DNA of 64,000 bases from Mugil cephalus (lineage: Eukaryota > Chordata > Actinopteri > Mugiliformes > Mugilidae): contig NC_061788.1 in the NCBI RefSeq assembly GCF_022458985.1, positions 1,535,826 through 1,599,825 of the forward strand, read 5' to 3'. Of this stretch, positions 1-64,000 are shown one piece after another; position 1 is the stretch's first letter; each line of letters starts with the position of its first letter. The notes beneath the pieces were generated by a model that was not told the DNA's origin, searched no databases, and saw nothing but the letters and a program-made list of their open reading frames with translations. A program made the position numbers and the translations under genes.

Positions 1-3000
1 GATGGGAGGGTTCTTGGGAAGCGTCTCCGAGCCCGAGCCGTTGGACGTGATCTCCACGGGAGCCTGGTCGACGTGGGCAGGGCTGGACGCCGGCTCCGCC
101 CTCTTCTGGTCCGCCGCTGCAGGATGGACGGCCGTGGAAATGAAGGTCTCCACCCGACTGGTACGAAATGTGCTCATCTGGAGATAAAGGAGGCGGTGCG
201 AGGTGAAACACACTAACACACACAACACTAACACTGTCAGAGATCACACAGTACTCATTAAAAAGTGAATATTGAAAGTACTTGTACAAGAAATCAAGGG
301 TTCATTCCCACATGGATTGATTTAGACTTAAAAGTCTAACAGCAGAGGGGATAAAAGATCTGGGATAACGAATAACACATGATGATAGTAAGAGTTATTA
401 TTACCTGGGAGTCTAGGAAAATAGGAAGAATTGCTGTTGGCTGGGAGGCCAGGAAGCCAGGAAGGGCTACTGGTATTAGCTAGGAGGCTAGGAAGAGTTA
501 CAATAAGCTGGGAGGCTAAGACGATAGGAAGAGCTGCTGTTAGCTGGGAGGCTAGGAAGATAGGCAGAGTTACCATTAGCTGGGAGGCTAGGAGGAGCTA
601 CTGTTAGCTGGGAGTCGAGCATGCTAAGAAGAGTTACTATTAGCAGGAAGATAGGAAAAGTTAACATTAGCTAGGAGGCTCAGAGTAGCTACTATTTGCT
701 GGGAGTCTAGGAAGAGCTACTGTTAACTGGGAGGCTAGGACGATAGGTTGAACTACTGTTAGCTGGGAGTCTAGGAGGCTAAGAGTAGCTGGGAAACCAG
801 GAAGCTTGAAAAAGCTACTATTAGCCAGAAGGCTAGGAAGAGCTACTGGCTAAGAAGCTGCGAAAAGCTACAAGCCGTCATACAGATCAGGCACCGGCCA
901 TGCTTTCCACGAAGAGGGAACTTGCTAGCAACAGTCTTGACAGCGGCTAATGGCGCCCACAGGTTAGCACATCTATTATGAGCTAATCTGTTGAATCCCA
1001 TTGAGCCAGAACAATGTTCTTTATCGTAGCTACAGCTGCAGGTGGACGTGTGAGGGAAGTGTCACTTTATCTGATAGTAGGAGCTGTTGATTCAGATCTA
1101 CAGGTTTGTAGTTCTGATCATTCATCTACAGTGGCCCTGAAGGGACAAACACGCATCACCTCCTCACTGTTTTGGCAAAGTTTGTCCTGAGATGCTATTT
1201 GATGCTTTTATTTATAGATGTGCAGGAATGATGAAGAGCAACTAAATGTCCCAACAGAAAAGATTAGTTTGTTCATTTTTGGCCTGTATTAGCTACGGTT
1301 ACTGAGCTGTGACTGGATCAAGCAGGCGGCTGCTCTTTAAATACCACAAGCAGACGAACCTGAGTCTGGAGGCAACGCGGCGACTTAAGCTCCAGCTCAT
1401 CTTTAACAGCGGCCGGGGCACAGCGACACAGCACTTGCTGGAAACCGACTCTGAACCTGGAAGACAAACATTTCACAGTGGGGAGGATTAAAGCTGCAGA
1501 AGGGATTATAAACACAAATACAGATTACCTGCCACGGGAGCAGATCGCCTACACAAGTGCCAACAGAGACGGATAAACGCCGGCAGCCAGAGACAGCTAG
1601 CCCTTTTTTTCAGTTTTCATTTTCAACAGGAAACGTCGCACCTGCTGTTGAGGCAGTAGTAGATGATGGGGTTGTACATGGTGGAGCTCATGGCGAGCCA
1701 CATGACGGCCAGGTACACCTGCTGGATGTAGCGCTGCTCGAACAAGTCAGGGAAGAACTGGTGGAGGAGGAAGTAGACGTGATAGGGCAGCCAGCAGACG
1801 GCGAACGTACACACCACCACGATCATCATCTTCACCACCTGGCACAGAGACAAGCTACGCTCTAATCTTTGCAGTTTATTCTGTCGTTTTTGTTTTGGTG
1901 TGCGGATTAAAAAGCCATTAAATGAAATGGAAGTGTTTAGCGATAGTGCCCGGCAGGGAGGACGGAGGAGGCGGCACCTTGCGTTTGGCGGTCAGCTGCT
2001 CTTTGTAGCGTTCAGACGAATCTCCCGGGATCTCGCTCGCCCACAGGGTGATGCCCACAGTCATGTACGCCCATCCCATAATGCAGAGGGGCAGGAAGTA
2101 GAGGAGCAGTGTGACGCACACGTAATATCTGCAGCAGCAATTAAAACAGGAAACGGATGTTAGGATATGTGGTGTGTTTAGGACAAATGGGTAAACAACC
2201 AAAAGATTAAGACTGTGGAGGACAGGAGATGAAAAGCTTATAAAAAATCATAAACAAGAGTTCAGAAAACATATTTAAAAGTTCGGAGCCAACGAAACCT
2301 GCAACAAAGAATTACCGGCAACAAAGGCCGACTCTGACATCTCAAGTCTCCTATGTCAGGATCAGAAAGTTGCACTTGAACACACCATGAAGACAACCAA
2401 CAACCAGTTGGTAATAACCTTCCACACCTGAGAGGAAACAATGTTTCATTAGCTAGGAAGCTAGGAATCTAGGGAGAGCTACTATTAGCTGGAAAGCTAG
2501 GAAGCTAGGGAAAGCTACTATTACCTGGGAGGCTAGGAAGCTAGGGAAAGCTACTATTACCTGGGAGGCTAGGAAGCTAGGGAAAGCTACTATTACCTGG
2601 GAGGCTAGGAAGCTTGGGAAAGCTACTATTAGCGGGGAGGCTAGGAAGCTAGGGAGAGCTACTATTACCTGGGAGGCTAGGAAGCTAGGGAGACCTACTA
2701 TTACCTGGAAGGCTAGGAAGCTAGGGAAAGCTACTATTGACTGGAATGCTAGGAAGCTAGGGAGATCTACTATTAGCTGGAAAGCTAGGAAGCTAGGGAG
2801 AGCTACTATTACCTGAGGGGCTAGGAAACTAGGGAGACCTACTATTACCTGGGAGTCTGGGAAGCTAGGGAGAGCTACTATTACCTGGGAGGCTAGGAAG
2901 CTAGGGAGACCTACTATTACCTGGAAGGCTAGGAAGCTAGGGAAAGCTACTATTAACTGAAATACTAGGAAGCTGGGGAGATCAATTATTTTCCGGGAGG

Positions 3001-6000
3001 GTAGGAAGCTAGGAATAGCTACTATTGACTGGGAGGCTAGGAAGCTAGGGAAAGCTACTATTACCTGGGAGGCTAGGAAGCTTGGGAAAGCTACTATTAG
3101 CGGGGAGGCTAGGAAGCTAGGGAGAGCTACTATTACCTGGGAGGCTAGGAAGCTAGGGAGACCTACTATTACCTGGAAGGCTAGGAAGCTAGGGAAAGCT
3201 ACTATTGACTGGAATGCTAGGAAGCTAGGGAGATCTACTATTAGCTGGAAAGCTAGGAAGCTAGGGAGAGCTACTATTACCTGAGGGGCTAGGAAACTAG
3301 GGAGACCTACTATTACCTGGGAGTCTGGGAAGCTAGGGAGAGCTACTATTAGCTGGGAGGCTAGGAAGCTAGGGAGACCTACTATTACCTGGAAGGCTAG
3401 GAAGCTAGGGAAAGCTACTATTAACTGAAATACTAGGAAGCTGGGGAGATCAATTATTTTCCGGGAGGGTAGGAAGCTAGGAATAGCTACTATTGACTGG
3501 GAGGCTAGGAAGCTAAGGAGAGCTATTATTACCTGGGAGGCTAGGGAGCTAAGGAGAGCTACTATTACCTGGGAGGCAAGGGAGCTACGGGGAGCTACTA
3601 TTAGCTGGAATGCTAGGAAGCTAGGGAGAGCTACTATTACCAAGGAGGCTAGGAAGCTAGTGAAAGCTACTATTAGCTGGAATGCAAGGAAGCTAGGGAG
3701 AGCTACTATTTTCTGGGAGGGTAGGAAGAGCTTGTTACGAATGGCTGTGTGCACATGATAACAGTTTTTGGCTCACAAAAATGACCTTGATTGTTATGAT
3801 CCAGCTCCAGTTGGAAAAACTACGGAAGCCCTAAGCAGTCATGCATTCATACATATCATTTCCTCTGTTTTCCTGTGATAACGGTCCATTTCCTTTGTTT
3901 TCTCGAGATAATGGGCAAATTATCTTGTTATGTGGTCTCTTTTCTACAATAGTCCTAAGGCCCTAATGGGTAAACAATCTAAAGATTGGGACTGTGGAGG
4001 ACAGGAGGGGAAAAGATCAACAGATCTGACAAAACAGGATAAAAAATGGATTAAAAAATATAAATGAGGGTTCAAAAAACACATTTAAAGGTTAAGAGGC
4101 GATGAAACCTGCATCCAAGAACTACCGGCAACAAAGGTCGACCCCGACATCTTAACTCTCCTATGTCTGGATCAGAAGGTTGCACTTGAACACACCACGA
4201 AGACTACAACCAACAACCAGTTGGTGCATACCTTCTACACCTGAGAGGAAACAACGCTTCGTTAGCTAGGAAGCTAGGAATCTAGGAAGAGCAAGTATTA
4301 CCTGGGAGGCTAGGAAGCTAAGCAATGCGCCCTAAGAGACATAACACAATATGTAGCTTTTAAGAAATTGTTTATAATCAGGCGTTTCTGAAAATAATAC
4401 AAAACTCAAATTCTAGCCCGGAAATGTACAACAAAAGGAAGACTCCAGCAGAACCCAACAATCTAAGGTGACAAAAAGAAATAAAAACCAGGGAAATTGA
4501 CAAATGATACACAACCAAGAACACACAAACAAGAACAAACAAGAACAAAGGAAAAGGGGATCTGAATTCTGCTACACAAAGAACAATCTCAAAGACCTGG
4601 CGAACCGCTGTTAATTAAGAAATGAAATACTAGGCTTAAATCCAGAACAAAATCTATAAAGCACACTAATGCCAGATAAATGAAGTTTACACAACTAGAC
4701 AAAGAGTCCGACGTCCTCGAACCCCTAGACTGAGGCACAATAAGCTACTATTAGCTCAAAGGGTTGAAGCTATGATTAGCTTGGAGGCTAGGAAGCTAGG
4801 GAGAGCTAAGATTAGCTGGGAGGCCAGGAAGCTAGGAAGAGCTATTATTAGCTGGGAGGCTAGGAAGCTAGTGAGAGCTACAATTAGCTGGGAGGCTAGG
4901 AAGCTAGTGAAAGCTATGATTAGCTGGAAGGCCAGAAAGGAGCTATGTTGGCCTGTTACACAACATAACATAGTGATTAGTCTTCAGGTGAAAGACCAAG
5001 TTTAAGTCATGTGATTTGACAAATTATGTTGAGCTAATGTCTACGTGTGATGTTGAAAATTACAGTACTTCCTGTTGGTGCTAAGGGCGGAGCCAGTTCA
5101 GTCTCCAGCCACAGCTGCTACTCCATGTAAAGAAACAATGTAAGGACCTTTACATTATTCATTAGAGGCACACCTGAGGCCACGCCTCCAACCTATGTGA
5201 CATGAATAATGTATTCTTTATGCAAAGAGGCTGCTGGAGGAAAAGAGGGGAAGCTGAGCTCTACGGAATAAAGTGATATAGACACATTCAGAACAAACTT
5301 CTCAAAAATGAGCAGATGTTGCTGCAGCTTTTACAATGAAATTATAGAACAGAACCATGTGCAGCAACGAGAAGACAAAAACCAGACTGAAAAGGTTCTT
5401 CATGACCTGATACTTTGTTCTCACCTTACATTTTTATTGTTTCTCAAAATCTGACCTCAGATTCTTCATGGAGATGGTACGTGTTACTGTCTACGGACTG
5501 AACAAACAAACGAGAGCCTTAGTGATCTAAGCACTGGAAAAGAAACAGGAACCGATGACGGGAAAAACAACGCCAAACAGTTCTCATCTTCATCTTATCG
5601 GAATAAATCAGATCTCAAATATTATGATAAAAACATGATGATCTAGAGGCTCTAGAGGTCGGCTAATAGTGGCTCCCCCTAGCTTCCTAGCTCATAGTAG
5701 CTCTTCCTAGCCTCAAGCTAATAGTAGCTCACCGTAGCTTCCTAGCTTCCCAGCCAATAGTAGCTCTCCCTAGCTTTCTAGCTAACAGTAACGCCCTAGC
5801 CTCCTTCTTAGCCTACAACCTAATAGTATCTCCTCCTTGCTTCCTAGCCTTCCACCTAAAAGTGACTCTTTATGAGTCCTAGCCTCCGAGCTAAATGTAT
5901 CTCTTCCTAGCTTCATATTTTCATTGCACACTGGAACTCACTCACATTTTCTGGAAGTCTCCCGTGTTTTCAGGCCAGTCTATGAAGCAGACGGTGCGTC

Positions 6001-7375
6001 CCGGCAGCATGATGGTGGACGAGTAGTAGTACTGAGGGAAGGCTAGCAGCAGAGCTAGCATCCAGATGACAACCACCACCACCCGGGTCTCTGTGGAGGA
6101 AAGCCTCTGCTGCAGGGGGTGGATGATGGCCATGTATCTACAGGCACAGAGGGAGCAGCACGTACTCACATCATCTGCAAATTAATTCAGCGACTAAAAC
6201 CAAATCTGTCTCCGCTCTCTGTCCACCTGACCTGTCCAGGGCGATGGCCGTCATGGAGTAGATGCTGGCAAAGATGGCCGCTATGGGGAAGAAGTTGTGG
6301 AAGCGGCAGTAGATCAAACCAAAGTACCACTCGTTGTGAACGGCGTAGGCGAAGTTGATGACTGTGTTGAAGGCCGACATGGCGGCTTCAGCGAAGGCTA
6401 GGTTCACCTGAGGAGGAGGAGGAGGAGGAGGCAAGGATGGATTTAGACCCAACAACCATCAGGAACACAGGCCATTTAAACCCAACCCAGTCATTGCTCA
6501 CTTTTCAAGACCTGCTAACAGACAATGACCTGGAGACACAGTTTTTGATGGTTTCTCTCGATCTCTGGACATAATTGAACGTGAAATAACTTGTAGATTA
6601 TTTGACGCCTTCATTTTCCTTCAAAGAACTCGATTTAAAAATGCAGTGAAACCCTCTCTGACATAATTTAATCAACCAAACCATTCATGAAATTATTCAA
6701 GGGGAGACGTTTAGTGGTGAAGACGTTAATTTCAAAGCATCAGATCTTAAAAGTTCCTCTATAGGAACCATTTTAGGATTGAGACAAGAATCCTCATCAA
6801 TGATTTCTGTCTGTTACACCTGAAGGGACACAGCGTCCACACTTCTTTGAAAAGGGTTCATTTGGGCATCATTTGTTGATTTGTTGTTCCTGTTTAAACC
6901 CACTGGTCGTTTAGAGCTGAAGAACTGGAGGCAACATCTTCTAGAAATCCAACAAGTCCACACGTCTTTGTCTAATTTTTTGGATGCACGTTAGTTCTTT
7001 CATTTAAAATATGTCTTTGGTTCCATGTTCTCATGAATGATCTGTAATCTCTACAGAAACTAGTCTAGTTTGGTTAGTAGAGGCTGTATTTACATGACAC
7101 TAAGCATTAATCAACCCTTTAAACTGTTAATTCAGTTTTAAAAACACGCCTTTTCTCACCAGGAAGTAGTTGGTGACGGTTCTCATGCGTTTGTGCGCCA
7201 GAATAATCCAGATGACCACCAGGTTACCGACCACGGACACGGCCACCATGCTGCAGTAAGCCACAGCCCACAGCGTGATCTGCCACACCGGCTGGATAAA
7301 CTGGTTGGAGCCGTCGCTGCAGCTGCTGTTCGTCCCGTCAGTGGCGTTACACTCGGTGGCGTTGAGAGGCTCCAT
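1..7375 (-). CDS. tacr1: Tachykinin receptor 1 (substance P / NK1 receptor), 3' end cut by window edge
   Basis: Rhodopsin-class GPCR for substance P, acting at the plasma membrane through Gq. Coding exons, in order: 7160-7375, 6232-6407, 5946-6137, 1978-2128, 1642-1838, 1360-1456 and 1-177 (incomplete). All have GT-AG borders and the phases join into 402 codons so far; the human protein is about 407. Visible features are N-glycosylation sequons at residues 5, 10 and 16, N51 in TM1, glutamate instead of aspartate in TM2 (LAFAEA, a tachykinin-receptor trait), DRY at the end of TM3, SEIPGDSS in loop 3, CWLPYH in TM6 and NPIIY in TM7. The tail motif LQTQ followed by SRVETFIST matches NK1 rather than NK2/NK3. 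I chose the ATG at 7373-7375 because it has A at -3 and G at +4. Compared with the five-exon human gene as I recall it, there are extra introns after NYFL and after LQTQ. The stop codon is outside the window. Confidence 0.95.
405..870. repeat. Degenerate 36-bp minisatellite block (tacr1 intron)
   Basis: Diverged tandem copies of a unit built from gctgggaggctaggaag and agctactatta, lying between the last two visible tacr1 exons. The same unit recurs at 2,453-3,735, 4,745-4,945, 5,655-5,915 (reversed), 20,335-20,640 and 21,750-22,255. Confidence 0.8.
871..1359. other. tacr1 intron without recognisable features
   Basis: Unique-looking intron sequence between the minisatellite block and the exon at 1360-1456. 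I see no exon, RNA gene or repeat here. Confidence 0.5.
2183..2455 (+). repeat. Left flank of a minisatellite-bearing interspersed repeat, copy 1
   Basis: About 270 bp running from gggtaaacaaccaaaagatt to the start of the minisatellite array. It is clearly similar to 3,965-4,262, including the shared string ggatcagaa followed by ttgcacttgaacacacca and caaccaacaaccagttggt. A shorter match occurs at about 21,580-21,720, beside another minisatellite block. The tandem array therefore appears to belong to a larger dispersed unit. Confidence 0.7.
2453..3735. repeat. 36-bp minisatellite array with a 13-monomer higher-order repeat
   Basis: About 35 tandem units of a 36-bp monomer (core ctaggaagctagggagagct). 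Variant strings recur at an exact 468-bp offset: agcttggg at 2,611 and 3,079, caattatttt at 2,983 and 3,451. 468 is 13 x 36, so a 13-monomer block has been duplicated almost unchanged. Because 36 is a multiple of 3, one minus-strand frame stays open for 433 codons. This is not a protein gene. It sits in the tacr1 intron between 2128 and 5946. Confidence 0.92.
3965..4330 (+). repeat. Interspersed repeat flank, copy 2, with two minisatellite units
   Basis: Diverged copy of 2,183-2,500 in the same orientation, followed by only a couple of 36-bp units. The short array suggests that repeat number changed after the flank was duplicated. Confidence 0.65.
4331..4744. other. tacr1 intron, AT-rich, no feature seen
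   Basis: A-rich intron sequence between two minisatellite blocks. I recognise no exon or known element in it. Confidence 0.5.
4745..4945. repeat. 36-bp minisatellite block
   Basis: About five units of the same monomer family, in the same orientation as the main array. Confidence 0.85.
5655..5915. repeat. Inverted minisatellite block
   Basis: Diverged units reading tagctcttcctagcctc, the reverse complement of the family at 2,453-3,735. This block lies about 30 bp from the 3' end of the tacr1 exon at 5946-6137 and could pair with the upstream arrays in pre-mRNA. Confidence 0.75.
6408..7159. other. tacr1 first coding intron
   Basis: The splice acceptor of exon 2 is built on a (CTC)n tract (plus-strand GAG repeats at 6,409-6,431). 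The rest is unremarkable intron sequence. Confidence 0.6.
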
Positions 7376-7386
7376 GTTCTGGTCAT
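7183..7386 (-). promoter_or_regulatory. Possible upstream ATG / overlapping uORF of tacr1
   Basis: An ATG lies 11 nt upstream of the tacr1 start in a different frame. It opens 67 codons that end inside exon 1. Its context is weak (C at -3) while the receptor ATG is strong, so leaky scanning is expected. Whether the transcript includes this ATG is unknown, because the 5'UTR structure upstream was not determined. The flank at about 7,500-7,640 is CpG-rich and is the likely promoter area; no TATA box was identified. Confidence 0.3.
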
Positions 7387-7639
7387 CGGCCTCCAAAAGG
7401 GAGGGAGGGTGTTAGTAGGGTGTTAAAAATAGACCCCCGTCACCGGGTGGGGTTCTTCGCTGTGGTCAAAAAGAGCGTGAAAACGTAAAGAGAAAAAAAG
7501 CGCATTTGGCACATTTTACGCACCGAGACACCGCCGCGCGCTCCGGAGACATCACCGCGCCATGACGCACCTCCACAGCTACTGACGCTCTCCAGCCTGG
7601 TTAACCCTCCACTTCTACACACCCCCTCCTCACCCCCTC

Positions 7640-8179
7640 CTCACCCACTCCCCACCTCCCCATCTGATTAGTCCACTATCTGCTCTCCGACTCCGTTTGA
7701 CCCTGAAACAACAGAAGTGATCCGGGCCCCTAACGCGACCCCAGCAGGATTAGAAGGAGCTCATTCTCATGATAGTGTTTATGTAACATGAAGGTTAAAA
7801 ACAGGTGACGGTATCAGAATGATTAATGTTTGTTTATGACACGTTATGAAGCAGATACTGGATGTGTAGCACATACCGGGACAGATTTAGATTTGATTCA
7901 CTGATTTATTCCGTATGATCCTTATGAGCAAATACAACAGGAATGAATATCTTTAAGATGTGCATAAGACATTACTCCTTATGCACATACATTCATATAT
8001 AACTACATATAAACACATACAAACATACAAATACGCATATACGCTTTCTGCTACTTTTCTGCTTTTCTTAAATGTGCTGCAATATATATATATAACTAGT
8101 AATAATAATAATTATTTAATCATCAACAAAAATGAAACATGTGACACATTCCTGAATTCCTCCACCTCTCTAGGGATAT

Positions 8180-8180
<1 letters not shown>
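7640..8180. other. Intergenic sequence upstream of tacr1
   Basis: AT-rich single-copy-looking DNA with no recognised gene. It ends at a tetranucleotide repeat. Confidence 0.4.

Positions 8181-8270
<90 letters not shown>
8181..8270. repeat. (TAGA)n microsatellite
   Basis: About 22 uninterrupted TAGA units. Confidence 0.97.
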
Positions 8271-8764
8271 CTTTACTTTGTTATTGTGGAAAAAATGTAA
8301 TATTCCAACGTCTGAGTCTCATCACACTGAAGGAAACGCTGGTGAACTCATGGACTGATTTAGTCCTAGAGGAGCTGCTCTCTGATCTGTTTATTGGCTC
8401 GTTTTAGTTCATATTTGTGTTTGATTTGTGTCTGACTGGCTTCTCTGTGTCGACTCTTTCCCTTCGTGCTTTTCTCGTTACAGCTCAGAACAAACCGAGG
8501 AACCCAGACCTCTCACATTATTAGCATTAAATTTATACGAGACGTGTTCGTTCACCTGTAGTTAGTGGATGTGGAATTTAATTTAAAGTCACATTTGTGT
8601 TGAAGGACTCTGGTGTTGGCTCCACGTGTGTTAGTACTATTTCTAACACTGGTCAGATCTGTGTTGATATTTATTTTTTCTTTTTTGTCCTGTAGTTAAT
8701 TTAGTTCCTACTTTTCATCTTTTTCTTCCTTTTAGTTTTTTTGTTTCCTCCATGTTGTTACTGC

Positions 8765-8840
8765 TGGGGGGAGTGATGGTGATGGTGGTGGTGGGTGGTG
8801 GTGGTGGTGGGTGGAGGGGGTGGGTGGAGGGGGTGCGGTC
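8765..8840 (+). repeat. G-rich GGT/GGGT tract, quadruplex-prone
   Basis: Runs of two to six G separated by T or A, for example gggtggaggg. On the plus strand this is compatible with G-quadruplex formation. Confidence 0.6.
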
Positions 8841-9334
8841 GATATAAGTGGGGTTTGATTGTTGCTGTAGCTCAGCAGGTGCTTCTGAAAACTAGAAGCC
8901 CAGCGTGATGTTGTCCATCCTTTGTGTTCTGGTTTCATATATAATGAAATCATTTCTGTGCAGGAACAGATGTAAACGCGCTGAATCTGGTCTCTGTGAG
9001 CTGGACTTTATTTCACATCATGTCTTAGTTCAGTTCTTGTCCCGTCTCTGTCCAGGTGTCTCCCAGAGCTTCAGACGTCTCATTGATTTTTCTTGTTTTC
9101 AACTGCAGCTCAAACTAAATGTTTCAGGGAGAATTGAAGTCTTTCGGTCACCATGGCAACGGGAACGGGAGCAAACAGAGAGGACAGGTGAATGGAGTCC
9201 ATCTGTCCCTCTGTCTGTCTGTCTCTGTCTCAGCTGATCAGAGTTTTTAGTTTTTCACCTTCAACAGGAGCTGAGTTTTATTTGTCTCCAGCTGCCGTCA
9301 CTAACGTGGAGACGGTGGGTGGGGACAGCTTCCT

Positions 9335-9545
9335 GGGGGGTCTGTCTGTCTGTCTTTCTGTCAGTCTGTCTGTCTGTCTCTTTCTCTGTCTGTCTGTCTG
9401 TCTGTCTCCATGTCTGTCTGTCTGTCTGTCTGTCTCCATGTCTGTCAGTCTGTCTGTCTGTCTTTCTTTCTGCCTGTCTGTCTGTCTCTCTGTCTGTCTC
9501 TCTCTGTCTGTCTCTCAGTCTGTCTGTCTGTCTCTCTCTGTCTCT
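9335..9545. repeat. (TGTC)n microsatellite
   Basis: Imperfect tetranucleotide repeat of about 210 bp. Long open frames on both strands (Cys/Leu/Ser-rich plus, Asp/Arg/Gln/Thr-rich minus) are artefacts of the repeat. Confidence 0.95.
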
Positions 9546-9724
9546 TTCTCTCCGTCTGCCTGTTGTTTTTCTGTTTTTTCCAGAAAACCCATTAAATCGT
9601 GAGAGTTTCTTTAGAACCAGGACAAGTCGACACAAACAGACGGGAGGAGGCGACGTGGAGACACATCGAGGGGCGAGATGAAGTGAAGACAGAGTCCCAG
9701 GAGGAGGACGAATAAAGCACAGCA

Positions 9725-9780
9725 TAACCGCCATAACATTATGACCAGTATGTGCAGAACGACCCACTCTGGTAGAAAAA
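9725..9780 (+). mobile_element. Solo MITE end (cataacattatgacca family)
   Basis: Contains ccataacattatgacca, the terminal sequence of the MITE seen complete at 13,575-13,760 and 56,028-56,205. No partner end was found nearby. Confidence 0.45.
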
Positions 9781-9983
9781 GAAAAAGAGATAACTTAGAG
9801 ATAACTGGACATAACTTTAAATATACTGAAAAATGTTAACGTCAGGGTCAAGATACGATGGGCAACAGGAAACCAGACAACATAAGGATCCACAGGGAGA
9901 AAAAGATACACAGGCCAACAAGACCAAACATAAATATATATATATGTATTATTTTAATATATTGTTCATTATGCGTATATGTA

Positions 9984-10187
9984 CAGTGGGGGAAATAAGT
10001 ATTTGATCCCCTGCTGAATTTGTAAGTTTGCCCACTTCCATAGAAATGATCAGACTCTGGTTTTTATGGTTGTTTACTGGTTATGGGTATAGACAGAATA
10101 TCAATCGAAAATGCATAAAAAACACACAATCTAAAAGTTATAAATTGTTATGTATTTTATTAAGGGAAATAAGTATTTGATCCCCAA
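9984..10187 (+). repeat. Left terminal inverted repeat of the Tc1 element
   Basis: Outer and inner direct-repeat motifs lie at about 9,990 and 10,164 within the arm. These are expected transposase binding sites by analogy with IR/DR Tc1 elements. Confidence 0.93.
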
Positions 10188-10299
10188 CAATTCACTTAGA
10201 ATTCAGGCTCCTACAGATTGGCTGGTGCGCATGTGGCACACAGCTATGCTCAGTCAACTAATTACCAATACTCCTGATCTTAACTCGTCATGTATATAA

Positions 10300-11589
<1,290 letters not shown>

Positions 11590-11591
11590 TA

Positions 11592-12449
11592 TATCTTGTT
11601 TTTAGGTTACTTATTTCTTAAATTTCCCCTGAAAATTTATATTCAGGATAAAAGTATAAATGTATTTATTTATTCAGTTTTTCAGGGTAACAATAATAAT
11701 AATTGTTATTATTATTATTTTGGTTTGTTTTTCAGAGTTTTTTTTAAAAAAATTTTTTTAGACTACACAAGTCGACCACGTCTGCTTCCATTAAATCAAG
11801 CTCAGTAAAGGAATTAATACATTTATTGTTTCAAATAAACTCAGAAAGAAAATGAGTCATAAAAACAGATCACAAAATTATACAATAAATTATCATTATT
11901 ATAAGATACGAGACAAATGTACATTAAATGGCTGCAGCCCCAGAGCTGAATGGTGCAATAAGGGAGGAACATATAATATACAGAATGAATATATCATTTG
12001 TTCTCTGAACTTAAAGCAGCTTGTATTTTATTAAAGAGACACGCGGTAAAAATTTAAAATGTATAATTATTATTATTTGTTTCAGATGCTCCATTTATAC
12101 ACTGATCTAAACTGTGTCCCATCTTTAGGAAGAATAACTGGAATAAAACATAAAATAATCTGCATGGACACTAAATGTAGCATCGGATCGTTCGTGATAA
12201 AAAAAAAAGATGAGTTTAGATGAGTTAACGTCTTGTTAATTTATTCAACCACCAGGAGGCGCTGCACAAATGTCGCCACAGAGAAGAAAAGATTGATTTA
12301 CTGCTCAAGAACCTTCTGAGGCCAAAGGTTAAAAATCCTTCTGATGTGGGTCGAAAACAAGAGTTAATCCAGTGTTTTGTTGACCTGTCTACAGCCTTGA
12401 CCTCCACACAGACACAGACACAGATCAATAATAACGTGTAATAAGAAAC
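11592..12449. other. Intergenic, AT-rich, nothing recognised
   Basis: No coding exon, RNA gene or known repeat was identified. Confidence 0.4.
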
Positions 12450-12720
12450 TACTGTTTCTTTGTGGTGGTGAATTAAATGTGTGTTTTATTACACACAGAC
12501 ATATTAGACACAGACAGTCATTCATCTGGTTTTCATTTTTACTGAGTTATATATATAATATATATATATATTTGTACTATACTGACACATATTCTTATTT
12601 CCTTCTGTATTTTTATATATTGCTTTATATTTTTATAACAGGGACATATTGTCACATAGATTTATATGTTCTTATATTGTCTATATTTCCTGGTATTACT
12701 GTGTGTATCCTATATTTTTT
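12450..12720 (+). repeat. AT-rich segment duplicated at 14,525-14,820, copy 1
   Basis: Shares, in order, tgtttctttgtggtggtg, a gtgtgttttatta run, tttgtacta and ttatatgttctt followed by attgtctatat and cctggtatta with the second copy. Direct orientation, clearly diverged. Confidence 0.6.
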
Positions 12721-13224
12721 CTGTCTATTTTTACTGCCTCTATGTTCTTTTACTGTTTTATATTTCTCATATTCTAGGTAACTATATATATACCTAGAAT
12801 ATGAGAATATATATTATATATTTCCTGATATCACTGTATATATTCCCTTATATGGTTTATATTTTTATATATTTTTATAATTTACATTTAATACTTACAT
12901 ATATCCCTATATATTCATTGACTTTCTCGTATTTATATTTATATCAATATTTCTATTGGTCCTATATATATTTATATATAGTTTTATATGTGTTTCTGTT
13001 GCTTCTTTATATGTTTGTATGTTGTATATTCGTATTGTTCCAGAGCTCAGAGAGGACGTCGTGCTCCGACTCTTCTTGGTTTCGTCTCCTTCTCTGTCAG
13101 ATCCTTCGTCTTTGCCAGGAGCTGTGATCTCCTCCGAGGTCAGACATCACGCTTCCTGACGCCTCCGCTCCAGCTGTGAGAACACAAACAACTGAACATC
13201 CCAGGATTTAAAGTCCTTTCACGT

Positions 13225-13260
13225 TCCTCCTCCTCCTCCTCCTCCTCCTCCTCCTCCTCC
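13225..13260. repeat. (TCC)n microsatellite
   Basis: Twelve TCC units. Confidence 0.95.
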
Positions 13261-13574
13261 CGTCAGTCATTTCACTCTTTTTAGATTTTATATTGTGTCT
13301 CTGGGACGCTCGTCCTCCGGCCTCCACATACATCACCACATATCAACCAGACCGGACATTAAATGAGTTGCTTCGTTAGACCCTGCAGCACAAACTCCAC
13401 GTACGTCTGTTAGTGTTTGATCAGCTGGTTGAGACGGAGCCACTGGCCTCATTCATGAAAACATTAAAAACAAATTACTACTACACTGTTTTTATGTCGT
13501 ATTATTATCTCAGGGCCGTGACCATGCGACAATGAACTCTAACTCTAACTAAATGTATATGTTGATATATAACT

Positions 13575-13760
13575 GATATATTCATCTGCCACAACATTAT
13601 GACCACTGACAGGAGGCGTTAATGAATTTAAACCATCTCGTGACCTGGATGCAGCCTCCTCATAAGGCCCATGAACGTTCTCCAGTGAGTCACCATGACA
13701 GAGACCTGCACAACATCAGGTAGGTGGTCATAATGTTATGCCTGATCGGTGTCAGTTAAT
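13575..13760. mobile_element. MITE with cataacattatgacca inverted ends
   Basis: About 180 bp bounded by ccacaacattatgaccact on the left and gtggtcataatgttatgcc on the right. No coding capacity. Related pieces occur at 9,725, 14,300 and 56,028-56,205. Confidence 0.65.
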
Positions 13761-14299
13761 AAATGTAACATCACACAGCAAGTCACACACAAGCTTCATT
13801 TATACGTCAACACACTTGTTGCTTAATGTGCAGTTCATGCACAATCTGTACAGTTCATTTCTATTTAAACCCATTTATTTACTGCACAACATATTATTAT
13901 TATTATTATTATTATTGATACTTTTTTCTAGCATTGTCTATTGCGAGCACCATGACAATGAACACGACTGTGATGTCGACTAACTGGATCATAAAAAGCT
14001 CAGATTTGGGTTTGAATTCTTAAAATACACAAAGTTTATTTCTGCAGCACATTTCAACAATAATGTGATTTACAAAGACACAAAAACAACAGAACAAAAA
14101 ACATTAAAAGTTTAAAATCTTTAAAAGAATAGTTAATAATAAAAGTCACGGTGCAGAGTTAAAATAGGACTGAAAATAAGACTGATAGATGAATTTAGTG
14201 AAGGCAGGTGAGTGATTGAAATGTGTTTCAGCCGAGCTGCAGATTTCTGGGAGTTTGTTCCAAATATCAGGAGTTTTTTATTCTTGTGCACAAAAATGT

Positions 14300-14336
14300 G
14301 ACAAATGGTCATAATGTTATGGCTAATCGGTGTATC
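14300..14336 (-). mobile_element. Solo MITE right end
   Basis: tggtcataatgttatggct followed by aatcggtgt, matching the right end at 13,725-13,753. No left end nearby. Confidence 0.5.
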
Positions 14337-14524
14337 AGTGGCGAGATGCATACATTAGATTATTATTATGATTATTGTTGTTGTTGTTGCTGTTGTGGGA
14401 CTGGTTGGTTGAAGGTTGGTTGCTGTGTTGTCGTGGAACATGAGTCATCTAGTGCCCTCTAGTGGTGACTCACTGACACTGGTGGACTCCGTGGAGGATG
14501 AGATTTATTTTAATAAATGTTAAA

Positions 14525-14820
14525 GAAAAGACACATGTTTCTTTGTGGTGGTGGATCAAACGTGTGTTTTATTAACAGGATGAAGAGTCAGGGGTGGTTA
14601 GGTGGTTTTAGTTTATAATATATATAATATATTTGTACTATGTTGCCTTTATAGTCTCATTTCCTTACATATTTTTTATACTATCTTATATATGTTTACA
14701 TATATAGACCTCCTTATATGGCTTTATATTGTTATAACTGAACTGTCATTTCTATTTCATTTCTTGATTTATATGTTCTTCTATTGTCTATATTCCCTGG
14801 TATTATTGTGTATCTTAAAT
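14525..14820 (+). repeat. AT-rich segment duplicated from 12,450-12,720, copy 2
   Basis: See copy 1. The block between the two copies contains MITE sequence. Confidence 0.6.
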
Positions 14821-15117
14821 TAGCTGATACATTTTTATTTGTAGTTACTGATCCTTTGGTTAACTTACTGATAACTCATTCATTCATCACCGTTTATCCC
14901 CTAGAGAACGAGTGAACAGTCTTTATGGGCTTTAAGTTAACACGATCTATGGACGTATGTACGTACTTAATATCTATTTATAAATCAGTTACTTCTCCAT
15001 CATGTATTTTGTTCCTATATTATGCAAATTTACTTTTTTCATACAATACATGAGAATGAAGCTGATCTGTAAATAAATCTCTGATGGAAAAAAGAGCGTG
15101 TAGAAAATGTGAATGGA

Positions 15118-15186
15118 CCCCACCCACCCCCCCAGTATTGATCACTGTTACCCCCCACCCCCCCCCCCCCGCCCCCCCACCCCCTC
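15118..15186 (-). repeat. Poly-C/G tract, quadruplex-prone on the minus strand
   Basis: C runs up to about twelve with single interruptions. The frames read across it are Gly-rich artefacts. Confidence 0.6.
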
Positions 15187-15449
15187 CGGCCTGGTCCGAT
15201 ACTCGATAAGTCGTCATTGAGAGTTTGTCTGTGGAGGTTCAGCTGCTTCGTTCCACTCAGACTCAAACCGAACTCCACATTCATCCGCCACTCTGCTTCC
15301 TCACCTCTCACATCATCAGGTACGACACAACTTCATTATTAATCTGCATATCAGGTTCATATTTCCATAAATACATTAACTAGCTCAGGTTAAATTGATG
15401 TCACATCACAGCTTGTTATTCATTTTCTCAAAAAGATGAACTCAGAATG

Positions 15450-15500
15450 AGAAAAGACTTTATTGCCAAGTATATTTGTACATACAAGGAAATTGTCTTG
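15450..15500. mobile_element. Probable retroelement 3' tail
   Basis: Contains gactttattgccaagtat and acaaggaaattgtcttg, wording I associate with 3' tails of fish retroposons. A related tail (tcactttaatgatccacgca) occurs near 48,170. Confidence 0.4.
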
Positions 15501-16129
15501 TTTATTGCAAAATTATAACAATCAGATAATTTCATTTTGAGATTTTAGTAGTGAGTTGAATTTTTAAGCCGTATTTTTTCTAAATGGATCGTCTGTGGTG
15601 TTGATTTTCTACTTTAACTGAAATAAAAACTAATACATGCAAAAAAAGAAAAGAAAACACCTCTTAAAATTCCTTTAAACCGTGTGTTAAATTCTTATTT
15701 ACTTAAATAAATGATCTTAAATTTATCTGGTTTAAAACAACAAATTTGACTTGTTTGGTTTCCTGAAGATGTTTAAACCAAGTCTTTATTTCTAACTTAG
15801 TGGTCGTTTATTAGAAGAAGACGACGTAGATGAAACGTCTCCATCAAACCAAACGAGTCCTGAAAACCAGATTCATTTTCCAGATGAGTTTTAGTGGCTT
15901 CAGTGTCAGGAACAAACTGTCTGATGAGTTCATCTCAGCTCCAGCAGCAGCGGACTGAATGAATGATGGTGCATTGTGGGTAATGTAGGCACCAGTTTTG
16001 AGAATGAAGATCTGGATCTTTATATGGTGCAACCCAATCCCTAGGCTAGCTCCAGCTACATGCTACACGTTGTCTTAGTCTGCAGATTCTTGTGTTAAGC
16101 TCTCTACCAGAGGTTAGCTGGTTCGTGGT

Positions 16130-17125
16130 TAGCTCATTGGTTGTTAGCTGGTTGATTGTTAGCCCATAGGTTGTTAGCTGGTTTGCTGTTAGCTGGTTGG
16201 TTGTTAGCTGGTTAGTTGTTAGTTGGTTGGCCGTTGGTTGGTTGGCTGTTAGCTGGTTGGCCCTTAGTTGGTTGGTTGTTAGATAGTTGGCTGTTAGCTG
16301 GTTGGCTGTTAGTTGGTTGGCTGGTAGTTGGTTGGCTGTTAGTTGGTTGGCCGGTAGTTGGTTGACTGTTAGCTGGTTGGTTGTTAGCTGGTTGGTTGTT
16401 AGTTGGTTGGTTGTTATCTGGTTGGCCGGTAGTTGGTTGACTGTTAGCTGGTTGGTTGTTAGTTGGTTGGTTGTTATCTGGTTGGCCGGTAGTTGGTTGG
16501 CTGTTAGTTGGTTGGTTGTTAGTTGGTTGGCCGGTAGTTGGTTGGCTGTTAGCTGGTTGGTTGTTAGCTGGTTGGCTGGTAGTTGGTTGGCTGTGAGCTG
16601 GTTGGCTGTTAGCCGGTTGGCTGTTAGTTGGTTGGCTGGCTGTTAGCTGGTTGGCTGTTAGTTGGTTGGTTGGTTGTTGGTTGGTTGTTGGTTGACTGTT
16701 AGCTGGTTGGCTGTTAGTTGGTTGGTTGTTGGTTGACTGTTAGCTGGTTGGCTGTTAGTTGGTTGGCTGGTAGTTGGTTGGCTGTTAGCTGGTTGGTTGT
16801 TAGCTGGTTGGCTGTTGGTTGGTTGGTTGTTGGTTGGTTGGTTGTTAGCTGGTTGGTTGGCTATTGGTTGGCTGTTAGCTGGTTGGTTGGCTGTTAGTTG
16901 GTTGGTTGTTAGCTGGTTGGCTGTTAGCTGGTTGGTTGGCTGTTAGTTGGTTGGTTGTTAGCTGGTTGCTGTTAGCTGGTTGGTGTTGGCTGGTGCTGTT
17001 ACTGTTGCTGTTAGTTGGTTGGTTGTTAGCTGGTTGGCTGTTAGCTGGTTGGTTGGCTGTTAGTTGGTTGGTTGTTAGCTGGTTGGCTGTTAGCTGGTTG
17101 GTTGTTAGCTGGTTGGCTGTTTCCT
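16130..17125. repeat. 15-bp minisatellite (GTTAGCTGGTTGGCT) array, about 1 kb
   Basis: Roughly 65 units of gttagctggttggct and variants. As the unit is five codons long, open frames persist on both strands. No start context, splice site or homology supports coding. Confidence 0.95.
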
Positions 17126-17591
17126 GCTGTGCAAAACAAAACACTGTGAGGTTAATGGAGTCTGTCTCTGCAGATATAAAACGTCATGGAAAGGAAACTC
17201 GTGCTGAACGTCTGGGTGACGTCCTGGAAACACACTCATGTAACTCATGTAGGAAACACAACAACAGTTTGTGTATTTATAGTTTATAATTGGACCGATC
17301 TGTAGCTACAGAGTGTCAGAATAATCAGGTGGAGTAACAGAGACGCTTCTTTGCTCTCAGTGACTAAAAGAGAAAAATAATAATAATAAAGTAAATGACT
17401 GTAAACTGAATTATATATAGTTATATATAGTTATATAGGCGTACCTAATGAACTGGCAAGTAAGTGTCAATAACCAAACATCATTAATCAGATATTTGTC
17501 ATTTCTTTATTACACTCTTTATCTTGCATGAGGAAAAATCCACAAACAAATCAATTTAATGGGAAGAAACGACAGGAATGTGTAAATATTA

Positions 17592-17663
17592 ACAATATAA
17601 TATAATATAATATAATATAATATAATATAATATAATATAATATAATATAATATAATATAATAT
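17592..17663. repeat. (AATAT)n microsatellite
   Basis: About 14 pentanucleotide units. Confidence 0.95.
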
Positions 17664-17699
17664 TAATGGTATTAAAGCATCACAGGATTAATAATGTGC

Positions 17700-17865
17700 T
17701 AAGAGGCCTGTGGTTAATCTGAACGTGTGTTTTGGGTGAAGTGTGAGTGTTTCTGGACGAGTGTGTGTTGTGGGTTTAGTGTGTGTGTGGGTGGAGTGTG
17801 TGTGTTGGGGGGAGTGTGTGTTGTGTGGAGTGTGTGTTGGGTGGAGTGTGTGTGTTGTGTGGATG
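17700..17865. repeat. GTGT/TTGGGTGGAGT short tandem repeat
   Basis: Imperfect units of about 18-20 bp around gtgtgtgttgggtggagt. Confidence 0.6.
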
Positions 17866-19330
17866 ACTGGCCTCATGTGACCGTCCTTCACACTCAGTGA
17901 TCAGGCCTCAGGAACCAGGAGGCCACGGGAAATGACACGTATCGATCAGCCTGGAAAAACTCACCCAGATCAGCTGTAGACGCAGAAACACACGTCACCA
18001 CAGACCAACACCAACACCAGCATCATTATTTTATTATTTTATTCTTAGTTCAGAGCTGCAGACATCAGGTCATTAATACTCGAACTTTATGAAGTTATTT
18101 ATTTATCAGGTTTAAGTTCTAAACACTTCACAGATGGTTCCTAAATATAAAATATGTGCAGGTTAAACTATTTATTAACATATTTATTTGGTAAAAAACA
18201 GAATGAAGAGGTTTCTGCTTCGTACTCATTCTTAGAAGCAGGTGTTTCTTCTCTGTCACCTCATACATGAGGTCTTCATCTTAAATTTAACCTGTGAATG
18301 ATGATTTAAAATGATTTATTTGCAGGAATAAATCCTGTATTTAACACAGAGGTTTATATCTATCAGAACTTCCTATAAACGATAAATGATCATTTGCCTG
18401 TAACATCAGAAGATACATTTGCAAGTTTTCTAAATTTTCAGTTCCTGGTTTTTGTTTTCGTTATAATATGTGTAATTATTTGGGTACATGATGTTTATTA
18501 TGAGACAGTTTAAAGCTTTTAAGCTTTTTTAACTCTTTTTATTCTTAAGTATTTTGAATAATTTTAAAGCCTTAATGATGATTCATGCATAAATAAATAA
18601 AACTTTTATTTAAACCGATAACAGAAGCTGAGTTACTACGATGACTCGTATAAATTACAGTTGAACTGCAGCCTGAACTCATTTATGGAGGATGAACTGG
18701 ATTCAGGAGTTTCTGTACTGGAGTCTAAAACACTGACTAAGGTGCAGGGATGTTATAGTAGAATGTTTTCACCTAATAAAGTGGCCAGTTAGTGTAAATT
18801 TAAATTCTATTTCCTCAATAATCCCCTACATCTTTATTAAGACCACATGAGATGTTTCTTTGCTCTCAGTGAGCAAGAGAAGCTTTACAACTTGTCATGA
18901 CCATGTGTGGACTGTTAAATAGGTGTACCTAATAAAGTGGCCAGTTGTATTTCTTCAGTAATCACCATATTTTTTAGAGCTTTGCCCATCGACTAAATGA
19001 GACTTTTTAACTTGTTCTAAAACACGTCTCATCTCCTCAAGTCAATGACTTTAGTTACTATTAGTGTACCTAATTAAATGGCCAGTTAGTGTAAATTTAA
19101 ATGGAATTTCCACAATTATCAACCTACATCTTTATAAACAGAGACGTTTAAAGTCATGACAACGTCTGGAAATTAAAAATAAATAAATAAACAAACTAAA
19201 TGGCTTTGAACTGAACTCTGCTTGGACTGTTATATAGGTGTACCTAATGAACTGGCAATAGATATTTGTCATTTCTTTGTTACACTCTTCATTTTGCATG
19301 AGGAAAAAAAAATCAATTTAATGGGACAAA

Positions 19331-20334
19331 ATGACTTTGAATAGAACTATGCTTCTGTTAGTGAACCTAATTACCGAGCAATGAAGCTACGAGTACAGTA
19401 GCTTGTAATGATACATGATACAGTTAAACACGTAATAAATTATATGTGTAATAATTATTTATGAATATTACATCCAGTTCTAGGACTGACCTCTAGTTTT
19501 AGTGGAGCGACGGGGGGTGGGGTGTTCGTGGGAATCCCTGTGCAGCCGTTTCCTCCTGGTCTGCGTGGGTCTGAGTCATGAAGGGCTCCTGGGGGTTTTA
19601 CATTGAGTTTTCCTTTCGTCACCCATCGACCAGCTCGGGACAGCACATGCGATTCCATGTGGTCCTGCAGAGCTGAACGTACAGTAATAACTCTAAGGCT
19701 GAGAGGATTCCCTGAGACCAGAGACCACCGAGACCAAAAGAGCAAAAATAAAATATAGTAAAAATAGAACCAGGTCCACTCTCCATCTGGACATTAGGAT
19801 CAAACCAAAGAACCCAAAGTTCCTCCACGTTGGGTTTTTACCTCTTAAAGTGAACCTGGCTCCAAAATGCTACTGATTCACTACAGGAGGCAATGTACAC
19901 ACAATTCAACCTTTGGACATTTTATTTATCCTTCGTTTAATCAAATTCTACCATTGTGCTCATTATAGAATCTATAAGAATATTGGTATTTTCTCACCAG
20001 AACCAGTCACCAACACATGCTACATATTAATGCTAAGCTAACTTTCACCATTAGCCCACTAGGTGGAGGCAAAGGGCTCAGATCCTGTCAAGCAAGTCAT
20101 CGTGTGGTAGATAGGTGATGGAGAATCATGTGGATGGACTCACGAGATAGAGGCAATAAATGAATATCAGATGCATTTGTTGTCATTTGTTTTAGGATAT
20201 GGTGAAATATTGAGACAGAATAAGAAATTCTGACATCCGTGTTTTCTCCGTTAGCTAAGGCTAGCTAGTTAGCTCCAGCTATGTGATGCTTGGTATCAAT
20301 GGAATGAGTAGTTTCTAACGATGGTAGGACTGAT
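19331..20334. other. Intergenic region upstream of slc4a5, no feature recognised
   Basis: Probably contains or borders untranslated first exons of slc4a5, since the first coding exon begins directly after a splice acceptor. I cannot place them. Confidence 0.4.
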
Positions 20335-20640
20335 GATAGGATGGTAGGAGGAGCTACTACTAGCTGGAAGGCTAGGAAGCCAGGAGCATATACTATTCTC
20401 TGGGAATCTAGGAAGAGCTACTATTAGCTTTGAGGCTAGGAAGCTGGGATGAGCTACTATTAGCTGAGAGGCTAGGATGATAGAAGTAGCTACTATTAGC
20501 TCGAAAGCTGGGAGGCAAGGAATAGCTACTATTAGTTAGGAAGCTAGGAATAGCTGTTATTAGCTGGAAAACTAGAAAACTAGAAAGAGCTAATATTAGC
20601 TTGGGGGCTAGGAAAAGTTACAAAGCATCGTACAGACCTG
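20335..20640. repeat. 36-bp-type minisatellite block upstream of slc4a5
   Basis: Same family as in tacr1. Its right edge (gggggctaggaaaag, then ctgtttaat) matches the right edge of the block at 21,750-22,255. Confidence 0.75.
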
Positions 20641-20927
20641 TTTAATACTGAAGTATAAACATAGACATGCTGGCTGTGAAATTCAATGTTTGGCTCCATG
20701 TTTTCTCTGTTAGCTGAGGCTAGCTGGTTAGCTCCAGCCATGTGATGCTTGGTATAAATGGAATGAGTAGCTTCTGTAGTTTCCAATGACGTCGATGATT
20801 GTAGCATTCTTTAACGTGAGTTTTATTTACAGCAACCATAAGTCATCTCAGGCTATTCCGATTATTTCAAAAATGATACCCACTGGGAGATCTGTATTAA
20901 AACGTTCCTCTTCATGTCTGTTTCAGG

Positions 20928-23900
20928 ATGGATCATCATGACTGTCAGCGAGGGAGAAGCAGAGGTCACAGACGCTACGACGATGAGGAGGAGGATGGTG
21001 AGAAAAATATAATCCAACCAAGAGGCCTTAATTAAATCCTCAGGTTTACCTATCGAGCCGTTCATCAGTTAGTCAGCCAATGACCAAAAGCTTTGTGCTA
21101 AGCTAACATGCTGCCACTTATTAGTGAGCCAAACTCATTTCAGTCAAAATACTAAATAAATGTGAGATACATACACTACCAGTCAAAAGTGTAGTGTAGA
21201 TGCCAACTGTATTTCTACCACCAGATGTTTAAGACATCATCCTGAACCCTCTGATGTTCCTGTTTCTCTAACTAACCTCGACTGTATCTCTGTCTCAGAG
21301 GCCCAGCCGTTCTACATCGGCGTTCCGGTTTCCCACAGGCGGAAAAGACGTCGACATCACTCCCACGTCAGCGACGGCGAGCGTGAGTCACGACAGTACG
21401 ACCACCACCACCACGACCACTCACACCGAGGATATTACCACGACAGAGAGGAGCACTACAACGACGAGGACGCCAATTTAGAGCCCCACGAGCCGGCAGA
21501 TCCCTCAGGTTAGAAACTAAAGATGATAAATCAAAGGTTATCTCCATTCTCGTACATGAACTACATAGCTGTCTCCTGGCTGTGACACGTCAAACTGACA
21601 TCAAAGAAATGAAGGCCAACTGTGACGTCTCCTGTGTCTGGACTAAAGCCAATGACCAGCTGGTCCACAAGTTCTGCACCTGAGGGGAAATAACTCTTCA
21701 TACCAGCAGGTGGCAGTAGTCTGGATTCATCAGTAGAACAAGGAAATTAAAAGGGCTACTATTGGCTAGGAGGCTATGATAATAGGGAGAGCTGCTATTA
21801 GCTTGGAGGCTAGAAAACTAGGAAGAGAAACTATTAATTAGGAAGAGATACTATTAGCCGGAAGGTTAGCATTAGCTTCCATTACCTTTAGGCTAGAGAA
21901 CTAGGAAGAGATACGATTAGCTAGGAATAGCTACTATAAGCTGGGAGGTTAGGAGGTTAGGAATAGCTGTTATTAGCTTGAAGGCTAGAAAACTTGGTAG
22001 AGATACTATTGGTTAGGAAGCGATACTACTAGCTGGGAGGTTAGGAAACTAGGAAGATATACTATTCGCTAGAAAGCTAGGATTAGCTCCTATTAGTTTG
22101 AAGGCTCGGAAGCTAGGAAGTGCTATTATTAGCTGTGAGGCTAGGAAGCTGGTAATAGCTACTACTAGCTGAGAGGCTAGAAAACTAGGAAGAGCAAGGA
22201 ACTAGAGAGAGTTTGGGGGCTAGGAAAAGCTACAAAGCATGATTCAGAGCTGTTTAATTTTCACGTATATACTCTGGGGAGGACACTGGACGATCCTTCT
22301 GGAACTGTGACCTTGGTGTATGTGAAATGCATTCTGGGATACCTAGCTGAACCGATTCCACACAAGCCTCCAAAAAACACCTCCAAACTGAAACAAGTGA
22401 TGCAAGTGCACGTCCAGGTGTTTGGACTGTAGATGTGAACTTTCTGGCCCTGGTCTGGAGTCTCTCCGCTTGGAACTGATGCTGCTCCTTCAAAGATCTG
22501 ATCAGTCAATCTGATCGTTTGGGGGCGGGGCTTAATGTGGTGATGGACAGAAGAGTAGCAGCAGTTAATTGGTTGGCATTTCCTTTTTTTTGTAATGGTT
22601 GAAAAACTCCTTATAATGAAATGCCAGACTCACATTCTAATAAGACTCGAGGCTACTCCAGGTTAGCAGCTTTCAGGAACAGTTTTTTTAAACGTCTACG
22701 GCCTAGTGAGAGGCGAATGACCCTCGCTGATCTGTGCTGTTCGCTAGATAATCTAAAAACTCTGCTGGGTGCAAACATGAATATTTTGCAGCGTGGTTCC
22801 TGTTCCCAAGAGGCCATGAGGTCTGAAGCCTGTAAGCTGATTAGAGCTGAGGAACTCCGCGCTGTGTATGTGTGTGTTACTTTGGGGGTGACTGTGAGTG
22901 TTTTATGTGTTTGTCAGGAATCAAAAGTGTGCAGCAAACACGAGTCCGGTGGATGGTGGATGGTTTGAGGCTCTGATGCGGGACCTCCAGACTCGTCAGA
23001 GACGTGAAGTTATGCTGACGATGGATGTGCTGCCTTGGGTTTCTTGAGAGTGCGAGTGTGTGCATGGGAGGAGGAGAGTACTCCAGGGCCCTGTGGTGTG
23101 TGTCGACCCTCTTAAAGCCTCTGGCTCTTTGCTGCTTTGGAGATTTTAGTGGATTTCCACCACAGCTTAGAGGAGACCGCTTCCAACCCAGTGCATGGCG
23201 CAGGTCTTATTCGGACCGACTTCTCCCATAGTCACACACAGCTAATTGAAGCAAGAAGCAACCTGGCTGTGGAAATAACCTGAGAAAGGAGGAATGTCTG
23301 TGAGGAGGTGTGAAACTTTCCTCTAGTGATGGTGAAGAGCTAGGAACGCTGAACTGTTACAAGAAGGCAGGAAGCTCGAGGCCTGTTTTGTGTTTTGTTT
23401 TTTTGTTTTTTTTGTTTTTTATTTTATCGGCCCAAAGCAAACCTGAGGATCTCTCACCGGTTTGGTTCTTAGCTCAGAGGATCCAGTGAACATGGCTTCA
23501 TACAGGAACTTACCTGGCATCCACACAGGTAAAGACGGAAAACAGCCCTGAAAAGATATGTAGAGTCATGATGCATTAGCAAGACTCTCTAGCTACCTGC
23601 TAACTAGTTTTAACTCTAGCATCGTTCCATTTAAGTTTAAATTTCTTAGATAGTTGGGTTTCCATTTCCCCTAGAAATGCACAAACCTAAATATTCCAAT
23701 AGAAAATGGTGAAGGAAACTCCTACATTTCTAAAACCCTCCCAAATATCTAAAGCTAAAACATTTTTATGCTCTCATGAGGTGGTTTTTCACACGTATTG
23801 ATATAAAAGTTTATCACATAAGTGCAATGGAAACACTTTTTTGGTATTTTGGTTGTTCATCTTCCTCAAATGAAGTCTCTCTGGCGTGATGAGAATTATG

Positions 23901-26900
23901 GGATACTGCGAGATGAGACATTATGAGAGGTGAGATGAGAAGTTGTGATCACAGTCTATTATCACCTCATGAAGTGATTAGTGTTAATTAAATAGACTTG
24001 CGTAAATATTGTATTTCTAAGTATCTTTCCAGTTATGCATTTAGTTTAGTTTTCCCTGTTTGAGAACTTGTGGCTGAAGAAACAGTGAGGAAATATAAAA
24101 ATGTCAGTTTATTTAAGGATTAGTCTCAAAACTAAACAGAAAGCACAAGTAGAACCAATCAGAGTATCAGAAAAAGTGTAAAATTCAATATGTCAGTACG
24201 ATGACACATGATGCTCTAATATCTGAAATGGGATAAAAGAGTTTCAGTGAGAAGTGACAGCTGGTAGCAGTGCTAACTTTTGTTATTTAGGGCTGTCAGT
24301 AGATTAAAATATTGAATCGCGATTAATCGCATGATTTCCATTAATGCAAATTAATCTCAGTTCTTAAAGTCAGTTTTAAATATTCTTTTAAGGGATGTTC
24401 TTTAAATTTTGAGGAGTTAAAATGAACTGAAAGACACAAGGTACAGTATGGATCAAAACTAACCTGGAACACACATTTGCCATGTGTGTACAGTAGGGTT
24501 GTCAATGGATTAAAGTATTTGATTGCGATTAATCACATGACTTCCAATAATGCAAATGAATGAATGAAGTTTTTAATCCTCCCAATCAACACGTGAAAGA
24601 GAAAGATATGCTGCTTTATGCAAATATAATTTATTGTTATTGCAACTGTCCAAAACAGTGACGTATACTGTCCAGATTACTGTTGTGCCGGAGTCTTATT
24701 TGCAATTTGTGATCCAGTAATAACTCAGTTCACATTGACACTACAGGGTAAATATTACAACTGCACTTCAGCTTCTGCTTTCCACAGCGCTGCTGCTGCT
24801 TTGATTATTTCCCAATTCCCCAAACTATCATGAGGCCGAGGTTCATAATAACAGAACATGCATGCAACCTCATGTATCTATTTGGAGTTTCATTTATTTG
24901 CTAGACAGGAGGCGCAAAGTGGGGATTACACACCAGAGCAACAAAATAAAGAGCCGAAACAACTCGTTGTGCATCACACTTAGGCTCTTAATTCATCATT
25001 AGTACAAACATATTGAGCTTAGAGTGGCTTTTAGTCGTAATCCCAGTTTACAAAACATCAGTGTGTGTTTGTATTTTCCCCAGTGGTTCATACATATTAC
25101 CTTCATCCATAATGAAGGTAATATGGCCTGATCTCCTGCTGTGGGATTACATCGGCCGGTCGGAGATCAGACACATAAGAATGCAAACTATGAACATAAC
25201 AAACCTCTTGGTGACCTGAGCTCAGCTGTAGGTGTAGCTGGATGCACTGCGGAACATTGTGTTGTATCGTGTTGTGTTGCAGTTAACACAGATTACATAA
25301 TCGTCCCCTGAGCTGATTGACTCTGTGAATGTCACATTGAGGTTTACGACGCTTAGATGTGGCAGCTCTCGTATCGACCAGTTCATGAGCTCAGATCTCA
25401 ATTTAAGAAGAAAAACTGATAGAAACCAGGAGACTAGTGTTAATAAACATGCAGCCGTGTGCTAATATATATAAATATATATATATGTGTGTAAAGGTAA
25501 ATGCACAAATAGATGCAGACCAACAGTGTGGCGACCCTCCAGGCTCCTGATGTTAATGGAGATTGATCTGCTCGGAGTAAAATTAGAAAAAGGTGCCTGC
25601 TGATAGATTACACATGGCTTTCAGATACTCATTAGAGGAGGCTCGTTAAAGATGACTAATGGGGGTTGTTTAAATTAGATACGGCTCTTTCCATCGTCGG
25701 GCTGATTAAACAAAAACTCCACAGCTCATTCACTGATCTGAGCCGGTGAGTTCAGGGAAAAAAAGAAGGAGAAACCACAGTAGATCGAACAGATGAGAAG
25801 TTAAATACCTGAGAGGAGGATGCATAGCAACGTATTTCATTCTGTATTAGAAATAATGTTGGGAGGTTACAAAGAAAGAATGTCTGTACCCTTAGGTATT
25901 GGTCTCCATCATCCAGGTCATGGTGTATCCTGAAAACAAAGCTGAAACAAAGACAGATGCACTTGTTTGGTTTCTTGAAGATGTTTCATCCAAGTCTTCA
26001 GTTCTAATAGATGTTCTGTTTAAACCTGACTTATGTATCCTCACTCAGACAGGAAATCATGGACTCATGAGAGCAGCACTTCTCTGCTTCAGGACGACTG
26101 GATGGTTTTCTTGAAGACGTTTAATCCGAGTCTTCAGTTCTAATAGACTGATGGAGGGGGGGAGGCATCTATTAGTGGTGTCCACCTGAAACTCACATGA
26201 CCAGAGTCCGTAGAGAGCTTTTAGAAATTATTAAGTAAGTGTAATAAGTAAGAAGAGTTATTCAGTAATATTACTGAACTATTTCCACTTTCCAAGGGGA
26301 GGGTCAGGGCAGCAGATCTACCGAGGCAATAATGACATTAATACATTAATCAAAGAAGACAGTCAAACGATTATACTCGACAAGTTTTTCTCTGCGTTAA
26401 CAACATCAGTCACTACCTCAGTGTAATGATGCACAACGTGTGGTCTGTCTCATCATTAACTTAAATCAAACTAATTCAAATGTGTGTTCATCAGAGATAA
26501 ATATATCATAAATATATCAATACATCTACCTCACCTCTCACTAGATCATGTAGAAGTCTGAGAGTCTGTAAGAAATGAATAAGCTACATCAAAACAAGAA
26601 ATTAATAAAAAATAAATAAAAAAAACAACATCAGACTTAATGTCCTGCTGTTAAAAAAAACTTGCCAAGCTACGAACGGTTTTAAGATTTCCTGGCAATC
26701 TGTTCCATAAAGTTCCTCCCACGTACAAAAAACTGTCCTTCCTCATGTTACTGTGAGGAGCAAAGTCAGTGGAACTGCCTCTAGTGAATATCTCTCACCT
26801 GGATGGAATAATAACAATTTATCTGTCTTTAACTAATTGAGTTTATTACATAAACGAACCCGGGAGAAAAGTGTCTCAGTGAATCTAAGAGATAACATCT

Positions 26901-27354
26901 GAAGATCATGTCCATCAATGCAACAGATATTTCTGTAATTGTGTACGACAGACACAGTCCTAGAAGGTGGTGCTTAAAGAAAAGTCATTTTCCTGTTGAT
27001 CTAAATGAAATATGATGCTTCAAATCAATCTGGAACAAAGTGTATTTGTCATAGAAAAACTGTCAGCGCCTAAAGATTGTATTGTATCGTATCGTATCGT
27101 GTCATATCATGTCTTATCTTATCTTATCTTATCTTATCTTATCTTATCTTATCTTATCTTATCTTATCGTTCCTCTGACTTGGATCAAACTCCGATTTAA
27201 CACTCTTATCTTCTTTTAGTGTCACCTGCTGCAGAGCGACTGCGCCACATCCTGGCCGAAGATGACAGCACGCCGACACCCACGATATTCACTGAGATGG
27301 ACACGCTGCAGCAGGAGGGAGGCGAGTTAGAGTGGAAAGAGTCTGCGAGGTACC

Positions 27355-27392
<38 letters not shown>

Positions 27393-30300
27393 CAGGCGTT
27401 TCATTAGTTGAGGATTGAGAGGGCGAAGGTGACATGGAGGGTGGTGGACCAGGACGCTACATGTGACTGAAGCTGTGGTTTGAATTACACAACGGCCTCA
27501 CGCTGCTTGACAGACTAATCAATTAGTTTCTTCTATAAATAGTCAGAAGAGAACTTTGGTCTAGGGAGGGCGTGGTATCGGTACCAAGGCTGGTATCGGC
27601 ATCGGATCGATACTAGGGTGATGAGATCGATACTTTTGTTACAGTTTCTCTTCTATAAGTCCAACAAATTACCTCTCGCAGAGTTCATGCAAGTCTCCAG
27701 GTCTTTGCATCTTCTCTCAAAACGAATGTAGTTCACACTTTATTTACACTACTGACCAGGGCCATCACTGGTATTAAGGCTGAAAAATATTACTGGAATT
27801 AAATGGATATTAATGAGTGGAATGGATAAGGAGGCTCTGACACTATGAAGTGAAGGGAAATGGATTCATGATCATATTTAAGTGATTATATGTGATTATT
27901 TATTTGAAGTCATATTCTGGTCATTTTATATTAAACTTATCAACTTATTTATTTATTTATTTATTTTGCAAAATAAATAAAATAAAACAACACCAAATTA
28001 TTTAGTGGGGCACCACCACCAGTGCTACTGGTATTGGTATCGGCCCTGTATTTACTTGGTATTGGATCGATACCAAAATTCCTGGTATCGCCAACCCTAC
28101 TTTCATCTCTGTCTGCAGATGGGTGAAGTTTGAGGAGAAGGTGGAGGAGGGAGGAGAAAGGTGGAGCAAACCTCACGTGTCCACGCTGACCCTCCACAGC
28201 CTGTTTGAGCTCAGGACTTGTCTGCAGACAGGAAGTATCCTGCTGGACCTGGAGGGATACTCGCTGCCACAGATCGTTGGTGAGTTTTAGCTCAGGACGT
28301 CCCAGCACTAGACGAGGATCAGCTCCCACCACCTACAATTACAGGAAAGGTTCATCTCGAGTTTAAGAAGTCAGATCGCTTGGGGGCGGAGCTTAATGTG
28401 TGATGGCCATGACATTTTGATTTCATTTTTTTTTTTATTGTGGTCATTATTTTCCCTTTCCATGATTCAATACACAGCATAACATCTCAAAAAAGGATTT
28501 AGGCAGAAGCCAGAGGCTGATAGTATATGTCCATCCTAAATGATCAATCCAACTGAATATCTACAGGAAAACTGAGTATACAATATAGAAAATAAAAGTA
28601 AACTATACAAAAATAGAAAATAAAAAAATGATGAGCTATACAGATATACAAACTATACAAAGATATGCTGATATTGAAAACTGTTGTTGTTTCAGACAGA
28701 TTATATTATCCCTTATTAGATTTATTTTATTATATGAACTATTATTCATATATTTATTACCTTTAAACGTCTGACATCAACCTGCTACTGGAGATTGCTG
28801 CCAACCCAAATTTCGTTGTGTGAAATGCCATTAAAGTTCTTCTCTTTAAATAGTAAAGTAAATATATATATTTTTTTATTATCCATTAGAATTTCCAAAG
28901 TAATTAAAGCTGCGTCTGACATGTAGTGGAGTGAGATGGAAAGTAGCAGAGCCATAACTATGGATAGTAAATTAGAGTTTGTTTATCCACATTAGCTAGA
29001 AGCTAACTCTGGTATGGCTGAGAGCTGTGCACTGTCCCTGTTAAATAAACACACAAATAAATAAATGTAACTCAGAAATAGAGGATTATATCTGAATCAC
29101 AGGTAAATAGGTCCTTTAGTTCTATAGACGTCTTGGTTCTCTAAACCAGTTTCCTTTCTGGATAAACCATGACCTGGATGACTAAGAACCTTCACAGACG
29201 TCTTCCACAGAGGTGAGTAAGACGTCTTTCATGTTCCTTTCCTTCCAGAGGACATCGTGGACCGGCAGATAGTGGACGGCCTCGTTGCTCCAGACCTGAA
29301 GGAGAAGATCATCTTTGTGCTGCTCAGGAAGCACCGTCACCAGACCAAGAAACCCATCCACCGCTCTCTGGCCGACATAGGGAAGTCCTCCAACACCGCC
29401 GCCAGTAAGTGTGTGTTAGCGCTGCACGCTGGCGTCTTCGTCCACCAATCAGCAACAAAGAAAAAACAAAAGAATCATCTCAGCTTCTGATTACGTCCTA
29501 ACGCTTCCTCTGTTTTCCACCCCCTGTCTCACCGCCCCCGTTAAAAACCAAACTCTTCTGTGCTGCTCTGTCAGGCCGTAGTCCTCAGGTTAATCTGAGT
29601 CGTAGCACTAGTTCAGCTTCTGGGATCCACCGCTCCACAGAAGACCTACGCTCTCGGCAGTCAAGCAGCCTTGGCCGCCTGCGTGAGTCTAAACACACCT
29701 ACACCCATACGTCTATACAACTGTACATTTATACATCTATACAACTATACACCACCACTCATACCAACACCTACATAGGGATGGGTACAGATACTGGGTA
29801 CCATGATGCTACCGGTGCTGATGCTAATGGTAGTAACCGGACTGATCTGGGTGCTTCATTTGGTGCCAGTGAGTTTTTAATTAGCTTAGCCTCCTTAGCT
29901 CTATTGATGCAGTTTTTCACTTGCATGGATGGAAGTGAACCTTCAAAATGTCTGAGACCAAACGTTTGTCTAAAGTTTGTCTGGACTTCACCTCTAAAGA
30001 TGCAACAAGGAGGAAACACCTGGAATTAGACTCAACATCTGACCACACATAGCATTTTATTAAAAGACCAGAAATGTAGCGTCTTTGATGCCTGACAGAC
30101 CCCAACACACTGGTTTATTATTTATTTTATATTGGTTCATTTATTTCTCAGTCTTTTTTTATTTATATTATTTAAATTAATATTCTCTTCAACTTGCACG
30201 TCACAAAATGGTATCCAGTCTCAGATAAAACCTGAAGCAGACCCATCCCTGCACCTACACCAACATCACTTTCATACATTTTTAACTATGTGTGCTTCAA

Positions 30301-33300
30301 ACACAAGTTTTCTTTGTTCATAAGGAAATTCAGTTCATTTAAATATTCCCACAAGGCCACTGTTTCTGAAGGTAGAGGTCTGCGTTTCCATGGAGACTAA
30401 AGAAATGCATGTGTTTCCATCAGAACGTCAGTCACTGTAGAACTTTACTGATGGAGAGAAGCATCACATCTACTGGAAATAGAGGAGAAGGAGAAGAAGA
30501 AGAATAGGGAGGAATGAAGAAGGAGAATGAAACAAAGGGGTTGGATGAAGAAAGGAGAAGAAGAAGAAGTGGGAGGAGGAGGATGAGGGGGTAGGAAAAG
30601 AAAAAGAAGAGAGGAGAAGAAGTGTAGGAGGGGGAGGATAAGAAGAAGAAGAAGAAGGAGTTGTACATCAGTGTGATTATTGGAGGAGCTTTGGTCTCCA
30701 TGGGAACGTAGCCACTGATTCATTCTCTTTTAACATTTCTAACATAACTAACTCAGCTGCTGCATGACTTCTCTTGACGTGGCTTCCTGTATATGTGTGT
30801 GTCTGTGTATATTTGTGTAGCGTATGAACTCCCCACGGATACGACGTGTTGGCCATAATATGTGTTTTCTTTAGAGATTTGGCTCCCATTGTGTGAACCT
30901 TTGCTGATTTCTATTGTGAATCTCTCCGGGTGAAGGGGCTTATCGGGGGATTGTTTGGGGCTCTGTGTTCTTGTTCCTCTGTTTAATTTCATTTGTTCCC
31001 AAATCTGCTTTAAAGGGAGAGGGTTGGGGAGGGGGGAAAGAAGTGAGCCATTAAAAATATAATCCTTCACAGAAACCTCTGGTCACGATGAAGGTCTCTA
31101 TGGATCATTTGTTGAGTAAATGTTGAATCTAAAAGTGTTTCCTCATTTGCAGATCCAGCTCAGAGCCGAAGCATGAATGATATTTCAGACACACCGAGCT
31201 CAGACCAGGTGATCTCATTCTCTCTGTTTTTTATGTTCAGCTCACACGAGTTAATATAAAAAATAAAATATATACAGTACTGTGGAGAAGTTTTAGGCAG
31301 GTGTGTATGCTATAAACTAAGAACGTTTTCAAAAATATACAAAATGATTCTTTATTTTTATCAATTTACAAAATGCAAAGCAAGTGAACAAGTCCCATCA
31401 ATATCTGGTGCTACCAGACTTTCCCTCAAACCAGCATCAGCCCTTTTATGTCCACTTCAACAAAGTCAAGTCAGTTAGATTCAGTGGTCGACCAAGGAAA
31501 CTTAGAGGATGAAAAACACATCAAGATTATTTCCCTTTTAAATGTGAAGACGTCCAGCAGAGACATGAGCTCAGAACTGACCCAGGTCCACCATCTAATG
31601 TCTGGACCAGTCTGGAGACAAGTGGTCTTCATGGAAGAGCTGCAGCCAAACATCCGTCCCTCTGACATGGAAACAAGACCAAGAGACTCCACTATGAACC
31701 AGAACCAGAAGCATGGTGGAGGCTCCTGAAGAGTCTGGTCCTCAGGTAGATACTAATCCATCATCAAGACCATCAGGGAGGAGGAGGACGGGCCCCACAT
31801 TTATTCTGCGACAGGACAAAGAGCCCAAACATCCAGACAAGGTCATTAAGAACTATCTTCAGAGGAAACAAGAACAGCATGACCCCCCAGAGTCCTGGTC
31901 TCAGCATCATGGATGGAGTCTGGATTAACTGAGGAAGATATGGGGTCAGTTCTCCAAGATGATTGAGTTCCTTCATGAAGAACTGATGCTGTCTGGAAGG
32001 CTAATGGGGTCACACCAGATCCTGATTTGATTTAGATTCCTCTTCTGTTCATTCATGGTGGAAATAAACTATTAACACTGACATTTTTGGAAACATTCTT
32101 AGTTTACAGCATTTGTTTCCCACTGGTCGAGATGAACCTGCAGAGGATCATGAGTTGATGTTGCAGCTTTGCTGGATGAAGGGAGATCTGTTCTGACTTT
32201 CACCTACGTTTCCCACAATGCTCTATCTATAATCTATAGCACGTCACCACACCCACAGTTCTCAAATCAAAGTTCCACCTTTTTAAAACTCATTGAATTA
32301 TCTGCTGATTTCCTGTTGCCTCTGGGACAATAACGGTGGTTTTATTTTATTTCTGTTTTGTTGTTGTGAAAAGTTGAACAGATCCGTCACTGATGTTCCA
32401 AAAAAGGAACATCAGTGAGTTCAGCTCCGGTCTGGTTGCATGTTTCTTATTTGGGTCGATATCTTGACAAATAATTCAAGGCTGGAGATGAGTTTGTCCT
32501 CTGAGGAAGTTATTTGTTCACAGAAAACTGACAGGACCAGAATAAGTACAGCTGCTTGGAGCTAGTGGATTATGGTTTAGGTTGAAATGTCCTGTTTTTG
32601 GTTGCTTAAGACCAAGAAGTTATGGCCGAGTGAATGAGGACCAGCTGGTGAATTGACTCTGAAAGCTGCATTAACAGATTATGAAGAGATTTGAATCTAA
32701 GCAGCCACCACTCCACTGCCACGTGCTTCCTTGGTTCACATTCGGAGGAGGAGGAGGAGGTATGAAACCAACCAGCTGCTGGAGAATCAAACTCTGGGTC
32801 CAAGGCCGTGGTTCAGGTTGTGTTGGATTAATATTTGCTTTGATTCTTAATCAGGGCTCGATGTCACTAGTTAGAGATATTTTCAGTTTTTAAACTATTT
32901 TATTTTGTTATGAAAGAGATTTCCATCAAACTAACGTTGTTGTTGGTCCCAGAGGTTTGTGGGATGAACTCTGGATGAGTCTAGAGGCTGTTGAAAGTCA
33001 ATCGTAGCGACCACTTATCTTCCTTGGGTTCTGTAAAGGACACAGATGTGTTTCACTGAACTAATGCTGTTCTTCTTGCTGGTGACTCTCCTCTCCGTCT
33101 GTCCTTCCAGCTGAAGAATAAGTTCATGAAGAAGATTCCTCGTGATGCCGAAGCGTCCAACGTCCTGATTGGTGAGGTGGATTTCCTGGACAAGCCTTTC
33201 GTCTCCTTTGTGCGTTTGGCTCAAGCCACGACTCTTGGAGGCCTCACCGAGGTCCCTGTTCCAACCAGGTGGGGGCGCCCCTACTTCTCTCCGTCAACTA

Positions 33301-36300
33301 CACTCAAATATATTGGCATGTGCATGTTTCACCCTTGCAACCTTCTGTCCTCACAGGTTTCTCTTCATCCTGCTGGGTCCTCAGGGCAAAACCAAGTCCT
33401 ACAATGAGATCGGCAGAGCCATCGCTACGCTCATGGTGGATGATGTAAGTGACGAATTCCCCATTCATCAGAGCACAAATCCTTTGGTTTGACTTTAGTC
33501 TTTGCTTCCTGCCAGCTGTTCAGCGACGTCGCCTATAAAGCAAGAGACCGTGAGGACCTGATTGCAGGTGTTGATGAGTTTCTCGATGAGGTGATTGTCC
33601 TTCCTCCGGGAGAATGGGACCCCAAAATACGCATTGAACCTCCTAAGAAAGTTCCATCAGCAGACATGAGGTACGTGCTAAACGTAAAACATATTTTATT
33701 TTATGCTGTCTTTGCATTCATGTACAGAGCTGTTTAACCTCCTGGGACCTGAGCTTTTGTTTGCTTTCTTCATTCTTAATTTCTCCAAGCATTTGGGATC
33801 AGCAGGACCTAAGAAGTATAAAAACTAAGCGTCATCTTTCACCAGTTTTTGAAAAAAAATGAAAAAAAATAGAAACGTTAATAAGCATAAAGAAAAAATT
33901 TTTAACTGTAAAATTTGATTTGGTTTTGCTCTTCGTCCACTTTTGTCCTGTGATCGTCTGTAAATTGAATCTGATGAATCATGTTCTTTCCAACTAGTGT
34001 ATTGACACTTTGCTACCACTAGATGGCTAAAGCGTCCCCTAATGAGGACAGCGGCTTTAAATAAAGCAGAATAATGAAGCAGAGGATGCAGAAAGTTAAA
34101 TGATTCTGGATCCTTCAAAACATCACGAGTCCTGAAAGTAGACACAGAGAACCCAGTCAAACACATGAAAAATAAATATTATACTTGTGCATTTTATTAT
34201 TAATTCAAGAAAATGAATCATCTTTTAGTTGTGTATCTCTGAGTCTAAGTATGTGAACCTTTGCTTTCAGAATCTGGTGCAGCAGTAAATGTGTCTGGTA
34301 ACCGCTGAGTAGTTTACAGTTTTAAAACAAAACCTTTCATCACATCCTTTTTAAACACTTGTGAACTGATGGACTCTTATTTGGTGCATTTACTCCTACA
34401 CCTCACAGATATCTAATATTGGCTCATTTTCCTGAATAAACAAAGTAAATTATTTGTGTTTCATGTGTTTGATATGGTTCTCTGTGGACTTAACCGGCCT
34501 TGTATGTTGAACGAATCATCAGTTTATTTCCCTTTGCCTGTAGAAAAATGTTAAATATCTTTTACTGAGTTTAGAACCAGATTACAAAGAGAACCAGCAA
34601 ACAGAACATCAGGAATATGATAATCACCCTGTGATAAATGGCAACGAATAAAGTTAAAACGATGTGAAAGTGGTTGCTTGTTGTTTTGAAATGTGTCTGA
34701 ATGTATTTTGATCCCAGGAAGTCGGTGCTGAACCTGAATGAGCTGGGTCAGATGAACGGCTCGGCGGGCGGAGCAGCTGGTGGAGAAGACGAGGAGCTTC
34801 CAGCTCCACATGAGCTTGGAGAGGAGCTGAAATTCACTGGGAGGTATGAGAGGACTGGAAAATGTCTATACTAGAGGTCTCCCTACATATGTGTATATAT
34901 TGGCACACCTTGCATAACTGCACGAAGCCTCATGGCACAATTCAATTCAACTCGTTCCTCCTCCTGTTCTGTGTAGTTTTTGGTTTCTTTGTTGGTCCAG
35001 TTCTCCCACTCATTTTTATACTTCTTTCATAGATATAAACTGAAAGGTTAACTACTTAGCTTAACTTGCTTCAACCAAGTGTCAAGTACCACACTGAGGA
35101 CAGATGATAGACCAACATCTAAAGCTTTTTTTAGAATGAAACGTGATCTACCGGTCAATTGACTGTTTTTGCACCCATGGTCTAAACCATGTGACACAGT
35201 CCAGCTATGGTTGAGTTTTATGAAGGTCCTCAGTTGTAAGAGACCGGAGGGAAGTTTGAGGTTTAAATATGTTGCTTGACTTGTTTCTGTAAGAACCAGA
35301 AACTGGTGCCACTAGTTGCCTTTAATGGCTACAATCTGACATAGACAAGTGAAGGAAGCCATGTCAGATTGGAAAAATCCTTCTCTAAACGGAGGAGGTG
35401 GACTGAGATATAATCTGCCATCAATTTACAATCCAGTCTTAACTTCTGTCCCCAAGACACTGTTCACACCTTGAGACTGGAGCCTGTGACTGATAATGGC
35501 TTCATTGGAGCACCAACTTCCCTTAAAGGGATACACCAGCCCTATGTAAAATTTAGTCACTCACCGTATTCCCCACAGTTGGATAAGTGAGAAAAAGCAT
35601 TTTAAAATCGGTCCAGTAGTAAGCAGGTGGCGTATCCCTTTAACCACAGGTAAGTATCCACCTGTCAGATCTCTACAAGTCCAGTTGCCCTTTTAATAAA
35701 CCTTTTGGACTGTGGTCGAGTTCTTTTATCTTAACCGAGTGCTTGCTTTAATAGATTTTGTGGTGGATTGTGGCTGGACATCAAAAGGAAGATGCCATGG
35801 TACTGCAGTGATATCTACGATGGTTTCCATATCCAGTCCATCTCTGCTGTGCTCTTCATCTACCTGGGCTGCATCACCAATGCCATCACCTTTGGAGGAC
35901 TTCTAGGGGACGCCACCGACAACTACCAGGTCTGCAATGAGGGCTGCTGCATAAAAAAAGCTTCCTGACTACCTCACATGTGAATTCACGTCTTTCTATC
36001 CGTCTCTGTGCCTCAGGGAGTGATGGAGAGTTTCCTCGGCACCGCTTTAGCAGGGACCGTCTTTTGCGTCTTCAGCGGGCAGCCTCTCATCATCCTCAGC
36101 TCCACCGGACCCATTCTCATCTTTGAAAAGCTGCTTTACGAGTTCAGCAAGTGAGACGCACACATGCTAAAGCTCTCGATTGGCTTCTGTGCGAGTGGCG
36201 ACAACACGTTAATGTTCGTCCCTTCCCTTCTGTCCTGGCAGGAGCAACAGTATAGACTACATGGAGCTACGCCTGTGGATCGGCCTTCACTCCTGTCTGC

Positions 36301-39300
36301 AGTGTTTCCTGCTGGTCATCTCAGACGCCAGCTACATCATCAAATACATGACCCGCTTCACAGAGGAGGGGTTCTCCAGCCTCATCTCCTTCATATTCAT
36401 CTCTGACGCCATCAAGAAGATGGTGGGTAACGAGCGCCAACGAATCCTTGAACAAAACTTAGTTAGTTCATGTCGAGGTAAAAAGATTTAAGATTTGAGA
36501 AGTGTGAAAACCTCTTGTTCTCGACAGGTGGGATCCTTTAAGTATTACCCAATCAACCGAGGCTTCAAACCAGACTTCATCACGTCCTACAAGTGTGAAT
36601 GCATCGCTCCAGACCAGGGTGAGTCTTCAAACCGTTTGATTAATAAAGACACGAGGACAGTACATGCTCCTACATCCTGGGTTTTCACTTTCAGTCTTTA
36701 CTCTGTGGTGATTTTCTGTATCTTTTCTGTTTTTGCCACATTTTTGGATGCTGTCTGAAAAAGTGAGTATGTCCATAGAGATGAGCTGTTAGTGATGATG
36801 AAGTTTATCATCTGCTACAACTGTGACTAGGGATAAGCACTGATGTCCATTCTGGTCTTCACCTGGTCCATTTACCTGGTGTTAATGAATTAAAACGTGT
36901 CTCCATTAATTCGTCCTCAGCCAGAACTGGAGATCTGGTCTCAGTCTGTGTGTAAATCAGCAGCAGCGCCACCATGTGGTCAGTAGAATATTGTATCAGC
37001 TGCTGTCTCTGATGGATCTCTACCTACCACTGGACCAGAACCAGGAACACATGGTTATTGACTTGGAGACATGATCTAGATTTAGGAACCAGATGGAAAG
37101 GAAGAAGTTCTAATTTATTTTATAGACAAAGACTCGGATTAGAGCTGAAACCTGGAGGCTTCCTCCATCCTCAGAGTCATATCCTGGTCAGTAGCTGGTC
37201 TTTAATGGGATCAGGACTCATGGCTTCACACTAACCAAAGGAATGCGGTCACACAATGTCGACTCAGATGGAATCACTTTAAGATGGACATGGATGTTAA
37301 ATTGAGGTCTGAATCCAAAAATCCACTCATTATTAATTTGTTTCTCTATTTCTTCTTCTTTTTTTGTCTTCAGCATCTGTGCTGGGCTTGAATGTTTCAG
37401 CTCCACCCTCAGATGATAACATGTCTCTGCTGGTAAGTGACAGAAGGCCGAAAAAATGAGAGGTTTCAGAATCTCTTTTACAAATTGTTGTTACTGAGAT
37501 TTGTGAAAATATTTTTTTTTAAGTAGTTTGATGGTGTTTTTGTCGTGTCAAGTTTGAGCCACAGAAATCTCAGCCTGTATTTATCAAGCGTAGATAAACT
37601 GGACGAATCAAGGTACAGCAGGGTTACAGTGTGCAGTGGACGGTTATATCCACAATATTAAAATATGCAATGTTGGGTGGAAAATATGATCATTGATTGG
37701 AAAGCATATCGGTCAACATCTGAGAAACCCCATGACCGCTTCCGGATGATGTCACTTCATACATATTCGTGGAAATTCAACCATGTTCGCGGTTAGACAA
37801 CACGGGTTTCATTTATTTTTCACAATACGTTTGGAAGCGACAGCTCAATGAAGGCAGCTTGATGGACCTTGTTTACATAGTAACAGTTGCTAGGATGCAT
37901 GATTGGATAATTGGGGGCGAGGTTTTTGCAAAAGGTCAATTCAATCCAGATGTTCCCAGACTCAAACTCTAATAAGAATTACATCTGGGTCAAAACAGAG
38001 GTTTACGTCCTGAGCTCATCATGTTTTTTAGGAATGACTCTTGCTAATTACAGGCCGAGGTGAAGTTTTTATTCATGTGGCTGTTAGAGCTCCGTGGCTT
38101 CTTTTTCTTCTGTTATCGCTTGTCTCTTTTCTCTCTTTTGTCTGCTTTGTCTCCACTCCTCTACCCATCCTTCCATATCTCCTCGTCCTCCTCCTCCCTC
38201 CGTTGGTGTAGTTTAACTTGACAGACATGGACTGGAGTCAGCTGAGTAAGAAGGAGTGTGTAAAGTATGGCGGCGTGCTGGTGGGGAACTCCTGTAAGTA
38301 TGTCCCCGACTTGGCCCTCATGTCCTTCATCCTCTTCTTCGGCACCTACTCCATGACCGTTTCCCTCAAGAAGTTCAAGTTCAGCCGCTACTTCCCGACG
38401 AAGGTAAGACGAAGCCGGAGCATGTGTCAACACCTGTAGGATGAAAACTTTCCCGGATACGACTTTAATGCTGCAAACCAGGAAACCTGCATGTGAAGCA
38501 CTGGAGTCCTAATGAGGGAAAGGACCGGTGATATGAAACCACGAATGGGATTTACTTTCTAAGATTGGATTATAATGTTCACAAGCTCAAAACAGATAAA
38601 TAAGAATACTTAAATAATAAATGTAGAATGTCACCATCCTTTTCCTTTTAAAGCTGCTCTGAGTTTCATCTCCACAAAAAAAAAAAAAAAAGCTGAAACA
38701 ACTGGACTTGTTGAGTTTCTTGCACTTTTCATTTAATTTCCTTAACAAGACGAAAAATAATCATCAGTGACCACGAGTTAGAACTAACACCTGATGGTAA
38801 AAACTAGGAGGAAATGTTAATGAGATGAGACCAGAATGTTATTTAATATGATAATATGTTATTTAAATATCGGATATTCAAACTACACAATCTCTTAGTT
38901 CAAAATGCGTGACCTCGTCATGTGATCTCAGTTAGCATTAGCTATCAAAACTAGCTAGCTGCTCATATAAATACTATGAACAGTGGCAATTTTGGTTTGT
39001 AAATTCTGGGGCCATGCAGGAAAATCTTATAATACATTCCAGAAACACCACAATCAATACCCTCACAACAAAACCACACTAGCAAGTGAGAGAGGAGACC
39101 ACAGCACAAACAGGTAACAACAAAATTACAGCTGAATGATGCCATCACACAAAGTGACGTCATATATTGTCACATCAAAAGCGCCACCAAACGGCAACAT
39201 TCAAGCTCTCACTATATCAGATACTCAGGATCGAAACAATAATGTGAGAATAATAAAAACACATAATGGACGAGTCATGGTGTGAACGGCGCACACACCC

Positions 39301-42300
39301 ATTACACAGCAATCAATACAGTCACCACAGCCATGTCAGCACCACAGACAGTTACACATTACACACATTACACAATAAATCAAACATTATGTAAACTACA
39401 TTATCAATTCCATTTAGATTAAAAATCATTAGACTCACCAAGCACCTTTTTGACAAGCTCCCTGTTAACAAAGTGTTCCTCTTCAACCACTCCTGGTTGA
39501 ATGTCCTTGTCTTTTCCCTCTTGAAAAGTTCAGACTTTTTACTTTCACATATTTAAACAGTGCCGTGCACCATGGATTAGCATTTAGCATGTAGCTAACA
39601 CTATCTATGAATGTAGTTCCTGGAGTGAATCCTTCTTGTGTTTGCTATGGGTTGTGCCTAGTTAAAGGTTGAGGACAGTCCAAGTCCAGTTTGTTTGTTT
39701 CAGCTTCTTTTTTTTTATTTACACCACAACCTGAATGACTATGAACCTTCCTCCTCCTCCTCCTCCATATCCATCCCTCTCCAGCTCCGTTCCCTCATCA
39801 GTGACTTTTCCATCATCATTTCCATCCTGGTCTTCTGTGGCTTGGACGCCCTCCTGGACCTCAACACACCCAAGCTGCATGTCCCCACTGAGCTCAAGGT
39901 CCTGCCTGCACAGCTCCCACCTTCATTCAGACCTTTCTGTCCTCTTCAACGCCTTTTGATCAGTTTAAAAGATTCTTTCACTCTCTCTTCTCTCTGTCTC
40001 TACTTCCCTCACGTTGGAACCGTCCTCTTGGACGTTTCGTCTTCCTTCTTCGTTTTTGTTGTTTGTTTGTTGGTCGGCCGCTAGCTGAGGAAGCTAATCA
40101 GTGATTTTGCCATCTTCATGTCAATCATGACCTTTGTGGGTCTGGATATGTTGATGGGGTTAGACACACCCAAGCTAATCGTACCAACAGAGTTCAAGGT
40201 ATTTAAACCTTTAAATCCTTTAACTTTCTACAGGCATGCTAGCTGTGGTAGTGCTACTAAGTACTTTGAGCTTCTTATACCACAGAGGAAAGAAGTTTTG
40301 CTTCATTTTTTCATCTTAAAAAGTTGGCGCATTAAATCTAAATGAACCTTTATGCTTCATAGAAGCTATAATGAGACAGAAGTTGCATGTTTTACCTGAA
40401 TAAAATGATTTATTGTTCATCTCCTACATACTACTTAACATCTAAAAATCTACTAACAAACGTATGATCTTTTTGCCGACTCCCTCATACAGATGTGAAG
40501 CGATGACCGTCCTCGCTTGTGTGTTTATTTATTTCTTGTCTACTTCTTGTCGTGTAGCCGACGCGTCCAGACCGAGGCTGGCTGGTGCTGCCGTTCGGTA
40601 AGAACCCCTGGTGGTGGTACGTGGCCAGCTTCGTCCCCGCCCTCCTCGTCACCATCCTCATCTTCATGGACCAGCAAATCAGCGCCGTCATCGTCAACCG
40701 CAAAGAAAACAAGCTGAAGGTCTGCACACAAAAAAACGGAACTGTCAATAGTAACTTCATAATAATAAAAATAATGAGAAGAAGAACTCCCCCCTCTTGC
40801 CCCGGCTGCAGAAAGGCTGTGGCTATCACCTGGACCTGTTCTGGGTGGGGGTCCTGATGGCAGTCTGCTCCTTCATGGGTCTGCCCTGGTACGTGGCGGC
40901 CACCGTCATCTCCATCGCCCACATCGACTCTCTGAAGATGGAGAGTGAATCCAGCGCCCCCGGAGAGCAGCCCCAGTTCCTGGGGGTCAGGTGAGACGAA
41001 GACGAAGCTGAGCTCATCACAGAGAAGTTAAAGACGACATGAATATTTAAGTCTTCACCAGCTCCTCTGTTAAACTCAGGGAGCGGTTGGTTCAGGGAGA
41101 GAGGAGCAGGTTCTAGTTCTAGTCCTGGACGTTCACATGAGTCAATAAAGTTAAAGACTGGAGGACAAACATGTTCATCTCCATCATTTACCACTGACAC
41201 CTCCACCTGGTCTCCACCGCTGGAAGAAGAACCTGTTGGATCTCAACAAGGTTCTAAGTAGAATTTGAAAATGCAACAAGAAGAAACAGGCTGTTGATTC
41301 ATCATCTGATCCACAGTTAGAATGAGTTCGAGTTAATGAATGGAGGAGCTACTCATCACTGAGTCCTTTTTGACTCGTTCATTTCTGTTTTGAGGATTTT
41401 ATTTTTTTTAGCTCTGGTCTTAAACTTTTGATCAGTCCTCCTCTCAACCCTCCTCCTCCTCCTCCTCCTCATCACTGGGTCAGTTGATAGAAGAATCTCC
41501 TTTCTGTCTCGTCCTCTGACAGATTTTCTCCTAAACTGCATCGTCTTCAATAGCGACTAAAGAAACTAACACATCTGATGGCGTAAAATAAAGATGGAGG
41601 ATCAGAAATGCATTTAAAAGAGCTGATTTTCTTTAAAGTTATGTTTTATTTTGGGTATTATGGTTAAAATATTGCTCTATGTTGGTGTCTGTTTCATGTC
41701 TCTATCAGCCCAGACGATCTTAATCTAGTGGCGATTAATTAATATTTTCTCCGTCTCTAGAGAGCAGAGGTTGACGGGTATTCTGGTTTTCGTTCTGACT
41801 GGACTCTCGGTCTTCCTCGCTCCCGTCCTCCAGGTCAGTTTGTTGGAGGCATTTTTCCTTAAATCGTTTACTTTTATTCTTTATTGAAGTTCAAACTTCA
41901 CTGCTGGTCTCTCTGATTCAGTTCATCCCCATGCCGGTCCTCTACGGAGTCTTCCTCTACATGGGAGTGGCCTCTCTGAGCGGCATCCAGGTGGGTCGAA
42001 GTCGTTTTCTTTGAAGAGTCCAAAGGTTTTTGAACCGTTTCTAAACCGTGGTCGTCCATCCTGCTCCTCCTCCTCCTCCTCCTCCTCCTCCTCCTCCAGT
42101 TCTGGGAGCGTATCAAGCTGTATCTGATGCCAGCCAAACACCAGCCCGACTTCTCCTTCCTACGCCACGTCCCCCTGAGACGGGTTCACCTCTTCACCCT
42201 GGTCCAGATCGTCTGCCTGGCCGTCCTCTGGATCCTCAAGTCCACGTTCCTGGCCATCATCTTCCCAGTAATGGTGAGTACGGCTGGGAATGATCTTAGT

Positions 42301-45300
42301 GTGAAAGCAAACGTGACTGAAGCTGGTTAGCGGTTGCCTGGGATCTTGAGGAATCGATGACATCTGAAGGATACAGTCAAAACTGCTTCCAGTCTCCACC
42401 CATAGTTAGCATGTTAGCTGCAGGAGGGCTTCCCTTCCTTCAGTCCTTCTCATTCCATATAGTAGAGATGATCATTTTGCCTTCTTTGTCCCATCAGTAA
42501 CTGTAGAACCCAGTAGGACTTGTCTGTGGAGGCTTTTAAGTCGTCCTGGTCCTGGTCATAGTTTACCCAGAAAACACAAAGCTAGAACAAGAAAGAACTG
42601 GACCTTTACGGTTTCTTGAGGATGTTTCATCCATGTCTTCAGTTTGTCAAGTTCCCTATTAACTGTCTTTCTGAAACTGATGGTCTTTCCCTGTTTGTAG
42701 ATCCTGGGTCTGATGGTCCAGGTCTGATGGTCTTTCCCTGTTTGTAGATCCTGGGTCTGATGGTCTAGGTCTGATGGTCTAGGTCTGATGGTCTGATAGT
42801 CTAGGTCTGATGGTCTGATGGTCTGATGGTCTTTCCCTGTTTGTAGATCCTGGGTCTGATGGTCCAGGTCTGATGGTCTTTCCCTGTTTGTAGATCCTGG
42901 GTCTGATGGTCTAGGTCTGATGGTCTAGGTCTGATGGTCTGATAGTCTAGGTCTGATGGTCTGATGGTCTGATGGTCTTTCCCTGTTTGTAGATCCTGGG
43001 TCTGATGGTCGTGCGGAAGCTGCTGGATCTGATGTTCTCCCAGCACGACCTGGCCTGGCTGGACGACATCCTGCCAGACAAAGACAAGAAGAAGAAGGAG
43101 GACGAGAAGAAGAAGAAAAAGGACAAGAAGGTGGTGGAGCCGGACAGCGACGAGGAGGTGAGGGACCAGGATCCATCTTCTTCTACTGTGTTTTTAAATG
43201 TGTCTCCATGTGTTGTGTCTGTGTCATTCGTGGCTTTGTTTTCTCTGACTAATACAGTTCGTTTCTCCTCTTTGTCCCACAGTGTTGCTGAAAAGGCACT
43301 GTATAACACTTACTACGGTCTTTCTGTCTGTCCACCTGTCCACCCGTCCTCCCGTCCCACTCTGCTCCAACTCTTTAGAAAACATTTGTTTATTTGTTGC
43401 TTTTATTTCCTCGTCTCTTTGGTCCTCGTTGAACTGATGGTGTTTCTTAGTTCCAATATAAACACAGCGGTCGTCTCTAAAGTTTGTTACTGTTTGATAC
43501 AATAACCCTTTGGCTAGCAGGCTAGCTACGTGGCTAACGTTCAAAACAAACAGAAATATGATGCTCCACGACACATGGGGGCGCTAACGTCCTGGTTTGG
43601 GCCTGTTCTGCTGCATCTGCTCATCATTGATGGACCAATGAACTGTGAATTCTACCAGTGAACTCTGAAAGAAAATGTCAGGACATGAGTCCATGAGCTG
43701 AATGTGAAGAGAAACTGGGTCATGGAGGAAGACAGGAAGGAAGGAAGGAAGGAAAGATAGGAAAGGAAGGAAGGAAGTAAGGAAGGAAGGAAGGAAGGAA
43801 GGAAGGAAGGAAGTGGAGGGAACTCTGTTGTAAATGCCTGGGCGTCATATATATTTATATATATATTAATAATGTGCAGCAGTAACAAACCCAGAGCCCC
43901 TCCCCTCCTCCTCCTCCTCCTCCTCCTCCTCCTCCTCCATCTTTATCCTTTGAGAGCGTCCGTCCAGTGTTTCCTGCATGTCGACTACTTCCTGTCTCTG
44001 TCTCAGCCCTTCAGCCCCGTACCCCCCCCAGTCCACATCCACATGGGTCCCATAGAACCCGGCTCAGAGCCAGATCCCGACCACCTCGACCCCCCCTCCT
44101 CTGACTGTGAGTACTCCGTCCTCCACCTCTCGTTGTGTCCGTACAGTTTGTCTTTAAAAAAATTTAATGCCGTTAATAAAGTAAAATGTAAATTCATGAT
44201 AATCCGTTTTAATGTGTAGTTGTGTTAAATCATCACAGGTTGTGTTGCTGTCTAAATGATGGTAATAGTAGAGTTACAGGATTATCTTCTTAATGATTTA
44301 TTAAAATTCACTAGTAGCAGTAGTGACTGTTCAGCAGTTACCAGAAACATACAACAAGAAACATTCTGAATAATTTGCCAAATTGTGAATTTTTGCCTTT
44401 AAACAGACACTTCCTGCTTCACACGCAGCCACCAGTGAATATTTTATATTCTATGGTTTTATTCACCTCCTTGTGTTTCTTTCTTTCTTTTCTTTTATTA
44501 TTAGGATCCCCTTAGCAACTCCCCGTGCTTATGGTATATATTTAATTAATTAAATATATTTAGCTATTTATTCATTTATTTATTTAATTTGGAGTAAAAA
44601 TTTCCAATTTTTCTGAATTATTTATTTATTTATTTATTTATATTGTTTGGGGTTTTTTGAGTATTTTTTTTTCTTTTCACTTTTTCTGAATTTTTCTTTC
44701 TTTCTTTCTTTTTTTTTTTTTAAAAAAAAACTCCTCTGTTTTTCACGTTTTTTTTCTTCCCTGTTTTCAGGTTAATTTTTTTCCCAATTATTGAGATACT
44801 TTGAAGTCCACGAGAATACAGCATATTTATACGCCATAAATAAATAACTTAATACCTAAATTTATTTAATTAAATAAATAAATGAATAAATAAATAACTT
44901 AATACCTAAATTTATTTAATTAAATAAATAAATGAATAAATAAATAACTTAATACCTAAATTTATTTAATTAAATAAATAAATGAATAAATAAATTTAGG
45001 TATTAAGTTATTTATTTATTTATGGCATATAAATATGCTGCATTCTTGTGGACTTCAAAGTATCTCAATAATTGGGAAAAAAATTAACCTGAAAACAGGG
45101 AAGAAAAAAAACATGAAAAACAGAAGAGTTTTTTTTTTTTAAAAAAAAAGAAAGAAAGAAAGAAAAATTCAGAAAAACTGAAAAGAAAAAAAATACTTAA
45201 AAAAACCCAAACAATATAAATAAATAAATAAATAATTCAGAAAAAAAAGGAAAATTTTACTTCAAAATACAAAAGAAAAAAAAAAAGATTTTTATTTTTT

Positions 45301-46487
45301 CAAGTGAATGTAACACGCTTCCATAAGAATCATAAGAAACATAATTTACCATCTAAAATGCTCCATTTGTTCACACATCCATTCAAAGTCACTACAATTA
45401 CCTGATATGAAATATGTTAAATCATAATTCATTAAATACTAAAAGTCTCTGTATTAAACCTGTGATATAAAAACCTCGTTCTCTGGAGCTACTTGTAATA
45501 ACTCTCTCTGTTTCTACATGTGTTTTTGCTTCGTCTTGTTTCGCTCTCTCTCCGTCATGCGTGTCGCTGCTTCCCCCCCCCACAGGAAACCAACCCCTAC
45601 TCCACGGTCACGTCCGACCAAACCGAGCTGGACCGCAGGTACTGTGTGCTGAAACTACACGTACCCTACAGTGATCTGAACCCAGGCTGGGACCACACGG
45701 CCACACAACACCACCACCACCACCACCACCACACATAGTTACTCCATCCATAGCTGCTGCTGTGACACGTGTATTTATATGTACAGTGTGCGTCGGGTTT
45801 TAGGCTTTTTGTTCGATTGTAGAATATATTTGTGTTTGCTTGTGTTGTGTTTACACTGCGGCCGTGTACAGTAGAGATAACACAGAGCTCTGTTAGAAAC
45901 GACTGTGAACGGTTTCTGTAAAGATTCTCAGTCCCACAGATAAAATAATAATAATAATAATAACAACAACAAAGTTAAACAAAGGGAATTGGACTTGTTG
46001 AGTTTACTGTTTTATCTGAGTATCTTCACGTAAGTGACCCTGACCCCACAACACCCAGACTTTGGCACTTAGTAGTCAGACGCCTGGCTGCCCCAAGTCC
46101 ATATAGTCAACAAGTTCACCTGCATTAAGGGCTGCACGATTATGGCCAAAATGATAATCACCATTAATTGATCAATATTCACGATTATTCATCATGTTAA
46201 GGAAAACATCTGTATTTTTATCGCACCACTTTTAAACAAACCCCATTGCACAAAGAGACGTCCCAACGAAGTCTTTTCCAAGTTTTTTTTTTTTTCTAAT
46301 TCAGGTCCCTGACGGTTCAGACTGTGACACCAGACGACGTCTTTTTTCCGACGTCTACTGAACGTCCACATGACCTCTGTATAAGGGCTAAATGTCCAAA
46401 TGTGGACGCCTTTTCTGCGTCAAATTTAAACTCATTTCAGATTCTCAGATGCGATATGTGAACTATTTAAACAAGAATAAATGCTTG

Positions 46488-46523
<36 letters not shown>

Positions 46524-47710
46524 TAAAATTTACCAAGGGCTAACATGCTAAACATGCTATTACAGGGTGCAAACACAACCACACATCTTCTTTGACTTGC
46601 AAACAATTCAATAAAAAATTTCAACTACTTTTACAATTACATTCTTTAGTTGATATAAATTGGAAGGCTAACTCCTTAGCTCGCTAGCGTTTTGCAGCAG
46701 CTCATGTGTTTGATTGTCATCGTGCTACAGTGAAGATAACTGACAGAATAACATCTAAAACCTTTTTTTTTTTTTTTTTTTTAATGAAAGTCGTGCACTA
46801 CCTTCACGGTTTACCAACCTCTAGGGCCCCCCTGATCTACAGGTATTAGTGAGACAGCTAATGCTAGCATGCTAATGCTGGATGCAGAGACTGGGAACAT
46901 TTCAAGTCTTTTACATTTTACAGAATTATGAGTTTTAATACTTAATACGTTTGCAGGTTTCCAGTGTTTTTTTTGTTGGATTGGTGGTACTGCAGTTACC
47001 CGTTAATGTTCAGAAACTTCAGGCTCAAGTTGTAAATGTAAATATCAAGTCCAGTTGTCTTTGTGTCAGCTTTGTTTTTTTGTTTTTTTTCTTTTTTTAT
47101 CTCTTGTGTGCAGTCAGAATATTCGTGAAAATTCAGTCTTTTGTGTCCCTTAACTTTTAATAGTGTCAGTAGGTCCTGGCATATCTAGCTTCTATGTTTA
47201 TAATCTCTTTTCTTCTGTAAAATGTGTACATTCTGCATCTGTTAGTTTCATTTTACAGATTTCACTGTGAAAAGTCACAGCGTTAGATTACGTCACAGTC
47301 CCACGGCTTTACGCTGGTCTACATTATGTTTCTATTCAGGGAGGTTTGATTTAAAAAAAAAAAAACTTCTCTGTAAAGCTGAACAGTTTAGTTTCCTTGA
47401 ATTTTTTTTCTACTTTCGGTTTTTTAAGAAGAAGTCACAACGAAAACTGATGTAAAAAGACTTTGAGTAGAAAACTGACTTTAGGAGAAGAGTCTGAAGT
47501 CTGTTGGTGGCTGAGACACGAACGCTATTAAAGGTTGTGACGGTGGAACTTCATCTTCTTTGTACGAGCAGATTTATTGTGACAGGATTTTGGTTGTTTC
47601 TTTTTCTAATTGAACCAATTTGCTGCTTCTCTCTCCTGCATTTCATCCTTCTGCACGGCTACAGTCCTCTCCCTGGTTTATATTCCACACTAATATGTTT
47701 TCAGATGTGG

Positions 47711-47753
<43 letters not shown>

Positions 47754-48981
47754 TAATATTTGTTTATACGTGAAATTAACATTTTACCTTCCTACTTCTT
47801 GTATACTGTAGTCCTTAGTCTGCATCTAATCTTAATTAATAAACCTTTTCCATGGGTGCATGCATCTCCTTTCTTCTCCATCTAACATCTTCAGAGCAGC
47901 TTGAAGAGCAGCGCCCCCTACAGTCCGACCACCGTGTAGCACGCTGCAGCTTTGAAAAGTTCCCACCTTTAAACCTGTGCACCGTTATCGATTCCCACTT
48001 CATGCAACTTGAGCTTTGTGTTTGGTTTATGGCTCAGTTTATTAGGGACATGGGATTAAATGTGAAGCAGCCGTCCTGCAACAAAGAGCTGAGCAGCTGG
48101 TAGATTTGAACCGAGAGCTGGAAGTAAAAGTTAAAATATGCTGCAGTTTTTTTGTTTTCAAGATTCAAGATCACTTTAATGATCCACGCAGGGAAACTGT
48201 TTTGTCCAAGAGTCTCAGGATAACAGAGAACATGAATGTGACCAGACACAGACATAAGAGTAAATGTATTTAATTCTGTCATGATTTAGAGCGGGAGTGT
48301 CAAACTGAATTTAACCTTTAGTGCAAAGAAGTGCATTCTAAACTGTTAGATTTCGTTTTACAAAACATTTTATGAAAAGCCTGAAAGCAAAGTGGTTTAC
48401 GCAGATCTGTTGATTATTAGATGCACGAAAAATGAATCTGCAACTTTATTTATGAGCAAATAATTGTTTTAAAAGCAATAAAAAAAGAGGTAGAAGTTTG
48501 TTTTTCTTTGTTCTGACTTCTAAAGTTGGACAAAATGAGATGTTTGAATTGTCAGTTTATAATTGTGGGACCTTTTGAGTTTAACATATTTGATATTTAG
48601 TCTGTTTTCAGGCCTAAAATCACCTGTAACCAATCAGCACATTTTTACTTCTAAATATTATCTATAGCCGGTTGCAGGACGGTCTGAGTTCCTCTGTGTT
48701 CCTAATGAACTGGAAACTGTGTGAGAGATGAGACGGAGAGTAAAAGTGTTCCACCACCACTGTTCCTCAGCATCACTCTGCACCTGAAGATCACGTGCCC
48801 CCCCTCACCTGCTCACTCCCAGACGAGCCTCGGGCCCGAGGACGCTCCGCCGCACCGGCCGGTCCCTCAGGTCAGCATCCGGGTGGAGTCGGACTGCGAG
48901 GAGTCTGGCTTCTATCGGCCGCCTCCTCGTGGGAAGCTGCACGCGCACTTCAGCGACGCCTGCGCTGAAACCATCCTGTAG
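20928..48981 (+). CDS. slc4a5: Electrogenic sodium/bicarbonate cotransporter NBCe2
   Basis: Plasma-membrane cotransporter of Na+ with two or three bicarbonate/carbonate equivalents. Coding exons: 20928-20997, 21299-21508, 23478-23528, 27220-27349, 28119-28279, 29249-29404, 29575-29682, 31153-31208, 33111-33268, 33357-33444, 33516-33670, 34718-34843, 35755-35929, 36017-36150, 36242-36422, 36528-36618, 37374-37432, 38212-38403, then 39785-39898 or 40085-40198, 40558-40719, 40812-40990, 41761-41833, 41922-41990, 42100-42273, 42993-43157, [44007-44106 cassette], 45586-45638, 48771-48981. All phases agree, giving 1,166 aa without the cassette (human 1,137). Basic HRRKRRRHH near residue 40 resembles the NBCe1-B N-terminus. 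A cytosolic domain spans about 111-480 and the membrane domain about 515-1040. Sequons at N690, N699 and N705 lie in the large extracellular loop. MDQQIS carries D843, by my count the equivalent of NBCe1 Asp754. KLKK is at 857-860. A Lys-rich tail precedes a C-terminal [24 protein letters not shown] and KPTRPDRGW fit SLC4A5 better than SLC4A4. The start ATG follows an acceptor, so a 5'UTR exon lies upstream. Confidence 0.96.
21299..21508 (+). CDS. slc4a5: slc4a5 exon 2: basic/His-rich N-terminal regulatory segment
   Basis: 210 nt, entering in phase 1 and leaving in phase 1. It encodes [19 protein letters not shown] followed by a run rich in His, Asp, Arg and Tyr. The YIGV plus arginine cluster matches the segment of NBCe1-B and the NBCn proteins that mediates autoinhibition and IRBIT binding (family knowledge; function here is inferred). 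Confidence 0.85.
21750..22255. repeat. Minisatellite block in slc4a5 intron 2
   Basis: Degenerate units of the 36-bp family (gctaggaag, agctactatta). The sequence just upstream (21,580-21,720) resembles the flank at 2,183-2,455, so the same dispersed unit inserted here. Confidence 0.75.
22510..23300 (+). other. Unexplained segment before slc4a5 exon 3
   Basis: Holds a 115-codon open frame (22,621-22,968) with Ser/Leu/Arg-rich content ([24 protein letters not shown]) that I do not recognise, and no clear splice sites of its own. Its first 50 bp (gggggcggggcttaatgtg) recur near 28,380, so at least part is repeat-derived. It could also be a promoter or untranslated first exon for an isoform beginning in exon 3. 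Confidence 0.3.
23478..23528 (+). CDS. slc4a5: slc4a5 exon 3: 51-nt exon, in-frame cassette or alternative first coding exon
   Basis: Bounded by cttagctcag and gtaaag. It adds 17 residues without changing phase (phase 1 in and out), encoding [17 protein letters not shown] before VSPAAER. The internal ATG has A at -3 and G at +4, so a transcript beginning here would start [12 protein letters not shown]. NBCe1-A arises in this way from an internal promoter (family knowledge). There is no transcript evidence. Confidence 0.7.
23655..23930 (+). repeat. Interspersed repeat, inverted copy at 56,955-57,195
   Basis: Shares ctctctggcgtgatgagaat, tatgggata and ctctcatgaggtggtttt with the reverse complement of the later copy. 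No coding potential; probably a MITE or SINE-like family. Confidence 0.6.
24291..24560. mobile_element. Two copies of a gggctgtca...attaatcgcatga repeat
   Basis: agggctgtcagtagattaaa with gcgattaatcgcatga near 24,291 and gggttgtcaatggattaaag with gcgattaatcacatga near 24,487. The wording resembles hAT-derived ends in fish. Direct orientation, 196 bp apart. Confidence 0.5.
25900..26150. repeat. Interspersed repeat (cttgaagatgtttcatccaagtc)
   Basis: The phrase ttgaagatgtttcatccaag and variants appear twice here and again near 15,760 and 42,600. Confidence 0.5.
27085..27170. repeat. (CTTAT)n microsatellite
   Basis: Pentanucleotide units directly upstream of the slc4a5 exon at 27220. Confidence 0.9.
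27357..27390. repeat. (AC)n microsatellite
   Basis: Begins eight bases downstream of the donor of the exon ending at 27,349. Confidence 0.95.
27562..28103. mobile_element. hAT-like non-autonomous element abutting an slc4a5 splice acceptor
   Basis: Left end agggagggcgtggtatcggt and right end ctggtatcgccaaccctac are imperfect inverted repeats (outermost agggttggcgatacc type). Internal ggtatcggcatcggatcgat and ggtattggatcgatac motifs also pair. No coding capacity. It ends about 15 bp before the exon at 28119. Confidence 0.6.
28280..29248. other. slc4a5 intron, no exon seen
   Basis: Contains the gggggcggagcttaatgtg repeat fragment shared with 22,520, otherwise AT-rich. Confidence 0.4.
29776..30230 (+). 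repeat. Interspersed repeat family R3, copy 1 (slc4a5 intron)
   Basis: Contains gtgctgatgctaatggtagt, aactgatct-type wording, gtgcttcatttggtgccagt and aattagcttagcctccttag. The same order occurs at 53,941-54,225 (reversed) and 62,520-63,340. The TTAAATTAATATTCT tail with cgtcacaaaatg is shared with 63,280-63,330. Confidence 0.7.
30475..30662. repeat. Polypurine (GAA/GGA) tract
   Basis: About 190 bp that are almost purely A/G on the plus strand. Prone to triplex formation and length change. Confidence 0.8.
31209..33110. other. slc4a5 intron containing a decayed Tc1 copy
   Basis: Apart from the element at 31,272-32,115 no feature was recognised. Confidence 0.5.
31272..32115 (+). mobile_element. 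Decayed Tc1-like element
   Basis: Begins tacagtactgtggagaagtt with gttttaggcagg and ends in an inverted attcttagtttacagcattt. Recognisable transposase wording survives in broken frames, such as ggacaaagagcccaaacatc and aaggtcattaagaactatct, but stops and frameshifts abound. It is older than, and of a different family from, the intact element at 9,984-11,589. Confidence 0.7.
33671..35754. other. slc4a5 introns flanking the exon at 34718-34843
   Basis: Unremarkable apart from 35,030-35,160, which resembles 46,650-46,850 (aaggttaactacttagctta compared with aaggctaactccttagctcg). Confidence 0.4.
36838..37060 (+). repeat. Interspersed repeat, inverted copy at 61,600-61,795
   Basis: Shares cagccagaactggagatctg, gtctcagtctgtgtgt, gccaccatgtggtcagtaga and gatggatctctacctaccac with the reverse complement of the later copy inside sez6l. 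Confidence 0.75.
38404..39784. other. slc4a5 intron before the duplicated exon pair
   Basis: No exon recognised. It ends in a (CTC)n-rich polypyrimidine stretch before the acceptor at 39,784. Confidence 0.5.
39785..39898 (+). CDS. slc4a5: slc4a5 alternative transmembrane exon, version a
   Basis: 114 nt, phase 0 on both sides, 38 codons starting [15 protein letters not shown] and ending LHVPTELK. It encodes the helix before the KPTRPDRGW loop (TM7 in a 14-helix count). Its FCGLDALL and KLHVP wording matches the mammalian SLC4A5 exon. Acceptor ccctctccag is good; donor AAG|GTCCTG is weak. It is paired with the exon at 40085-40198. Confidence 0.88.
40085..40198 (+). CDS. slc4a5: slc4a5 alternative transmembrane exon, version b
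   Basis: Also 114 nt, phase 0 on both sides, starting [15 protein letters not shown] and ending LIVPTEFK. It is identical to version a at 25 of 38 residues and fully open. KLIVP and the F in EFK are closer to SLC4A4. Acceptor ggccgctag has a poor pyrimidine tract; donor AAG|GTATTT is moderate. Using both exons would keep frame but insert a second copy of the helix, so mutually exclusive use is likely. Confidence 0.88.
42061..42099 (+). repeat. (CTC)n microsatellite forming a splice polypyrimidine tract
   Basis: Thirteen-odd CTC/TCC units run straight into the CAG acceptor of the slc4a5 exon at 42100. Confidence 0.9.
42680..42992 (+). repeat. Tandem array of duplicated 3' splice sites (slc4a5 intron)
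   Basis: The string ctttccctgtttgtag plus the first 18 nt of the next exon occurs five times, with AG ends at 42,700, 42,747, 42,846, 42,893 and the real one at 42,992. Spacing of 146 bp between alternate copies shows a higher-order unit. The four upstream copies run into TGA or TAG within nine codons. Filler is tctgatggtctaggtctgat-type repeat. Confidence 0.88.
43158..44006. other. slc4a5 intron with (GGAA)n and (CTC)n repeats
   Basis: Carries a GGAA/AGG tract at 43,733-43,813 and a (CTC)n tract at 43,905-43,938. No exon seen. Confidence 0.5.
44007..44106 (+). CDS. slc4a5: slc4a5 cassette exon controlling the C-terminus
   Basis: 100 nt between ctctgtctcag and GTGAGT. It encodes [18 protein letters not shown] and a Pro/Asp-rich continuation ending PPSSD, resembling the human NBCe2 tail segment with FPPPSVIKIPM. 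Its length is not a multiple of 3. Joined to the exon at 45586 it creates TGA across the junction, giving a 1,112-aa protein without the PDZ ligand. Skipping it keeps the frame to ETIL. NBCe1 uses a 97-nt exon in the same way (recalled). Confidence 0.78.
44582..45268. mobile_element. Foldback (long palindrome) element around a 50-bp tandem repeat
   Basis: Arms of about 260-270 bp are near-perfect reverse complements. Examples are gttttcaggttaattttttt at left with aaaaaaattaacctgaaaac at right, and tttgaagtccacgagaatac with attcttgtggacttcaaag. Between them lie three direct 50-bp copies of taaataacttaatacctaaa and its continuation (44,841, 44,891, 44,941). No coding capacity. It sits in the slc4a5 intron after the cassette exon. 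Confidence 0.88.
45586..45638 (+). CDS. slc4a5: slc4a5 penultimate exon
   Basis: 53 nt starting [17 protein letters not shown] and ending AG before GTACTG. It joins phase 0 from 43,157 (cassette skipped) and passes phase 2 to 48,771. A stretch of CAC repeats follows at 45,708-45,735. Confidence 0.75.
45639..48770. other. Last slc4a5 intron
   Basis: 3.1 kb with (AAT)n tracts near 46,490 and 47,712, an hAT-like fragment at 46,128-46,205 (gggctgcacgattatggcc) and a retroelement tail near 48,170. No exon recognised. Confidence 0.5.
48771..48981 (+). CDS. slc4a5: slc4a5 terminal coding exon with PDZ-type ligand
   Basis: Acceptor ctgttcctcag. The exon encodes a Pro-rich stretch, [14 protein letters not shown] and a final AETIL before TAG at 48,979-48,981. 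VPQVSIRVE lines up with VPQIRIELE of the NBCe1-C tail, which ends ETTL (recalled). An internal ctcag at 48,866-48,870 could give a shorter version. Confidence 0.8.
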
Positions 48982-49043
48982 ACGTGTCTGAGTGCTGCAT
49001 GTACAGAAACGAGTAGAAAGAAACAACCAAAAACCACGCTCAG

Positions 49044-49049
49044 AATAAA
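49044..49049 (+). terminator. slc4a5 polyadenylation signal (proximal)
   Basis: AATAAA 63 bp after the stop codon. A second AATAAA lies at 49,149-49,154. Confidence 0.6.
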
Positions 49050-49148
49050 TGACCCCCCCCCACCTGAACCTGAACCTGAACCTGGTGCTGCTCGGCTCCG
49101 CTTTAATCTTTGTGCATCATCTTCGTTTGGGATGCGAAGCCCTGAAGA

Positions 49149-49154
49149 AATAAA
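49149..49154 (+). terminator. slc4a5 polyadenylation signal (distal)
   Basis: AATAAA 168 bp after the stop, with another overlapping ggaataaaac just downstream. Confidence 0.55.
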
Positions 49155-49967
49155 ATGGAATAAAACTGGATTAAGAATCTGTTTGTGGCTCATGATATAA
49201 AAATCCCTGTTATGAATTAATGATTTTATTTTAAGGATGTGGGAAAATGTATTTTAAATCGTTTAAAAAAAAAAAAAAAGATTTGTCATCTGTAAAACTG
49301 ACTTGAAGGAATAAGAAAATATAATTTATGATAAATTGAAAGTTATTATTTTGTTTAATTTACAACATGAACTCACAGGTCAATGCTCAAAAATATGAAA
49401 CTGATCTGGTTTAGTTAAAAGATCTTAAATTGAAGCCTTTTAATAAACAGATCAAGTTCTAGTTGCTGATTAATTATTGTACTTTTGAGTAGATTTACAT
49501 CTATGACAAAGTCTTAATTACTTCTAATTAAAGCCTTCAAATAATAAGCATCAACTTATATTAGACCTGGAATCAGTCGGTTACACGTCATCTACCATAA
49601 ATATTAAATTAGTCACAATTAGATGTTTATACTTCAATATTAATATTTCTATTTAGTTCAAATAATCAGTAATATTTATTTCAGAGCCTCTAGAGCCACT
49701 AATTAGTCCTGAGGTATGAAATAAAAGCACCATGTGACAGTGAGAAGCTTTTTTTTTTATTTTATTTGCTTTAACTGCAGATTTCCAACAACTGCTTCAC
49801 AACATGAAAACAGAATGAACACGTCTCAACTTCAACCACATCACGTCACAGGCTTTACACTGCGTTTGGATTCTCAGCCATGAACTCAAATATCAGCAAA
49901 AGCAAGAAACGATAAAAAGCCGATTTTAAAAAAAAAAAAAAAAAAAAAGGTCAGGAAATGCTCAAAC

Positions 49968-49973
49968 TTTATT
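49968..49973 (-). terminator. Polyubiquitin polyadenylation signal
   Basis: AATAAA on the minus strand about 70 bp after the ubiquitin stop codon. A 21-A run (49,928-49,948) follows. Confidence 0.65.
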
Positions 49974-50043
49974 GTTTTTCTTTTAAAAAGAAAAAAGAGG
50001 AATGTGCGACAGCTGCTGTGAACAGGGCGGAGGAGGGTGGAGA

Positions 50044-51625
<1,582 letters not shown>

Positions 51626-51720
51626 AAACAAATGTTTCCCACCGGTCGCTGCTCGTGAGAACTTCCTGTTTCTTTCGGCTGTTTCTGACTGACGCGTCAC
51701 ACCGGAGAACTATTTATAGG
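51626..51720 (-). promoter_or_regulatory. Polyubiquitin promoter and noncoding exon 1
   Basis: TATAAATA on the minus strand at 51,711-51,718. Exon 1 should run from about 51,685 to 51,626. A palindromic tgacgcgtca (51,690-51,699) lies near the expected start site. Confidence 0.65.
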
Positions 51721-51859
51721 CAGCCAACTATGTATCCTTCCGCAGCACCACCCAGCGGAACTATAATCTATTGTTAACAACAAAACACACAATACAAATG
51801 TTAATGTGTCAATTAAACACAAATATTCTCGACAAAATACATGTACGTAAATATATTAT

Positions 51860-53589
51860 CGTTACTTACGTTAGAGGTGATACGACAACGCTTTAGGAGA
51901 AAAGTGACAAAAAGAAAACGACGCGGATGTAGACAGAGCCTTGGGCAAAACAGGAAACAGTTGGCAGTTATTTACTGAAATAAATCAAAATAAAATAAGT
52001 ACAGATGATGTTTCCGTTTAATAATCTAATTATACTTTTATTCATATTTTATGAAATTATCAGGATGAATATTTGACATGTTTGTTTTTTGAGTTAATCT
52101 GATCCTGGACAGATCACATTTGTATTTAAATAAATAAATAAACTCATGTAGTGTTTTCCTACTTCCCTGTGTTGCCTTCTTTGTTTGTAAGAATAATTGC
52201 TTTTAAGTTTTACTTTTGGAATATGACATTTTAAAAAGGGTTTATTCTTATCATTAATCATGTTGTAAGTTGTTGTAGCATGACTTCATCATCAGGAATA
52301 ATAATAATAGTAATAAATTTAAAAAAAATCAAGAAAAACAAAACAAACAAAACAAAAAAGGCATTTTAAACAAACATTTCCCACTCGACATAAACTCAAA
52401 AACTGAATGGGTCAAAATAAAAACTCCTAAAGGTTTAATTTATCTTAATTTTAATTAATTTAAGGTTTAATTTAATTTAAAACAACATGATTATAGGCTG
52501 TGTAATACAATGTTTTATGGCTTGATTTATATATAACTCACACAATCGTCTTTCAAATATAGTTTTGAAATTTCAAACCAAAGATTAAATTTTTAAATGA
52601 TTTATAACCTTAACTTTGTATAACTTTTGTATATATTAATATTGAGATTCAAGACCAGAAAGTTTCAACATTTCTACATTAAAAAAAAAAAAAGATTGAA
52701 AACATCAGAGGATTTTCCTGAAATTAGACAAAGAGAAACCAAATGTACATATTTCCAGTAACTGCTGATCTCTCATCTCGGTAGTAAATATGCATTACAT
52801 CTGAAGCTTCCTGCAGGCTGTTCTTTTCAGGAGAGAAGGAGTCATTTTAAAAGATAAAACGTGCTCTCTAATCTAATTCATTTTTATTTTTAGTCACGCT
52901 TTAGCTTTGTGGCTCCGACGACTGTTTGCACGAGACTCCTCAGAGGTCTGCTGATCTTTTCATCTGTGAGGTTGACATTTGAGGGAAAAATCTCATGAAT
53001 TATCAAATGGATTGTGAGGAAATTTAGTTTAAACTATTCACGCTCCCACTCAGGATTGATGATAACAGCATTAGTGCCTTTCACACTTTTCTTTACAGTT
53101 TCTTTGTCTAAAAGCAGCATCTTTAGGAGACAAACTGAGGATCTGAATGATTCCATATCAGGTCCAGAGCTGAGAAGGTTAAATATCTCTTTCTGGAAAA
53201 CAAATCAAAGAAAGATGAAGTGAGGTGTAGAGGTATAAGGAGATCAGAAACAACAAAAAAGCTACGTGAACAAAAATGGATGAACGTAGAGCAGGAAGTT
53301 ACGGAGAGTAGACACGAGCATATGCAAAAATGACTGTGAGCACGTACAAAACCACTGAAACAAGATGCTTAATGCTAACAATGACTACAAAAAGATATAA
53401 AGCGTCAAACACCAACACCACTCCAACTTCATCACTTCATCATCACGTTTAATAGAACTGAGCAGATAAAAGGAACTCTTCTAGTTTTAGTCGCTAGCGT
53501 CAACAGACAAACACACATCAAATAAATCTCCAGTCTCATCTTGTTAACATGTTTATCATCAGATGTTAGTTTGAACTATAAACTTTATA
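51860..53589. other. Intergenic, AT-rich, no gene recognised
   Basis: Only short low-complexity runs; no coding exon found. Confidence 0.4.
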
Positions 53590-53945
53590 AAGATGGATGT
53601 GGAACAGCTCCTCTAAAGTGAAGCCAAAGCAAGCAGAGCTCCCCCTGGTGGCTGGAGGCTGCAGTATAAGTCACAAGCTCCACCCCCTCTATGTTAGTGG
53701 GCGGGACTTGGGCCAAAATACTTGACAAATAATGTTTTATCAAGAATGTTAGTTAATATAATGTTGATGAATGTTCAAGTATCATTTTTTTTGGAAAAGT
53801 TCTGTTCTAGTTCGTTATTTGACGCTACAGAAACAGGATGTGATGTGGGCGGGGCATCAATATCGTGGCTCCACCCTCATACTGACTCTGGCTCCAAACT
53901 CACAAGATGGCGTCGCCTGGTGTCCATATTTATATACGGTCTATA
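53590..53945 (+). repeat. Interspersed repeat R4 (ctccccctggtggctggaggc)
   Basis: Contains gagctccccctggtggctgg, agctccaccccctctatgtt and catatttatatacggtctat. Related copies lie at 57,235-57,500 (plus) and 57,780-58,050 (minus). Confidence 0.65.
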
Positions 53946-54225
53946 GTGTTTCCTCCTTGTTGCATCTTTAGAGGTGAAGTCCAGACAAACTTTAGACAAA
54001 CGTTTGGTCTCAGACATTTTGAAGGTTCACTTCCATCCATGCAAGAGAAAAACTGATGTGATGTCACAGCTATAGAGCTAAGGAGGCTAAGCTAATTAAA
54101 AACTCACCAGCACCAAATGAATCACCCAGATCAGTCTGGTTACTACCGTTAGCATCAGCACCGTTAGCATTATGGTACCCAGCATCGATACCATCCCTAT
54201 TCGTGAATCGTCTCTTTGTGATAAA
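53946..54225 (-). repeat. Interspersed repeat R3, inverted copy
   Basis: Reverse complement of much of 29,776-30,020, including the aggtgaagtccagacaaact and tgtctcaga-type core. It directly adjoins an R4 copy. Confidence 0.7.
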
Positions 54226-55371
54226 TCCAATATTTTTTCTTTTTCTAGGGTGAAACATTCAGATTAAACTCCATTCTGATAAAAGAGGTTTGTCCTAATC
54301 ATCCTCAGGCACCTGGAGCAGAAAAAACCCCAACTACAACACTCACCTATAGAAAAGTTCCTGGACAAAGTGGAAAAGTGCCTAATAACCAACTCTGAAA
54401 AGGAGACTTGAGTCGAACCACCTGCTTCTCTTTATGAGCGGCCGCATTAATAACTTTGACAGATGTGAGCTGCATGTGTTTCCTCAGTGGTGTGAGTCTG
54501 ACCCACGCTGTTACCTGCCTGTAATATTAACTACGTCTTTGTGTCGCTGCGCTCATTAAGAGTCTCTCTGGATAATGGTGCCAACTAAACGCCTTAAATA
54601 CAGACTTTAATGGAATGTATTTCTGGCTCTGTGAATGGCTTCGGGTTCATTAAACCCGCGTGGGTCTCCTCACAGTGCCTCATATCATCAAGCATCTGGT
54701 TAAAAGCTTCTCAGCAGCTGAATTAAAAGCAGCAGGAAACTCTGTGGAAATCGCTATGGAGGCAGGAAGCCTTATCCTCCCATTAGCATTCATGGTGGAA
54801 ACTGAAGGTATCATTAGGACGTTAAACAGAGATGGAGGTGAGGAGGAAGGGGGGGGGTGCTTCTGCAGGATTTACCTCCCACCCCGTTGGGGTTTGTTTG
54901 TAAGACAGAAACCCTCGGTCACATGTCAAACAGAACAAGAGCTTCAAAGAAAACCTTCAAAACTGTTGAGTCAGTGGATTCATTTGTGCTGCTGGTCTGA
55001 AGCATCTTTAGCATCGTTAGCATCTTTAGCATCGTCTGACAGAGGGTATTTAACCAGATTAATGTGGTTTGAAAGTCAGATCCTGATCCTGATATTGTGT
55101 AGGTCTCTGTTGTGGTGACAAATGTACTGAAAAACAACCTGCAACAAAGACCCCATCCATCAACGTTGTGATGGTTCTGTGTCTTTTTCTTTTATTTGTG
55201 ATCGTGTTTTGAGTTTCCTGTTTTATTTTGTTAAATTTATTGGTTTCCTGTCTGTTGTGCATCCTTTTGTTTTTATATCGGTTACTTACTCTCCACATCT
55301 CCTCCATCCCATAATAAACATAATGTATGATGTACACACAGAATGACACTGATAACACTGTTTCTTTTACT
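54226..55371. other. Intergenic, no gene recognised
   Basis: Open frames here (for example 54,660-55,118) show no homology or splice structure that I recognise. Confidence 0.4.
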
Positions 55372-55860
55372 AGATAATATGGCTGCAAGATTCTGAAAAA
55401 AAATGTGAATCACAATTTTTGCTTAGAATTGAGATCACGATTTTTTGCCACGATATATATATATATTTTACAAAATGTTTATTGCACTGATGAACTTTAA
55501 CTCTGTGTGTGACTCTCACCACAACCACCTGTGGTTTCTTCTCCATCCATTTAACTCTGTTTACTGCTGACTTCTCTCTGCTTCTCTCCGTCACTGTTTC
55601 CACACACTCAGCTGCAGACGCCTCCTCCACTGATGGAATCACGTGTCGTAAAGACGCTTTACCATTGGTCGAGGGAGGAGTCAGCGGCAGTGCTGCCTTT
55701 AGGGGCGCTTGAAAAAATCTGTGAAGAAATGGGAGCATTTGTTTGCGATGCCGCTCGTGAAATAAAATGCTTAAGAATCGTTGTGTTTAGAAATGAGATC
55801 ACGTGTATGTGTGAATCGAGATCGCGATTTTTTTTTAAGGATTTATCATGCAGCCCCACT
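55372..55860. mobile_element. hAT-like non-autonomous element
   Basis: Left end atggctgcaagattctgaaa and right end aaggatttatcatgcagccc form imperfect inverted repeats, with gatcacgatttttt and gatcgcgatttttt internal to each. A fragment of the same end is at 46,128. Confidence 0.55.
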
Positions 55861-56027
55861 AGATAATATCTATAATATACTTTTATGCTTTCTATATTTC
55901 CAGTTCTCTGTAAATAGAACTTTTTGCACTATTTTGTAAATACTCTGTGTCTGCACGGATAAGGAAAAGCGCTTCAATCTGTTTAATGACAATAAATCTC
56001 ATTCCATTCTCTATGATTTACGCCAGT

Positions 56028-56205
56028 CAGCCATAACATTACGACCAGCGATTATCTGGTTGTCATGGTTCCTGTCAGTGGGTGGAGACATATCAGATGT
56101 TAGAAGCCGTTAAAATGTTCAGTTGGAGGCTCCACCTCAGAACTTAAAGCTGGTCTTATGGAATCTGCTACGTTAGCAGCAGAGGTTATAATGTTATGGC
56201 TGATT
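56028..56205. mobile_element. MITE with agccataacattacgacc ends
   Basis: Inverted ends agccataacattacgacc and ggttataatgttatggct about 180 bp apart. Same family as 13,575-13,760. Confidence 0.65.
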
Positions 56206-56954
56206 GGCTACAACAGCGAAGAACTGATCAGAACAGCTGTGTGTTTAGAAAGAATCTTTTGTACTTTTTATTGGAGTTTTACCGTTTATTTAGGGAAACT
56301 GTTAACATTTGTCTTTCTCATAATGAAAATGTACATTTATTTATCAATCTGCATAAAACGTCACATGTACAAGTACGTCAAAATAAATACATCATCTGGT
56401 GGGTTGACTGAGCTTGCACTCAGGAGATCGACCACAGCTACGACCCACGCCTTCCTCTTTAATCCTGGACCCGGGTCCAGACCTGGGGGCCCCGGGGCCG
56501 GCCTACGACAGTCCATCAATCTAACTACGTGAGGAATAAGACAACAGCACTGCACCGGCCCCGGGGTCACGGGTTTAAGTACGACTACAGCTACAGCCAG
56601 GGGTGGACCGGCTGGAGGAAAGAGGCTGGAAGGCGACTGCAGGTGAAGAGGGTCGGGGGCTCGGAGACGATGTCCGGCGAGGGGGGAAGTCAAGAAGTCG
56701 TCATTTTCCTTTCCTGTTTAAATCAGTGGAGTGGGGGTGGGGGGGTGGGGGGGTGACTCACGATGGAAGAGGATGGAAACCTTTACAAAAAAAAAAAAAA
56801 GAATCTACCAACCATCCAGAGTTAGCAACACCTGTGGTCGCCATGGCAACAGCAAGTGCAGCCACAGGCGATGCTGCAATGAAAAAAAAAGAAAAAGAAA
56901 ATGAAAGAAATCTCCTGCAGCTGCAAAATAAAAGCGATATTTCCGAAATGTCTA

Positions 56955-57195
56955 TAAAGTAAAGTCTCGTCTTTGCTTGATATCCCATAATTCTCTTAAA
57001 TTCTCATCACGCCAGAGAGACTTCGCTTTGAGGAAGATGGACAAAAAAGTGTTTCCATTGCACTTTTGAGACAAACTTTTATATGGATACGTCTGTAAAA
57101 ACCACCTCATGAGAGCGTGAAAGTGTTTTAGCTTAAATATCTGAGAGGTTTTTAGAAATGTGGGCGTTTCCATCACCAGTTTTTATTGAGATATT
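56955..57195 (-). repeat. Interspersed repeat, inverted copy of 23,655-23,930
   Basis: attctcatcacgccagagag, aaccacctcatgagagcgtg and cacttttgagacaaactttt are shared in reverse orientation, allowing for divergence. Confidence 0.6.
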
Positions 57196-57234
57196 TAGGC
57201 TAATGCACAGACCTGCATGAGAAAAGATCATGAC

Positions 57235-57500
57235 GGCTCCTCTTAAAGAGAAGCCTTGAGCATGTGGAGCTCCCCCTGGTGGCTGGCTGCAGGATAGGTC
57301 ATATAATAAGCCCGCCCACTCCATATTATCCATATTAGTGGATGGAATACTCTGAAGGAGGAAACATTTATTTTTTCTATCTTTTAATCTTTTTAGGTAG
57401 TTAATATAATGCTCATGTTTGTTTTTCTGGGAAGTTAAATTTTATTTAAATATGTGATGATATAGAAACAGGATGTGACATCATGATGATTGACAGTTGC
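57235..57500 (+). repeat. Interspersed repeat R4, copy 2
   Basis: Contains gagctccccctggtggctgg and agaaacaggatgtgacatca, in the same orientation as 53,590. Confidence 0.6.
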
Positions 57501-57779
57501 CATTGGCACGTGTATTTGAAAGCTACTGTGATTTTTTCTTCTTTTTAGTAGATTTATTAAATGGAAATCCAGTTGTTCATAGACTGGTCCATACGGTCTG
57601 AGGGCGGAGCTACGATGAGGGCGGAGCTCCCTCCAGACTCACTCTTGTTTTTGTTTGCTCAACCTGACAAGCCTCACCAGCCACAAGGAAATATTGAATC
57701 ATTCACTGAACTTATTTTTAAAAACAGTTTTGGTCCAATGGGACCTCTTTATGGAGCGGTTGGCGTAGCAACTGGTAGT

Positions 57780-58050
57780 CGCCATTATGTCACATCCTGT
57801 TTCTATAGCATCAAATAGCTCAAATGAAACTTATCCAAAAAAAATTGACACTTCCATCAACATAATATTAATTATCTAAAAAAATGACAGAAACCATCCT
57901 TGAAAAAATATTATTTGATGTGAATTTTAGTGTTTTAGCCCCGCCCACTAACATGGAGGGGGCGGAGCTTATGACCCATACTGCAACCAGACACCAGGCT
58001 TCACTTTAGAGGAGTTGTTCCATATTTATATACAGTCTATGTTTCAGCTT
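57780..58050 (-). repeat. Interspersed repeat R4, inverted copy
   Basis: Contains atgtcacatcctgtttctat, tagccccgcccactaacatg and the terminal catatttatatacagtctat of the family. Confidence 0.6.
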
Positions 58051-58779
58051 AAGGGATCGTAGGCAGACTGTGAGTGATTAGCGTTGCTAGCTTCGATAGA
58101 CTCCAATCAAACTGATGGAATAGGATTAAAAGTCGCTCTAGTTTCTAACTCAGTGAATTAAAACCTGCTCTATTATCAAATCATCTGAGGCGAAATTTAG
58201 AGGAACAGTGACGTGATGAAACACGTCTGAGGGCCGTGGAGTGGAAACGTAGTTACGGAGTTAGCATGTCGCATACAGAGGTTAATACAGATGCATTTAC
58301 GCCTCATCATGAAATCCACAGGGTTCAGACTCACGTTCTGATGAGAATCATTTCACATTAGACCTTTTGCAGTTTTTCATTAAGTTTGGTCAAAGTTGCT
58401 CTTAGTTTTGGACAGAAACGCATCATATTTTCATACTGTGATTCCAGTGAAGCGATGATGGACCAGTTCACACAGAGACGTGGTGACAGACTTTAAATAT
58501 TGTGGTTCCCATGTCATGATTCCTCTAAAGTGTGTCGACCTCCTCCTCCTCCTCCTCCACATCAGTCCTCACACTGACTCCTGTCCCGACTCCTCCTCAT
58601 CTCCGTCCACTCGCGTCTCCTCCCTTCTCACCCTCCGTCTCCTGTCGTCCTCCTCTCTTTGTTGTCTCCTGTTTCCCGTCAGGTCTAAAATAAAAAATAA
58701 ATAAATAGAAAGGAGGAGAGAACAGGATCGATCTCTGCGTCTCGCTGCAGAAGGGGCTCGGACATCATTATCTGTATTT

Positions 58780-58872
58780 ACATCGCCTCCTCCTCCTCCT
58801 CCTCCTCCTCCTCCTCCTCCTCCTGCAGGGTGGAGGAGGGAGGGAGGGAGGGAGGGAGGGGGGGAGGATGGG
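58780..58872. repeat. (CCT)n followed by (GGGA)n tracts
   Basis: CTC repeats up to about 58,823, then ggagggagggaggg. Confidence 0.85.
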
Positions 58873-58922
58873 GGAGGATGAAGAGCTGGGACAGGTTCAG
58901 AAATGTCTCTTTGAGTTTCTTC

Positions 58923-61900
58923 TCATATCGATACTTCGTATTCACGAGTGTCCTGCAGACAGAGGAGGGAGAGACGGCGTTAGACAGAGACTCTGAGACG
59001 TTGCGGAGGGGACGGGGGGACGGGTTAAAGTCTGGACACTCACTCCTCCTGTCTCGTAGAGAGGGTTGTCAAACTCCGTCTCCACGGTGATCTGTCGGTA
59101 GGGGTGGGGGTAGATGAGAGGAAGCCTCAGGTTGGAGTGATACCTGCAGCTGGAACCAACACTAGTTATTATATTTACACCACGAGAAACCAGAGAGATA
59201 TTTTAAGTAAAAATCTAAACTAAATGATAAAACTCATCTCACCTCAGCGTGTTTCATCTCATTTTATTCCATTTCATCTCATCTCATCTTATTTTATCAT
59301 CTCATCTTATTCTACCTGATCCCATTTCATTTCATCTCATTTTATTCTATTTCATCTCATCAGATATTTAATTATCTTATCTGATTTGACCTCTTCTTAG
59401 TTTATCTTATCTCATTTTACCTTTTCTCATCTCACTTCATCTCATCTTATTTTATCATCTCATCTTATTCTACCTGATCCCAGTTCATCTCATTTAATCT
59501 CATTTTATTCTATTTCATCTCATTTGATTTCCGTTCATCTAATTTTACTTCTTCTCTTCTCATTGTGTCTCATCTCATTTTATTTAATCTCATCTTGTTC
59601 TATCTCATCTAAATCTTATGATCCCATATTGTTTCATTTGATCTTTTCTCATCTCATTTTATCTCATCTCACCTCATCTTATTCTGTCTTTTCTCATTGT
59701 ATCCTCTCATTTCATTTCATCTTTTCTCATCTGTCATTCTACCCAATCTTAGTTTATCTCATCTAAGTTACCTCTTCTCTTCTCATTGCATCTCATCTCA
59801 TTGGAGCTCGACGAATCTCATTTGACATTTTCTCATCTTGTATCGTTTTATCTCATTCTGTCATCTCATTTTATTCTATTTGATCTCATTTTATCTCATC
59901 TAATCTCATTTTATTCTGTCATCTCATTTGATCTTTTCTCATCTTATCTTATTTGAGCTCTTCTCATTTTATCTCGACTAATCTCATCTCATCTCCTTTC
60001 ATCTCACCTCATCTTATTCTGTCTTTTCTCATTTTATCCTCTCATTTCATTTGATCTTTTCTCATCTTATCTAATTTTACCTGATCTTAGTTTATCTCAT
60101 CTAAGTTACCTCTTCTCTTCGCATCTCATCTTATTTGAGCTCTTCTCATTTTATCTCAACTAATCTCATTTGATCTTTTCTCATCTTATTCTATTTGATC
60201 TCATTTTATCTCAACTAATCTCATTTGATCTTTTCTCATCTTATTCTATTTGATCTCATCTCATCTCATCTCATCTGCTACATGTGGTTGAAGGTTTTTA
60301 GTCGGATGAATGGTTGCGCTGCAGCGTCTCACCGTGTGACGTAGACGTAGGCTCCGCCCAGCAGCACAGACAGCAGCAGCACCAGGATGAAGACGGCCAG
60401 AGCGATGTTGCCTCCATCCAGAGGAGAACCAGCGGTCGCCTCCGCAACTGACGACACAACACACACCGACCACAGGAGGTGAACTAAAGGCCGAGGGTTC
60501 GGCACAGAACGAGCGTTAAAGGTGGTAATTAAATGGATAAACACAGCTGGAAGGACGACGACAGACGGGATGGCAGGCAGATGTTTGCAGCTGCAGGCGG
60601 AGCTCACACACAAACACACACACACACACACACACACAGGTGAAGTTATTCTTTTGTTGTTGTGATGGTTTTTACTTTTTTTTTTTTCATCAGCCCAATA
60701 AACAAAGCGTGGTCTTTGTTCAGCATCAGAGCATCAGAGCACACGACGCACACAGACAGACTCACCTTCCAAAGCATGGTTGCCAAAGCAGTCATGGTTG
60801 GCTGCAAGACATCAGTCTGTCATCAGTAAATATGGAAACCGACATCACACGTCCTGTGGAGTCTATTTTATTCTATTTTAAATGAAGTTGACCCTTCTCT
60901 GATCTCACACTGCGTCACACATTTAATCTACATCAACTAAAAAGCACATTAAAGTGTTTCTGAGGAAAAGCTCAAGTTCCTCCATCTCGCTGTAGACGAC
61001 TGGTCAGCAGTTACCGGAAACCGGACTCACATGTACGTACAAATTATTCATCTCGTTGAACAAATAAAGGATAATATTTGTTTCATTAGTTTGAGTTATT
61101 AAATTATATTTTAAAAAGCCGTAGAGAGACGTGTTTTAAAATCTTTAAATATTTTTTTTCAGTTTATAGGTCTTTAATCTTAACTAACTTAAAAACATAA
61201 ACATATTGTCAATTTACTGAAATTCAAAATAACCTTTTGAAGTCATTTGTGACTTTGTTGGATTTTATTACGAGTCTAAACCTTCTTTGTACCTGAGGAC
61301 GTCTATAAAACCACGGAGACACATCTGTAGTTAGACGGACGCTAACATTAGCACATTAGCAGCCCTTTAGCAAACGTTCTCTCCAGTTGTTTCCAGCTGA
61401 AAAAGAGACTTTAACACTGGTCCTGTTGGAGAAAGAGGTGTTTGGGTCGAACCGGCTGTCAACTGCATGCAGTGGTCAGTGGGGAGGGGGGGTCAAAGGT
61501 AGAGAGAACAGGAGGGTATTTCATTATTTCATTCTGCATTATTTACAGTTCTGTGCAACAGTTTAAGGTCTAGAGGGAACATGAGGATGCTTCCTTCCAT
61601 GTGTCCCTGGTTCTGGTCCAGTGGTAGGTAGAGATCCATCAGAGGCAGCAGCTGATACATTATTCTACTGACCACATGGTGGCGCTGCTGCTGATTCACA
61701 CACAGACTGAGACCAGATCTCCAGTTCTGGCTGAAGATGAATTAATGGAGACACGTATTAACTCAGACCAGGTGTGAACCGGGTCAGAACAGGTGTCTCC
61801 TCTCTGTGTCTGTTATGGTTTTAGTGGATGAGAATCTAAACGTGTAAAGAGCCTTAAACCGTTTGCACACAGCTGCACATTAAACAATGATCCTTGCGAA

Positions 61901-63657
61901 GCCTCACCCCTGCACAGAGGAAGGGGGCCGCTCCAAAACGACGGGTTTCCGAGGATGCACTTAATGGCAACTTCTCCTATGAGCTCGTAACCTTGGTAAC
62001 AGACGAAGGTGAGCGACTCGCCGGGCAGGTACAGCCTCTTGGACAGGATCTGGTAGCCGTTGTCAGGGAGACCGGGGTTCTCACAGGAAACCGACTCCTC
62101 GGCTGGAGACAAGGAGGAAAGAGAACGAGTTCTGTGTGTTTTTCATTTATTTTTCCTTTTTTTTTTTTGCATCAGAGCTGGACTGACAGATCCGACAGGC
62201 TCTGGCTGAGGTGACATGACTCATGGAAAATCTCCACCCCCCTTCTCCTCCTCCAGGTGGCTGAGAGCTGATTGGTACGGTGCATTAGCATCACATTTAC
62301 ATATCAAACACTTCACACAAACATTATTAACCCAGAACACACGCAGGCGGGCGGGCGGCCGCACATATCACCAGTCCTGAGATGAAATGCTGGAGATGAA
62401 GCGTTGTGATCTGTGTCTGTTTCTGCTTCTGCAAGAACCAACATGAACCTGCTCATGACACAGACACAGCTGCAGCCGTCCATCCAGCCGCCTGTTAGCC
62501 ACATGTTTCATGACACAGCTAACAGGGACGGCTACCCTAATGCTAACGGAGCTGATGCTAACAGTGATGATGATGCTAACGGTGATGATGGTAACGGTGC
62601 TGATGCTAACGGTGCTGATAATAACGGTGCTAACAGTGCTGATGCTAACGGTGCTGATGCTAACGGAGCTGACGCTAATGGAACTGATGCTAATGGTGCT
62701 GATGCTAACGGTGCTGATGCTAACGGTAGTAACCAGACTGATCTGGGTGCTTCATTTGGAGCCAGTGAGTTTTAATTAGCTTAGCATCCTTAGCTCTATC
62801 GCTGTGACGACACGTGCAAAAGTTTGGATGGACGTCACCTCAGAAGATGTAAACTGGGCAACACTTCCTTCGCTCCTTCCTTCCTTCCTCCCTTTCCTTC
62901 CTTCCTTCCTACTCTTTCTGTCCTTCCTTCCTTCCTTCCTTTATTCTTTTTCATTTTTTCCCTTCCTTCCTTCCTTCCTTCCTTCCTTCCTTCCTTCCTT
63001 CCTTCCTTCCTTCCTTCCAGGTAACACCTGGATGTTGATGACCTGTTGTGTTTATTTGTAGTCAGGAAGTGTTTTTGTGTAGTTTTGGGGCCTTTACTTT
63101 ACTTTACTTTAGAGTTTAAGGTGTTTGTGGTTAAATGTGTCTTGTGAGTGATTGATGTTGTGTTGATGTTGTGTGTTGATTGTGTGTAGATTGCCTGTGG
63201 TGTATGTGTGAATGTGTCTTTACATCATAGACTGACTGACCCCACGCCACTGGCTTTTTTATGAGAATATATTCATTTTATTTAATTAAATTAATATTCT
63301 GTTCAACTTACTCGTCACAAAATGCCTTAAAAATGAAAAGCTTTTGGACGAGTTTGCATGTCATTCATCTCATTCCTTAAGCTGCCTAATAACCAAAAGC
63401 TGATTATGAAAAGAGTAACTGGAGACGAAGCGTTTTCTGTGAAGCCTGAGAACCCGGATACTCACTGACGCAGTGAGGCAGCCGTGACGTCCACACAGGC
63501 GTCCCCGGCTCGCGGCCGTAGCAGGTGATGGTGGCGCCGCCCTGCAGGATGAAGCCGGGGTTGCAGCTGTACTGGATGGTCGTCCCCACCAGGAGCTTGG
63601 GGTCGGACAGGGACCGGGTGGAGTGGTCCACGTGGCCCGGGTCTGAGCAGTACATGA
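58923..63657 (-). CDS. sez6l: Seizure-related 6-like protein, C-terminal part (5' part beyond window)
   Basis: Type I neuronal membrane protein of the SEZ6 family, with roles in synapse and dendrite development and processing by BACE1 (family knowledge). Exons in transcript order: 63466-63657, 61908-62102, 60766-60801, 60333-60447, 59044-59143, 58923-58952. Phases agree and give 221 residues plus TGA. The first two exons each encode a complete sushi domain with four cysteines (DHSTRSLSDPKLLVGTTIQY; NPGLPDNGYQILSKRLYLPG). A 36-nt microexon links to the transmembrane exon (GGNIALAVFILVLLLSVLLG). The tail contains YHSNLRLPL, ITVETEFDNPLYETGG with an NPLY internalisation motif, and DTREYEVSI at the end. 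GTTIQYSCNPGF and SRLPHCV point to sez6l rather than sez6 or sez6l2. The upstream CUB/sushi exons must lie beyond 64,000. Confidence 0.93.
59230..60285. repeat. Degenerate TCTCATTTTA / ATCTC repeat, about 1 kb
   Basis: Units such as tctcatctcattttatctca repeat irregularly across most of the sez6l intron between the transmembrane and tail exons. Pentanucleotide CTCAT is the core. Confidence 0.85.
60617..60638. repeat. (AC)n microsatellite
   Basis: Short CA repeat in a sez6l intron. Confidence 0.85.
60802..61907. other. sez6l intron
   Basis: Holds the repeat at 61,600-61,795. No exon recognised elsewhere. Confidence 0.5.
61600..61795 (-). repeat. Interspersed repeat, inverted copy of 36,838-37,060
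   Basis: Contains ggttctggtccagtggtagg, accacatggtggcgctgctg and gagaccagatctccagttct, the reverse complement of the slc4a5-intron copy. Confidence 0.75.
62520..62865 (+). repeat. Interspersed repeat R3 with expanded 15-bp unit
   Basis: About a dozen copies of ggtgctgatgctaac, followed by the R3 body (gtagtaaccagactgatctg, gtgcttcatttggagccagt, aattagcttagcatccttag). In the other two R3 copies the 15-bp unit is present only once or twice. Confidence 0.8.
62870..63018. repeat. (CCTT)n microsatellite
   Basis: Imperfect, then about 15 perfect units, inside the R3 copy. Confidence 0.95.
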
Positions 63658-64000
63658 CTGAGGACGAGAGACTGGGACAGTTACACAACATCTCAGAGGA
63701 AATGAAACCAGTAGCTGCTCTGATCTGACTTAGAATTAACAGGTTTATGTTCAGACTGAACTAAAATGTGATTCACTGAGGCCAGAGCTCATAAATAACA
63801 GCAGAGCTGAAGATGATGACGTCCTGAACGCGTTTAAGTCTGATTCTGGTGAATATTCTGTTTAGTTGATAAATAAATGTTCCGTCTAGTTTCTCGTCGT
63901 CAGACTTGTTCAGCTCACGCGTCTATTTCTAACGAGTGGACGCAGGAGATGTCAGATATTTAAAAGATCCAGATCCACCTGAGGAATTTACAGATTTATA
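63658..64000. other. sez6l intron at window end
   Basis: No further exon seen up to the edge. Confidence 0.5.

Follow-up and report, generated by a model that had tools for sequence, protein, structure and literature searches.

Does slc4a5 (NBCe2) of the mullet Mugil cephalus offer a choice between two versions of one transmembrane exon? The initial annotation of a 64,000-nucleotide stretch of the mullet genome (the window) had proposed that two adjacent exons of this gene, a and b, form a mutually exclusive pair. The protein of mullet isoform X2 (P0119) maps onto 20928-48978 exon by exon, so the window indeed carries mullet slc4a5, and the models of isoforms X2-X4 are b-only. The elements relevant to the question are the following:

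20928..48978, + strand: slc4a5 (NBCe2) coding span, Mugil cephalus (tblastn of isoform X2, P0119, against the window; exon-by-exon match)
38212..38403, + strand: upstream exon (TM6), with a strong donor, AAG/gtaaga
39785..39898, + strand: exon a, TM7 and start of extracellular loop 4 (EL4), a-type (sequence; a-type clade in tree)
39899..40084, + strand: a-b intron, 186 nt, with a very weak donor, a CU-rich tract with PTB-like motifs and a 111-nt AG-free zone before b
40085..40198, + strand: exon b, TM7 and start of EL4, b-type (sequence; identical in P0117-P0119)
40558..40719, + strand: downstream exon, remainder of EL4 and TM8

Two TM7 exons in tandem in mullet slc4a5

The pair is real as described. 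Exons a and b are each 114 nt long, in phase 0 and without a stop codon, are preceded by AG and followed by GT, and encode peptides identical at 25 of 38 residues; the junctions proposed at 38403 and 40558 agree with the exon boundaries that we found, and all three introns around a and b are of the GT-AG type. When aligned with human NBCe1 (chain 6caa, position 680 onward), both exons fall on the same gate-domain helix, TM7, and the first part of the loop that follows it, as had been claimed. The two versions differ at exon positions 3, 9, 11, 12, 15, 16, 18, 22, 24, 25, 27, 32 and 37, and ten of these 13 differences fall at positions 9-27, in line with the suggested clustering inside the membrane. 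Chance resemblance was gauged on all 118 stretches of the 64 kb, on either strand, that are open, 114 nt long and flanked by AG and GT; only a itself and b reached at least 12 of 38 matches to a.

The matching mullet proteins carry the name electrogenic sodium bicarbonate cotransporter 4. Among the matches listed, isoforms X4, X3 and X2 (P0117-P0119) contain exon b letter for letter and lack a; isoform X1 is not among them, and the P0119 cluster has two members. Of the 38 residues, human NBCe2 shares 23 with a and 19 with b, and human NBCe1 shares 26 with b and 24 with a, which bears out the reported likeness of a to mammalian SLC4A5 and of b to SLC4A4; the two mullet slc4a4 genes are 74% and 66% identical to b, versus 63% and 58% to a. 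Orthology to SLC4A5, and not to SLC4A4/7/8/10, is borne out by a tree that sets the slc4a4-like and electroneutral-like exons apart.

When the whole genome was searched with exon a, ten places were returned: a and b themselves, plus a single place in each of eight further genes, whose names are inferred from similarity. One of the eight is the mullet slc4a5 ohnolog (C8), which has a single b-type TM7 exon 261 nt after TM6 and no a; the other seven are sodium-bicarbonate-type genes (two slc4a4-like, five electroneutral-type) with one TM7 exon each and the same boundaries. A single 114-nt TM7 exon is thus the layout of the mullet relatives, and the exon pair belongs to SLC4A5. The TM7 exon of the second slc4a5 copy (L012, C8:23453200-23460300) differs from b in the window in that its acceptor tract is good and its AG-free zone measures 38 nt.

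The exon pair in proteins of other species

Two protein searches (best 120 of 7991 and best 120 of 634 matches) together yielded 159 proteins. Four of these (P0109, P0121, P0124 and P0133) lack the anchor motif and were left unclassified; the other 155 gave 157 rows, comprising, among the matches listed, 109 tandem, 37 a-only, four b-like and seven irregular rows. The irregular rows were left out, leaving 150 classified rows; these counts are biased, as the query of one search held both exons, which favours tandem proteins, and as each search contributed its best 120 matches. The four b-like rows are the three from the mullet and one from a different gene (P0004). Models of slc4a5 with a only, with b only and in tandem all occur among the matches listed.

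The initial annotation had named relatives as the place to look for the pair, and absence of the second copy from all of them as an outcome that would speak against it. Among the matches listed, both exons are present in proteins of 86 species besides the mullet, including sharks, rays, gar, many teleost groups, a frog, lizards, turtles, birds and the platypus. In some cases there are several tandem isoforms per species. Models with a only were found in 21 fish species, and seven species have both tandem and a-only models (matches listed). One low-quality model (P0005, Coryphaenoides rupestris) lacks both TM7 exons: it twice splices TM6 directly to the exon that follows b. Gill, one of the tissues that the initial annotation had named for expression checks, may be a poor choice, as slc4a5a of the sea bass was not detected in this tissue (PMC7692064); judging from its length and its a exon, the sea bass slc4a5a is probably the ortholog of the window gene.

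A further search with the platypus a exon returned 112 proteins, of which 107, four of them from frogs, hold a without b by motif; ten of the 107 show an unusual stretch after a. Of the remainder, the platypus holds both exons, three proteins matched neither motif, and one lizard scored as b, since the motif misses its form of a; its row in the other classification is tandem. The human and mouse proteins listed, NBC4a included, are a-only. Loss of b in eutherians is likely, though not certain, as a query consisting of exon a is blind to b-only mammalian proteins.

Probable use of one exon at a time

We consider it likely, with good though not full confidence, that the pair is an ancient tandem duplicate of the 114-nt SLC4A5 TM7 exon of which a or b is used one at a time. 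Each functional mRNA would then hold either a or b, and the two resulting NBCe2 transporters would be the same except for TM7 and roughly the first dozen residues of EL4. A chain with a second TM7 would, judging from the 14-helix fold, have TM8-14 on the wrong side of the membrane, so that working mRNAs should hold one copy. We infer one-at-a-time use from the b-only mullet models and from the a-only models of 21 fish species (matches listed) and mammals; against it stands the observation that tandem is the commonest form among the matches listed (109 of 150 classified rows). The tandem rows are database models, some of which may rest on RNA reads, and if they do, exclusion either leaks or does not take place. 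The AlphaFold predictions for the b-only mullet protein P0117 (mean pLDDT 32.8) and the tandem protein P0024 from Anarrhichthys (48.5) were too poor for a structural conclusion.

Two other readings of the models have to be weighed. Exon a might be a cassette that this lineage can do without, seldom included or in decay in the mullet, with the b-only protein as the working form. In favour of this are the b-only form of all three mullet models listed, a donor of a that scores as very weak on our approximate matrix, and the greater variability of a: mean identity among the matches listed is 0.75 within a and 0.85 within b (0.62 between a and b). However, exon a of the window is open, agrees with the 83 other a sequences listed at all 13 positions at which these do not vary, and has H32; a-only models exist in fish and mammals, as given above; and mullet isoform X1 is not among the models listed. 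We therefore regard a dispensable a as unlikely. Slightly less probable still is that both exons are normally spliced together and that the tandem protein is real, its extra helix being tolerated or used. The predominance of tandem models from sharks to platypus and the preserved reading frame speak for such a protein, but the additional helix would, by the 14-helix fold, invert TM8-14, the proteins listed for human and mouse have a alone, the three mullet models skip a, and the counts come partly from a query that favours proteins with both exons.

Splice sites and candidate exclusion devices

How would joint inclusion of a and b be avoided? The initial annotation had ascribed one good and one poor splice site to each exon. 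Scored alongside the other TM7 exons (ten in total) with an approximate matrix, the donor of a (AAG/gtcctg, score -3.67) stands out as the weakest of the ten, while a has a good acceptor tract (81% pyrimidine). Exon b combines a poorer tract (56% pyrimidine) with a middling donor (1.93 on the same approximate matrix), but both lie within the ranges of the eight single-exon paralogs (acceptor tracts 56-88% pyrimidine, donors 0.43-6.44, again approximate); the claim is thus borne out in part, with the donor of a as the one site that stands out. The a-b intron has the very weak donor of a at one end and the poorer acceptor of b at the other, and each single path would pair one of them with a better partner. 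Double inclusion would therefore have to join these two poorer sites; with the sites of b inside the paralog range, this weak-with-weak model rests mainly on the donor of a.

The a-b intron is 72% pyrimidine and contains UCUU and CUCUCU motifs, a composition compatible with PTB-type control, and binding of a CU-rich repressor could set the choice between a and b. The usual, though not obligatory, exclusion devices (steric hindrance, U2/U12 mismatch, NMD) were looked for at the pair and none was seen; exclusion may still come about by regulation. The exon lengths are multiples of 3, so that neither reading frame nor NMD enforces the choice of one exon. Candidate branch points lie 61, 82 and 113 nt from the donor of a, and a further candidate at 27 nt has AGs between itself and the acceptor; steric exclusion by a branch point near this donor is not supported, the plausible candidates lying at least 61 nt away, beyond the roughly 50 nt proposed as the limit. 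Exon b is preceded by an AG-free zone (111 nt) that exceeds the 15-43 nt found in the eight single-exon paralogs. The case for this zone as a special feature of b is nevertheless weakened, as within the gene it is not unusual, being only the third longest among 24 putative acceptors, which were placed by nearest AG and of which at least one (36574) lies inside coding sequence. Inverted repeats between introns amounted to 15 pairs, eight of them formed by one and the same A-run/T-run; RNA pairing between introns was set aside; one 16-nt pair, formed by 38509-38524 and the beginning of exon a, is probably due to chance.

Age of the duplication

In a maximum-likelihood tree of 55 exon sequences (38 columns), the 24 a-type exons, from sharks, gar, teleosts, tetrapods and human, form one clade with support of 98/95. 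The b exons do not form one clade in the best tree, and a single b clade was not rejected (p-AU 0.361). Among the matches listed, the 84 distinct a and 50 distinct b sequences have no residue in common at positions 11, 18 and 32. At position 3 all b sequences have K; most a sequences have S, T or A there, and six have K. Within the mullet, a and b differ at dN 0.32 and a saturated dS of 1.7. Long-term retention of both copies is borne out by the non-overlapping residues at three positions together with the a clade across jawed vertebrates. An a clade from sharks to human and residues that separate a from b indicate that the TM7 exon was most likely duplicated before living jawed vertebrates split, and that both versions have been kept distinct since. 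This split dates to over 400 million years ago. Tandem exon duplicates do arise repeatedly in other genes, but independent recent duplications in several fish lineages are contradicted by the grouping of shark, gar, teleost and tetrapod a exons together and apart from b (98/95 over 38 columns), and we give this explanation almost no weight.

The same two exon versions in database proteins from sharks to platypus suggest that the pair is probably an old, built-in choice between two NBCe2 forms that was missed by mammal-based studies. If so, the a-only mammalian protein on which present knowledge is based would represent half of the ancestral repertoire.

A histidine at position 32 of exon a (39878-39880), at the start of EL4, is present in 82 of 84 distinct a-type and none of 50 distinct b-type sequences (matches listed). 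We regard H32 of exon a as a candidate for external pH sensing.

Relation to known exon pairs and NBCe2 variants

Tandem homologous exon pairs are a known kind. A survey of human genes, in the part available, reports 236 events of tandem duplicated, mutually exclusively spliced exons in 214 genes (PMC9741552). Like the pairs described there, a and b are adjacent homologous exons, those of the survey being mostly ancient, that exchange a homologous stretch of protein; unlike in that set, one-at-a-time use in slc4a5 is our own deduction. The main text of the survey contains no word beginning with SLC4. The SLC25A3 pair, as described in the accessible text of PMC5740500, is likewise found in a solute carrier, where the choice of exon replaces part of a folded domain, but SLC25A3 belongs to a different family and its tissue switch is documented. 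Exons 4a/4b of OGDH resemble the slc4a5 pair in their short intervening intron and AG-free zone, whereas in OGDH the distance from branch points to the 5' splice site is 25-41 nt, according to the available part of that report (PMC7969005), closer than any plausible slc4a5 candidate.

Splice variation of SLC4A5 itself has been described in the form of the NBCe2 variants NBC4a-g, including a 16-residue cassette, epsilon, in the membrane domain, which a review, in its accessible sections, calls the only known membrane-domain cassette (PMC4664831). Cassette epsilon derives from another exon (27) and is optional, whereas a and b constitute a homologous swap; those sections of the review name no a/b-type exon pair (PMC4664831). 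A search of the open-licence literature for slc4a5 or sodium bicarbonate cotransporters with mutually exclusive exons or exon duplication found no description of the pair.

Possible consequences of the exchange

As the exon carries the start of EL4, exchanging it could switch charge stoichiometry. EL4 connects TM7 with TM8 and is bound by carbonic anhydrases IV and IX, as stated in the available text of PMC3867943. According to the accessible sections of the NBCe2 review, replacing EL4 of NBCe1 by that of NBCn1 renders the transporter electroneutral, the opposite swap turns an artificial electroneutral transporter electrogenic, and how SLC4 transporters set their stoichiometry is unclear (PMC4664831). 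As these published swaps alter electrogenicity, a functional switch brought about by the a/b exchange is plausible by analogy, and the exchange may tune transport or the response to extracellular pH through TM7 and EL4.

Inside the membrane, a has I11 and C18 in common with electrogenic NBCe1, and b has F11 and V18 in common with electroneutral-type genes, but b also has K3, I32 and F37 in common with NBCe1, which makes a stoichiometry switch a reasonable, unproven hypothesis. That the pair is a natural switch of charge stoichiometry (or of extracellular-pH response), with b specifying an undescribed, possibly less electrogenic NBCe2 not found among the eutherian proteins returned, is a tentative suggestion from residue comparison that we think rather doubtful. 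If it were true, a natural 38-residue swap (TM7 and the start of EL4) would open the stoichiometry question to tests with two native isoforms.

Other features of the window

Several repeats were seen elsewhere in the window. A tandem array at 42677-43010 (146-nt unit, 2.3 copies, 100% match; also 47-nt sub-units) lies just before the slc4a5 exon at 42993 and repeats this exon's 3' splice site and initial bases several times. A minisatellite family with a 36-nt unit (GCTAGGAAG...GAGCTACTATTAGCTGGGAG) forms separate arrays at 479-848, 2448-3728, 4768-4939 and 20337-22195, one group of which sits between early slc4a5 coding exons. On the minus strand, 50060-50733 contains a polyubiquitin coding repeat of three 76-residue units in one frame.
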